A stretch of 64,000 bases of DNA. Source: Diadema setosum (taxonomy: Eukaryota > Echinodermata > Echinoidea > Diadematoida > Diadematidae). Location of the stretch: the NCBI RefSeq assembly GCF_964275005.1, contig NW_027307674.1:1-64000 (forward strand). The letters run 5' to 3'. Below, piece by piece: positions 1 through 64,000 of the stretch. The position numbers and the translations under genes are program-made. The stretch's first letter is position 1, and the number at the start of each line of letters is the position of its first letter. The notes beneath the pieces are model-generated. The model was not told the DNA's origin, searched no databases, and saw only the letters and a program-made list of their open reading frames with translations.

Positions 1-2233
1 CATTACGAACACTCCGTGATGTGATAACATTAACACAAACACTATCCCGATAGAGACACAATGTCTCCAAAAGCGTGCATGAACTAACAACTAACTAATA
101 TAAAACATTAACTTTACATTAGCTGTAATCAGCACAGCTATACAGTACATACATTTATACCCACTCATTGGAGCAACAGTCAGAATCCTGTGCATACAAG
201 CATAACAATCTACGCTTGACATGTGCCTTCATGTGCATTCTACCAATTATAAAAAGTAACACTGAATACAACTGCAAAATCAACTACCTTACGCTGTAAA
301 AACCAGAAAATATTTCACAATATCAACTATCAAATACATACCTAACTCACTCACATTCTACCCTTTTCTCACAACATGAAACATTACTATTGTACATAAG
401 TACCATGATCTCCACATTCTCATTCACTCTTTTGTTACAACACTATCAAACACTGTACATGAACATACAGCTGTAATCACTTTTCTTCTGATGGAATGTG
501 AAACAACAGTACACAAACACCACACCGTAGCTGTCTTTCCTTTACAGTCCCCCAAAGAAACACAATTAATGCTGTCAGAACCAAATAGATGACCAACTAT
601 AGGCCCCAAAAGGACAAAAACAAAAATCCCTAGATCAATCAAATTAAAGCATAAACACATTACAGATTAAGTAAACAATATATGGATGGCATGGATACAA
701 CAATGGTGTGTATGCATTATAATACATGTCGTACCTGAGACTCGTATTCGAATCGGTATGAGTAAGACACACATGTACATGAAAACCGCTGAGAATAATC
801 ACCCACCTGATGTAACAATATCAAAACCTTAGTGTCATCATCAACTTATCATGTGAGTTATCACTACAAAATGTACAACCCTTTGGCATATACCAAACAA
901 AACAACTGAAAACGATACGTTCAGTAAAAAAAAAAAATGTTGCATATATGAAAACAAATTATCAGAAATAAACAGAGATCAAATACACCTGTATTATACT
1001 TTTGCAAACATACTCCAACTTCCGAACCATATGTTGTCCTTAAAGTGTATCACTATATGAACTGCTTGGTACAGATGCATCAAAAACGGAATCCTACATC
1101 AACGTCACTCCATACAGTATGACCCGACACATGGTTCTTACATATCAAAAAAGGGGAAGGATGAGCTACATGAGGTACATCAAAACTATGTGTTATGTAC
1201 AATGTGTTATCATACATATCATGTAGGCTTTATATAATTACAAATTATCATCATACATACATTCATCTTTTCTTTATCAAAAAACCTGCTACTGATATGC
1301 TACCCTTGCATGTGCAAAAAAAAAAAAAAAATCAAACGAGCATCATACATACGTATAACAAAAACTCACCTCTCCTACATGTGTGCAATATGTATTTGAC
1401 ATAAGACACAGAAAATGACTCTAAGAATCATACACATTGGGCAAAATGAATGGCAAAAACACAAACATAAAATGCTGACTTGAACTTACTGAGTTACCAT
1501 CAAAACTATCATGTGTATGCTACATACAAATAAAAAGATAAACATGTAATTCGAATTTGCATAACTTGCTATGTGCAAGTCACCTGGCTGCTTACATGAT
1601 GTATACTACAACAACATGGACTTGCATCCAATAACAATATACATGTAGTGTTTCTGTACATTACATTGACTCAGAATCAATGCAAAACACTTAAAACCAT
1701 AACAGGAATACCAGTACATGTATTATCAAGATTGTAATATCCTTAAACAAAAAAATAATAATACCTGCATAGATTCATTCCATACAATCACGAAAAAGAA
1801 AAAAAAAATGAACACGAGTTTTAAATCTCAGAGTGCCGTAAATATCAAGAGATACAGAACGACACAATTCACACACAACTTCACTCGTTGTCAGAAAAAA
1901 ATTCAAATGTAATTATCATAATTTGTCAACTAAAATTTACAATATTACCTTGGGCATAAAACATAATAAATCACAAACTTATACATCACAAGTTTGTTTC
2001 TCACTTCGAAACACTAATTACACGTACGTTATACATTGTGGTAAAAAAAAAAAATATTCCATAAACTTAAAAATCTTTTGGTATTTCAATGAAAACAGTC
2101 CGTTCATCCTATTACATGCACAAATATATGAATTTAACAAAACTGATAAAGGTGAAGTAGTATATAACACATAATTCAAGTAACAAATCAGAGTCCAGAA
2201 ACATCCGGTAGCCGAGGTCACAAGTGGAGGTTA
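1..2233. other. No recognisable gene; AT-rich
   Basis: I see only short open stretches here, none with a recognisable domain. CATACATGT-like words and A-runs recur (for example at 928 and 1317). The region lies 3' of the gag-like ORF, but no reverse transcriptase, LTR or polypurine tract could be identified. Confidence 0.5.
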
Positions 2234-4099
2234 TCAACTTCTGGATAAACAGTCAATGTCTGGAGGACGGCCAGGAGGGGGTCCTACATGCAAGCACGTG
2301 TAGTGACCTGGTTGAGGGTGAGGAGCAATGTCTGAGGTTGGAGACATCACAGGTGTGTTAAGATGAAGACGACGTGCAGGAATCTTCTCGCCCCGTGGAA
2401 AGCGAGATGTACCACTAGGAGTGGAGGCATTGGTGAAGGCACGGGGTCCACTTGAGGCATCTGGGGGGCGCCCAGGAGGGTCGTTGATCTCGATAATGCG
2501 AGGATGGTCTGGGGGGCCACCGTGTCGATGAGGAGTGGTAGTGCTACCAACACTGATGTTTAGAACATCCACAGGAAGCTCATCAGGGGGTGAGGTGTCC
2601 AAGGAACACTGCTTGACATCTGAAGATGGCTGACATGCTGGCCAGCCACAGAGATGACGAGGTGTGGGTAGGGCATCACAGGAATCATCGTCGGTGATAT
2701 CAGGGATGGTGTCATTCATCTCAGAGGTTGGAATGATGGCTAGCTCCGACTGAGCTAGACACTGACGCTCAGGCTCAGCATCCTGGGAACGGGGGCATAG
2801 GCCTATGCCTTGGTGGTGACCGTTGCTGGCTGGTGAATGTTCGGTCACATTATTTGAGATGAATGAAGGTGGGTTGTACCGGGGAAGGCTGAGAGACATC
2901 GGAGGTGTACGGGAAAGCCGAATATCTGCCTTTGGCGGAGGATCAGGACCATAGGTGTACGAAGGTCCATCACCAATTGTGATACGGCGCTTTGCGGGAC
3001 GGATGGTAATGTCGTGCAACACTATGAACGGAATGCCTGCCTCAACTATAACATCCGGAGAGTCAACAACTAACCCTTCAAAGAGAAATGCCTTTCCATC
3101 TCTGGTAAGTGTTAGGCACGTCCCTCCAACAACTGCATACGGTGAAGAATGGTCAACTGGATAAACCTCAGAAGAGTCCGTAAAAACACCTCCAAGACTC
3201 TTGAATACTGAATAGCCAATGGAGTTCTGTGGAGAACCATTGGCAAGGGTAACCCGGATAGTCTGTTGACCATGGTCAAGATCAATGTAGGGAGACATAC
3301 AGGCCTTTTCAGGCAACACCGAGGGACTATCTACTGGACACTGTGGTGACTGATCAACCCGGAAGTGGAGCTCATCCGACTGCGATGAGCCACGATCATA
3401 GCAGTAAGAATTGTCTTGAAACCCTATTGACCTGTCTAAATCTGACATATCCTTTGCATCTCCAAGACTAGTACTGTTTGAATCAGCAACACATAACCTA
3501 GCAGACAAGCAGACAATATCTGTAGCCGAAGCACTGTCATGAAGATCATCAAAACATTCATCAACTTCTGAGAAATCACATTCTGACTCTAGCTCATCAT
3601 AATCATCCAGATAATTGTCATATGGACACAGGGAATCAGAGTAGCCAAGGATAGAAGCCGCTTGGCGAGCACATGTAATGATATCTCTTTCATGCTCTGG
3701 TAGGAACGAGCAATCACTGATGTGATGGTGGTTCGGGCGATTGGCCACGAGACATATTGGGCAACTGTGAACTGTATGTCTAACATTAGAACGACTGGAC
3801 TCACTAACACTAAGACTACTCATACACATAGGGACGGGACAAGGAGTATTGTTACATGAACTTGGATTGACGCCATCATACCGAGTACCATGCAATACTA
3901 GATCCTCATGGGGACGAGGTTGGTTAGGGTCCCCGAAGGGCTCATCACAACTGTCATAACTTTCACCATCATAATCGTCACAGAAATCATCATAATCAAG
4001 ACCGACATAATCATCCTCAGTCATCCATTCATTTCTGCTTTCATTTCTTTTGATTTGAATTGGCTCAGAATCATAAACATGGTAAGGTACCTGGTACAT
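2234..4099 (-). CDS. Gypsy-type gag/protease-like ORF with lost catalytic Asp, no pol attached
   Basis: An uninterrupted ORF of 621 codons. The N-terminal 80 residues are strongly acidic (YDDFCDDYDGESYD). A zinc knuckle sits at 113-130 (CPIC, then H, then DC) followed by FLPEHERDI, as in Gag C-termini of gypsy-type elements from marine invertebrates. Residues 280-384 match the retropepsin-like domain of those elements: FEGLVV, an AGIPF turn and RPAKRRITIGDG. Where an active protease has D-S/T-G, this one has ANGS (286-289), so the catalytic Asp is gone. The tail is proline-rich and low in complexity. No reverse transcriptase or integrase follows on this strand. It could be a decayed element with a chance-preserved ORF or a co-opted gene. 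Confidence 0.7.
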   Translation of the reverse strand: MYQVPYHVYDSEPIQIKRNESRNEWMTEDDYVGLDYDDFCDDYDGESYDSCDEPFGDPNQPRPHEDLVLHGTRYDGVNPSSCNNTPCPVPMCMSSLSVSESSRSNVRHTVHSCPICLVANRPNHHHISDCSFLPEHERDIITCARQAASILGYSDSLCPYDNYLDDYDELESECDFSEVDECFDDLHDSASATDIVCLSARLCVADSNSTSLGDAKDMSDLDRSIGFQDNSYCYDRGSSQSDELHFRVDQSPQCPVDSPSVLPEKACMSPYIDLDHGQQTIRVTLANGSPQNSIGYSVFKSLGGVFTDSSEVYPVDHSSPYAVVGGTCLTLTRDGKAFLFEGLVVDSPDVIVEAGIPFIVLHDITIRPAKRRITIGDGPSYTYGPDPPPKADIRLSRTPPMSLSLPRYNPPSFISNNVTEHSPASNGHHQGIGLCPRSQDAEPERQCLAQSELAIIPTSEMNDTIPDITDDDSCDALPTPRHLCGWPACQPSSDVKQCSLDTSPPDELPVDVLNISVGSTTTPHRHGGPPDHPRIIEINDPPGRPPDASSGPRAFTNASTPSGTSRFPRGEKIPARRLHLNTPVMSPTSDIAPHPQPGHYTCLHVGPPPGRPPDIDCLSRS

Positions 4100-4489
4100 T
4101 GTACTTCTGGTTACAATACTGGTAGAGGCGGCCTCTCTCTCGGGCCTGGGTGCGAGGTCGTTGCCTCAAAAGGGGACAGGGAACAGCCATTCAAGGGCTA
4201 CGTATGGGACTACAGCAGATGCGAGCAAACCATAACTACCTATCACGACACATTTTTGCCGACCAACTGGCTGCCATATCATGCATAAAATCCATCGGTA
4301 ATGAGGGAAGAGCAGGGTACTTTATCCCATGTAGCTGCCACCACGCTTTTAAGAGAACATCGTTCGGAGATGGATAACCAGTCACAATAGTTAAGGTTTA
4401 AGCAAACTTTATTATGCTCACGCATCACAAACTGCCGGCCGAAAGGGGCGAAGATTGTACAACAACAATTTAACATACTTCTCAAACAC

Positions 4490-5745
4490 TGCCCGTAAGA
4501 GGGCAGTATAACACACTGGCCCTGACTTGGACATTTTATTTTTCTTGTTTTTAATTCAAGAATGTTAGATTTAAATTTGTTTCTTTGCCCAACATTTTTT
4601 GTTAGATAGAAAGTTGGACGTTCCGTGGCCGAGTATCAAGAGCAGCGATTTAGTTACGGTTTCAATGCATTTTCTTTACCATCTCTGACATTACATTCAT
4701 GGTTTTTAAATTTGACATTATCTCTCTATTTGTCTATAAGAAATACTGCTACAACATGGAATACATTTTCTATCCGCTTGTAACAGGTAGGGTTATAGAT
4801 TACTTTGTCAAGTTTTCCTCTTATCACCTCTCGTTTACTCTTCCCTTTTCACTCCGTTTGTTTTTGTTATACTGCAGATGGGAATGATTACATTAACATA
4901 ATCCAACTTGAAGTAGGAATGAAAATTGAATTAATTAACTCTAGGCCAGGTGTATAGCGTCTCGCTCATCTCTTTGAAATTTTAGGTTGTCATTGTTCGA
5001 CCAACGGAGTTGTAGACAGGCTTTATGTTGCTATGGATGTATCTCGCGCCATATGAGTGGAATGCATATGATGCTTAGTATATTAGCAATGTACTTTTTC
5101 TTGTCACTCCGTGCCAATTATAGTGTATTTGAAGGGGTTGTGTGTCGTTCTGCAAAAGAAAAGGCAAAACTTTTATTTTCAGCATTGCTGTTTCTCTATA
5201 CGTAGCCGTAGGTGATGAGTGCTGTTGGTATCTGGGCAGTGAAGAATAGAATATCAGGCTAAAATCTCCCTGTGTTATACGTGCTAAGCGTTCAATTTGA
5301 TATATCTTTCTTTATGTAGTCAATCACTGCAAACGGAGTTACAGAATTATTTTTTGAAACGTTTCACTGAACGTTTGTAAAGCAAAGTTTATGGAATATG
5401 AAGCAATGGTGCATGATTCATACCATTGATTTCAGAGGCGAAATTATGGTATGCCTAAATGTAAGGGTGACATTGCTTTGGAATTGCTGGGACAATATGC
5501 TTGGCACTCCTTCCACTTCTAATTATCCCCTTTGAAGATGTGTCGGTCACGGGTGATCGTCATGATTCAACTTTCACGTAGAAGCTTGCGTTCCACAATC
5601 TTGGTTCGAGGAGACTTACCGTTTAGTTACGTGGTTAGAAGCGATGTCTCTTTCATTATTTTAATAGAGGTAATACCGCTTTCGTCCAGGTACAATTCAC
5701 ATCGTCATGTAAACAAACACACACTCTACTTGTTTGTTTGTTTGT
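4490..5745 (+). repeat. Repeat unit A of the GTGTATGGCGTCTCGCTC family
   Basis: About 1.25 kb, noncoding, homologous to units at 13890-15540 and 19860-21250. Shared landmarks in order: GGACGTTCCGTGGCCGAG (a tRNA-like word, 4617), the pyrimidine-rich block ending TTATACTGCAGATGGGAATG (4870), CTCTAGGCCAGGTGTATAGC (4942), and the CGTCCAGGTA end (5684). It sits about 8 kb away from the main array. Confidence 0.65.
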
Positions 5746-6965
5746 TTTATTTTATTTAATCACGGGATAAAATGCCCTCGATCAGCCAGATGAGGCTGTT
5801 TTTCAGAGAGGCCGTGAGTACAGTGTTACAGCAACAACAAAAACAACACAACAGTTAACAAATCACTCAAAGTAAATTAACAATTACACAAAAACACATA
5901 AAAAACAACAAGCATAACATAATGAAATACATTACAATATGTGACCCTGCACCTCAAAACAAACAAAAAGTCGCCAGACATTAATTTTTAGTTATGACCA
6001 TATTCTGAAAGAACAGACTTTAAGCTTTAAAATGATGTATAACTCAAATCAAATGGACTCTCCTAACCTATCTAAATATTGGAAAGAAAGCACAAACTCA
6101 GGAAAAGTGTGAACTGAGAAAAGAGGCTCTCAAATACCTTGTCTATTCAAGCGCTTAATCTTTACCAAACCGTGCTGACTGTGCGATGAATGGGATAAAA
6201 AAAAAAGGAAGTAAACCACCAGAGTAACAACAATGAAGGGATTATCAGATTGAAATTGAAATTAAGCATGCCTCATTAACACATTCTGTCCATAATTAAT
6301 GCCAACTGTCAAAGCAGTAGCACTATCCTTTCTAAAGTTATTAGAGTTGAAAGTGAAGAGTGTGGACAAGGTCTTTCAGAAATGAAAAAGGGATTCTAAA
6401 GACACACCTAATCACACTATTCTACCAAAAATGTTCGAGATAAACTGCTAAAAAACACACTTTCCTGCCCGTTTTATGATATCAAATTTTAGCATAACGT
6501 AAAAGAAGACCCGCTCTTTCAGAAAATATGAAAAAGTCAAGTTCGGCTAGGTTATCCCATTTCACTTATTTTCAGTCCTCACTCAAAATCAGTGTGTGCG
6601 ACTTTATGTTCGTTTTGAGGTGCACGGTCATATATCGCAGAAACTAGATACCAAGAACAAAAAAAAAAAAAGAAGAGGAATATAAAGGTAACCACTTCAC
6701 ACAAACGCTACAAAAGAGGGTGACACAAACAAGTTCACGTAAATTCAGGCAAGTTAGCTCAAACATAGTTATGAAATCCACACTATAACACATACTCTAA
6801 CGTTCTTTCAAAAGCCTTCAAATTACCGAGTATTCTTACATTTTCGAGGAGACTATTGAATATTTTAACACTGGAATAAATGCATCCCAATTTCATGAAA
6901 TTTGTTCTGGGTTTTGGAAGTATGATAATATTACGAGAATTACAATCCAAGCAAGTACCCTATCA
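5745..6965 (-). repeat. LINE-tail-like or other old repeat, split by the MITE
   Basis: Sequence on both sides of the MITE (5745-5936 and 6636-6965) looks like the 3'-end region of the LINE at 30.6-33.4 kb: a TTTATTTTATTTAATCA start and, further on, a block with a weakly shared word order (TATTCTTACATTTTCGAGG onwards). There are no ORFs. The assignment rests on visual similarity only. Confidence 0.3.
5941..6631. mobile_element. MITE, GTGACC family copy 1 (691 bp)
   Basis: Starts GTGACCCTGCACCTCAAAAC and ends with its imperfect inverse (GTTTTGAGGTGCACGGTCAT), giving inverted termini of about 34 bp. It is flanked by ATAT at 5937-5940 and 6632-6635, a likely 4-bp target duplication. A second copy of exactly the same length is at 21923-22613. 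It has no coding capacity. Confidence 0.8.
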
Positions 6966-7284
6966 GGGATAAAACTGAATTACCCTCTCAGGGCTATTCA
7001 GCGGCTCAACGAAGCGTTGCGATCGTTATCGCTATTCTTGTTGCCGGACGTTCCGATTTATGACTCAAAATGTTGCGGAGTTTGCAGGCTCGTGCGAGCG
7101 CTGCACGCTGGCAATGATCTGGGTGGTCTTGTGTATCCATCATTCACACAGTCCGCGCCGTTTGTACACACCCACATGCAGGCGATAAGTCACAGCGTCA
7201 CAAACCAACGGCCGGGGATTTCCACATACAGTCTTCGCACATCGCGATAAGATGGTTTTGACAATTTGCACAAATCGAAGCTAA

Positions 7285-7482
7285 AACTACACTAAGTGCA
7301 CATAGTCGTTGCAGGATGATACCACACACACACACACACACACAAACAAACAAAACAAAATACGCAGTGCCCCTCTCAAACAGAACTACACTAAGTGCAC
7401 ATAGTCGTTGCAGAATGATACCACACACACACAAACAAAACAAAATACACAGCCCCCCTCTCAAATGGAAGTTGGAACTATT
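7285..7482. repeat. Two-copy tandem duplication, 99-bp period, with CA tracts
   Basis: AACTACACTAAGTGCACATA begins at 7285 and again at 7384. Each copy continues through GTCGTTGCAG, a CA microsatellite and AAACAAAACAAAATAC to CCCCTCTCAAA. No gene overlaps it. Confidence 0.8.
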
Positions 7483-8561
7483 TTCGCAGGTATATAATTC
7501 TCCCACAGTCCCAAGTAGATATAACACAAAATGCCTAATTGGTCCTCCAAAATATTCTGTCAATGCATTCATGGCATGACAGGGAGGTGGCAAAAGAATA
7601 TAACTATGCCTGATTAGACAAACTGTACCGTGCTAATCATCCATGATCTCACTGACAGCTCACTGGTATCGCGGAAACCCAACTAAACACAAAAACAACA
7701 TCACCCAACCCCCTCCCAAGTAATCTGCATGGTATGTGTTTCGCAGTGATTATCTACAACCAGGGAGGTGACTCCCTGCTACAACCAGGGAGGTGAGACA
7801 AAACCTCTCACCTCCCTGCTACAACAGACACCGCCGATCGAGAATGCCAGAACGGCCAGGGTAATAAACTTTTCGATGTTTCACAGCACTTTCCAAAGAT
7901 CGACGCAGGGGCGTGATCAATTCACATTTTGATTTTTCTGATCACCTGCGTTGACACATCTTCTAATGTCCCCTGGAGATCATACTATAAAGAGGTAAGC
8001 ATTGGTGTCATCCTACACAATGTATTTCCAAAATTTACAGTTTTAATTTCATGTATATCAATGTGGGATGAGTTAGGTACCTTCTCACAACAGCGAGCTT
8101 TGGCCCACGAAAGCGGCGGCCAAGCAAGCAAGGCGAGTCAGAGAGCAATACAATCGTCGGCCATTCCACGTACACTGGGCTAACTGCGTATACGGGAGGC
8201 AACAGGCAAGCGGTGTGTGCGCGTTTTTCTCAGTTCCAGTAGCGATAGCCTGACAAAATGCAAAGCGGATTGAATGAGGCTAAGTGGACAAAATTTTCGA
8301 ACATGCCGTGCTTTTACAGAGAGCGTGTGAATTTTGCTCACCCCGGATTATCCTGCAAAAGGGTCTATGAAAGCAAAAACTAATAATCTTTACTCTGAGG
8401 GAAAATGAGCGCAATCCGCGGTGAGCAAAAAATACTGTTTATGCTTAAACGCAGACAGGTCGAAGCGGTTTTGTCGGTTGCCATAGACTTTACACGTGAG
8501 GGTGATTCGCTTGGCACTGAGCCAGGTTTGGCGAGCTCGCTCGGTCATCCCGTTTTATCCT
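7483..8561. other. No gene recognised; one short hairpin
   Basis: No ORF here carries a recognisable domain. CAGGGAGGTGAGA (7786-7798) and TCTCACCTCCCTG (7806-7818) form a 13-bp hairpin with a 7-nt loop, next to a direct copy of the arm at 7761. Confidence 0.5.
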
Positions 8562-9008
8562 CTATAGGGTACTTGCTTGGACTGAATTACGTACATTATA
8601 TTTATCTATTTTGATAACTACTTTTTTACAGATAAATAATGGTAATAACTTGTGTAATAGTTTAAAGATAAATATTGCCGCGTGTTTTTCCCAGCGATTC
8701 ATAATTGCTTCTACGCCAGATAATTCATATAAGGCTCGACTAATGAAACGATTATCTACTAATAGAATGGTGCGGAGAGCCCTCTTCTGCAAAACACTTA
8801 TTTGATTTACTATACTTTTACTGGCGTTCCTCAACACAATTGAACAATAATCCAAATGGGGCTGAATTAACCCTTTGTATAAAATAAGGGCGGTGTCTTA
8901 CGGGATATATGGCCTTATTCTCTTGAAGCAGTACAACGCAGAAGAGAGTTTGGCCTTTACATTGGCAATGTGATTGTTCCACGTCAGGGTGTCGTTTAAG
9001 GTCACACC
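8562..9008 (-). pseudogene. LINE ORF2 C-terminal fragment beyond the SINE
   Basis: HLGVTLNDTLTWNNHIANVK continues from the RT thumb region, then MDYCSIVLRNASKSIVNQIS and LQKRALRTILL, a recurring C-terminal block of CR1/L2-type RTs. Reading ends at 8562. Confidence 0.75.
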
Positions 9009-9009
9009 T

Positions 9010-9295
9010 AAATGGTACCGATGTGTTGGCTCAGTGAGTAGAGCGGCTGCCCTCACAATCGGGAGGTCGTGGGTTCAAACCCCGGCCGCGTCATACCAAA
9101 AGACGTTAAAAGATGGGAGTTGCTGCTACCTTGTTTGCCGTTCAACAGTTGAAAGGGTTAGAGCAACGTCGATCTGGTGCTGCTCAGTGGCTGCCGGGCC
9201 CACGATCAATTGGGCAAAATGAATTTCCATTCTTGGACAATAAAATTTGGAGTTTATATCCAAAACAATTATTAAATTATTATTAAATACTTACA
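9010..9295 (+). mobile_element. tRNA-derived SINE inserted in the LINE
   Basis: The head has a pol III A box (TGGCTCAGTGAG, 9024) and B box (GGTTCAAACCC, about 9072), spaced as in a tRNA gene. A tRNA-unrelated body follows (GGGAGTTGCTGCTACC), then an AT-rich tail of TATTAAA units (about 9265-9290). It is not a functional tRNA: the acceptor stem cannot pair. It interrupts LINE ORF2, so it is younger than the LINE. Confidence 0.75.
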
Positions 9296-9344
9296 GGAGC
9301 TTTTTTGTTGTACGCAAAAATCATTAACCGTAACCTTAACGTTA

Positions 9345-11802
9345 TCAAAGAGGTATTTTTTTCCGCATAGGTGTGACAATCATGTATTCACACTTTTTCT
9401 CGTTTAGCAGCAGTCCATTGTACCTCAGCCAGTTCGTTATCGCCCTTAAATCATGATTTGCACACTTTTCTAAGTCATTGGGATTGTTTGATGCGTAGTA
9501 AAGGAAAGTGTCATCAGCGTACAAAGAGACAGTACAATGTTGTACAACTTCATCAATGTCATTGATAGTTATCACGAACAGAAGCGGTCCGAGGATACTC
9601 CCCTGGGGAACGCCACACGTAACGAGACGTTGTTCAGACATATTTCCGTTAACAACTGTGACTTGCTTCCTAAGCGCCAGATAATCTTTGAACCAGGCTA
9701 AACTGTCGGATTCTACACCGTATTTTCGCAGCTTCTCAATTATCACATCATGAGGTATTAAATCGAAGGCTTTTTTCAAGTCAGGTGTGATGAGTGCAAC
9801 TGCACGCCCTTCATCTAAAGCCTTCCGGATATTTTCTGTAATTGTTACAAGAGCAAGCAAATTTGAATACCTAGGGCGAAATCCAAATTGATTATTTGTT
9901 AAAAGATTATTTTCATTGAAATACTTGTATAATTGCTTAAAAACAACCTTCTCGAGGACTTTCGAAAGGACTGGAAGGACCGAGATGGGTCGATAACTTT
10001 GTGGGTCGGTCATGTCGCCTCCTTTGAAAATTGGCGAAACTCGAGCTAGTTTACATGCTTCTGGTATTCTACCCTGAGCCAGAGACAAGTTTCATACATG
10101 ACATAATGGTTTCACGATCACAGGCAGAGTATCTTTCAACACACTTGTTGGTAAATTATCTAAACCGGCTGCCTTATTTCTCGGAATTGTATCAAGAGAT
10201 TTCATGATTTCACATTCGGTGACAGGATCAAATGAAAATTCACAGGTTACTTGTTTGATGTACTGAGCGGAACTGCGATAATCTTCTTTCGGCAAACTAG
10301 ACTTAAGACGTTTTGGCGCATCCACAAACAAATTATTCATAACATTGGCAATATCTTTGTAGTTATGAACATCCTTTCCTTCGGATTTGACATGGTGCAA
10401 TACATGTCCCTTTCTCCTAGGTAACAGTGTATGAAGAAGCTTCCAGAGAACGGACGAGTCACCCTTATTTTTCAAAATACTTTCATTTATATATTTTCTT
10501 TTACATTTACGAATCAAAGAAGTTACACGATTTCTCAATTGCTTATATCTATTCCAATCAGATATTTGTTTGGTCTTCAATGCTATCTTTTTACTTTCAT
10601 CTCTTTCAAACATAAGCGACTTAATGTCATCATTCATCCATGGGGCTGATTTCTGCTTAACCCTTCTGCGTTTCATTGGAGCAAATTTATCTAATACAGT
10701 CACATATTTAGAAACCATCATCTCGTAGGCGGTATTGGTGTCTACTTCACAAAACACTTCATCCCAACATTCACTGCGTAGCTCATTACAAAATGTGTGA
10801 AAATCCAGATTTGCTAAATTGCGAGAGTTAACATATTTATGATTTGATGTGGCTGTTTTCACTCTACCAATGGCTGATACCACCATATAATGATCACTGA
10901 GTGTGATTGGTGCTACGTCACAATACTGCATATGTTCATGGTTAGATGAGACCAGTAAGTTAATGGTTGTAGCAGAGAGTGGTGTAATTCTAGTGGGCGT
11001 TGTCACAAATTGTTTCAGACCATAATCTGAGGCAATGTTTAACAGCTTCCTAGAATGATTAGATAACACAGGCTTCGTTACATCACAATTCAAATCACCG
11101 ATCACAATATAATCAACAGATTTAGCATCTAAACACTACAGAATATTTTCAAATTCTTCAAAACATTTCACTGGGGCATCTGGGGGCCTATACCACACCA
11201 CAATACACAGTGACTTCTGCCTAAGAGTAACATTTATACATAGAAGCTCGATATCACAAACGATTTCTGTATAAATTGTATATGCTACTGAATCTCGCAC
11301 ATATATAAGTATACCCCCTCCTTGTCTATTCCTATCACGACGTATTACATTATAACCGGCTATCTCTATCTCAGTGTCAGATATAGACCCATCAAGTCTG
11401 GTCTCACACAAGGTAAATATATCAAAATGATTATTGGTCAGTAAATTTTCTACTACTTCTAAGTTCTTCATAAGAGAACACACATTTAAATGACAAAGTT
11501 TTAAACCACGGTGTGATTTGAGATTGCGAAATATTGTCTCGCAGTCATCATAATTATTGAAATGTGTTTGTCGATAAGGACAATGCTGTCTGCGTGGGTT
11601 CATTTGGCTCAGGCAAGTTATTGAAAGGCAATTCGGTGAAGATGCACTTACTACAAAACCAGTCAGCTGTTGAATGAAAGAAATCGTCTTCCAAGTTTGA
11701 GCATGAGAGATGAATCCAGTTGTGGCATGAAACACATAATATAGCGTTGTGATTAGATTTGACGGGCTTTGAACATTGAATACATGGGAACTTGTGTAAC
11801 AT
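9345..11802 (-). pseudogene. LINE ORF2 (PHD-like finger, endonuclease, reverse transcriptase), broken
   Basis: The N-terminus has a C4HC3-like finger (CIQCSKPV, CVSCHNWIHLSC, WFCSKC). After a frameshift comes an AP-endonuclease start (KLCHLNVCSLMKN, FTLCETRLDGS) and, past a TAG, its end (IGDLNCD and SDHYMV). The RT follows with SPIFKGGD, YRPISVLPVLSKVLEK, GVPQGSILGPLLF and SLYADDTFLYYAS. Stops at about 11137 and 10100 and the frameshift make it non-functional. It replaces no host gene and lies outside the receptor gene. Confidence 0.85.
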
Positions 11803-11849
11803 AACCGATGATCACGCTGTCTGCGATATTCAATGTTGACAAAACTGAG

Positions 11850-12737
11850 CTAGAGCTTTTCAAGGTTACGCTCACTGTTGATTTTCACCTTCCTGTTGTC
11901 TGTTGTGAGGGCGGTGATTTTGAAGTCGCTTGTCCATGCTTTTCTGACGCTTCGGCTGCTCCGAACTTTGCCGAACAGGGCTTGACGGTCTCTCGTGAGG
12001 TGTTCGTTGACGAAGATACTGGTCCCTCGCAGCTTGCTCCGAGCACGGTAGATCTTGTCCCTCATGTTGCATCTCGTAAACTTGACTAGCAGGGGGTTGG
12101 GACCACGAGATCCCTCCGTGTGCTTGACCTGGAGACGATGTGAACGATCGATGTCTTCTGGGGTGAGTTCGATTCCCAGCTTTTCTTTGACGAGATCCAT
12201 GGCAACTGCATCGGTGTCCTCGTTTGCGGATCCGGCAAGTCCGTAGATCCTCAAACAGTTCCGACGACTGTAGAGTTCAAGATGTTTCATCTCATCGGCA
12301 ACTTTGGACAGCTTGTGCTCGAGATCACCGATGTGTTTTTCGAGGTCCTGGATCATTTTGAGTTTTGCCTGGAGGTTATGGTCCAGTGACGCATACACTC
12401 GCTGCGTGACAGAGTCCAAGATGGCGTCCGATACCGCTTTTGTTATGACGTCTACTACTTCAGTGGTACACAATGCGTCCACAATGCGTTTTTGAAGGGT
12501 GCCATTGAACTCTTCCATAGAAAGGCCAGGGGGCACAACGCTCGAATGACCAGCAGCAGTGGCCTCAGCTTCGTCGGAATTCGTCAACGGGGAAGCTTGC
12601 CCAGGGTCCATCGACTGGGGTGCGTTGGTGTCTTCGGCGTTTTCTGCCTTCTTTTTGGCAGACTTGCCACCGTTTCTGGGGGCCATTTCCAAGAACGGGA
12701 TATCATCCAGGGGAACGAGCCAGGGTATTTGTAGCAA
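11850..12737 (-). CDS. LINE ORF1 protein (intact frame)
   Basis: A 295-codon ORF. A better start is probably the internal methionine at 12686 (MAPRNGGKSAKKK). After a lysine-rich head and an acidic, low-complexity stretch comes a coiled coil (KLKMIQDLEKHIGDLEHKLS), then an RRM-like core (HLELYSRRNCLRIYGLAG) and DIDRSHRL, matching ORF1p of L1/CR1-type elements, an RNA-binding chaperone of the retrotransposition particle. It is the only intact frame of this LINE. Confidence 0.85.
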   Translation of the reverse strand: MLQIPWLVPLDDIPFLEMAPRNGGKSAKKKAENAEDTNAPQSMDPGQASPLTNSDEAEATAAGHSSVVPPGLSMEEFNGTLQKRIVDALCTTEVVDVITKAVSDAILDSVTQRVYASLDHNLQAKLKMIQDLEKHIGDLEHKLSKVADEMKHLELYSRRNCLRIYGLAGSANEDTDAVAMDLVKEKLGIELTPEDIDRSHRLQVKHTEGSRGPNPLLVKFTRCNMRDKIYRARSKLRGTSIFVNEHLTRDRQALFGKVRSSRSVRKAWTSDFKITALTTDNRKVKINSERNLEKL

Positions 12738-12829
12738 CAGTTCCGTAACAATATGATGAAAATGTCACGAACTCGCTAAATTTAGGAAATTTTGTCAACT
12801 AAATAAGAGAGCGATTCAGAAGATGTGTT

Positions 12830-13890
12830 ACGTCGTTGATGGCGCTTTTTGTACTTGCCTTTGTTTTGTATTGGACGCTTCATCGCTTTTACTGCTGGAA
12901 AATTTCACAGGCTTGTAGCTGTAAGGGCTTTCATTATTTTTCTTTTTTCTTAGGTAGTTCAGCTTCACTCCGATGTCATTTATTTTACTATGTCATCAAG
13001 TATACGCACCCCACGAACATAAACATGCAATTTCCCTTGTTTTGTATCAGAGGTTAGAGTGTTTCTATTGCTCATGGGAATTTTTGGTTATCGCCAAATA
13101 ACAATTCATTTAGCTGAACATACTCAAGCAGCAGAGCCCTTAAAATGGGTCAGTAAGTAGTTACAATATATAGCACCATATTTCGTCCACGTATAAACCT
13201 CATTGTCATGTACAGACACACATACTGTACTGTAATATGTTGTAACAGGATAGGTAAGTATGTGGACGTTTACATAACTAGCAGGAATCGGTACTGAATT
13301 ACTGAACTCTATATAATGCTATTATAGTCCAGGTGTATGGCGTCTCACTCATCTCTTTGAAATTCCAAGTTGTTATTGTTTGACCTAATAACGAAGTTGT
13401 AGACAAGTAGGAAAGGAATGGGCTTTATATTGCTTCAATACGAGGTATTTCGTGCTACAATATGCCAAGTTCGGTGCGTATGACGGGGTTCTATGTCCTT
13501 CATTTTCGTCATGGCTGTATCATTAGTATCCGTAGGTGATAATTATGTATTGTTGGCGTCTGGGGCAGTAGAACAGATCAATATCAAACTGGTATCACCC
13601 TGAGTAATGAGGTAAGCATTCAATTTGGTACATTATAATTTCTTCTTTAAAGTCAATCACTGCTGATCGAAATACACAATATTATGATATGGCACGTTCG
13701 ACTGGTAGTTTAGGAAAACGAAAGTTAATGCACCATGAAATCACATGTACATTAGTGCTGCCATTGATTTCAGAGACGTCATTGTTGCGTGGTAATGGCT
13801 GTGGTGGTAAAGGAATCATTGCTTTTAAATCAATGAGACAATCATCAATACTATGCGTGTTCTTGCGGACACGTCTGTTATCCTGATGCG
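12830..13890 (+). repeat. Repeat unit B of the array
   Basis: Noncoding. Opens with the CTTTGTTTTGTATTGGACGC block also seen at 15462 and 21155, then GTTCAGCTTCACTCCGATGT, ATAACTAGCAGGAATCGG and CCAGGTGTATGGCGTCTCAC (13329). A related copy without the first block is at 18900-19855. Confidence 0.6.
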
Positions 13891-15990
13891 AACATTGTTC
13901 CTTTTTTCTTTTCCTTTTATCAAAAAATGGTTATATCCAAAGTTGTTTCTTTCCCTTAACCTGTGTGTGTGTCCGTGTGTGTTGTGCGTGTGTTTGTGTG
14001 GATGTCCCTAGGCAGAGTGGTAGAGCAGCGACTTACGCTACGGTTTACTGCATTTTTAATTGTAAGTTAGTTTTTTCTCTGACATCAAGTTGATGTTTTT
14101 TTAATTAGACATTGCCTATTTGTCAGTTTATGCTTAAGACTATGCTATGACATCTGAAACATTTCCTTCACTTGTATCACGCAAGCATATAAATTGCAGT
14201 TGTGCAGTTTTCCTCTTCCCACTTCTTTTTTTTTTCCCTTTCCTCTACGTTTGTATAAGTTATACTGCAGATGTGAATGTTTCTACTAACATAATCCAAC
14301 TTGAGTATTTGCAATGAAAACTGAATTAACTCTAGGCCAGGTGTATAGCGTCTCGCTCATCTCTTTGAAATTTCAGGTTGTTATTGCTTGTCTATTGGAG
14401 TTGTAGACTGGTTTTCTGTTGCTATAGAGGTATCTCGTGCCACATGAGTGGAAGGTATACACTGTTTAGTATTAGTTAAGAGCTCTTTCATGACACACAC
14501 AGCCAAGTACAGTGTGTTTGAAGGGGTTGTGTGTCGTTCTGCCTATAAAAAAAGCAAATCTTTATTTTCACCATGGCTGCTTCTCTATTCGTAGCCATGC
14601 GTGATGGGTGTTGTTGGCATCTGGGCAGTTAAGAATCGAGTATAATGCTATAATCCCCCTGGTTAGGTTCTAGGCGTTCAATTTGATGTATCGTTCTTCT
14701 TTATTATGTTAATCACTGCTGATGGAATTACAGAATTATGTTACGACACGTTTTACTCAAAGCTTAAAAAGCAAAGTTTATGTACTATACAAGCAATGGT
14801 GCATGAGGCCTATACCATTGATTTTAGATGCGAAATTATGGTATGCCTGTATGTAGGGGTGTCATTGATTAGGAATTAATGAGAAGATTAAGCACTCCTT
14901 CCACTTCCAATTGTCCCCTTTGAATGTGTGTCGATCACGTGGGATAGTCAAATAAATTATCCTTAACGTATTAGCTTACGTTCACTACTCTTGGTTGGAG
15001 GAGACCTACAGTTACATGGTTAAAGGCGCTGTCTCTTTCGCAGGAGCCGTACGTTTTGGCACATGAAATATTAAAATAACCTCATAGGATAACAAGCAAG
15101 AATAGTTGAAGAGTTTGTTTGCAAAAACCGATAAGTCCATATTTGCCAAATGGAGATATTTGTGATTAAAGGTAAAGAAAAATAAGGAGGATAATAAAGT
15201 TTTTACTTCTTCTGACTATTACTTCAAAAATGTACCTTTATTATGTAGTGATCAATATATCATTTGAAAGGCATTATTTTGTACTCTATGACAGAGACCG
15301 TACTTCAAAATCGTCAAAAATGGACTTATCGGTTTTTGGGAACAAACTCTTCAGTTTTATTTTTGCCCTTTTTTCTTCAATTGAGGTAATGCCATTTGAT
15401 TTCGTTCAGGTATAAATCATATTCTTATGTAAACAGACACACTTGCTCTATATGCCTTTGTTTTGTATGGGAGGCTTCATTGCTTGTACTGCTGGTAAAT
15501 CTCACAGGCTTGTATATAGCTGTAAGAGCTCTCTGAAGTGATCATATTAAATTATGGTAACAAGATTAGAGGGAATCATATTGATTATGTGAATAAGTGT
15601 CAAAGGTGATGTTTTAAAAGGTCAATGTTAATACCAAGATGGTTATTCAAACACTTAATTTCATGTTTGTTCGTGTCATTTTGTTCGTGTCGAGGATCAC
15701 TGGGTAAATGCACTGTATGTACTCAAAAAGCGTGTAAATCGACTTTAATTAGTCGCACACGCACAGAATTTCTAGTATGTTTGTGTGACAGAAAAAAAAA
15801 TGTGATCTGAATAATGTAGGTCCACAAAAAAAGTTCAACTAAATATCATAATATAAATTCAAGGTGTTATATCACATTCTTTTCTTTGTCGATCACAGAT
15901 GACCGACATCTGATGACACCAAGCGTATCACCTAACTCGTCCTCACGGTGACGAGTTTCATATCTCGTTTTATTCTTTTTTCTTTCTAGA
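13890..15990 (+). repeat. Repeat unit C of the array, carrying a small MITE
   Basis: Homologous to units A and G: TGTCCCTAGGCAGAGTGG (tRNA-like word, 14003), TATACTGCAGATGTGAATG, CTAGGCCAGGTGTATAGCGT (14331), GATCACGTGGGATAGTC, and the CACAGGCTTGTATATAGCTG end. Beyond that, 15560-15990 matches the end of unit G (AATGTGATCTGAATAATGTA; GATGACCGACATCTGATGAC). It lacks three inserts seen in unit G, so it shows their empty sites. Confidence 0.65.
15108..15352 (+). mobile_element. Small MITE, GAAGAGTTTGTTCGC family copy 1 (245 bp)
   Basis: Inverted ends GAAGAGTTTGTTTGCAAAAA and its inverse (TTGGGAACAAACTCTTC) each extend through ACCGATAAGTCCAT. Other copies are at 48797-49044 and 56762-57009. No ORF. 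Confidence 0.8.
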
Positions 15991-17284
15991 CAATTTTATG
16001 TCGTCAATATCTCAAGAATGACATTACGGAATAACATGACATTTTCAGTCAACATGTCTCATGACAAAATCTAGCCACAATAAGGTTGTCATGACAGTGA
16101 CATATCTATGCCGTCATCTAGGCGCCATTTTGTGATTTTCGGACCATGTTACATGATCGATCATAACTTCATAACTAAAGGTCATTTCTGTATCATTTTC
16201 GGTGGACATAAAGTTCAGGTCACGCTCTATCTTACATTTTGATGCTAATTACCTAGGACATCATTACGTGCGCGTACGCGCGCGTCAAACTTTTAAAAGG
16301 CTCAAAACAACTTTCCAATGGGAAATCTCGAAGTTTCAGACAATTTTAAGCGTTCCCCGCGTCCGCGTCCGTCCGCGTATTTTCGCGCGCAGTGCGCGTA
16401 AGCAACATGGAAATGCACATTTTTTGACAGATTTGGATTCTTTATACATTAAGTAACAATATCCATTGATTTCCGATCAATTTTGACCTATAACAAAGGA
16501 TGCGCTGGCGTCAAAGTTGAAATTTCGTGTTCGCGTCTATGTGGAAATATGGCGAAAAACATGTCTTTGTTTATTTCGCCATAGCTCTTTAAAACGTCCA
16601 GTGACCCTATGTTTTTATTGCGTATTACAAAAGCATATGAATTGGAAATAACGTTTCAAGTATCAATATTTCCCTAAATACATTATGACGTCATCATATC
16701 GTCGTCTGAAATAAAAAAAAATGGAATATTTTTTTAGGTACTGTTTCTGATATTCATTTGCTCGTATATCTGTTATTTAAGCTCAATATTATCTCAAATT
16801 CAGATATGTTGTACTTTGAACATTTGCCTTTCAAGTCCATGTCATGATTTTTTGGAATGTGATGACGTCATTATACTTCAAATTGTGATTAAAGGTAAAG
16901 ACTCAAAATCGGACAAGTTTACGTGTAATGTCTATGGGAGGTGATTTACTTTTAAACCATGCATTGACTTGACAACGTTTAAGCACCTTTATCTCAGCTG
17001 ATTTTGCTCCATTTCCTCTGAAACTTGAGTATGTTGTAGCTAAGACAATAAGCTGCAGTCATCATGCATTTTATATTTTCATATCTCCTCATCAGGTCGA
17101 CAATTTTGTAGTTAAAAACTGAAAATGAGAATGCAATCTGTACGGAACGATTCCCGATTGTTCTTCGCAACTGTATATTGGTCGAATCCACGCGGCCACT
17201 TGTGGGAAGTTGAATAGCGCCATCTCAGTCAAAACTGTCACGATAGTATTATCATACATTTAAGTTTCGCATAGGATCTTCAGT
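15991..17284. other. Unclassified, no gene; TGACGTCAT words and CG-rich block
   Basis: No coding signal. A CG-rich stretch (16266-16400, with GCGCGTACGCGCGCG) sits in otherwise AT-rich DNA, and TGACGTCAT-like words recur (16686, 16861). Probably an old repeat; family unknown. Confidence 0.4.
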
Positions 17285-17880
17285 ACAGCCGTGTGGCGTA
17301 ATAGCTTAGCGCGCTGGGTGTTCATAACGCCATACCGGAAGGCGAGAAGTTCGAGTCCCGCAAGAGTTTTCTCTTCCTTTTTTTTTTTTCGGCACTTCAG
17401 GTTTACTCCGATTTCATTTATCGTATTATTTTATCAAGTATACGTAACCCGTGAACACGGCTGCTCTATATCCCTTGGTTTGTATTGGAGTTTGGAGATT
17501 GGGTTTGCTTCATTAAGTTTCTCATACTTCATGTTGTAAATTGCCCCTTGTTACAGTGTCCCGCTTGCCACCTTTCGTTTGCCCCTTCCTTTTCTCTTCA
17601 TTGGTCATGTTGGTTCTTGTTATATTGTAACAGGATAGGTAGGAACATGTACGTTTAATAAACTGGCAGGAATGGGAGCTGAATTGATTAACTCTAGTCC
17701 AGGTGTATGGCGTCTCGCTCATCTCTCTGAAATTCCAGGTTGTTATTGTTTGACCCAATAACGGAGTTGTAGACAGGTTTTATGTTGCTATAGAGGTATC
17801 TTGTGCCACATGAATGGAAGGCATCACTGTTTAGTAGAAGTAATGAACTTTTTCATAATGTAAATGATATAAAGATATGA
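17285..17880 (+). repeat. Repeat unit D with tRNA-like SINE head
   Basis: Starts with GCCGTGTGGCGTAATAGC, an A-box-like TAGCTTAGCGCG and a B box GTTCGAGTCCC (17349), then a T-run, GGCACTTCAGGTTTACTCCG, CTTGCCACCTTTCGTTTGCC and CCAGGTGTATGGCGTCTCGC (17699). The head looks derived from a tRNA; the body is shared with units E and F. Confidence 0.65.
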
Positions 17881-17894
17881 ATTTCACATCCAAT

Positions 17895-18895
17895 CTTCGG
17901 GACAGCCGTGTGGCTTTATAGTCGCTTAGCGCGCTGCATGGTCATTATGCACTACCTTAGGACGAGATGTTCGGGACCCGCAGGACGCTATTATTTTTTT
18001 TCTCTCTCTCTTTCTTTGTTTTTCTTTTGGCAGTTCAGCTTCATTCCGATGTCATTACCCCACGACACACAGTCACTCAAGTTCCTTTTTTTTTTGCCGG
18101 AGGCTGGAGGTTGGATTTGCTTCATATATCATACGTAATGTTGTAAATTGCCCTTGGTATACAGTGCCCCGCTTGCCACCTTTCGTTTTCTCTTTCCTTT
18201 TCTCTACGTTTGTTCCTGTTACACTGCACAAGACAGGTCGGAAAATAATTTACATAACTCAACTGGAGCAGGAATGGCAACTGAATAAATTACCTCTAGG
18301 CCAGGTGTATGGCGTCTCGCTCGTCTCTTTGAAATTCCAGGTTGTTATTGTTTGACCTAATAACGGAAATGTAGACAGGTTTTATGTTGCTATAGCGGTA
18401 TCTTGTGCCACATGAGTAAAAGGCATCACTATTTAGTAGTAGTAATGAACTTTTTCATGTCCCTCCATGTCAATTATAGTGTGTTCAAAGGGGTTGTGTG
18501 TCTATCTGCCAAAGAAAAGGAAAACCTTATTTTCGTCATGGCTATTTCTCTATACGTAACCGTAGGTGATGAGTGTTGTTGGTATCTGAGCAGTGAATAA
18601 CACAGCATCAGGCTAAAATCCCCCTTAGTTATACGCGCTAAGCGTTCAATTTGATATATCTTTATTTATGTAGTCAATCACTGCTAATGGAGTTACAGAA
18701 TTATGTTATGACACCTTTCACTGAAAGTTTGTAAAGCAAAGTTTATGGACAAGGCAAGCAATTGTACCTGAATAATACCAATGATTTCAGAGGGAAATTA
18801 TGGTATACCTAAATGTAAGGGTATCATTGCTTTGGAATTGCTGAGACAATATCTTGGCACGAGGGCTTCCACCTCTAATAACTGATCCCTTTGAA
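17895..18895 (+). repeat. Repeat unit E with tRNA-like SINE head
   Basis: Head GCCGTGTGGCTTTATAGTCG, with a decayed B box (TGTTCGGGACCC). The body then runs through CTTGCCACCTTTCGTTTTCT and CCAGGTGTATGGCGTCTCGC (18301) and continues into sequence otherwise found in unit A-type copies (GGGGTTGTGTGTCTATCTGC), so it is a recombinant of the two unit types. Confidence 0.6.
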
Positions 18896-18899
18896 GATC

Positions 18900-19855
18900 T
18901 TCGGATCTTCCGTGTGGCAGAATCGCTTAGCACGCTGCGTGTTTATAATGCCCGACCGGAAGGAGAGAAGTTAATCGAGTCCTGCAGGACTTTTTCCTTT
19001 TATCTCTTTTTTCTTTTCTTTTTCTGCAGTTCAGCTTCACTCTGATGTCATGAACACAGCTACTCTATTTCCCTTGTTTTGTATTGGAGTTTGAAGGTTG
19101 GGTTTGCTTCTTTAATTTTGGCACACGTATAATGTTGTAAATTGCATCTTGAAACAGTACCCCGCTTGCCACCATTCGTTTTCTCTTTCCTTTTCTCTTC
19201 ATTTGTTCTTGTTATACTGTAGCAGGATATCAAGGAACGTGTACGTTTACATAACTAACAGGAATGGGAACTGAATTAATTAACTCTAGTCCAAGTGCAT
19301 GGCGTCTCGCTTATCTCTTTGGAATTCCAGGTTGTTATTGTTTGACAAAATAACGGAGTTAAAGACAGGCAGGGAAGGAAGTGACTTGATATTGCTTCAT
19401 AATGAGGAATTTCGGGCAACACCTTTCCAAGTGTAGTGATTATGACGGGGTTCTCTGTCGTTTATTTTCGTCATGGCTGTTTCACTAGTTTAGCCATAGG
19501 TGATATATGTTGTTGGCATCTGGGAGAATAGAACAGATCAGTAACAAACTGGAATAGCCCTATAAGCAATGTGGTAAGCGTTCAAATTTTTGCGTTATCT
19601 TTCTTCTTTAAAGTCAATCACTACTGATCGAAATACACAATATAATATTACACGTTCCACTGGTAGTTTAGAAAAAGGGAGTTAATGCACGATGCAATAA
19701 TAAATGTGCTACCATTGATTTTAGAGACGTCATTGTGATGGGGTACTAGTGATGGTAAGGGAACCATAGATTGCTTTTAAAGTAATGAGACAATCATTGG
19801 ACCTTTGCATCAAGACCGTATTCCCATCTAGAATATAATGCATGTTCTTGCGGCG
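18900..19855 (+). repeat. Repeat unit F with tRNA-like SINE head
   Basis: Head TTCCGTGTGGCAGAATCGCT and decayed B box (TTAATCGAGTCCTG), then CAGTTCAGCTTCACTCTGAT, CTTGCCACCATTCGTTTTCT and TCCAAGTGCATGGCGTCTCG (19289). The second half matches unit B (CTGTTTCACTAGTTTAGCC; GTCATTGTGATGGGGTACTA). Confidence 0.6.
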
Positions 19856-21259
19856 TTTTTTTAAAATCCTGACGTGGACATTTTCTTTTTCTTGTTTTTA
19901 ATTTAAGAATGTTATATCTAAATTTGTTTCTTTCCCTTAACATTTTTTTTTTGTTGAATATAAAGTTGGACGTTCCATGACCGAGTAGAAGAGCAGCGAT
20001 TAAGTTACAGTTTCAATGCATCTCATCTTGTTTACCATCTTCTCTGACATTAAATTGATGGTTGTTATATTTGGCATTGTCTGTCTATTTGCCTGTTTAT
20101 GCTCATAAAACACTGCTATAACAACTAATACATTTGCTTCACTTGTCACACGCAATGATATGGATTGCAGTTGTGCATGCAGTTTTACTTCTGCCACCTC
20201 TCCTTTTTCTCTCCCCTTTTCCCTCACTTTGGTTTTGTTATACTGCAGATGGGAATGATTACAATAACATAACCCAACTTGAAGTAGGAATGAGAACTGA
20301 ATAAATTAACTCTAGGCCAGGTGTATATAGCGTCTCGCTCATCTCTTTGAAAATTCAGGTTGTCATTGTTCGACCAACGGAGTTGAAGACAGGCTTTATG
20401 TTGCTATAGAGGTATCCCGCGCCACATGAATGGAATGCATACGCTGTTTAGTATTAGTAATGAATTTGTTCATGTCCATCCCTGCCAATAAAAGTGAAGT
20501 GTGTTTGACGGGGTTCTGTGTCATTCTGTAATGAGAAAGCAAAGTTTTATTGTCGCCATGGCTGTTTCTCTATGCGTAGCCGTGGGTGATGGGTGTTGTT
20601 GGCATCTGGGCAGTAAAGAACCGAATATCATGCTATAATACCCCCCCCCCCCCCGTTAGGTTCTAAGCGTTCAATACGGTGATATATCTCTCTTCTTTAT
20701 TATGTCAATCACTGCTGATGGAATTACAGAATTATGTTATGACACGTTTCACTCAAAGCTTAAAAAACAAAGTTTATGCACGATACAAGTAATGGTGCAT
20801 GAGTCCTATAGGCCATTGATTTTAGATGAGAAATTATGATATGCCTATAGTAGAGGTGTCATTGATTAGGAATTAATGACACGATTAAGCACTCCTTCCA
20901 CTTCCAACTGTCCCCTTTGAATGGGTGTCGATCACGTGAGATCGTCATAAATTATCATTCACGTATAAGCTTACGTTCAAAGTGTACTCTTAGTTGGAGG
21001 AGACCTATAGTTACATGGTTAAAGGCGATGTCTCTTTCGCTGGAGCCGTACGTTTGGCCCGTTTTTCTTTTGCCCTTTTCTCTTCAATTGAGGTATCACT
21101 TTCGTCCAGGATAAATCACATTCTCATGTAAACAGACTCACTTGCTCTATATCCCTTGTTTTGTATCGGAGGCTTCATTGGTTTTACTGCTGGTAAATCT
21201 CACAGGCTTGTATATAGCTGTAAGAGCTCTCTGAACTGATCATTATGATAGCAAGATTA

Positions 21260-21815
21260 AGGGCTTTTTACACTTGTAAATTTTTGCTTAGCCCCGGACC
21301 AACGGTGGGGCTAAGGGGGGAGGGGGGGGGGGCCTTAGCCCCACCGTTGGTACGGGACTATCCTTAGCCCACTTTCTGTTTACACTCGTTTTTGCCAAAG
21401 TGGGCTAGCCCCACCGATAGTACGGTACTATCTGGCCCTGCAAAATAGCAGGGGTTAGCACCGCAATTGCGGTGCCAAGCAAGTGAGTGTAAACAGAACG
21501 AAAAAATAATCCTGGTTTAAGCGACGGAGACGAAGTCCGACCCTCACTGACCAATCAGAAACGAGGTAACCAAGTGCTGCCGGTGCGTGCGTGTACGTGT
21601 ACAGTACACAGCGTAATTATGAATATTTATGTGGTTTGGAAAGTCCGGGGCTAAGAAATACGAGTGTAAAAAGGTCAGTTTTCTCCTTAGACCCGGACAA
21701 GAGATAGTACGGGACTAATTGGCGAGTGTAAAAAGCTGAAAAATTGGTACGGGACTAACGATAGTCCTGGGTCAGAGAAAGTCCGGGGTTAAGAAACACA
21801 AGTGTAAAAAGCCCT
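21260..21815. mobile_element. Harbinger-like MITE, 556 bp, TTA target duplication
   Basis: Inverted ends AGGGCTTTTTACACTTGT and its inverse, each continuing to a CCCCGGAC block (about 35-40 bp). Flanked by TTA at 21257-21259 and 21816-21818. Unit C has a single GATTAGAGGGA at 15564, the empty site. The 3-bp TTA duplication fits PIF/Harbinger elements. No transposase. Confidence 0.8.
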
Positions 21816-21922
21816 TTAGAGGGAGTCATATTGGTTATGTGAATAATGGTCAAAGGTCATGTTTTAAAAGGCCACTGTTAAAGGCAGGATGGTTATAAAC
21901 ACTTAATTGTCATGTTTTATTT

Positions 21923-22613
21923 GTGACCCTGCACCTCAAAACAAACAAAAAGTCGCCAGACATGAATTTTTAGTTAAGACCATATTCTGAAAGAGCAGAC
22001 TTTAAGCTTTAAAATGATGTATAACTCAAATCAAATGGACTCTCCTAACCCGTCTAAATATTGGAAAGAAAGCACAAACTCAGGAAAAGTGTGAACTGAG
22101 AAACGAGGCTCTGAAGTACAGTGTCCATTCAAACGCTTAATCTTTACCAAACCGTGCTGGCTGTGCGATGAATGGGACAAAAAACAGGAAGTTAACCACC
22201 AGAGTAACAACAATGAAGGGATTATCAGATTAAACTGAAATTAGGCGTGCCTCATTAACACATTCTGACCATAATTAATGCCAACTTTCAAAGCAGTAGC
22301 ACTATCCTTTCAAAAGTTATTGGAGTTGAAAGTGAAGAGTGTGGACAAGGTTTTTCAGAAGTGAAAAGGGGATTCTAAAGACACACCTAATCACACTATT
22401 CTACAAAAAATGTTCGACATAAACTGCTAAAAAAACACACTTTCTTGCCCGTTTTATGATACCAAATTTTAGCATAATGTAAAAAAAAAGACCCGCTCTT
22501 TCAGAAAATATGAAAAAGTCAAGTTCGGCTAGGTTGACCCATTTCACTTATTTCCAGTCCTCACGCAAAATCAGTGGGTGCGACTTTATGTTCGTTTTGA
22601 GGTGCACGGTCAC
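21923..22613. mobile_element. MITE, GTGACC family copy 2 (691 bp)
   Basis: Same ends as 5941-6631 and the same length. Flanked by ATTT at 21919-21922 and 22614-22617. Unit C offers the likely unoccupied site near 15675 (GTCATTTTGTTCGTGTCG). Differences from copy 1 are scattered substitutions and short indels. Confidence 0.82.
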
Positions 22614-22639
22614 ATTTGTACGTGCCGAGGATCACTTGG

Positions 22640-23180
22640 ACCCCGTTTACAGTGCGAGGCTCGGCCGCGCCGAGCCCACCTTCATTTCGGTGTAAACGCG
22701 CAAAAGGCCAAATGCGGGGCCAAAATTGGCCTCGCATTAGACCACGCTCTGGAGGTGGTCTCGGCCGCGGCCGAGCCGCGGTCGCGCCCGGCCTTTTTCT
22801 CAGTGTAAAAGCAAACTGGGCTAAATGAGCGGCCAATTTTAGTCTGGCTTCCATACCCTAGCCTGTACTATTTCGCTATTCAGGATATTAACCACTTCAA
22901 CGTCGAAAACTAGTATAGTTTAAGGTGGTTTTGTCCTGCAAAGGATTTTTTCCTTCGGCAAAGGCCTTTGCCCGAACGGCGACTTCGTCGCCACGGAATT
23001 CAGTTGGCAAAGGATCTGAAAACCAGACAATACCAAATTGCGTTTGTTTACAAGTAGAGCGCCACTACGACAAAATATTGAAAGGTTTGAATCACAAGCG
23101 CGGCCGAGTCCGGCAGTGTAAACGGACTAAATTGCGGGGCTCGGCCTCGCAATTGAGGTTGGCCTTGGCCGCGGCAAATG
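22640..23180. mobile_element. GC-rich inverted-repeat element
   Basis: A GC-rich island in AT-rich DNA. CCGTTTACAGTG near 22646 has its inverse CAGTGTAAACGG near 23116, and TCGGCC/GGCCGA words are repeated in both directions throughout. Unit C lacks this block at the matching place (after GAGGATCACT), so it is an insertion. Apparent ORFs here are by-products of base composition. Confidence 0.5.
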
Positions 23181-23648
23181 TGATCTGAATAATGTAGGCC
23201 AAAAAAGTTCAACTAAGTATCTCATTATAACTTCAAGGTGCTATATTACATTCTTTTCTTTGTCGATCACGGATGACCGACATCTGATGACTCCCAGCGT
23301 ATCACCTTACTCGTCTTCAGTGTGACGAGTTTCATATCTCCTTTTAATTTTTTCTTGCATTAGGGATAGTGAAGACGAATAGCGGGATTTGACATCATTA
23401 TCTCACCTTACGTGCTAGCATACATAAGAGTTGTGTAAAAACATACCAGAATATGATGTTTAAGATCAATATCTACCTTGTCTATATTCCCCGAATCTGT
23501 TCAAAGTTATTGATGCTACTCAAATACATTCAGCTTAAGCACGTAATGGCAGTTCACTGTATAATGCCTATTATTTACTGCACTATTTGTCAAGAAAGAA
23601 AACGGCATACAGGTAAATAAAGTGGAAAATGTGTAATGAATCTCTCAC

Positions 23649-23733
23649 CTGTGATGATAGACAAACACAGCGCACTGGCATTTCTCATCCTTTCTCTTGA
23701 CACTTGTACTACCATTAACTGGGAATATACCAT
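23649..23733 (-). CDS. Receptor exon 8: IFI44-like GTPase, last exon recognised in this copy
   Basis: An 85-nt exon from acceptor TTTTCCAG to donor AG/GTGAGAG, encoding NGIFPVNGST, VKRKDEKCQC and AVFVYHHR. In IFI44 proteins this follows switch II (a VPDG-like turn, then the strand leading to the G4 region). It ends in phase 2, so a further exon starting with one base is needed, as at 55699 in the paralogue. None was recognised downstream; repeats begin about 300 bp further on. Confidence 0.82.
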
Positions 23734-26700
23734 CTGGAAAAAAGAAAAGGCAGAGAAGAAATGAATTAATTGTTATGCTTAATAAAAACAATTTGATAGG
23801 CTCGACTGTTGGTATGTGGTTTTATTATTTAAAAAAAAAAATGAAAACGATCTAGTGCAGTGCTTCAGAGTTTAGAGCTGACTGCAACCTTGATACACAA
23901 CGTCAGTTTTCGAGAAAGTTTGTGGAAATGGACCCGAGTGCTAACATAACAATGGAAGTCTTTCGAGTCTTCGTGTTTGTTTCTTGTTCTCTCTCTCTCT
24001 CTCTCTTTGGAATAGCAAAAATTGTTTTCGAACTGACATTTTGTCCGCGGTTTGCTCGAAACATGAACACCTCAATAATGAAAACTACATTCATGGAATG
24101 GAAATGATTGTGCCATGAATAACACATAATTGATACTTGATTGAACACATTGCCCAGCCTCTTTGAAAGGTTCGCGCTTCTCATTCCGACATTTGATATG
24201 ATTATGACTATAAAAGAAATTACCGTCTTCAACATGTTCACAGCAATCCGGTTATCCTAATGCAATACAAGACATGTGTTAATGTCGTCGTTGTAAGTGC
24301 ATGGTAAAACATATTGGCTCTTGGTTGTTGTTTTTTTTTTTTGTGGGGGGTGTTTTTTGGCTATAATTTGCATTATCGTTTTACCAAAGGGTCGCCGATT
24401 TTTTTGTTTTTTTTGTTTTTTTTACTACGAACACTACGCATATAAAAACAACATTATAAACAAACAAACAAAAAACACCTAAAAACTAATGTGACTGTAA
24501 ACGTTTATGCAATTAATGTGGCCAACCTTGATGTTGGTCATGTAATGCAATTAAGATACCGTATTATTCAAGACGGACAAGGTCCAATCATTAAGAAACA
24601 TATAACACGTAGGGTCTGATTCCATCGCTATACAACAATTGTACAAGTTCAAGGTAATTTCTTCTTCTTCTTTTTTCAACAGAACATAAAAATGTACGAA
24701 TACATGATGCAAACGACTCCTAAATAACTTACCATATACGAGTACTTGATAATACAATACATTATCAAAAATGTACCAATGCCAATGTTCCGACGTACTT
24801 GACGACAATCTAATGTAAAATATAACTTGTGAAATAGGATATTTTCTTCCAAAATAACGCCTTTGTACCGTGGATGAAAAAAAAAAAGAATAGAGTCTTA
24901 AGCAAATTTGTCTGACTGTGGAGGGAATAGAAATAGAGTGTTTTCATAATAAAAAGAGTCACAACGACAAAGATTGAACAGAACAGTATCATCAAAGAAG
25001 TGAAATATTTACATAATAAAACATCGCTATAAATAACATGAAGCAGCAGGTACACGTACAAAAACAAAAGAAAGATGGGAAAGAAGGAAAAGGGTGGAAC
25101 TTGAGTGGCCAATGATTTAGATTGTGTATAGGCTAAAAGCAACCACATTAAAAAGGACGGTGACTGCATGGAAGGTATAATAGTGTTGATGACGATGTAC
25201 ACAGCCGTATATCATTGTTGTAGTCTACGAGTTGGTGATTATATAATAAATAGTTAAGGTTCCTGTTACATATTTCACTTACTAATTTCGTCCTTAAGGC
25301 GTTCCAATGTCTCGGAAGAGAAGTCTGTTATGCCACAAGTCTCGATCAAATCAATTCTGTCAGTTAATATGTGATGAGTCTTTCCTCCTGGGTGTTCTGT
25401 GTACCCTTCGCCGGCTATGGTGGAATATTTTCCTGTTCGTTGAACAAAACGGAAAACAAACATAGTCAAGTTTGGTGACTGCAATAAAGCTCTTTCTTTA
25501 TATCTGTCTGTCTGTCTGCATCTCTCTCTCTCTCTCTCTGTTTTATTTACCGCGTCTTCGGGGTTTTCCTATGAGGGTTCTTCTCACAGCCTATCATGTT
25601 ATGAATAATGTATGTCTCGCGGTAATGCTATGCACCTTCTCTCTCAACACACGCACACGCACACACACATACATAAACGAGCGGAGACACAGAAAACATA
25701 AGCCATATATTACAGCAACTTCATCGGGCGTATTGGAATTTCATGACGAAAAAATATTCACAATCCTGTAATGCACTTTTTTTTTACTGACGTCCAGGGG
25801 CCATTCTGCTTGTGTGTGTGTGTGTGTGTGTGTGTGTGAGTGTGTATGATTTCATGTACTTTTAAGTATTTGTAAGTGGTTTATAAAGCACTATGTACAA
25901 TACTTCAGACACCATTAAAATCACATTCGCTTTCATCGTTTGCACTTTAAAGGAACCACACACAAATGGCTGTTATGTGATGCTATCTCACTGAGTTTTA
26001 TATGTACTCTACATTTTCATCAAACAGAAAATTCATCAGCACAAATATGAAAGTAATGAAATACATACAAAATATTTTCTTTGAATTGCATGGTCTATAA
26101 ACACCGTTCCATCTTTCTCTACCTCTGTTGACACATACTGCATTCATGGTTTACAAAGTACGTAAAACACATGAGAGCGTACGAAGTATTACGTGCTTTG
26201 TATGTTTCACCATTCTTAGTCTGTCTCGCTCCAGTGCATTATCTATGTACGACTGGACCTTTCTTTCTCCACGCGTCAACAAATAGATAATACATTTTTG
26301 ATATTTAGAAATTACCACTTGAATTGATAAATATGGACAGAATGCGTGGGGATGATGAAGCAACTCTGCTCAACAGTTTCAAATGCATTGCAATGAAATT
26401 ATATGATGTTCCTTGTCCATGAGTCTGAAAAATGTCATTCCGTTTTTAAAATCAACAATACAACATTGAAGATAAGTTCCATTACCGGTTAAAGCGTAGT
26501 TGAGAGAGTTGATGAGACAGGATTTGCCAGCAGAAGTTTCACCAAAGAAAGCGATGTTCACCTTCGACGGGGGTGTCCACGGGATTTTAAAGAATGTCCT
26601 GCCGGGTTTGTAATTTCTTATCTTTCGTCGAAGCTTTGCTCGTTGATAGGCTATGTATGAAAGAAAGTTTCAATTTGATTAATGATAAGGATCAGGTGTT

Positions 26701-29700
26701 GGTAAATAATACAGTACAAATTATTGCTTTTACGCCTTTCACATGACAATAATGATTTTAATAATCTGAATTGGCATGGTGGGCGTATATTACTTAATGA
26801 GTGGATATTAATGAAACAGAAAAAAAAAACAAGAGCAAATAACAAATATCAACACAAAAAACAGATACCGACAGCTTGTTTGTTGCTATTAGGTGTACTG
26901 CGTAATTTGCGGTGTAAAAACGTAGACATTACGCTTGTTAGCAATTTGCTCTTTCAATTGCTCAAAATTATTGTTATGACAGTGTTTATTATGCATGACT
27001 GTTTGTGTAAGACATTACAGGAATGCGTTATCTCAGAATATACTATGTTTTATTGCTATCGTAAGTATTGGAAATTTCTACGACGCTTGAAAATTTAGAT
27101 CACACTTTCCTTTTAAACCCTAAATGGGAATGCAGAAAATTAGGCTTAAGAATCCAACAATCTTCTATTATTGTGACTTTCGTTGTGAGCAACAAAACGA
27201 TAATATCCGACGTCTTACGTGAGGCACTCAGGATTTAACCAGTAGCGATAAAGTATATGCATGTATGTATTAATGTGCTCTTATTTATTTGACCTGTTAA
27301 TTTATATGAAAAAAGAGCGATCATAAGCAACATTTGGATTAACAGAAAAAAATCTAGACTCGTTAAGTCCATAGACTTTTACAATTTCGACTTTTGCGAG
27401 GTGTACAGTATGAAGTGCATTAAACAAAGGTAAACGGTATTACACAGTCATCATAGCCCACTCCTTTAAATTGGAAATTATTTTGTCCCCTACACACCAG
27501 AATGACAAAATACTTTTAGGCAATTAGTCAGCACGCGATCGACGGGTCTAAAACACTGCGGAAGACTCAGCAATGAGAATGAAGGGTCTTGGCTTGTATT
27601 TGCAAAACTGCTGCTACAAGGGGCTTAAAGGCAAGGTCCTCTTAATTTAGAGCCCTCCACTTCCTTTTAAAAGTTTATAATTGTTCAACTTGTAATTATT
27701 TTCAATTCGGTATACTTTGGATTTGACTATAAATAGTCAAATCCCCACACCTTTCTGCAAAAAGCTTCGAGCACGCCACAACAGGAAGACTACTGTAACA
27801 GCGCACGGAACACCAATAGCCAGTCCGATGATGAGACCCCGAAAATCACGTTTTCCTGGAATTTTGATACAGATACAATTGACACACGTAATTAAACCAG
27901 TCCTTCATTCATAGAGCATTGAATATGCAGACACTCACTGTGCATTCTGTGTAACGAGTAACAAGCAAATGGAAAATTAGGTAGAACCGTAAGATAGTGG
28001 TACATCAGCATGCATGGTCAGTGGATCTCACGTGAGCATCGTTTTGCTATAGTAAACGGTGAACGCGTAAATTCAAATACAGTTTTGTGTCCTCTCACAA
28101 AAACAGAAACACAACTGCCACCGACAATAACAACAACATCAACATAGATTAACTTATTCCAATGTTTTAATAGCAATAAACGTCCCAGCAACACACAAAG
28201 CGAGATTCTTGTATGTTTTTTTTTTCTCGGGATATTTCTTTTTTTATGTGCTAATAAAAGCTCTTCAAAAGTTAAAGTCCCACTTTTGAGCAGTCCCTCA
28301 TATCCAACAATTATTATTTGGTTTTTCACAAAAGTCAAAGCACTTATGGTATATTTCATTCACAGTATTTTTTTATTCCATTCTTGCACTTAAGTTTGTT
28401 TCATTATGTGTATCCAATTATTTCATTGTAATTATTTTTTTAAACAACAACGACAACCGATTGAAAGCAAACCATGTACATAAAGATTGTGATAACAAAG
28501 TGAAAGATAGACAGTGATAGATAACATCGTGATGAAAGCATTAAAAAAACAGGAGCAATTCAGTGGTTACATTAGGAAACACAAAGTAATCAACGCTTCA
28601 AGAAACCTGGAATAGGCAGAACAGTAATTTCTGCGGTAGACGTTCCATTCAACGAGTCTCCGGTAGCCGTGCAACTGAACGTTTGCTCCGCTCCACGTTT
28701 GGCTAAAACGGTGATTGTCTCGAATCTCTCGTATGTGTCGTCAGATAGTGTGGTCTGTTGTGAAACCACTGAAGACAGTCTTTTTCCCGCCTCCTCTGTC
28801 CACAGCATGGAAATATTTGGCTTAAACCCACTCACGACACACGTGAAGTCAATGGAGTTAGTATTAGAAGGAGTTTGGTATGTACAACGGCTTGGATTCG
28901 CCTGCCCTTTGTCGACGCATCCCTCGATTGCAGGTTTTGATGCCATTGCTACGGAAACAAGAAATTGCATGTCAAATAGATTCAAATTCAACATTTCTTG
29001 GCCAAGAAATGACGAATGTATTTGTTAAAGACTTCATTTATTTCACCATAGGTCCTACTTATGTTATGGCAAGATATGACATTTGTTTCCAGACTAAACC
29101 GTCTACAGTTATGGATTAATGAGGAAAATAATGATATTTCCTTATATTTTAGGCTTTATTGCAAGCATTTTATATGGTAGGATATTTTTTGATGCAACTG
29201 ACCTACACATATACACTGCTCACTAAATCACTGCTCCCAAAGGTAAATAGGACTTTTAATCTTGATTGTTTTATTTGAGCGTTTTCTTAACACCGCTTTT
29301 AGTTTTATTTAAATTCTTTAATTTAATTCAATTCATTTCAATCGTCCAATAAGAAAATAAAAAAACATAACAGGAAATTCAGTGCGGGATTTTTATATAA
29401 TGAATGACGAAGAAAAAGAAAAACAAAATACAAGAGAGAACATGAATTAGTACATTATAAATACATGAATAATTTTGCATGCATGTTTAGTATACTCAAC
29501 ATGCATGCAAAGTCAAACTGAAAAGAACAATCGTATAAAGACGTGGCATAAAACCGACTCAATTGTCGTGATGTTAAAAAGTCCAGAAATCTTCCCTGCT
29601 GCTACGTTCCCAATCACATGTGCCCTCCAGTCAACCACGTCAAGCAAGCACAAAACCAATAACCTTTAAGACAGCCAATTCGATAGTATCGTAACATGCG

Positions 29701-32700
29701 ATATCTGTAAGATCTTCAGCCATGGCAGCACTTGTTACAATGCCTACAGTGTATTGATGACAAAAGAGAACGTGCACGTCGCCGAATTTATCTGTGCTGT
29801 TTTTCCATGCAACTGTTAACGTCCTCTCTAAAAGCATTTGCTTCTGTGACAGTTTCTCCCATGAAACATATCTACATTCTATTACAAATATAAATTCTAT
29901 TTACAAACATAATACCTTTTTCCCAATCATCACAATAAACTCCACCTGAAACGATATTACAACCCTGAAACCCGAACAATGCTATAATATAATTTTATTA
30001 GTTATCGTAAATTTCAATAATTATCAAAAAAGGACTGTTTATCAGCAGTATTTGCATTTATGTATTTAATAGAGTGAAGTGAGTAAAATTTATTTGTATG
30101 AGTCCCGAGGGCGCCGGAAGCGGGAGGGGGGTTACCCCCCCCCCCCCCAATAAAACTTTTTGGGGCCAAACGAGTTTTTGCCTCCTCCGCCCCCAAAGGT
30201 GCCCCCTGTAACAACAACAAAACAAAAAAAAAAACAATTATTTAATGACCAAAATGAACAATATAGGAACTTTTCTTGTGTAACAGTTGTCAATTTCATA
30301 AAACTGAAAATGCGTAATTTTTGCCCCTACGGGGCGAAAATCTTAACACGCTTCTGACATACATAATCTATACACCGATATTTACTTATGAGTAAATTTA
30401 GAGTATATATCGCAGCCTCGCGTCCTCGAGTGTGTCCCCTGAAACTCACCTTAAGTAAACCTTACATTTTCCCTTTCTTCTATGCTTTTTAGTATTATAT
30501 TAATAATCTTTATTGCTCGAACAATGCGATCACGTTTAATCTTTTAATTAATACATTCAGACGAATGGCACAGTGAAAGTGGTTCGGGCGCTCTGTCCGT
30601 ACTTACAGTAAAATGAACAGTTTTCAATTCAATTTTTTTTTTTCAATTCAATAGTTTATTTATTTCCATCATCAGACATAAAAGAAAAGAAAAAGTTGAC
30701 ATAATCCAAAGTGATACAATTGTTGTTTTTTTTTCATTTCTCTTACACTCGTCTGATAAAGGATTTTTTCAATACAATATAAAGTATATTATACACGAAT
30801 AATGTCGTAAAAAGGAAACAATGCACTTTGCCATGGCAACAAAAATAGCAAATAATAACAATGATGGAAAACAGTGTTCCACTAAAAAAGCCAAGCTTGT
30901 AAGACGTGAAACACTAGAACAAAACAACAACAGCACCAATTTGTTATACCAATAAGACATATTCATTTTAAATTCTTCTATTATACTACTGTTAATTTTA
31001 CTCATTGATATATGATGCTGATACTATAAACAATACTTACTAGGATTTTAGAATGCAAACTTATAAGCTATGTAACATATCACATTTGTGGCACAGACAC
31101 TATGGGGCCAGATGTGCCAGGAAAATTAAACGGAAAGGAAGATATGCAATTGGCCACAAAAAACATAACGACGACAACAACAACAATAACACAACACACA
31201 GAAATAACAGAATTTGAGGAAATGCACTCAGACAGATACTGGACAACGAAGAACGAGGAAAAAGGAGCAGGGAAGAATAGAGAAGGAAAAGGAGAGGGAA
31301 AAGGAGAGGGATGGAAAAGGTCTGTGGACACACTACAAAATCTGAAGGAAAAGTGACACATGACGGGTTTTTTCATTGAACAGAATTAACTGGTATATTT
31401 AGAAAACAAGTATTGTTTGAGTTTATACTTAAATGTAATTAACTTCACAGAATTTTGTAGATCATTATCTAAGCTATTCCAAAATCTGGGTCCGGTATAA
31501 ACAAATGTATTTTGAGTGTGTACAGTTCTCACTAAAGGAAGATGAAATTCTTTAGATTGTCTCGTGGGATAATTATGTACGTGGATGTTACAGTGAAATA
31601 AAGAATAAAATATTTTGGGTAGAAGGTTGCAGTTGTGATTAACATAAATTGACCAAGTTGAAACAAATACAGCTGTTTTATTTTCAGAATTGTGTGTTCA
31701 GTGAAAAGCTTGTCAGTGTGTTGTCTTCGATATGAAGGTTAAATACGTTTCTGAGCGCCATCTTTTGCAGAAGAAAAAGTTTATCTACCAATGTCGAACA
31801 TGTATTCCCCCAAGCAAGAATTCCGTAATTCAAGTACAGCAATACCAAACTTGAATAAAGCGTAATCAAAGCCGAAGAAGGAAGATAATATTTCAATCTA
31901 TTCATTATGCCTATGTTACGTGCAATTCATTACAAATATTGTTTATGTGACACATCCATGATAACTTATTATCAACACAAACACCTTAGAATTTAATAGA
32001 CGAAACCTCTTCTAGGGGAGTAGTGTCAAATATATCATTGCCTGGTAATCTATCTAAAGAATTACTGAAAAAAACATATACTTTGTCTTCTCAATATTCA
32101 GTGACAAGTGATTTGCATATATCCATTGTGAGACATTCTTCAATTCATGATTCTCTGTACTAATTAAAGTAGTATGGTCAGGGTGTGAATAAAAAAGATT
32201 GGAGTCATCCGCGAATAATATAAAAGAGTTTATCCGAAGATCTATAAAAATCATTAATGTAAACTATAAATAACAGTGGGTCTAACAAACTTCCTTGCGG
32301 AACACCACATTCTATTTTCTTCACAGAAGAATCAAAACTGTTCACATGTACATATTGAAATCTGTCAGATAAATAACTCGTAAACCATTGCAAGGCTTTT
32401 CCGCGAATACCATAATGGGATAACTTAGAAAGAAGTATACCGTGTTTAATCGTACCAAAAGCCTTGGAAAAGTCCAGGAAGATGCCTATTGTATGTGAAA
32501 ATGTATCAAGTGCACGTGTAATCTTTTCCACAAAGGTAAGTAAAGCGTGGATGGTGTTGTGATTTTCTCTGAATCCAAATTAAAAATTCGTAAATGTATT
32601 ACTCACATTCAAACTCACAAAATTTACAGTTCGGATATATACTATTCCTTCCAAAATTTTAGAAATTGAAGTTAATAACGATATTGGTCTGTAATTATTG

Positions 32701-34075
32701 ACATTATTCTTCTCCCCTTTCTTATATATAGGTATAACTTTAGCAGTCTTCATCTGACTTGGTACAAACCCAGTAATAAGTGATAAATTAATAATATATA
32801 CTAAACGATCTATTATTTGAAGAATTATATTTTTCAACAAATAATTATCGATTCCATCACAACCTGGGCTTTTCCATTCTTTCAAATTATAAATAATATC
32901 AATAACTTCTTCATTATACGTAGGGTCGAAGAAATATATAGTTTTAAGATTAGGCATATCTAAAAACTCATAAAACACTTTATTAGATGAAGGGATACTT
33001 TGTGATAAATTTTTCCCAATCGATGCAAAAAAAAATCATTAAAATTTTCGGCCATGCCAGCAGGTACATTGCTTGAGGTATTACCCCATCGTACTTCTGA
33101 AATACTAGATACATCATTAGATGTATTCATAACATCTTATATTGTTTTCCAAGTATTCTTAATACTTTATTATATTTCATTATCTGGTTAACATAAAATT
33201 TTCTCTTTTGTAAACGCAATAATAAGCATGTTTTTATAAGTCACATATTTTTGTCTATTTTTATCCGTATTGTTACTCCTGTATTTATAAAACAAATTAT
33301 TTTTTCTATTAATCGATCTTAGAAGTGATTGGGTTATCCACGGGAGTCTTGGAGTTCTTTTGTAAGAACTTTTCCTAGTACAAAACGGCATATGTTCATC
33401 AATTTTAGAAGTTATAGTTTTCATAAATGATGATCCTAGTCCTTCCCACTGATTGTGTTTTTACTATATTCAATCCCTAGAAAATTTGAATTATGTATGA
33501 TCTGTAAACGCGACTTTTATACTCTGTTTTTACAAAAAGTCCCTACAGTGATGCCCCCTCCCACACCCTCATCCGCTCGGTCGCAACTCCCCCTAGCTGA
33601 GGATCTCACACCGTCACATAATGTTCCCCCGTATGTTATGATCGTATAGTCCTTCAAACTAACAATTTTTCGTCATGTTTAATTCCCTAGAAATTAGCTT
33701 TCAATTAGCTTTTTATAAACGTGACTTTCGTACTCTGTTTTCACAAGAAGTCCCTACCGTTGAAGGGGGTTTCCCCCTCCCACACCCCCACCCCTCGCTA
33801 GGTCGCTTCGCTCCTTGCCGAGGATGTCACACCGTCACATAATGTTTCCCCGTTTGTTATGATTGTAGTCCTTCAAACTATGTTTTTTTTTCGTCATGTT
33901 TAATTCCCTACAAATTAGCTTTTAAATGTTCTATAAAATGTTATATAAATGTTCTTTTGTACTCTGTCCCTACAATAGGAGGGGGTATCCCCCCTCCCAC
34001 AACCTCCTCCTGCTCTGTCGCTTCACTCCCTCATCGAGGATACCACATCGTCAAACAAACAAACAAACAAAAACA

Positions 34076-34106
<31 letters not shown>

Positions 34107-37100
34107 CAAATAAAAACAACAACAAAACAAACAGAAGTGTTCCGGCGCGCTTGATGACCCCACTCGAACGGCGGAAAGGAAGACTCTTTTGCATCCAAAC
34201 ACAGGCTGAAAAATACGCCGTTATAGGTTTTATGGTCTATTTCAGTGGGCATGTTACCGGCTTTCGGCACGTTTATAGGATGTCATACCAATGTCATACT
34301 AATGTCATACTAAGGAGGTACTCGCCTAGTACCTCCTTGGTCATACTACTGCCAGTAGACATTCGCAAGAGTTATTCCGTGTAATTGCCGAGAAGAACGC
34401 ATTGGCGTTCAATGGTAGTACATCCAGACTTTCGAGAATTCCTAGCTGGTCTATCATGCAACTAGTAACATATTTTTCGATAACTGTGATCTCCCTATTA
34501 ACTCTTCATGTGCCACGTTCGCACGTCGTCCGGCTCAGTCGACGGCGTGCCAACTTCGCATATTCTGCTCAACAAACAAAGCCGCAAAAACCGATCGATA
34601 AATCGGTAATCACTGCTAATCCCGCGGCACGATGAAAGCGTTCTTCGTGCTTTTGTTCCTCTCATATACGGCTTGCATTCTATGTGGTGATTGATTATCA
34701 AGTGGTGTTTCCAACTAGATTTGCTCGTACATTCTAAAGTTTCTGTGACGGTTATATGTGCAAAAGTCATGCCCTTACAGTAATGTACAACTGGTCATTC
34801 GAAAGAGAAATTGAAAATAGATTCGTCATAAAATTTATATCGAAACAAAGTTTGGCATTCCTCTTTGACTTTCCCTACTATTATGCCCATCTTAACACAA
34901 ATTTGTAGAGGTTATACAAATTAGAAATACAGAATTCTTTTCTCAAAGCATGACTACCTTCGTGTCTCGGAATAACGTGACACACAGGGGGTTTCACCAT
35001 GGCACATAAAGAGTTAATAAAAAAAGAAACAGGAACGGAGATCAGATGATTTATAATGCTATTCTCACAACAAAGAATGGTTAACATGACTTGTAAATGT
35101 CCTAAATAAGTCGTTGTGTACATTCATGTCACCTCAATGAGTTACAAGAAATGGAGTCCTAGTAGTCTGTATTACCTTTGATGTCACTTTGATTTGATTT
35201 GATTTTGATTAGATCTTGATTTGATTTATTTGTTCTCTGAAAGGAGCATCTTTTTCAATTATTTTTCCCATGTCATATAATAAAACATACAGTTAAACAA
35301 TGATAATACTCACTGTGGTTATTTACCCTGTTAAATACTAAAATTTCAAAAATTGTCAATACACATACATAAGTTTTATGTGATCCTTTTTTTTTGATGC
35401 CGCCACCAAAAGATATTTGGAGCATAATGTGGGAAACTAGAGCTGCTTCACGGATAGGACGACAATTGGTTTATGTGCATGTTTGCATAAGGACCAGCTT
35501 TTCTCAAAGGAAAATATGCCTTTTTATCGTGGTAATTATTCTTCGCTGTCTCTACTTGAATAGATGAGCGGTACCTAAGCCTAATGGTACAGACAAGTGG
35601 GTGGGCGAATAAGAACTGCGCGAAGATTAATGATATACAATTTAAATCACTCGAGTTTATATGTCTTTACACTAATCTGACATACTTTACACTTGAAGAT
35701 ATAACACATCAGATCATTTGTCGAAAGTGATCGGAAAAATGATTTCGTTTACAATTTATCGAAAGATTTTGGTACATACAAGTACTCACAGTTCACGGTC
35801 ATTAGGGTGGAATTTGAGAAATCTTCGAAGGTCGTAAACACCAATTGACAATGATAGAGGCCCTCATCAGCCACTTCTAGGTCTGTAATTAACAGGTTGA
35901 AGTTCTTATCGATGTCGAATCGTTGCTCAATGCTCACATAATCCCCGTCAAAGTAAGCCTTACTCGTTGACAACTTGGGATGTGACATGCTCTCCTTGAC
36001 CCAGTATACAGCGAGAGGCTCCTCCTGAAAGTCACACGGCAGTCGGATGTCTTCCCCTCTCCATCCTTGAATGGTAGGGAGGGTGTCTACCACAGGGGCT
36101 AGACAACGGACAAATGTTCATTTTTGTCATTTATGCATGTTGCCTTCATGACCCACGGTAGGAATAATGTGCTGTGATCCACAAGTACAATTAAATATGA
36201 TAAAGACAACCATGTCTATGGCAATTTTAGTCCGGCAGCCGAGGGGGCTGAGTACTTTTTCGATATAGTTTTTTTTTTCTTTGCTGATTATTCATCTTTG
36301 GGGTCTCTACAATGATATTCAGGTGGGTGTGGAGCTCTCACCCTTGGGCAATTTTAATTATTCAAAATGGCGTCCAACATGGCCGCCATGAAGCCTAAAA
36401 GCCAGAAAAATGTCACTACTGAAACCACTAGTATTTCTATTAGAACACTTATCTAAAAGACCAGTAATATTAGTATAATGCCTTTAGTTGAGCAGAATCT
36501 GGTGGCCATGGTAACCATCAAATCATTAGAACAAACCTCAAAAAAGTTAGAAAAGTATGCAAAATACACAAAAATACTCGTTATTTGTGCTACGTGCACA
36601 AAATATCAATTACCTGCCTACCCCTAACAAAGAAAATCTTAATGAAGTAACCATTAATCTAGCCTTTATTTATATTTATAGTTGCCATAGCAACCTAGAC
36701 TAGAATTTGATTTGGAATAAGTGCCGAAGGATTGAACTGCAGTATAGCAATGATGTGAAAATGTGACATATCATATTTACTCCACTTTACTTTATTCCAC
36801 ATATGCCTATATTGGTTACACATATACCGGTACCTCCCTCTGTTATATGAAGTTGATATGTCCTGGTTGCCATGGTAACTGCTCAATGTCAGTCCCATAA
36901 CAAGCATACATATACATTGCAACAAAAGTGTTCGACACTATTAAAGTTAGATGGCAAGAGACTAACATCTTTGTGTAATACTTATTGGTGGATAAATCGA
37001 CTCTTAGCTGGGATGTGCATGCATGGTTTCATTAAATTTGTTTCTAAGTGGTAATATAAATACAATCATACAATGTGAAATAATTTCATGGTTTTGTCAA

Positions 37101-40100
37101 ATTATTGAAACATACATTGCAATATTACAACCTGCATAAATGTCCTCAAAATCGTTCATTAAGTGTTATGTGAAAACAACATTTCAAAATGAGACTGCCT
37201 ATGTGGTACAAGGTGAAGACTGTAATGAAATAACTTTCACATTCATGACATTGACATCAATACATACATTGTTCGTAATAAACTACAATCCTTGAGAATG
37301 AAATAATCCAGTTTGTTTCATTAATTTTGTTAATTATCTTACTGTACTTGCCTGTAGTTTTTATTCATGAGTCATGCATATTAATTTAACCGAAGTTAAT
37401 ATTATACAAGTGTAGAAGGCAAAAACACTCTGAAAAAGAAAATATGTGTTTGTTATAATTTCCTGTAAAAAAAAAAATAACATATTATGACTTACTTTTC
37501 TTGTTTCATTTCTGTGGAACATGTAGGTTTCTAAATTAGATCATGTTAGTTTTTAAGATTCAGGTTCCAGTTCTGATGAGTAGCTTATTTCTATTTTGCT
37601 TCATTATGCGAGGGATTATAGTATCTAAGACATAGGGAGGGGATGAGCAAACTTAAAGAATCGTAAATATCTTACTTGATTCTCACTCTGGTCTTCCTTA
37701 CCACTCTCTCTGTTCCCTTCTCTACCGCCTCTACTAGTACAACTTCAACTTCCGACCCATTACTATCCCCCGCTCTGCACTTTTTGCACTCCTTACTATC
37801 CCCATATGTCGCTTCCCTCTTCAATTCTCCTCTTTCTAGTCTCTAGAAAATTCTACAAAAATCCATTTTTCATGAAAATTACAAATTCCATCAACTTGAT
37901 ATTGACATATGTTAGGGGTAGCAATTATTCCCCCTGCTTTCTGAAAGAGGTTGGTCCATTGCTCTTTCATAATTCTAGAAAAGTGAATTTTTGTTGAATT
38001 TCCTTTATATTTTCTTTGTATTGTTGTCCACTCATACGTCATATCCTCTAGTAGTCTCCTCATCCAGCGGTTTCAACACCAAAACTTTAAAAATTCATAA
38101 CTTTTGCATCGATTGCCCGATTTTCCTCAAACTTTTACTGATGTGTTCAACTAATGTTGCTGCTTTCACTTAATCCACATTGCTTTTTGGGTTTACCTTC
38201 CCTTTAAGGACTATATACACATGGTGTCACTGCAAACCTTTCTCCCTCAAACTTGAAGAAGTTCCATTGCAAAATATCATTACGCAAAACTTTACTTTTC
38301 ACTGTAATACACAGAGTCGACGCAAACAAGGGATGAGGGCTCGCCTCAACTTTTTTTTTTTTTTGGGGGGGGGCATAATACATAGGAATATAATATAGGG
38401 TCTTACGACTAGGATCCCCACACTTTTTTATACTGAAGAGACACAAGAAAAGTGGGATAGCCCCCCCCCCTCCCTTTTTTTCTTCTTGTCAGCTGATTCA
38501 GCCTATCAACACCGGAAGTAGCATCAGAAAATAATAGTTAAGCCCTCTTCCCCCCCCCCGTTTTTGTTTTGTTTTTTTTTTTTTGCTTGTCAGTAAAACC
38601 CAGAAGTGGCACCAGAAATATAAACCGGGCCGCCTCACTTTTAAAACATAGCGCCATCCCCGATATGAGTGGTTCTTACAAGGGATGTTTAAGAATAAAG
38701 TGCATTATGAGTGTCTGAACTTCTTAAATTTTCATATCTTTCTATGCTTGAATTTAGGATAAAACCGATTTTGTTAGCTAAGATTTATTTCTGGCTACTT
38801 GTAAGCCGATTTTTTTTTTTTAATCTAATCTTTATGGTTAGACATCGTGGTTTAACTCTCAAACAAGTAGCACATGTCTTCTAAAGGTGGCCCAACTCTC
38901 CTCAAGACATGGCTCAACTCTCCTTACACTGCAGAGTGTTGACATTTATTTTTCTAAAGAAAGTTTTTTTTTTCTTTTTTAATTAGGCAATGACCTAGAA
39001 CAGTAGAAGAAATTGTCATAGCTGCAAGACAGGTTTACAGTTGTACTTCAATTTGCTAACAGACACTTGTTGTGAGCAAGGATTGATCAGGAAACATATT
39101 CAAAAATAGAAAAAGTGGCCCATCTCCTCTACTTGATATCATAGGATTTTCTTTATTGTATAGAATTTTATGATGTTTGAAGACATCATATAGGCAATTA
39201 TCTCTTCAGATGATACTCTCATGGTAACATGTATAACACCAAGAAAAAGGCAAGTTCCCGAGGCAACGATGTAGTCAGTTTCTTTTACAGATAAAGCTTC
39301 CTATATACACAGGTTACATTATATACTCATATACATTCTGAGATATCCCAGGATTATACATTCGTATGTTAATTATCATGTCTGCAACCAGCCAAAGAGC
39401 AAGTATCCATGGCAACCATCTACTCAGGTCCTTTAAGTAAAATAGTTTCTATGATTTTCTGCCAAACATTCAGGTTAACATGTCCCTCATCACACACACA
39501 AACCCGATTCCATATCATTTTGTATTTATATTGTGATTTTAGTGATTTTAAACTAATTATTCAATGTTTACCATGGCAACTGTCTTGCAACAAATTTCAA
39601 AAAATATTTCATTCAAGTTGTTGGACCTTTGGACAAATGCCCCAATCCAAACATTGGTATAGTGGCACTTAAAACACATGATACATACGTTTTCCTGGTT
39701 TGAGGGCTGTGTGGCGGCCATGTTGGACGTCATTTTGAATAATTAAAATTGCCCAAGGGTGAGAGCTTCACACCCACCTGAATATCATTGAAGAGACCCC
39801 AAAGATTAATAACCAACAGAGAAAAAAACTATATCAGAGAATGAGTACTTCGGCCAAAAAATGGCCTTTGGCTGCCGGACTATTTGCCCTTCATTGTTTC
39901 TCCAGCATAAAACAATTTCAACCATTGTTGATTGTGTTTCCTTTACCGTACATTCCAAATTGATTTATGGTGTCTATCCTAAACACAGTTACCTCATATC
40001 CTTCCCCTGACCCTAGTGACCCTAATCCTAATCCTGAACATAATCCTTACCCTAACCCAAAGTCTAACCCTAAACCTAATCCTGAACATAATCCTTACCC

Positions 40101-42798
40101 TAACCCAAAGTCTAACCCTAAACCTAATCCTAACCATAATATTTACTCTAACCTATCACTAAACAATATTTATGGGGGGGGGGGGGAGGGTAATCATTGT
40201 TGTCCGGGGGGGGGGGGGGGGTCATCGCCCTGATACGGATTCATGTTATATTCTATTTATCTATGTCTCTCTGTCTCCTGAAATTCATACTAACGAAAGA
40301 GCTATTTCCCCTTTATTACAAGTAATATCATACGGTACTTATTGGTTCAGATGCGTCCAACTATTATATACAGCTTCTAATAAAAACCGATAAAACGATA
40401 GACTTGTTATAAAATAATTATGACTTCTTAGTACCATTGTACCTAAACAATGCTTATAAATGCAAGGATATATTAAGTGGGAACATCAGTCAAGTTTGAT
40501 GAAATCCATTCCTGAGTTGTGAATGTAAAAAGTTTGTGTTTATCATGTGCCGTCATCGCCGGATGAGAAGCTTACAGACATGACAAATGTAAGTGATGTC
40601 ACAGTCTGGCAACAGTATGATTGCTATCGTTGATTTATTTATTTAAACATTCAAAAGTGCCACCTTTTCCGCATGCCAAAACCCTGTTATTAATATTTTG
40701 CTACAAAGACATTATGAACGATATTATCGTAAGTTTTATCTCTTAGCAGAGAATGAATTCATGGTGGGTCAATCAGGATCAATATTAAGATCTATTCACG
40801 ACTTTCCATAAAGCCATTACCCATTCTTGTTTCGCCAGCTTCATTAACAAAAACTAATGTCTTTCACCTGTACGGTTGGTCATCCCCATACATCTGCCCG
40901 AATGATACCATGACAACAAAAGATTACTTACAGCTAACCGTCAGACTAGTGGAATTCATAAAAATCTCGAAATTTTCCAACATGAGTTGGCAATAGTAGC
41001 GACCTTCATCTGCCACTTGCAAGTCGGTGATGACAAGGCTGTATTTCACATCGATGTTAAACCGCTCCTCTTCGCTTGAAAAGTACCCATCGAAGAATGA
41101 AGCCTTCATCGACTCCACTGGCTGATTCGAAATGCTCTCCTTTGTCCAAAACACGGCAAGCGGCGCCTCCTCAGAGTGACATGGCAGTCGAATGTCTTTC
41201 CTTGTCCATACCTGAACGTCGGGGACAGTCTCTACAACAGAGGCTATGTGAAAATAAGAAGAGTTCGTTCTTTCAGGTGTGAGTTTCTTCAGTTTGTCTC
41301 CTTCTACAAATTAAATTGGTTAAGATTGCAACTGCTAATCTGTATACCAAACATGTCGGAAAAACGACATGTTTGTTAATTTACAGATCAGCAGTTGCGA
41401 TCTTAACAAATTTAATTTGTAGAGGGACACAAACTGAAGAAACTCACACCTGAACCTTTACCCCTCTGAATAATATTATCTTTCTTTTAGTTCGTTCTTT
41501 TTATTAAGGTTATTGATGCACGTAGGATAGCGATGGCTCTTGTCAGTTAAACATCGGCTGCTGGAATGTTGGTGGTTGGTCTGATTCATGTTCTTTGAGG
41601 AAAACTATTTTAGCGAAGTGTGATTTTGATATTATTTGTTTGGTGGAAACTCATCTTGTTGAAAGTCAAACAATTCAAGTTAGCAACTACATTTGGTTTG
41701 GGCGTATAAAAAATTGTATGATGCTATGATTTTGCCCATATTGCAATATGCAAGCGGTATTTGGGGCTTAGAAGAATATTCAGCCATTAATAGTGTTTTT
41801 TATAGAGCATGTCGTTTCTACCTTGGAGTGGGGAAATATACCCCTAATGATGCAGTTATGGGTGATATGGGTTGGGATCCCCCTTTTTATTATCAGTGTC
41901 AATCAATTGCTAGGCTTTGGTGTAACCTGAGTAAGTATACTAGTGACCGTTACCCTGGAAAAATTTTCTTGTGGTCAAAGTCCCTGGCAAATAATGGTAT
42001 TAAGAATTGGTGTTATAAGGTTAAACAATTATTTGCAAAATTGCAGTGTATGCATGTTGAACCATTGGCTGAGCTTGTTAGTACACATAATTTTGTGAGC
42101 ACCGTATCCAAAGCATGTAAATTATTTGTTGAAAATAAGTGGAAATGTTCACTGTTTGATGATAAAAGGAGAGTTCCCCAATCCAGAAACAAACTCAGAA
42201 CATATCGTAATTTTAAACATTCTATGAATACTTCTAATTATGTTATGCAGTGTCAGAATAGATCTAACAGGCGAGCATTAGCTTTGTTTAGAAGTGGTTG
42301 AGCCCCTATTGCCCTTGAAACCGGACGTTATAAAAATGTCCCACACGATGAAAGATTTTGTATAATCTGTAATTCTGGGGATGTAGAAGACGAGTTTCAT
42401 TGTTTTATGATTTGTTCGGCATATGATGATTTCAGATCACATTTATTCAGTATAATAACAGAAAGAGATCCCACCTTCCCTCAGTTACCTATTTACCAAC
42501 AATTCCTTTTTTTAATGTCATCAGAATCACTGTGCTGTCAAGTAGCCAGTTTTGCCAACCTTATTTTAACGTGCCGTAACAATTTATTATATTCCCACAG
42601 CTGAATATCTCTTTTATGTATTATTTAGCCCACCATATTCTCTCTTTTGTTATGTTTAATTATTTTTTACTGTCTGTATGTCCTACATGATTCATTTATA
42701 TATCCTGTATTATTTATGATGTTTGATGTACACATGTATCACTCATAGGCCTTTTTAGGCCGGCCGGCCGTGTGACGGGTGTGATTTTTAAAGAATAA

Positions 42799-42830
<32 letters not shown>

Positions 42831-44152
42831 ATGGCGTCGTTAAGCCCCATTGGTTGATAAATCTGTCATAGGCGACAGACAGAGTCGAGTCAAAACTGTG
42901 TGCGCTTTTGTTTCCTTTGTCTTTTCGATTTCCAACTATGGTTAACAATATCACCTTAGTTCTTTTAATCCCGTTATTTTGGGTGTGGTCAATGGGAGGG
43001 GAGGGACGAAATTTGAATTCTACACAATATCGTGCCTATGTTCGGGTTGGGGTGAGCTAATACTCATCACAAGGTCTCCCAACACTTTAAAACGTAAAAA
43101 AAGAAAAAACAAGTCCTGAATAAAACGAATCACACTCAGTAGTTTCGTCTACACATAAAGCATACCAAACGCAATACACATCCCATGCTAGAAATCATAA
43201 GTATACAACACTATAACAGTGCTACTCGGTTTTTAATTAATATTACAAAGTTCACAAGGCTATCTTTTAGTAGAATGAACTTCGCACGAGAGCCCCTTTT
43301 TCAAAGTAAAATTATCCATTAGTTATTTAAACAGGCATTCTTTTTCTCTTTGATCTTCATACTAGGGCCTACCCCCGTACCACCACCTGTTTAGGCACCA
43401 GTGTATAATACATCACACCTATACATCTACAATGAGTTTATCTTCAATAAACATTTTCTCGCATAACGTGTAGAGACCAAAGTTCATTTGGTTTTCATAG
43501 CTCGAATGTTAGACATGTAATGTTATACATACAATGGTTTGGGCATGCAAACACGACGCCATTGTATGATGCAGATTCTTGTTTATATGTATTTCCGTGT
43601 GAAGCTAATTCGGTACCCTTTCAGGCATGAAGACATCAGTGTTGCTTGTGATATTTGGTTTGAATCAATCCAACGGATTTGTGAGTGGCTGCCCCTACTT
43701 TTTCCAGACTTGCATGAAAACATTAATTGCTAACTAACACAATGTAAAACAGAGTTAAACATTAAAATCCTTGATTTATCTAATCTTCACTTCTCTATTT
43801 CCACTAACGTGAGTCACTTCAGAAATGAAATTATATAAAAGAATCAAACATCATCTTTCATGATCCTAATGAATAATTATGTAAGAACTAATATCAACGA
43901 ACAAGCGATCCCATTGTCATGTACACAAATGTCTTTTCGGTAGGCATTTGCTCATTATCAAATTTTGCTGTTGCCAGCCGATAGTGAAAAATATTGTCAG
44001 GCGTACTATTCTTACATGTGTCAAAAGGAGACTCACGTGTAAGGCAGATCCCCAAATACTATGCACCTCTTACCTTCTATAAGGGGAAAATGGTCCACAA
44101 ACATAAGAACTGCTAGCAGCAGAACGAGGTAAGTGTAGTCTCTTATATCCAT
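23649..44152 (-). CDS. Ig-domain transmembrane receptor with cytoplasmic IFI44-like GTPase (spliced, 3' end not found)
   Basis: Proposed join on the minus strand: 44152-44074, 41243-40932, 36098-35790, 28948-28607, 27855-27751, 26650-26486, 25432-25283, 23733-23649. Every junction has AG/GT borders and all internal phases agree (phase 1 throughout, except phase 2 at the last donor), giving about 515 continuous codons. Predicted order: signal peptide (1-26), V-type Ig (27-130), V-type Ig (131-233), C-type-like Ig (234-347), TM helix (about 354-374), basic juxtamembrane stretch (375-397), then an IFI44-like GTPase with P-loop GETSAGKS (419-426) and a G3-like ETCG (468-471). IFI44-type proteins are interferon-inducible GTPase-fold proteins in vertebrates and are expanded in marine invertebrates; the Ig ectodomain suggests an immune or recognition receptor. 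Two more 3' exons expected from the paralogue at 52-60 kb are not seen, so the gene is truncated, broken or continues through repeats. The splice from the TM exon to the GTPase is inferred. Confidence 0.72.
23734..25282 (-). other. Receptor introns around exon 7: nothing coding recognised
   Basis: Contains CT and T runs and one block (24135-24250) that aligns with 56500-56610 in the matching intron of the second copy (AAAGAGGCTGGG... and GACGG.AATTT). This is homologous intron sequence kept after duplication. No consistent splice sites frame it. Confidence 0.5.
25283..25432 (-). CDS. Receptor exon 7: IFI44-like GTPase, switch II region
   Basis: A 150-nt phase 1-1 exon (acceptor GAACAG, donor A/GTAAGTG). 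It encodes GKYSTIAGEGYTEH, GGKTHHILTD and DLIETCGITDFSSETLERLKDEI. ETCG sits where a G3 DxxG motif is expected. The paralogous exon at 60541-60392 has the same length and phases and reads DTCG there. The Asp to Glu change may weaken nucleotide handling or mark decay. Confidence 0.85.
25811..25839 (+). repeat. GT microsatellite
   Basis: (GT)n of about 14 units inside a receptor intron, between exons 6 and 7. Confidence 0.9.
26486..26650 (-). CDS. Receptor exon 6: IFI44-like GTPase P-loop exon
   Basis: Phase 1-1 exon of 165 nt starting at acceptor ACATAG. It encodes a very basic lead (QRAKLRRKIRNYKPG), a FFKIPW linker typical of IFI44-like proteins just before the GTPase core, then a beta strand VNIAFFG and the Walker A motif GETSAGKS followed by CLINSLNYAL. 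The donor CCG/GTAATG follows. There is no start methionine near the domain start, which supports its being an internal exon joined to the transmembrane exon about 1.1 kb upstream on this strand. Confidence 0.82.
27737..27855 (-). CDS. Receptor exon 5: transmembrane helix, with alternative short-tail stop
   Basis: Spliced in phase 1 from exon 4 (acceptor AAATTCCAG), this exon reads GKRDFRG, then a hydrophobic helix of about 20 residues (LIIGLAIGVPCAVTVVFLLW), then the basic stop-transfer RARSFLQK. Two endings are possible. A donor AAAG/GTGTGG at 27751 is in phase 1 and joins exactly to the GTPase exon at 26650. Read-through past that donor adds only GVGI and stops at 27737, giving a receptor with a 12-residue tail. 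The exon could therefore choose between tailless and GTPase-bearing receptors. Confidence 0.75.
28607..28948 (-). CDS. Receptor exon 4: membrane-proximal Ig domain (C-type-like)
   Basis: A 342-nt phase 1-1 exon encodes a third Ig domain, different from the two V-type ones. It has FTCVVSGFKPNISMLWTEE (Cys to Trp spacing typical of a C-set core), a second cysteine in FSCTATG, and sequons NIS and NGT. Two further N-terminal cysteines (GCVD and SRCTYQ) could form an extra disulphide. Acceptor TTTCCGTAG is good. The donor CCAG/GTTTCT is weak but in the right phase. If the intron were retained, translation would end five codons later, giving a possible secreted form. Confidence 0.78.
29320..29600 (-). 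repeat. LINE tail-like fragment in intron 3
   Basis: TTAATTCAATTCATTTCAATCG resembles the TTGAAT-rich tail of the LINE at 30636, in the same direction. No ORF. Tentative. Confidence 0.3.
29640..29873 (-). pseudogene. Possible decayed Ig V-type exon inside receptor intron 3
   Basis: An open stretch reads LTVAWKNSTDKFGDVHVLF and, after a gap, AEDLTDIACYDTIELAVLK. The W, the hydrophobic C' strand and the D..L.V.L pattern resemble the middle of a V-set Ig domain, but no DxGxYxC end follows and there is a stop after VIGFVLA. A possible acceptor (TTTTAG) is in phase 1, but joining it to the preceding exon would create a stop codon, so it is unlikely to be used. It may be a relic domain from a receptor with more Ig units, or a chance ORF. 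Confidence 0.3.
30636..33424 (-). mobile_element. 5'-truncated, frameshifted LINE inside receptor intron 3
   Basis: Minus-strand order: LPWITQSLLRSINRKNNLFY (33.4 kb), GCDGIDNYLLKN with YRPISLLTSISKILE (32.9-32.6 kb), FLDFSKAFGTIKHGILLSKL and GVPQGSLLDPLLFIVYIND (32.5-32.2 kb), LFADDSNLFYS (32.2 kb) and YLNYGILAWGNTCSTLVDKL (31.9-31.7 kb). The pieces lie in different frames. No endonuclease is found, so it is 5'-truncated. The 3' region of about 1 kb ends in AATTGAATTGAAA-type repeats at about 30640. RT motifs place it in the Jockey/CR1/L2 group. Confidence 0.8.
33474..34055. repeat. Tandem repeat, about 220-bp period, 2.6 copies
   Basis: Units start near 33474, 33690 and 33905 and share TTCCCTAGAAATTAGCTTT, ACTCTGTTTTCACAAGAAG, CCCTCCCACACCC and GTCACACCGTCACATAATGT-type blocks. 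The last unit is cut off at an (AAAAC)n tract. It lies in intron 3. Confidence 0.75.
34312..34338. repeat. Short perfect hairpin after three direct repeats
   Basis: AAGGAGGTACT and AGTACCTCCTT are separated by 5 nt (CGCCT). Just before it, ATGTCATAC occurs three times (34280-34310). Confidence 0.75.
34840..35015 (-). repeat. Dispersed repeat with TTAACTCTTTATGTGCCATGG start
   Basis: The minus strand matches the plus strand at 45688-45870 over about 150 bp (CGAAGGTAGTCATGCTTTGA; GAGGAATGCCAAACTTTG). The 45.7 kb copy lacks about 40 bp in the middle. Short matches to its start also occur at 34497. Family unknown. Confidence 0.65.
35790..36098 (-). CDS. Receptor exon 3: V-type Ig domain 2
   Basis: This 309-nt symmetric phase 1-1 exon encodes a second V-set Ig domain: DIRLPC (first Cys), VYWVKES (Trp), LLITDLEVADEGLYHCQL (Tyr-x-Cys signature) and an NST sequon. 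It has acceptor TTGTCTAG and donor GTGAGTAC. Shared blocks with domain 1 include IRLPC, PLAV.W.KES, ITDL.VADEG.Y.CQL and NST, so the two are tandem duplicates. The domain follows directly on domain 1 without a hinge. Confidence 0.85.
36228..39882. mobile_element. 3.65-kb element with long terminal inverted repeats, no transposase
   Basis: Left end TAGTCCGGCAGCC matches right end GGCTGCCGGACTA. Inverted similarity runs at least 180 bp through ATTCAGGTGGGTGTG, TCACCCTTGGGCAATTTTAA, GTCCAACATGGCCGCC, and weakly further in (GCCATGGTAACTGC). The interior has no ORF with a known domain and holds half of another MITE (37880-38217) and G/C/T runs. Non-autonomous DNA transposon. It fills most of receptor intron 2. 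Confidence 0.75.
37880..38217. mobile_element. Half copy of the long-TIR MITE at 62621-63190
   Basis: From CATATGTTAGGGGTAGCAAT through TTCATAACTTTTGCATCGAT to CCTTCCCTTTAAGG it follows the right half of the 62.6 kb MITE. The left half is absent, so it was truncated or cut by recombination. Confidence 0.7.
40005..40160 (+). repeat. Telomere-like CCTAA/CCTAAC minisatellite, 48-bp period
   Basis: CCTAATCCTGAACATAATCC starts at 40027 and again at 40075. The array is built from degenerate CCTAA and CCCTAAAC words. Two full units plus a partial third, followed by G-runs. The plus-strand open reading frame (PNP-rich) is a repeat artefact. Confidence 0.8.
40932..41243 (-). CDS. Receptor exon 2: V-type Ig domain 1
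   Basis: This 312-nt symmetric (1-1 phase) exon encodes one whole Ig domain. The first cysteine is in DIRLPC, the core tryptophan in VFWTKES, and the second cysteine in the V-set signature DEGRYYCQL. An NST glycosylation sequon sits near the C-terminal strand. The acceptor is TTCACATAG and the donor GTAAGTAA. It is clearly similar to the next Ig exon (36098-35790) over its whole length, so the two domains arose by exon duplication. A 183-bp foldback hairpin starts 29 bp upstream of the acceptor. Confidence 0.85.
41272..41454. mobile_element. Foldback hairpin element next to Ig exon 2
   Basis: TTCAGGTGTGAGTTTCTTCA on the left and its inverse on the right. Arms continue through CAAATTAAATT and GATTGCAACTGCT to a tiny centre (CATGTCGGAAAAACGACATG). 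Arms are about 85 bp with few mismatches. The left end is 29 bp from the acceptor at 41243. A one-arm relative lies at 49947-49991. Confidence 0.85.
41550..42832 (+). mobile_element. Internally deleted LINE (endonuclease start joined to RT end)
   Basis: Plus strand: LNIGCWNVGGWSDSCSLRKT, FDIICLVETHLVE (AP-endonuclease start), then abruptly KKLYDAMILPILQYASGIWG (RT C-terminal region) and a zinc-like C-terminus (RFCIICNSGDVEDEFHCF). One stop interrupts near 42301. The 3' end has AAAGAATAAA and a (CTA)n tail at 42799-42830. The whole RT core is missing, so it was copied or deleted as an L2/CR1-like fragment. It lies in receptor intron 1, on the opposite strand. Confidence 0.8.
42833..44073 (-). 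other. Rest of receptor intron 1: no exon recognised
   Basis: AT-rich. A plus-strand open stretch at 43539-43733 has no recognisable domain and no supporting splice context. Confidence 0.5.
44074..44152 (-). CDS. Receptor exon 1: start codon and signal peptide
   Basis: ATG at 44152 opens 26 codons that read as a classic secretory leader: short charged start (MDIRDYTY), a leucine/valine-rich core (LVLLLAVLMFV), then a polar end. The exon stops at a strong donor (AAG/GTAAGAGG read on the minus strand) in phase 1. That phase fits the acceptor of the first Ig exon, where the shared codon becomes alanine, a plausible signal-peptidase site. No promoter could be identified upstream. Confidence 0.75.
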
Positions 44153-45070
44153 TGCAGGTGGAATGAAATTATGCTCTTAATCCATAAAATGATAGTAGTC
44201 CGTAAAGGTTTCGATGGGTTTCGATGGCACGAGAAATCTCTTAACGAGTTTATCAACCGACTAGTTTTCCGTGCGCTAAAACGTTGTGGTGCGATCACCA
44301 TACATTTTTGTGATAAGTATAACGCACCGGTCACGTGATCACTCGACTCATACTGGTGACGCTTAGGCTACTGGGGGGCCGGAGAATTCCGATGACCAAG
44401 AGCTATAGTTCTCTCTCAAAGATGGTCACATCAAGGTACAGTGAGTAGCTGCAATCTGTCAGCTACTGAAAGATGTGACAATTCTCATTCCACATAGAGC
44501 TGAACAAGGAATGCAGTACGAACAGAGACTGGCTGCGTGTTGCGCCATGCTCTTCCTTTCTGCATGGCGAAAGTAGTATTGGACATCATCATCTCATCAC
44601 GAAACCTTTTGGGCAGATATAAGAACTGTACTGTATAGCACACGAATCGGAACCAGCAATAAAAGTTCGGTTCAGCTCAGTTCGAGGACATTGATTTCTA
44701 GCTAATATTGATTTACATAGAAACAGATAACAAGGACAACAGTTGTAACGTGCTGGGGGCACATCTCAGTGGTGAAAAACGTGCCCTTAACATAACTGAA
44801 TATTATATGCAACAGTATGCTATATAATTGTAAATGAAAATGCAAAACAGACATAGGGACAAATGCAGAGATTGAAACAATGAAGACAGACAAAGACAAC
44901 AATAAAGACAGGGACATACATCCGGACATTGTCATTGACGTTGACGTAAACATGGACTTACATAACAATAACAAGGACATGGGCAAAACAGATGCAAAGC
45001 ACAGGTAGATTATCGAGGATATAGAGAATGGAAGATGGGGAGGACAGCCATAAGACAGTAAATAATAAAA
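44153..45070 (-). other. Upstream of the receptor start; promoter not identified
   Basis: No clear TATA box or CpG cluster could be assigned. The region includes GACA/AAC-rich simple sequence (44840-44990). The transcription start of the receptor may be here or further upstream in the repeats. Confidence 0.3.
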
Positions 45071-45073
45071 GAG

Positions 45074-45180
<107 letters not shown>

Positions 45181-45687
45181 CATAGCAGAGTCAGGGTGAG
45201 AACAACAATACAACATCTCCATTCACAACACTTTCGCCCGAATTCTTTGTCCATGGTTTATGGACAAAGACGGTAGTTTTGTTTTGGGAACCAAAATAAT
45301 GTTGCATGGCCTATTTCGTTACGAAATCAGTCAGTTCGTCGACGAAATGACCGTTTTGTTACGAAATCCGACATTGCGATGGTAAAGTCCGTGTCACACC
45401 TTTCCGGGCAAGCCTTGTGTGCGACTTGCGAAGAACAATTTTTACTACCCGGGGGTCCCCGCTGATGACCCGCACATGACAGTACCTAGCACATTTCTCA
45501 TCCGTAGTCGCCCGGAGGTGCGCACGTAAATCTTTTTACCCGCAAATATGTTTAGGCCCTGTCACACCTTTCCGGGCAGGTTACGTGGGCTTGTTGAGTG
45601 TAGGGATTTTCCAGCATACCGGACATCCTGAGGGCGAAAATGGATTTGAGCGAGTCAGTGCATGTGTCTTATTTGCTGGACGCGTTC

Positions 45688-45870
45688 TACTTAACTCTTT
45701 ATGTGCCATGGTGGAAACCCCCAGTGTGCCACATTATTCTGAGACACGAAGGTAGTCATGCTTTGAGAAAGAATGCTATTTTTCCAATTTGTATAACTTC
45801 TAGCAAAGTTAAAGAGGAATGCCAAACTTTGCTTCTATATACAATGTATAACAATTCTATTTTCAATTTT
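45688..45870 (+). repeat. Dispersed repeat, partner of 34840-35015
   Basis: Plus-strand copy of the TTAACTCTTTATGTGCCATGG repeat, with an internal gap of about 40 bp relative to the other copy. Confidence 0.6.
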
Positions 45871-45910
45871 TGTTTTGAATTACTCGGAAGTATACTGTGT
45901 GACCTTTGTA

Positions 45911-46679
45911 CCCACAAATGTAAAAACGCCCACAAATGTAAAAACGCCCACAAGTGTAAAAGTACATCGCCCACAAATGTAAAAATCGCTCACAAATGTA
46001 AAAAAACACCGCCCACAAATGTCAAAAATTTCAACCACAAATGTAAAAACGACAGCGCCCACAAATGTAAAAAACGCCCACTAAAGTAGTAAAAAAATTC
46101 AAACATCAACCACAAATGTATTTTTTTTTTTTACATATGTGGTTGACGTATTTCTACTAAGTGGGCGTTTATGTACACCTTCATTTCTTGGGTCTTACCT
46201 TCTACTATAGACGCGAGATATTTAATTACATGTATTCCGTGTTATGTGACCTGTCGAAGCCGATCCGTTTTCAGTTACGAGCGACATACGGGGACTGGAG
46301 CTCTAAAACTAAGGCCTTGTCACATCGTGTCTGGGGAAGCCTGCGGGTTGACTTGCGGGGAGGTTTTTTGTTTTTTGTTTTGTTTTTGTTTTGTTTTGTT
46401 TTTCCTCCGGAGCTCCCCGCAGTGGTGTTGGCCCGCACTAGTATCCGGAGATGCGCACGCAAGTCTGATTTGCCAGTGTCGCTGGTCATCTGCGTGCATG
46501 TTGAGGGTCAGTTACTGCCTCTCTGCTGGTCAGTTGAGAGTATAATAGACATTCTGTATGACTTTCTGCCATTTCAAATTACTTTAGAGGGATTCCTTTG
46601 CAGATAAGTCAGTCCTCAACCGCCGCCCAGAAACAGAAACTTGCAGGAAAACATACATACACACACACACACACACACG

Positions 46680-46718
<39 letters not shown>

Positions 46719-47071
46719 ACAGAAGACAAGCATGTTATCACAGTAGTACATGCAACGATACTCCATGGCAGGAGTCGGCATGCAAATAGCAGGTAAGTGG
46801 CACGCGTCTAGCAGGTAAAACGTGTACACATTATTTTACCAGAAGAGCACTGCTATCTTAGAGAAGTGTCTATTATATCAACGTACTATAGTACTCGTCG
46901 TTTTTACATTTGTGGGCGACGTTTGAAATCATTTCTACATTAGTGGGCGTTTTCTACATTTGTGGGCGATGTTACATTTTTACATTTGTGGTCAATTTTC
47001 TACATTTGTGGGCGATGTATTTTTACATTTGTGGGCGTTTTTACATTTGTGGGCGTTTTTACATTTGTGGG
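45911..47071. mobile_element. TU-like foldback element with arrays of CCCACAAATGTAAAAACG repeats
   Basis: About nine to ten irregular units of CCCACAAATGTAAAAACG (18 bp, with spacers) run from 45911 to about 46125, and about eight inverse units (ACATTTGTGGGCGTTTTT) run from about 46900 to 47071. The element begins CCCACAAATG and ends CATTTGTGGG. Foldback (TU) elements with tandem short repeats in their inverted ends are known from sea urchin. The middle has a CA tract (46657-46713) and another inverted-repeat piece, but no transposase. Confidence 0.75.
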
Positions 47072-47174
47072 TTTAACAGGGGCTGACAACTCAGCAAAGG
47101 AATTCCTCTGAAGGAATGGCCGAAGTCCCACAGAATGTCATTTTCTTGGCTGTATACGGGACTGTGAAGTACAT

Positions 47175-47585
47175 TGTACCTGCGTTGGAGTTGCCTGCGA
47201 GGTGCTGCCGCTAAGGGCCTCCTACTGGCGTTCTGCGTGGACCTCTCCGGGCATTCCCGCGACTCACCCGGAAAAAAAAAAAATGGTCATGCTCAAAACC
47301 TGGCTGCGGTTAAATCGGACTTGCGTGCGCACCTCCGGGCAACTACAGGCGAGATACGCGCTAGGTCCTGTCAGGGGCGGACCAACTACGGAGAGCTCCG
47401 GGTAGCAAATTCGTTTCCCCGCATGTCAAGCCACAAAACTTCCCCGATGTGGTATGACAAGGCCTTGAGCATGCTCAAAACTTGTTCCGAGTGAGTCATG
47501 GGGGTTCGCTCGCAAAGGTACACGCAGAACACCAGTATGAGACCCTTACCAGCAGCACCTCGCAGGCAACTCCAACGCAGGTACA
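47175..47585. mobile_element. Palindromic MITE (about 410 bp)
   Basis: TGTACCTGCGTTGGAGTTGC, continuing GAGGTGCTGC, at 47175 has an exact inverse at 47552-47585. Inner parts (GTCACAT/ATGTGG words) also pair partly with sequence at 46316. No ORF of known function. Confidence 0.7.
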
Positions 47586-47819
47586 TCTCGGCACCTGTAA
47601 GTCGCTCGTACCAGAAAACGAATCGGTTTCAAAGCTCTCACGCAGGTCACACGGAATACACGCAAGTAGAAGGTAAGTAGTAAGTGTCTAGTAGGTCAGA
47701 AACAGGTGCGAAACTTGCAAACATTCATGTCCGCCCGCGGAAAATTTTCCTGCGTGCGGGAAATCCCTCCTCGCAACAAGACCGGTTAGCCTGCCCGGAA
47801 AGGTGTGACACAGCCTTAA

Positions 47820-48796
47820 GGGGGCGCTCTGTTACGTGGTACGTACAAGTAACAGGTTGGATCAGAGCCGTTGGTACGGTATTGCCAATGAGAATGATTA
47901 AATTAAAACGGACTGGAAAAAACCTTTAGCCCAATGACAAATAGAGCTGCAGAGTTGATATTACATTAAATCAGTAATGATAATAAGTTTTTTGAACATA
48001 TTATCATGGATGCGCCTTTAAAATTATTCGAGTTTGGTGTATTTTGAATAGCTATCAAAAATTATTAATGTTTCATATTTGAAAAGGATGTCCTTGCCTC
48101 TACCAAATTACAATATACGATCAAACGGCAGACTGAAAGTACAATAAATCAAATTAGAATATTTTTAAGACGTGAGATTTTGCTTAAAAAACCAGTTGTT
48201 ATTGGAAACTCCCCTAGATCAGAGAATCTGTCTCCAAGTCAGCCCGGTTTCACTAAAGAAGAAAGCAATGTTTTCGCGTTAATTGTACTGAGCATACAAT
48301 ACGTTTTTGCAAAATGAGAAGGCATAGTAATAGCTGATCGCATAATCCGCATAATTTACCTGTACATAGCGGCATGAATTAAGGAAAATTAGATGATAAC
48401 TTTAAAATTAGTGACTCAATTAAAATGAAATTTCAATGTATGAAAATAGAACATAATAATTATTACCTACATCTTGCAGAAAACTCCATTCAATTTGGTT
48501 CAGTGATCACAGATTAAAGTGAACCTTTGTAATGCATGTCATAGTTTCAGTTGCGATGGGGCTTCAAAATTGATTTAAACATTTTTATTATGCTTTTCTG
48601 AACTGAGAAGCACCTTATGAAATACAAGAGAATATACAATTCTAAGAGGAATTCAAAGTCTATTTGATGGAAATTGGTTTTGAAATAGTTAAGATATCCA
48701 AACAAAGCAATCCTTAAAACTGGTGGAACCCACCTTTTAGTGGGATATCTTTGTTTCTGGATATGTAAGTCATATCAAAACCGATTTTTATCAAAT
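47820..48796. other. No gene recognised
   Basis: AT-rich, with no long ORF and no clear repeat family apart from the MITE that begins at 48797. Confidence 0.4.
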
Positions 48797-49044
48797 GAAG
48801 AGTTTGTTCGCAAAAACCGACAACTCCATATTTGCCTAATGGAGATATTTGCGATTAAAGGTCAAGAAAAATAAAGAGAATAATAAGAAAATTGTTGCTT
48901 CTTTCGACCATAACTTCAAAAATGTATACTTTATGTGCAGTGACCAATATATCATTTTAAAGGTATTATTTTGTACTTTATGACAGAGACCTCACTTCAA
49001 AATCTTAAAAAATGGACTTATCGGTATTTGCGAACAAACTCTTC
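48797..49044 (+). mobile_element. Small MITE, GAAGAGTTTGTTCGC family copy 2 (248 bp)
   Basis: Inverted ends GAAGAGTTTGTTCGCAAAAA and TTTGCGAACAAACTCTTC. Same orientation as copy 1 and the same internal TTATGACAGAGACC. Confidence 0.82.
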
Positions 49045-50370
49045 GAATTAACCCTAAATTACTACCAGAATTGAATGCTCAACATTTCTTTCAAGTGGTT
49101 TCTTAGTATCTTGCAAAAAGTTAAAAGCTGAATCCCACCTCAGGAAATACCAAATTATCATAATAATTACCTTTAAACAGTGAATGCAGTGGATAGGATT
49201 AAAAAAAAAAAAGAATGCTTGCCAAGGCTTTCCCTCATTGCAACTTGGACGTACAAATATCGATAGGATACCTTTGGTGATCATAAATATATACACAAGT
49301 ACAAGTACATACACACTCACACACAGACACCCACACCAACACAAATCAAAATAAGGCAACAAGGTTTGCAAAGCACTGAACTGGATGTAGATCTGTGTGA
49401 ATGTTATTCCAATTTAAATTCAATAGTGAAACTGTACAGTGACTGAGACTATTTCTCTAATAACACCAGCGCCTACATGACTATAATGTCTACAGTGTAT
49501 GTGTTTATAACAATTATAAATTTGACAAACTGACATAAGCCTACATTTAGGCGTAATCGAGGAACGTATCGTTTGAAACGCGTTGGTTCAAAGGCACATT
49601 GCTCTAGTGCCATTTTTTGTTTATGCAATGCAAATGCATGTTCGGCATTTGTTTCTGACACATTTTTCTCTAATAAGTCTTCACTACCTCTTTATTTTCG
49701 CTCTGATAGTAGCAACAGTGGCAGTTGTGAAAAAAAAAAAACACGTTCGGTCAACAAATGCGTATTTCACTTTTCTTTGGGTGTGTGTTTTTATGATTGT
49801 GTGTGTGTGTTGCGTGTATTTGTTGTGCAAAACGTGTGTTGATTGAATTCCTTTTACAACAACGCTGAAAATCATTTATATACAGACACAGTATGGTGCA
49901 AACAAAATATTTATTGAAAGAAAGATATTATTGAGAGGATTGAAGGTTCAGGTGTAAGTTTCTTTAATTTGTATCTTTCAACAAATTAAATGTCTTAGGA
50001 CCCGACTGTTCTAATATTCAGCGAGGTTCTTCAGAACTGTACAAGGCAACCGTGGCAAAGAAGGCAAATATAGGCTTGAGAAAGGTCATATTATTAAAAA
50101 AAAAGAACGTTGATACGAATTGTCCAATGTACTTAAGACTAATGGCATTATGTTGAAAAAAGAGGGAGCACAAGTTATGTTCCTGCCACAGTGAAATGTA
50201 TGCAAAAATGAAGACCCTAGGTGTAGTGCCATTTGAGCTCAGTAAGAGGCTGTGCTTTATTGGCACATGTATCTCACACCACATGCAAATGTTCTTTTAG
50301 TCTTGATCACTTTGCATTTTGATCTACGATATTGTGTGGGGTCCCTCGCGTAAAGCAAAGAGATTGTTGT
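49045..50370. other. No gene recognised; one foldback arm
   Basis: Contains one arm of the foldback family (49947-49991: TTCAGGTGTAAGTTTCTTTA, then ACAAATTAAAT) and simple T/GT-rich stretches at 49780-49830. No domain-bearing ORF. Confidence 0.4.
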
Positions 50371-50374
50371 TTTA

Positions 50375-51650
50375 TCAATTCAATTCAATTTAAAGGTTTT
50401 ATTTTCACTTCTTTCAACAGAATGTACAAAAAGTATAAATTCGACATGCGTTTGAAGGAATGGTACTTAGACAGCAAAGAATAACATTTGTCAGTAGTCA
50501 TTACAAAATGAGGCATTTTTCATACAAACATATTTATACATTCTGCGAAAAAAGTGGAGGTACCCACCCAAAAGACTGTGCTTGTACAATGTGGGCACCT
50601 CACAGGAGAAAAAAAAAAATAGGTTATCCGGTTCAGTGGAAGCAAAAATGTACATTATGAAATATTCAATCCTAGATTACATGGAAGATAATTACGAACC
50701 CCGAACACAAAGCCATGTACTCAACATGATCAATAATAACATGAAGAACTACGTAAATTCACAAAACGGTGGAAAGTCAGGATCATTTAGAAAATAAAAA
50801 TTACACTGCTTTATCAACAAACATCAATTGTATTTATATAATATAAAAACGGAGAATGTTGAAATTATTGCGTGTTTTATATTCTATTTAACTATCTGAG
50901 CGCCACGTTTATTTCCTCTCCATAAGCTTGTGTGTGAAATGTGTGCATATTTGTCTCATTGGCATAGAAAGAGTTAAAAGAAGGACTATTGGAATTGAAA
51001 AAAAAAAAAACCAGTACATTCATTAATGTATTGGAAAAATATATAGATTGTCTATACATGCAATATACACAAAATAATAAATAGTTTTACATGGAATATA
51101 ATCCTATGGCATATGTATTTTGTGCGGATCGTCATAAGCTATCAAGTTTGACTTGGACGTCCAGTAGATACATGTATGACGTACGCATACAAAACGCCAT
51201 AAAATGTATTTGTGCACGTTAAATAGATTTCATAGTTATGGATATGATAGAAGGGGAGAGGAGAAAGAAAAATGAGAGGAAACTAAAATGAGGGGTACAC
51301 TTTTCATGATAGTGATAAGTGAATATTCAAATTTCATAATGCTGAGAGCGTGGAAAGGCTTGTTACTGTGTCTTTACGTGATGTACACATAACAAAATAA
51401 ACATGTGAACCTGGGGAGTGCAGGCAAGAGGCATACAACTGATAATAGTTAGACATATTTACCAAAAAAGGGTATTCTTTTCTTCTAAAAGAATGCTTTG
51501 TTTGACACAGTTGTATTTCATGGGAAAGAGAATTCCATATGTCAGGACCAGCATGGTCGGCAAGGGACGTTCTTGGATCTTCTATCCATTAGAAGTGCGC
51601 GTTTTTAGATGTTCTGGTTGGATAACTATGAATAGCTAGGTTGTTAAAAG
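50375..51650 (-). repeat. LINE 3'-region-like repeat
   Basis: Begins CAATTCAATTCAATTT with a following TTATTTTCACTT, as at 30636-30665, and has a matching GAATTCCATATGTCAGGACC block near 51530 (compare TATTCCAAAATCTGGGTCC at 31472). No RT is left. Confidence 0.4.
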
Positions 51651-51752
51651 TGAAGCATGTTCAACGGGTTGGTGGAGAGTTCATGGAAATGTAATCTGTA
51701 CCTAAACACTTTGGAGTTAATGCATGTCGTGTATAGGGAGTGGACGCAATCG

Positions 51753-51790
<38 letters not shown>
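51753..51790. repeat. AC microsatellite, second one at 51967-51990
   Basis: (CA)n of about 18 units, and a shorter one 180 bp downstream. Confidence 0.9.
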
Positions 51791-51791
<1 letters not shown>

Positions 51792-52409
51792 ACTGGTTCG
51801 CATGCGACTTCTAGTCAGAGTTCGGACATAATACATGGGCAGCATTTTTCTTTTTCTGAAGGAAAAGCAATAAATCGAGTTTTCAGCAACATTGAAATAC
51901 ACAGTTGAAATGTCAACTTAGTACTGAAATTTTCTGACGGGAAAAGTTATATTCTCTTCTGATACCACACACACACACACACACACACACGCCAAAAAAG
52001 CACACCAAACACAAAATACGCATGAGTATGATATACACTTTGCTTATCAGAGAGGTATCGGAACACGCCCTCCTCAAGCATGTAACTCTTAGCGTGCAGA
52101 TAATAACGACTTGAAATAATAACAATAATAATAATACACTCTGCTTATATCGCGCATGTTACACAGAAGTCTCTATGCGCTTTACATGAAATTCATCTCG
52201 AACTTTACAGCCCTACAAATAGGCACGCATATTTTGATTCATCAAAAGAAAATTTTTGTTTTTATCATTATCTGAAATATCATTGCTTCGTGGATAAAAT
52301 GAAATCATTTTGAACTACATCAGACACTTAAATATAAATATGGCATATATACACAGACGAAGTTTTGCGTTTTGACTATTTAGAAATATAAAGTTTGAAG
52401 TATTATAGG

Positions 52410-52639
52410 TCAGTTACGTTCACGACTGAGCTTATAGTCGCAACCTTTCAGGGCAAACCATAGGAATTGTAGAAACGCTGAATCTTTCTCAATGTCTTCC
52501 TCGCTATTTGTTGGGGTATAGTTGTCAAAAACCCAGATAGCCTTTTCCCACCAGTCTGTGACACTGATGATCTTCTGACGAACAGCCTCTGCGTCTTCAT
52601 AATCACTCTCGTGGGTTATCGCAATCATCCAAACTGAAC
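52410..52639 (-). CDS. Second GTPase copy: terminal exon
   Basis: Acceptor TTTTTCTAG at 52639, stop codon ending at 52410. It encodes the strand VWMIAITHESD (G4 position), a WWEKAIWVFDNYTPTNSEED stretch, and the C-terminal helix KDSAFLQFLWFALKGCDYKL, a recurring ending in IFI44-like proteins of invertebrates. No convincing polyadenylation signal was identified downstream. Confidence 0.82.
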
Positions 52640-55600
52640 CTAGAAAAAGCCATAAGCAAATAAACAAAACACAAATGGTAGCTTCTAGTGTCTTAAATGA
52701 CATGGCTGAAGACTAAAGATAGCTGAGTGTTTTAAAACATATTCACCATAAAAAGATAAGATATCATCTCAAGATTGATTCACCATAAATATTAATTGAA
52801 TGAATTTCTAACCACATGTCGTTTCTTTCGTCAAGTGGCATGATGGACTTACAAGACAGATATTTATGGGCATAAATCCCGAGGGGATGAGGGGATGGGG
52901 CTCAGAAATGGAGGAGGGGGGATGGCCTGTCCAATCATCCCCCCCCCCTCTCCCCGAATTAAAAAAAAAAATGGAAGAAGCAGAAATGTGATTCGATCAA
53001 TTTCGGTATACTGTCTGACGTACGTTCCTACGCCCGCCTTCAGGGAGCTAAGCAGAGCTTAACAATCACCGACAATCTTCAAATACCCTCCCCATTTCGT
53101 CAGCTATTGTTATACTTATTACACTTTGGAGTGTTAGGCCAATGCCGAATATTTCATCAAAAAGCGTGCATCAAATCCGTCACTTCCATTCTAATAAATC
53201 AAAACGATCCCTCATCCTTTTTAAATGTACCCTTTCCCCACTCAGTACCGTAAAAATTTAACATTAGGCCCTAAAAGTCCGTTCACCCCTGTCGGTGACC
53301 TTTGACCCTGTGGTGATCTTCAACTCCCCAAGGGACATCTACCATTCAAGTTTACTCACAAACGGACATATACATAAAAAGTTACGAGCCATAATCGAAA
53401 CCCTCCGTAAAAAATTTAACATTGGGTCTTAAAGTTCATTGACCCCTGCCTGTGACCTCTGACCTTGAGGTGACGTTCGTGTTCCTCTTCCCTCCAAATT
53501 TGATTGAAATTGAAGTTCTCAGTAGAGAGTTATCAAGTTTTTCTAGCGTTACGGACTGACGACGGAAGGACGGACAGACGTCGCAGGCAATCTCTTAGTC
53601 TCCCCGCATCCCCGTTGAGCGCGACAAGAAATTTAAGGTCCAAACATTAACTTTTGAATTAATCATTTTAATATTTTTGTGCATGAAGTACCCTTCGTAA
53701 CCGAGGGAGAATTGGTGTGATACCTTTTGAAACCAAAACGTCACAAAGATTCACTTTGAAATATTTCGTCGATTTATCATTATTATTTTTTTAGCTATGG
53801 AGTTGATTGGGATGGGATACGAAGTCAAGTCAGAATGCCAGCTTGCCTACCAATATTTTGGATTAATGATTGTCATTGGTCATTGGCATTCAAACAAATT
53901 TGGCCCGCTGTACTGTTCCGGATCCATCGAGCATGGTGGGTGTGGTGGTGGTGGTGGTGGGGGGGGGGGGGGGGTCGATCATGCACAAAAAGTAATACCG
54001 GGGAGAGGTCACAAAGGGACAGTGCCCCTATACCGGATTATCCAACCAGGTAGCAGGGACAGTTGAACATATTGCGCTCACGATATGTTTTTACCTAGGC
54101 CCTTTTCTTTCCCACAGGCTTTATTTGTCGTTTTCCATCTACACAACCCTTTTAATTTCTCTTTTCTTATTTTTTTTTTCATTCTCACTCATGTGATTTC
54201 TCTCTTCCATTTTTTTTTTCTCAGGGCTGTCTTTCATGATTTCTTTGTTATGTTTTATTCACTTTGTTTTTGCTATCTTTCTTTTCTGTGAATTCTCCAT
54301 TCACGTGTCTGTACAATTCTCTTTTTTCGTTATCTCTCTCTTTGTCTTCATTTTCTTCACTGGAACTTCGAAGGGGAAATGGTTAAAGCAACATCTGAAT
54401 GTACAGTTTTGTATCAACGATGTTATTAAATTCTGGATATGTGAATTTCATTCTGGAATTTTCTTACCAGGTTGATGAAATCAAGACGGTCCATAAGTAA
54501 ATAGGAACAACTAACTATACACGTTTGGAATTAAACGTGTAAAGAAAATAATATAAATTACATGAATCTATACAGCGTTCAAAGCTTCATGCCATTACTT
54601 TTCTGCTCTTATACTTTACATTAAACACATATAGAATAGCACAGTATAGGTGAAACACTGCAGGTAGGGTGTCAAGGTACAGACAGTGTATTCATACATA
54701 CAATACAGAAGTTTCACCGAGTATGACGGGGACCCATGAATTTCATGTCATGTAATTATCATTCAACACAGTAACTTTGATTTCATATTAGTTGTCACAC
54801 ATTTATAACCTGTTAAGCCATATAAGGCATAGTCCATACTAACAAAGTGCTTGTACTTACATAATTTGAGGGACAAATGGCTTAAACTCAGTAACTAACA
54901 GTAAACACAGTGCATAGGACACTTTTTTGTTCGGTTTCTCCGCCTTTTCTCGACCCTTTGCTCTTCTCCACTCCTTTTCTTTCCTTGTTCGTTTCTTGGA
55001 ATAGTTTGTTATGTCAATGAGTTCTTTTTCATTTTCGTCCATTGCTTGATCAAAATGTGATGATTTTTTTTCAAGATATTTTTTTTTCAGATTTGCGATG
55101 TGATGTTAAACAGAAAGCCAAAAGCCTAAAGCCAACTTCAATTGTTTACTGATTAGGTCAGTGGACAATGTAGAGGGATCAGGTCAATACTATGTGTAGG
55201 TCAGTTGTATCACTAAACATCCTACCACATAATAACTTTGCAAAAAAGCCTAAAATATATGAAGATATTACTATATTTGTCAGTGGAAAAAATGTAGACC
55301 CTTTCGTTATATTCAAGAAACAAAAATTTATCGTAATTTTTGTTCCCATCGTGTATATAAACTGACTAACAATTTTAAATTGTTTGTTTTTATCTCTTAC
55401 TCATACGTTAAAACTATTGAGCATTAAAGCATGGGTTTTTGTTTCATCTTATACAAATGGCAAGCAATACATTTAGGCAATGCTAATATCTCAATACTTG
55501 ATGCCTTAGATTCCGCTAATGTTTTGCATATGTAATTTTGAGTAAGGCATTTAGGATAAAACAGAAAAAAAAAAAGTTTTGCGTTGATTCTTCAATTCAT

Positions 55601-58600
55601 GGTTTTTGGTTGAGATGTAGTAGACCGTACTTACCGATTTTATCCATCGTGTCGTAGAATCGGCTGATGAATCTCATTGCGTCTTCTCCCGCGTCTGGTC
55701 TGAAAGCATCAATATCCGATTACTGATATATATTCGATACCTACATGTACTGATATCTATTTTACATTTTCGAAGATACACATGCATTTCAGGTATCGCA
55801 GTCGTATCGTTTTTGGAGTGACCTCAGGGATCACTCCAAAATCTTCGAGTGATCCCTGAGGTCACTCCAAAATGATTGAAAATGAACATTTTCACTCAAA
55901 ATTCACTCCAATTTCACTCTAATTTCACTCTTTTTTGTAATCACTTCTTCAAGAGTGAATATTTTCACTCGATTTTTAGAGAGTACCAATACAACAGTTT
56001 ACGCACACGTGGTGGTATTTCCGATCTTAAAGCTTATCATTAACCCAACTGTTTGCCGACAAATTAAAAATTCATTGATATCAGTGGACCATTATGTAAT
56101 TAATCTCTCACCTGTGATGGTAAACAAACACAGGGCAATGATATTCTTCATCCTTTCTCTTGACACGTGCCCCACTTGGAACACGGAATACACCATCTGA
56201 AAAAAAAAAATAAAAGCAGTATGATAGTTGTTAATGTATCTATTATCATAATAAATACAACGAGTGTTTCAGTATTCAGAATTGACGGCTAGATTGATAC
56301 ATTACGTCGTCCTCAAGGTAATTTGGTGGAACTGGATCTGAATGTTAATATATTGACTTTTCTTTTTGTAGTAGACTTATTTCGGCAGTCAAAGATTGTC
56401 CACCGTTTGGTCTACATATTTACCACCTCACTTAAAGAGGAAATCAAGGAATTTAATGAATGCTACTAAAGACTGTGCAATTGATATATGACTTAAAACG
56501 TTACCCAGCCTCTTTGGTAGGTTTACACATATCTCTGAGACGCTTGATATAATCATGATTGGGAATCATATGAAACAAATTGCCGTCCTTCACAAGATTC
56601 CGGCTCTTTGTACATTACATTGGGCCTCTTCCATACAATGTATGACGTATATATGCGTCGTCGTTAAAGTTGATGGTGAAACGCCCATGTGCATGTACCT
56701 GGTTTTGCTTCATTCATTCAACTGAGAACGTTTATTCGAATAGACAAATAATCAGAATAAGGAAGAGTTTGTTCGCAAAAACCGATAAATCCATTTTTGA
56801 AGATTTTGAAGTACGGTCTCTGTCATAAAGTACGAAATAATACCTTTTAAATGATATATTGGTCACTACATACAAAGGTATTTTTTTAAAGTTATGGTCA
56901 AAAGAAGCAACAATTTTCTTATTATTCTCTTTATTTTTCTTGACCTTTAATCGCAAATATCTCCATTTGGTAAATATTTACTTATCGGTTTTTTGCGAAC
57001 AAACTCTTCATATATAAATCTCAACAATATTGAAATGATATAGTCATCCCGATGTTTGGATCACCGTGTAGAAGAGTACAAAACACTCTTTAGGTAGCTT
57101 ATGTTTTGTACGGAGAATGACATCGATTACCACATAGGGCCTATATCTATCATACAGTGGTTATGTAATATGGATCCCAATCAAATGATTGTATAAGAAC
57201 AATGACGTGTATTCACAAAGCGTATAATTTATAATGTGTGAATAGTGCAATTACTATAGTGTGTTTTTATACATGTATGCTCAGATATAGTATGCACACT
57301 AAAGTTGTTTGCAAAATGTAAATACCCTCGAGTGAACTGCATCTGCTCTGACACCCTCTCCCCTGTGCATTATTTGGATACCATTTCCTTCGCTCTTTAA
57401 ACACTGTTTAAGTACAGGGTAATTTTGTTCACTTTCTTTTCAAAAGCAGAACATGTACAGTGTACTTTAACTCATTGCCGATAATTCCTAATAAGTTTTA
57501 TCGAAGGCGAATATTCGTTTTGTAATAAATATAATATATATCTATATATATTTTCCCCTTGCTTAGGCTACGGTCACAACTCAGAGCGGTGACCGACCGA
57601 TTTGTAGCCTGCTCGGTCGCTGCTGAAATTTTGGCACCGCTCAGCAGTTTTTGGACATGTAGAGCAGGCTGTAAAACATTAGCGATGACCGAACAGTGCC
57701 CTGTCAATTTCCCGTCGGTCACCCATCGATTTTCAGTAAAATTTTGGCGAAATATGGGGATCTGCGACGCGCAGAGTCCGAGCAGTAACCGAGCGATGCC
57801 CCATCGGCAACTGGACGATCTCCCACCGGCCACCGGCTGATTTTTACGAAATCGCTCGGCGACCGACGGGTGATCAATAGGTCATTTACCGGTGACTCGT
57901 AGGCGTACCGGCGGTCACCCGCCGGTCTCTGCCAAAAATTTCTCACGAGCTACCTGTGTTTATTAATGTAAATGTGATTTGTGATGTGTTGATTAATTAA
58001 TTAAGATAAAACTCGAGGCAAAAGATCTAAAAGTTGAATTATCAACTAACAAACCTCAGCTATGTGATACCACAGATAACTAGAAATTAGGAAATAAAAC
58101 AAAAGGGAGGAACATCCGAAATGGAACAAAGATTAGAATAGATTAGAATTTTCCAAATTGAGTATATGAATATAAGAACGACCCAAGTCCAATTTTTGGC
58201 CAAATTCAGTTTGACAAGGGAAATTGTAGCTTAGGCATGGACTCATCTTGTGTGTAAATGATAAGTCCTAATTACCCCCGGAAGTGCCTGAAATAAATGA
58301 GTTAAATCTTATATGAATGTAAGAATGAAGGACTTGGGTCATTCTTACATTCATATTATAGCGCCCTCTCTCGTCCTTCTCTCATCTCTATAGTAGAATA
58401 TCATGTATATGAATCAAAGAACGACCCAAGTCCATATGAATCAAAGAACGACCCAAGTCCATCACACAAAATGGCGTCTCCACAATTAATGTTAATGTTA
58501 ATTTTCATAATAGTATATGTTCTAATTTGTATATACAATGTTGCCTTCCCATCACAGTTAAATAGAATATCATTGGACAAACAAAAAAGATATGAAGTTT

Positions 58601-60541
58601 TTTTAGTTTACTCGAAATGGTCTTCCATGGACTTGGGTCGTTCTTATATTCATATACTCAATTATTTCGTTTGCTTTATATATTTTACGGTATTTTTCAA
58701 TATTCCTATTCAATTTCATATATTAATTTTCCCCATCTCTTCTCATTCATTTCTTCTTCACTCAATAGGCCTTTAATGACTGATAAGGTAACCAAACCAT
58801 ATTTTACTACGTCAACATATCGACACTAACTTTTAGCTTTCATCCGCGTCTTTTGTCCTAAAGTGGTTGCCTCTGACTTTCATGTCCCTCATGTTGGTTG
58901 CCGAGATATTGAGATGCTGATATGTTGATGGGGTTTCCTTGCCTCTCCCCCCCCCCCCCCCTGCTTCTTCCACATTGCGCTAGATTATCTTCTCCATCAA
59001 GTCTGTCTCTGGTTACCTTCAGTGCTTCTGTTATATTTCTTTTAACATGTTTAGTCCCTAAATCGCTCGAAGGCGACCGCTCGATCTATTCTCTTGGTTT
59101 TCTTCTGTGCCGTTGTCATTTTTGTCTCTGTTATTGTTGTTCCCTAAATCACTCGGCAGCGACCGCTCGATTAGGTCAGTGCCTGGGCGGTTCCCGTTCG
59201 GACACCGAGCGTATTTTGGGCAGCGAATAAAAAACTGGTCGGTCGCCGCTGAAATTTTAACTCCGCGTTAAAATTTCAGCGGCGACCGACCGATGCCCTA
59301 AAAATCAGTGGCGCCTGGTCGGTCTGACCGGTCGTTGTCCGACCAGTTTTGGCTAAAAACTCGCCGACCGGTCGCCGAGCAGTCTGATTTTTGGGGTTGT
59401 TAACTGTAGCCTTAGCTGAAATCAATGTGACCGGCGTGCTCAAAACCCTTATCCAGTAGGCAAATTGAACTGTCACTTTCCTATAATCAAAGTTTAGAGG
59501 AGTAAGCATGGACTTTGAAAGATAACTTGTTAAAAATGTGGTTGGAATAAGAGAGACTATAGGTGGTACAGTTTCATAGAAAAAGAAGAAAAGAGGATTA
59601 TAAGGTTATACTCAGGCGTGATGTGCACAAGTATCAATGAAAATCACAGTGAAAACAGTACTTATCCGAACAAAATATGATCCAATAAAACTGATAAAAT
59701 CTCGATTTAGTACTGTTGCAAGTCACCACATTTTGACCTCAGGTAGAAAAGAGATAACTCTTAAAGGTAAGACAAACTTTAGAAATGTGTGTCGGTCAAT
59801 CCACCTGACTATTTGGGTACATTACACGAAATCTCAATTTGTATTTTTTTTTTTATTTGTGGGTGTTGAAATGGGCGATCTCAAATGTAAAATATGAACT
59901 GTTAGATATTGCGAGTTGCTCATGGGAAGCACCGCCTATATAATGTAGATAAAAAAAGAAGAAGAAGAGGAAGATGGAGAGTCGTACAGACTAGTCTGAC
60001 TGTGGCAGGCAAGGGAATATTATGAGAGGAATTCAGAAGGTATATATAATGGAACAATCTATACATGGAAATAATTGAAACGACCGCACAGAACAATACC
60101 TTACACAGGATGCAATGGATACAACACATAAAACATATCAAACACATCTATATAGAAAGAAGTTAAAAGAGAAAATAACAATGGATTTGAGTGACCAATA
60201 ATTTACCTTTTCGAAAGGCTGTGATTGCCAAAAAAAAAAGACAGAAAAGAAACTAATTTAAAGACAATGACTGCTTGAAAGGTTGCGATTATAACTATGT
60301 ACACTGTAGTTTAAGGACATGCGTTTTCTATACTGCAAGTGAGTGCCTTTATGATGAATGATATCCAATTTCCTGTTGTAAGTTTACTCACTAAACTCAT
60401 CCTTAAGGCCTTCCAAAGTCTCGGAAGAGAAGTCCGTTATGCCACAAGTGTCGACCAAATCGATTGCGTCAGTTAGTATGTGATGGGTCTTCCCTCCGTA
60501 GCGTTCTGTGTACCCTCCGTCTGTTATGATGGAATATTTTC
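52410..60541 (-). CDS. IFI44-like GTPase, 3' four exons of a second gene copy (5' part beyond window)
   Basis: Join 60541-60392, 56196-56112, 55699-55635, 52639-52410. Phases 1-1, 1-2, 2-1, 1-stop all fit and every border is AG/GT. Reading: GKYSIITDGGYTERYGGKTH, IDLVDTCGITDFSSETLEGL, NGVFRVPSGARVKRKDEEYH, CPVFVYHHR, PDAGEDAMRFISRFYDTMDK, GSVWMIAITHESDYED and a C-terminus with NYTPTNSEED and AFLQFLWFALKGCDYKL. DTCG is the G3 motif and THESD sits at the G4 position, where IFI44-type proteins carry THxD or TKxD. The P-loop exon is not found between 60541 and 64000, so it lies outside the window or is missing. The first two exons match the receptor GTPase exons at 25432 and 23733 in length and phase, making this a tandem paralogue. 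Confidence 0.82.
53240..53640 (+). repeat. Repeat with duplicated GTGACCTTTGACC block
   Basis: TAAAAATTTAACATTAGGCC with GTGACCTTTGACCCTGTGG at 53250 is repeated, diverged, as AAAAAATTTAACATTGGGTC with GTGACCTCTGACCTTGAGG at 53405. It ends GGACGGACAGACGTCG and GCGACAAGAAA. This style of repeat is common in marine invertebrate genomes. Not coding. Confidence 0.6.
53640..55634 (-). other. Intron of the second GTPase gene; no exon found
   Basis: Holds a (GGT)n plus G-run (53937-53973), a T/C-rich block (54090-54360) and AT-rich sequence. No domain-bearing ORF. Confidence 0.5.
55635..55699 (-). CDS. Second GTPase copy: 65-nt exon
   Basis: Acceptor CTTTCAG, donor G/GTAAGTAC, phase 2 to 1. It encodes PDAGEDAMRFISRFYDTMDK and one more residue, an amphipathic helix before the G4 strand. 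No clear counterpart was found for the first copy. Confidence 0.78.
55811..55872. repeat. Perfect 26-bp hairpin plus TTCACTC cluster
   Basis: TTTTGGAGTGACCTCAGGGA continues to TCACTC at 55836, a 10-nt loop follows, and an exact inverse fills 55847-55872. Downstream, TTCACTC recurs about six times (55890-55970). It lies in the intron between GTPase exons at 56112 and 55699. Confidence 0.9.
56112..56196 (-). CDS. Second GTPase copy: 85-nt exon after switch II
   Basis: Acceptor TTTTCAG, donor AG/GTGAGAG, phase 1 to 2. It encodes NGVFRVPSGARVKRKDEEYH then CPVFVYHHR, the same size and near-identical pattern as 23733-23649. The polypyrimidine tract is an uninterrupted run of Ts. Confidence 0.85.
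56762..57009 (-). mobile_element. Small MITE, GAAGAGTTTGTTCGC family copy 3 (248 bp)
   Basis: Same ends as the other two copies, opposite internal orientation (GTACGGTCTCTGTCATAAAG). It lies in an intron of the second GTPase gene. Confidence 0.82.
57561..59415. mobile_element. 1.85-kb inverted-repeat element hosting a younger MITE
   Basis: GCTTAGGCTACGGTCACAAC at the left and the inverse of GCTAAGGCTACAGTTAACAA at the right. CG-rich GGTCGCCGCTGAAATTTT words appear in both directions near each end (57600-57930, 59060-59390). No transposase. The MITE at 58156-58663 sits in its middle. Confidence 0.55.
58156..58663. mobile_element. 508-bp MITE with exact 36-bp terminal inverted repeats
   Basis: Left AATTGAGTATATGAATATAA to 58191 and its exact inverse 58628-58663. 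Internal hairpin: TATGAATGTAAGAATGA (58312-58328) with inverse 58339-58355, loop 10 nt. GACCCAAGTCC words occur five times in both directions. No clear target duplication. Confidence 0.85.
59416..60391 (-). other. Intron between second-copy exons; nothing coding seen
   Basis: AT-rich, with an A/T run at 59843 and GAA repeats at 59957. No exon-like ORF. Confidence 0.5.
60392..60541 (-). CDS. Second GTPase copy: switch II exon
   Basis: 150 nt, phase 1-1, acceptor ACGGACAG, donor A/GTGAGTAA. It carries the intact G3 motif DTCG within IDLVDTCGITDFSS and the GGKTHHILTD block shared with the other copy. It needs an upstream P-loop exon ending in phase 1, which is not visible within the next 3.4 kb to the window edge. 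Confidence 0.85.
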
Positions 60542-62620
60542 CTGTCCGTTAAATAAAAGGACAAGAGACTTTGTTAAGTTCGGTGAGTGAAATAACAATC
60601 TTCCTTTCTATCTGCCTCTCTCTCTCCCTGTCGTTTCCCTTGTCTTCCTATCCCCATCCTCTATTCCTGCAGCCTATCACAATCATGTTATTAATAATGT
60701 CTAGCAGAAAGGCTATGCACACCCTCCCCTCCCGCCCCCTGGCCATCCTCCCTTCCCCCTACCAACTCAATTTATTAACTTATTAATACTTCTCATATAT
60801 AAATACTACATCAAGAATGATAGCGCAGATTCCTGTAACTTGTCAATAAAAAACAATAAAGATGATATACATAGCTAACACACAGTATAAGTTATGATAA
60901 CTACTGGTCGAAATCGAATCGGGATGTACAATGTGAAGTACGACGGGATCTACATTTTTTTTTCAAAGCAAGCTTGCATTTTTTTTTTTCATGTTCCACA
61001 TATTCCACATTTTATACAAGTTTTTTTTTTAATTCTATTTGATTTCAGGAAAAAAAATACATTATGTGTTTAACACAACAGTAAATTAGACACAAAATTG
61101 CACAAATGTTTACGGACATATACGTGAAGGGTAATGTGAGGAACCTACTAAAAAGCAAAGCTTGTTGGATGTAGGTTCCAAAGATATGATATAGGATTTT
61201 AGTACAATACGTCAACGTCAAAAAAGACGAAACATGCAAAAATACAACCTGTCAAGAACATAATAAAGTTTACGGAAAGTACAAGGCATTGTATGATGTC
61301 CATGATCAAACAAAGGTATCAATGCTAAGTAAAGTAACAAAATGATCAAACAAATGAAGTCACCCGGGCGACGAATCATTGTGAGTATGCAGATGTATTT
61401 TAAGTGATCACGCCAAAATAATAAGACGTACTTGTACATAGGATGTTAGAAATTTCTACTTAAGAAAACTTAGAGAGCTTGATTGCAACCGAACATAATC
61501 TAAATCATTCCAGAAAGAGGGGCCGCTAGAAGTAATTGTCTTGTTTGGCTGTAAGCTCGAATAATTAGATTTGTGTATGAGAAACGGAGAGAGAGGTAAC
61601 AATTTTAGATCAGATAATCTAATAATATCAGATAAAGGAAATGGGGAATGCCTATATGATAAAGAAAAAGAGATAAAACGTGAACCATAATAATGTGACA
61701 GAATTTTTATTTGTTTTGCGAATAAGACATGATTTGTATATTAGTCAATTTGGTACGCACAAGACTGTTGTTGCATTAGAACTATAACAAGCATGAGAAC
61801 CAAAAAAAAAAGTGACATGTACAATTATTGAGCCTTGAGGTTCCCGCCGCCAAGCTCTGGGTAGAAAGAGAGGGAGAGACAGAGAGAGAGAGAGAGATGT
61901 AGGGAAGGGGAGAAGAGAAGAGAAGGAGGAGGAATGAGAGAAAGAATGATTAATTCAGACAGCGTGACGCCAAGGCCGAGACTGGGATCTGCAGCATTTT
62001 GACCAAGAGTAGTTAACAGGACATTAATGCCCAACAATATATTACATAAGACGTTGCGAATCTGTTCAGTGTGTACAAACAATCCATTCAATAAAAAAAA
62101 AAAAACCTCGCTTTCTTTTGCGTTTAAAGAAATAATAAAGACGAGTAGTTTGTTATTTTGGGGAGAGATCATTCCTATATCTGGGCCCTGTATTTTTTTT
62201 TTTGTGTGTGTGTTATGTCTGAGTACGTGGAAGGTTAAATGCGTCACTTTGGCAAGCAGGATACCAATGAATCAAATTATCATTTTTCTTTTTCTGACCA
62301 TAAAGAGAGAGAACATGTGGTAACTGTTCGGTGGGAACTTTATTACATAAATATAAACTATAAAACACATCTGTTGTTTTCAATATATTTTTTTTTTAAT
62401 ATACTTTTTTGGTATGAGGCAAATATCCGACATCATTCGTATTTCCTATGGCAGGTTTTTCAAAGCGAAAAAGGATATCTAGCAAATTCTTCCCCATACA
62501 AAAATGCCATAATTATGGTACGGGGTAGATAATCATGCAGAGTAGAAGGAACACGTACAGTCTCTCAAAGTGTGCTCACAGTGTTACTATTGTCAAGTAT
62601 GTGAAAGTACTCGAATTTTT
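60542..62620 (-). other. Upstream side of second GTPase copy; no P-loop exon found
   Basis: I searched for a GxxxxGKS exon or TM helix on the minus strand and saw none. Contains CT/GA-rich simple sequence (60620, 61860-61930) and AT-rich repeats (61010-61760, perhaps LINE-tail-like). Confidence 0.45.
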
Positions 62621-63190
62621 TAAAGGACAAGTTCACCTTCATATACATGTGGATTGAGTGAGGGCAACAATATTAGTAGAACACATTAGTGAAAGTTTGG
62701 GGAAAATCTGACAATCCGTTCAAAAGTTATGAATTTTTAAAGTATCTGTGCAATCACTGCTGGAGGAGAAGACTACTACAGTGTATGATGTCACATGCGT
62801 ACAGCGATATAAGGAAAATAAAAAGAGAATTTCACAAAACTCGACTTTTTGAACAAAGTGCACATTTCTTCGACTTGTTACTGACTTATGTTAGGGGTAA
62901 TAATTATTCCCCCTGACTTCTGAAAGACAGAAGTCAAGTGTTCTTTTATTATGTGAGAAAAGTGAGAATATCTTGAATTTTCTTCATACTTTCTTTATAT
63001 GGTTGTACTCATATGACATCACAAGCTATAGTAGTCTTCTCATCCAGCCGTGACTTAGCAGAAACTTCAAAAATTCATAACTTTCGAACGCATTGTCCGA
63101 TTTTCCTCAAACTCTCATCGTTGTGTTCTACTAATATTGCTGCATTCACTCAACCCACATGTCTATGAAGGTGTACTTGTCCTTTAAAGG
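62621..63190. mobile_element. 570-bp MITE with inverted repeats of about 130 bp
   Basis: TTTAAAGGACAAGTTCACCT at the left matches, inverted, AGGTGTACTTGTCCTTTAAA at the right. Similarity continues through CATGTGGATTGAGTGA, AATATTAGTAGAACACA and GTTATGAATTTTT. The middle includes GTTAGGGGTAATAATTATTC. A half copy is at 37880-38217. Confidence 0.85.
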
Positions 63191-64000
63191 AGAAATGCCG
63201 TCCAAATATAAGCTAGTCTGAATAGAAAGAGTAAAACCTTACGAGTTAAAAGGTAAAAATATGACTTAAATCAGATAAAAAATAAGGAAGTTATGATATT
63301 TTGAAGTTTCGCATTTTTTTTTTCAGGAAGCATCTCTTGAACGGTCAATATGAATAATTATGCAAATGACAAAGTGAGCATGCCATCCCCTCACAATTTG
63401 CCATGTAGTTTGTTCATAAAGTTTGAAATTTCCACTTTTTTCATTCAAACCCAATTATGTCCAAGGCACAAATCCTGATAATAACCTCTAACTGATCACT
63501 ATTATGAAGTTATTCAACCAGGAATAACATAATGTTTTTGACTTTAATGACAGATATGAATTATTTGTACACAAGCAATGGAAAATTACAAGGTTATGAC
63601 ATGGTCAGATCACTCATTTGCATAATATTATTCACAAACACTGTACAAGAACAGTTTTGCAGAAATTAACAAAACTTCCAAATGTCATAAGTTCCTTATT
63701 TCTAATCCAATTTCTGTCAAATTTTTACCGTTGACTTTGTAAAATTTTACTCGTTTCTATCAAACTAACTTATTTTGCATTGATTTCCTCTTTAGTAATG
63801 TGAAGATGATTTATCGTTGTGATGTGTGTGTGTGTTGTTGTTTTTTTCACAGAGTGTTCACATAGAGTGTTCTGGTTCACACTGTAAATTATGCATCACA
63901 ATGTGCCCACAAATTTAAAACAATTGGAATTACAAAATGTGACGAGCTATTTCACACTGTGTTCACAGGGTCTTCAAAATGTGTCTACGCTGTGTTTCAC
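63191..64000. other. No gene recognised
   Basis: AT-rich, noncoding, with TGTTCACA-type words near the right edge (63845-63975). Confidence 0.4.

Follow-up and report, generated by a model that had tools for sequence, protein, structure and literature searches.

Does a single gene of the sea urchin Diadema setosum encode a receptor that joins Ig domains and a transmembrane (TM) helix to a GTPase of its own? The question is raised by a locus on the minus strand of a 64,000-base stretch of DNA, here called the window, which represents bases 1–64000 of the 200,222-base contig C48 in the 912.7-Mb D. setosum assembly. A sequence-only reading of this stretch had proposed such a protein from its exons.

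Structure of the focal gene

Cut at their borders and joined, the eight exons of the focal gene form one frame of 515 residues without a stop (Table 1). AG acceptors are present at E2–E8 and GT donors at all eight exons, with donor phase 1 for E1–E7 and phase 2 for E8, so that the exons, splice borders and phases proposed earlier are all borne out. The same holds for the domain order, which comprises a signal-like start, a pair of V-type Ig domains, a single Ig domain of C type, a TM helix and a P-loop GTPase. Signal peptide and TM were assigned from hydrophobicity and homology, while a domain search, a check that the earlier reading had named, found the Ig profiles V-set and C1-set as well as MMR_HSR1 above cut-off, the latter on the joined TM-to-E8 part (24.3 bits; cut-off 21.9). 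Reading on past the TM exon leads to the previously noted stop, at 27739–27737, and the stretch from the upstream stop to the P-loop contains no in-frame ATG, in agreement with the claim that the GTPase lacks a start codon of its own.

All 66 relatives listed in a protein search with the joined focal protein, taken from among the 7,997 scored candidates that share most words with it, are named as D. setosum or D. antillarum. When these 66 proteins were compared with the window by tblastn, every focal exon was matched at E ≤ 1e-3, E1 by two proteins, E8 by one and the others by 9 to 60. Retention of intron 4 would introduce a stop at 28592–28590 and end the protein with GFLKR ahead of the TM helix; NCBI model P0018 has a similar ending, LPIPGSLKR, a possible secreted form.

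Table 1. Exons of the focal gene (E1–E8) and of the complete neighbouring gene on contig C48
Feature	Position	Strand	Content	Evidence
E1	44152-44074	-	ATG start and signal-peptide-like stretch, donor phase 1	tblastn match to P0003 residues 3-26
E2	41243-40932	-	first V-type Ig domain, phase 1-1	Pfam V-set 8.1e-9
E3	36098-35790	-	second V-type Ig domain, phase 1-1	Pfam V-set 2.2e-12
E4	28948-28607	-	membrane-proximal C-type Ig domain (C1/C2-type), phase 1-1	C1-set 4.1e-5, 24.3 bits (cut-off 21)
E5	27855-27751	-	transmembrane helix, phase 1-1	match to TM of P0002
E6	26650-26486	-	basic juxtamembrane stretch and P-loop GETSAGKS, phase 1-1	part of MMR_HSR1 match
E7	25432-25283	-	switch I and G3 (ETCG, not DxxG), phase 1-1	exon joining, tblastn, codon comparison
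E8	23733-23649	-	phase 1 to 2; last exon found in focal copy	
Neighbour exons 1-6	75459-64785 (beyond window)	-		joined frame
Neighbour exon 7	60541-60392	-	switch I, DTCG	
Neighbour exon 8	56196-56112	-		
Neighbour exon 9	55699-55635	-		
Neighbour exon 10	52639-52410	-	G4 (ITHE), G5-like DNYT, stop	

A complete neighbouring gene

The exons at 60541–52410 are the 3' end of a second gene, which is separate from the focal gene and complete. It lies upstream of the focal gene and spans C48 75459–52410 on the minus strand, and its ten exons form one frame of 618 residues that runs from a signal-like start through three Ig domains, a TM helix, a P-loop and the motifs DTCG, ITHE and DNYT to a stop. 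The last 76 residues of its exon 10 are identical to D. setosum model P0006, an NCBI model that omits exons 7–9, all of which are open in the DNA. On the whole neighbour protein, Pfam reports V-set at 1.6e-23, with C1-set (20.5 bits; cut-off 21) and MMR_HSR1 (18.3 bits; cut-off 21.9) both below threshold; the case for its GTPase is accordingly made by alignment and fold, and not by a Pfam threshold. At the level of DNA, this gene settles the predicted Ig-TM-GTPase architecture.

Several other features of the window were recorded. A direct duplication of about 6 kb occupies 13100–21300, 3' of the focal gene (13.3–15.5 kb versus 19.3–21.2 kb, 77–95% alike in blocks), with further partial copies nearby. 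Reverse transcriptase pieces (PF00078), non-LTR type by their look, lie on the minus strand at 9345–10091 (1.9e-39) and 32205–32579 (3.9e-14), and a minus-strand open frame of 643 residues at 2234–4165 has no Pfam match at E ≤ 1. A dispersed repeat is present at 15107–15352 and 48796–49044 (87% alike), and a tandem repeat with a 48-base unit rich in CCCTAA-like words at 40019–40153.

A tandem array and its relatives across the genome

Exon probes identified six genes within bases 1–198000 of C48, all six on the minus strand and each running from Ig through TM to GTPase; the gene nearest the far end is cut at 198000, the limit of the probed region. The order of parts is Ig, TM, a linker exon in two of the six, G1, G2/G3 and then, in five of the six, G4/G5, the focal gene being the sole one without G4/G5. 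The probes found one Ig domain in the gene of model P0050, no linker exon in the focal gene and neither E8 nor E9 in two distant genes. P0022 and P0006 map to the contig exon by exon, as do pieces of P0050. As part of the explanation that we hold to be somewhat more probable than its negation, the locus belongs to a tandem array of receptor genes.

A genome-wide search with the focal P-loop (G1) exon gave 45 similar places. A cluster at 24.0–25.7 Mb of contig C16 contains 23 of them, C48 five, C16 36.2 Mb two and other contigs 15, the last being 40–51% alike to the focal exon. The 17 matches outside both the cluster and C48, which lie at C16 36.2 Mb and on C3, C6, C7, C8, C12 and C15, are weaker. 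Within the cluster, each of the nine listed IgC exons has a G1 exon 2.0–5.1 kb further on in the same strand, as matched by hand, and 14 of the 23 G1 exons have no IgC exon among the listed IgC matches (150 scored of 275 candidates). Seven of the 16 C16 places among those matches lie outside the cluster, at 11.3 and 27.2–27.4 Mb, with no listed G1 exon nearby. Both C16 relatives that were followed, one read from IgV and the other from IgC, run TM, G1, G2/G3, E8 and G4/G5. At least 150 exons resembling the focal IgC exon occur in this one genome (150 of 275 candidates scored); they are found on C12, C3, C4, C17, C25 and others, and the listed ones extend far outside the C16 GTPase cluster.

One fused protein or alternating genes

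For the focal gene, the fusion is predicted from genomic exons alone, and an Ig receptor family and a soluble GTPase family that were duplicated together as alternating pairs, and then fused by gene predictors, would yield an identical order on the DNA. Some NCBI models do stop after the TM or P-loop exon, and P0002, P0004, P0006, P0010 and P0014 either end after the P-loop/switch exon or skip GTPase exons in frame. In P0006 and P0010, the P-loop exon is followed directly and in frame by the last exon, with the switch exons omitted, a kind of skipping that the phase-1 borders would permit. The frog relatives examined are soluble, and a model from S. purpuratus, P0075, consists of the GTPase only; by eye, however, P0075 starts within a stretch that corresponds to the juxtamembrane tail of P0067, as a clipped model would. 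An in-frame ATG precedes the P-loop in four of the six C48 genes, in three of them in the upstream intron frame and in the neighbour inside an exon, but there is none in the focal gene and in the gene at 191 kb. All six genes offer a phase-1 donor after the TM or linker exon and a phase-1 acceptor before G1; splice sites of other phases also occur in these genes, so phase speaks for compatibility and is not proof.

Against alternating pairs stands, first of all, P0085, a complete 528-residue Ig-Ig-TM-GTPase open reading frame on a contig of 1,741 bases. Such a contig is too short for introns of kilobase size as in Diadema, which suggests that P0085 is either a spliced transcript or an intronless copy; in both cases Ig, TM and GTPase are in one frame. 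Second, the genes of P0022 and P0050 have a linker exon that separates TM from P-loop, is phase 1 on both sides and is included in both models. Third, fused models with a P-loop and TH motif behind the TM come from four named species: D. setosum (P0022, P0042, P0050), D. antillarum (P0024, P0043), Lytechinus pictus (P0067, P0068) and L. variegatus (P0069, P0072). In the latter three, these models show the order that the sequence-only reading had suggested looking for in other echinoderms. We regard alternating pairs as very improbable. The exon order, the common phase-1 borders, the complete neighbour and the same order in other urchins can all be read directly from the sequences. As a gene family, the proposed membrane receptor with its own GTPase is well supported (by the neighbour, all six C48 genes, the models of three further species and P0085); the "effector" role given to the GTPase in that proposal remains putative, and the focal copy itself is without G4/G5 exons on the contig.

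The GTPase domain

The family tail has the hallmarks of P-loop (TRAFAC-like) GTPases, namely a G1 of the form GxxxxGKS, a G2 threonine, a DxxG G3 and a GTPase fold; the focal copy has the G1 motif and deviates in G3. Residues G35, G40, K41, S42, N46, T72, D88, G91, T170 and N199 are invariant across 25 sequences. In place of the N/TK of a canonical N/TKxD G4 motif, the members examined have TH, and the G4 aspartate is kept (THxD) in P0042, P0043 and P0085 and missing in others, such as P0022, P0067 and P0069. The fold of the family tail was predicted with a pLDDT of 85.7, and a fold search with this model gave 109 PDB matches at E ≤ 0.001; Z scores did not separate GIMAP, Toc34 and septin GTPases from Nog1, EF-Tu and Ras-like chains. 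The search with the predicted fold does not single out any GTPase family, and no PDB sequence matched the domain under E 0.01. The labels GIMAP (AIG1) and IRG (IIGP) were rejected, as the best scores seen stayed below the curated cut-offs, with 21.3 bits for AIG1 in P0043 (cut-off 27) and 17.1 bits for IIGP in P0085 (cut-off 24).

The label "IFI44-like" given to the GTPase earlier finds no support in the names of its relatives or in the fold search. None of the 120 listed relatives (of 243 matches) is named IFI44; the listed PDB matches likewise include no chain named IFI44, which is uninformative on kinship. IFI44 proteins are usually soluble and cytosolic, whereas this GTPase follows a signal-like start, Ig domains and a TM helix in the encoded chain. 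Descent of the GTPase from IFI44, which would make the protein an IFI44 fused to a receptor, is favored by what we take to be a general likeness, a P-loop GTPase with TH in G4, but appears unlikely to us. Of the 120 listed matches, 106 belong to a frog family of mostly unnamed GTPases (P0071, P0087 and others), which share the same domain with G1, DNRG, TH and ENYT motifs. Unlike the urchin receptors, the frog models P0071, P0074 and P0087 have neither Ig domains nor a TM helix.

The unfinished GTPase of the focal copy

The focal GTPase is incomplete after E8, and the missing exons are those of G4/G5. Neither E9 nor E10 was found in bases 1–23648, the 23.6 kb left to the contig end, by tblastn, by a tail profile on six-frame fragments, by blastn with word size 7 or by exon probes, and a splice-bounded motif scan returned seven overlapping matches at one place, 6794–6703, that lack the family pattern. 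Because its G3 is degenerate (ETCG, as in P0004) and its last two exons were undetected, we take the focal copy to be probably a truncated or decoy member.

The specific reading that this copy is broken or a decoy, with Ig and TM parts intact and a GTPase cut short and incapable of GTP hydrolysis, seems to us an even call. It is in line with the other five C48 genes, which all have the last exon, in three of them 2.8, 3.1 and 3.5 kb after E8 and in two 3.1 and 4.0 kb after the switch exon, and with the two C16 relatives, where the G4/G5 exon lies 12.3 and 9.2 kb past E8. Moreover, megablast likeness of the focal locus to these relatives stops at 23340 and 23575, just beyond E8, where a repeat block (23353–23201) adjoins. 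On the other hand, all eight focal exons are open with proper AG/GT borders, and E7 and E8 differ from those of the neighbour over 76 codons by dN 0.163 and dS 0.418, a dN/dS of about 0.39 that, as a point estimate given without a significance test, suggests constraint. The last introns also differ widely in length. E9 and E10 may be located past the end of the contig, and their absence may be due to a break in the assembly or to a last intron of great length. With no G4/G5 exons in reach, the focal copy may have no working GTPase. The repeat at 15107–15352 and 48796–49044 was considered as a shared 3' flank and rejected, since a C16 relative carries a copy within its intron 7; it is therefore a dispersed repeat and uninformative on the missing exons.

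Related receptors with other tails

AjNLRC4, a coelomocyte phagocytosis receptor of the sea cucumber Apostichopus japonicus, carries its Ig part outside and its NACHT part inside the cell; it is reported to bind microbes with the Ig part, to form dimers, to be internalised and to act via actin and Arp2/3 (PMC8699970). Like the urchin receptors, it is an echinoderm membrane protein in which a single chain has Ig domains on the outer side and a P-loop NTPase on the inner side; compared by description, it differs in having a NACHT tail where theirs is a GTPase and in its two predicted TM segments (PMC8699970). Ig domains and a TM helix are likewise combined in one chain in the focal gene, in the neighbour and, by hydropathy, in their relatives. 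AjNLRC4 is the closest precedent in kind that we found for the Ig-TM-GTPase plan (PMC8699970). A second sea cucumber protein, AjNLR-new, is reported with the reverse topology, NACHT outside and Ig inside (PMC13133943), which would argue against simply assuming an Ig-outside topology for the urchin receptors.

In the titles and abstract openings of the open-licence literature, we found no description of an Ig-TM-GTPase receptor. The earlier statement that no family with this order has been described accordingly stands, within those sources, for the GTPase tail, but the plan itself has a precedent in kind in the sea cucumber Ig-TM-NACHT receptor (PMC8699970). As far as these sources go, a receptor with Ig, TM and an NTPase tail is known in echinoderms, and a GTPase as that tail is new.

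Diadema itself has Ig-TM-NACHT models (P0023, P0027–P0033 and others), in which homologous Ig and TM parts are followed by NACHT where the focal family has the GTPase. NACHT was scanned in P0028 (Pfam 2.8e-23) and P0038 (2e-23), and the other NACHT models rest on the domains listed in the protein search. On C48 1–198000, where the tails are GTPases, neither the one NACHT probe nor the probing for Rost gave a match. A third kind of tail was seen in P0021, P0056, P0057, P0059 and P0065 from D. setosum and D. antillarum, which combine Ig and TM with a multi-span Rolling-stone part (PF21534).

Among 72 rows, 21 were classified as GTPase, 27 as NACHT, 8 as Rost and 16 as without a tail; the shape of the P-loop separated GTPase from NACHT, except that P0001 and P0019, which have no P-loop, were placed by hand among the GTPase rows, and P0052, P0054 and P0058 were assigned to Rost by eye. 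With these P-loop-based types, a juxtamembrane motif C(G/D)WNP(C/Y/G)W occurs in 18 of 27 NACHT-type and 5 of 21 GTPase-type rows. A tree of the IgC and TM part was built from 61 of the 72 rows and the focal sequence, leaving out 11 rows whose match did not reach the TM (P0018, P0026, P0044, P0050, P0062–P0067 and P0085). In this tree, which carries a long-branch warning (P0042 with P0069) and Lytechinus rows fetched by a GTPase query, GTPase-tailed and NACHT-tailed rows are interleaved: at least two changes are needed with GTPase and NACHT labels only, and three gains or losses with GTPase against all other tails, three being forced by starred branches. The reading that the GTPase tail is ancestral was dropped on account of the long branches and the choice of Lytechinus rows.

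Proposed function and significance

We propose that the array genes encode single-pass receptors. Behind a signal-peptide-like start come one to three extracellular Ig domains and a single TM helix, and the same frame continues into a P-loop GTPase inside the cell. The Ig part would bind microbial or cell-surface ligands on coelomocytes, ligand binding would cluster the receptor, and the clustered receptors would hold their GTPase domains close to one another at the inner membrane. Dimers or oligomers formed there in a GTP-dependent manner may drive uptake or recruit partners, by analogy with the sea cucumber Ig-TM-NACHT receptor, whose NACHT tail works with actin. By the same analogy, the GTPase tail would be an exchangeable effector switched by receptor clustering. 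As a whole, the explanation by a tandem array of Ig-TM-GTPase receptors, in which clustering leads to GTPase action and the focal copy is probably truncated or a decoy, has our somewhat better than even confidence.

Large tandem Ig families also serve in allorecognition, and the role of the receptors might accordingly be one in self-recognition, adhesion or the recognition of gametes, not in defence. That seems rather improbable to us, as the sister tails are NACHT domains and the nearest functional precedent is a coelomocyte phagocytosis receptor (PMC8699970). By analogy, the urchin proteins are likely to be recognition receptors with exchangeable NTPase tails. More broadly, we propose that sea urchins possess a modular set of Ig receptors: a common ectodomain and TM layout, represented by at least 150 IgC exons in this one genome, would be combined with exchangeable GTPase, NACHT or multi-span Rolling-stone-like modules, and the GTPase-tailed members would turn ligand clustering directly into GTPase assembly without an adaptor or kinase. 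The chances of this proposal being right or wrong appear evenly balanced.

Animal immune receptors usually signal via short motifs and adaptors. A built-in GTPase, together with homologous ectodomains wired to NACHT, suggests that tails can be exchanged by phase-1 exon shuffling, and a receptor with its own GTPase would provide a direct route from recognition to membrane remodelling that can be put to the test. The results further point to a large receptor family, annotated mostly as uncharacterized, in Diadema, a genus hit by mass mortalities.
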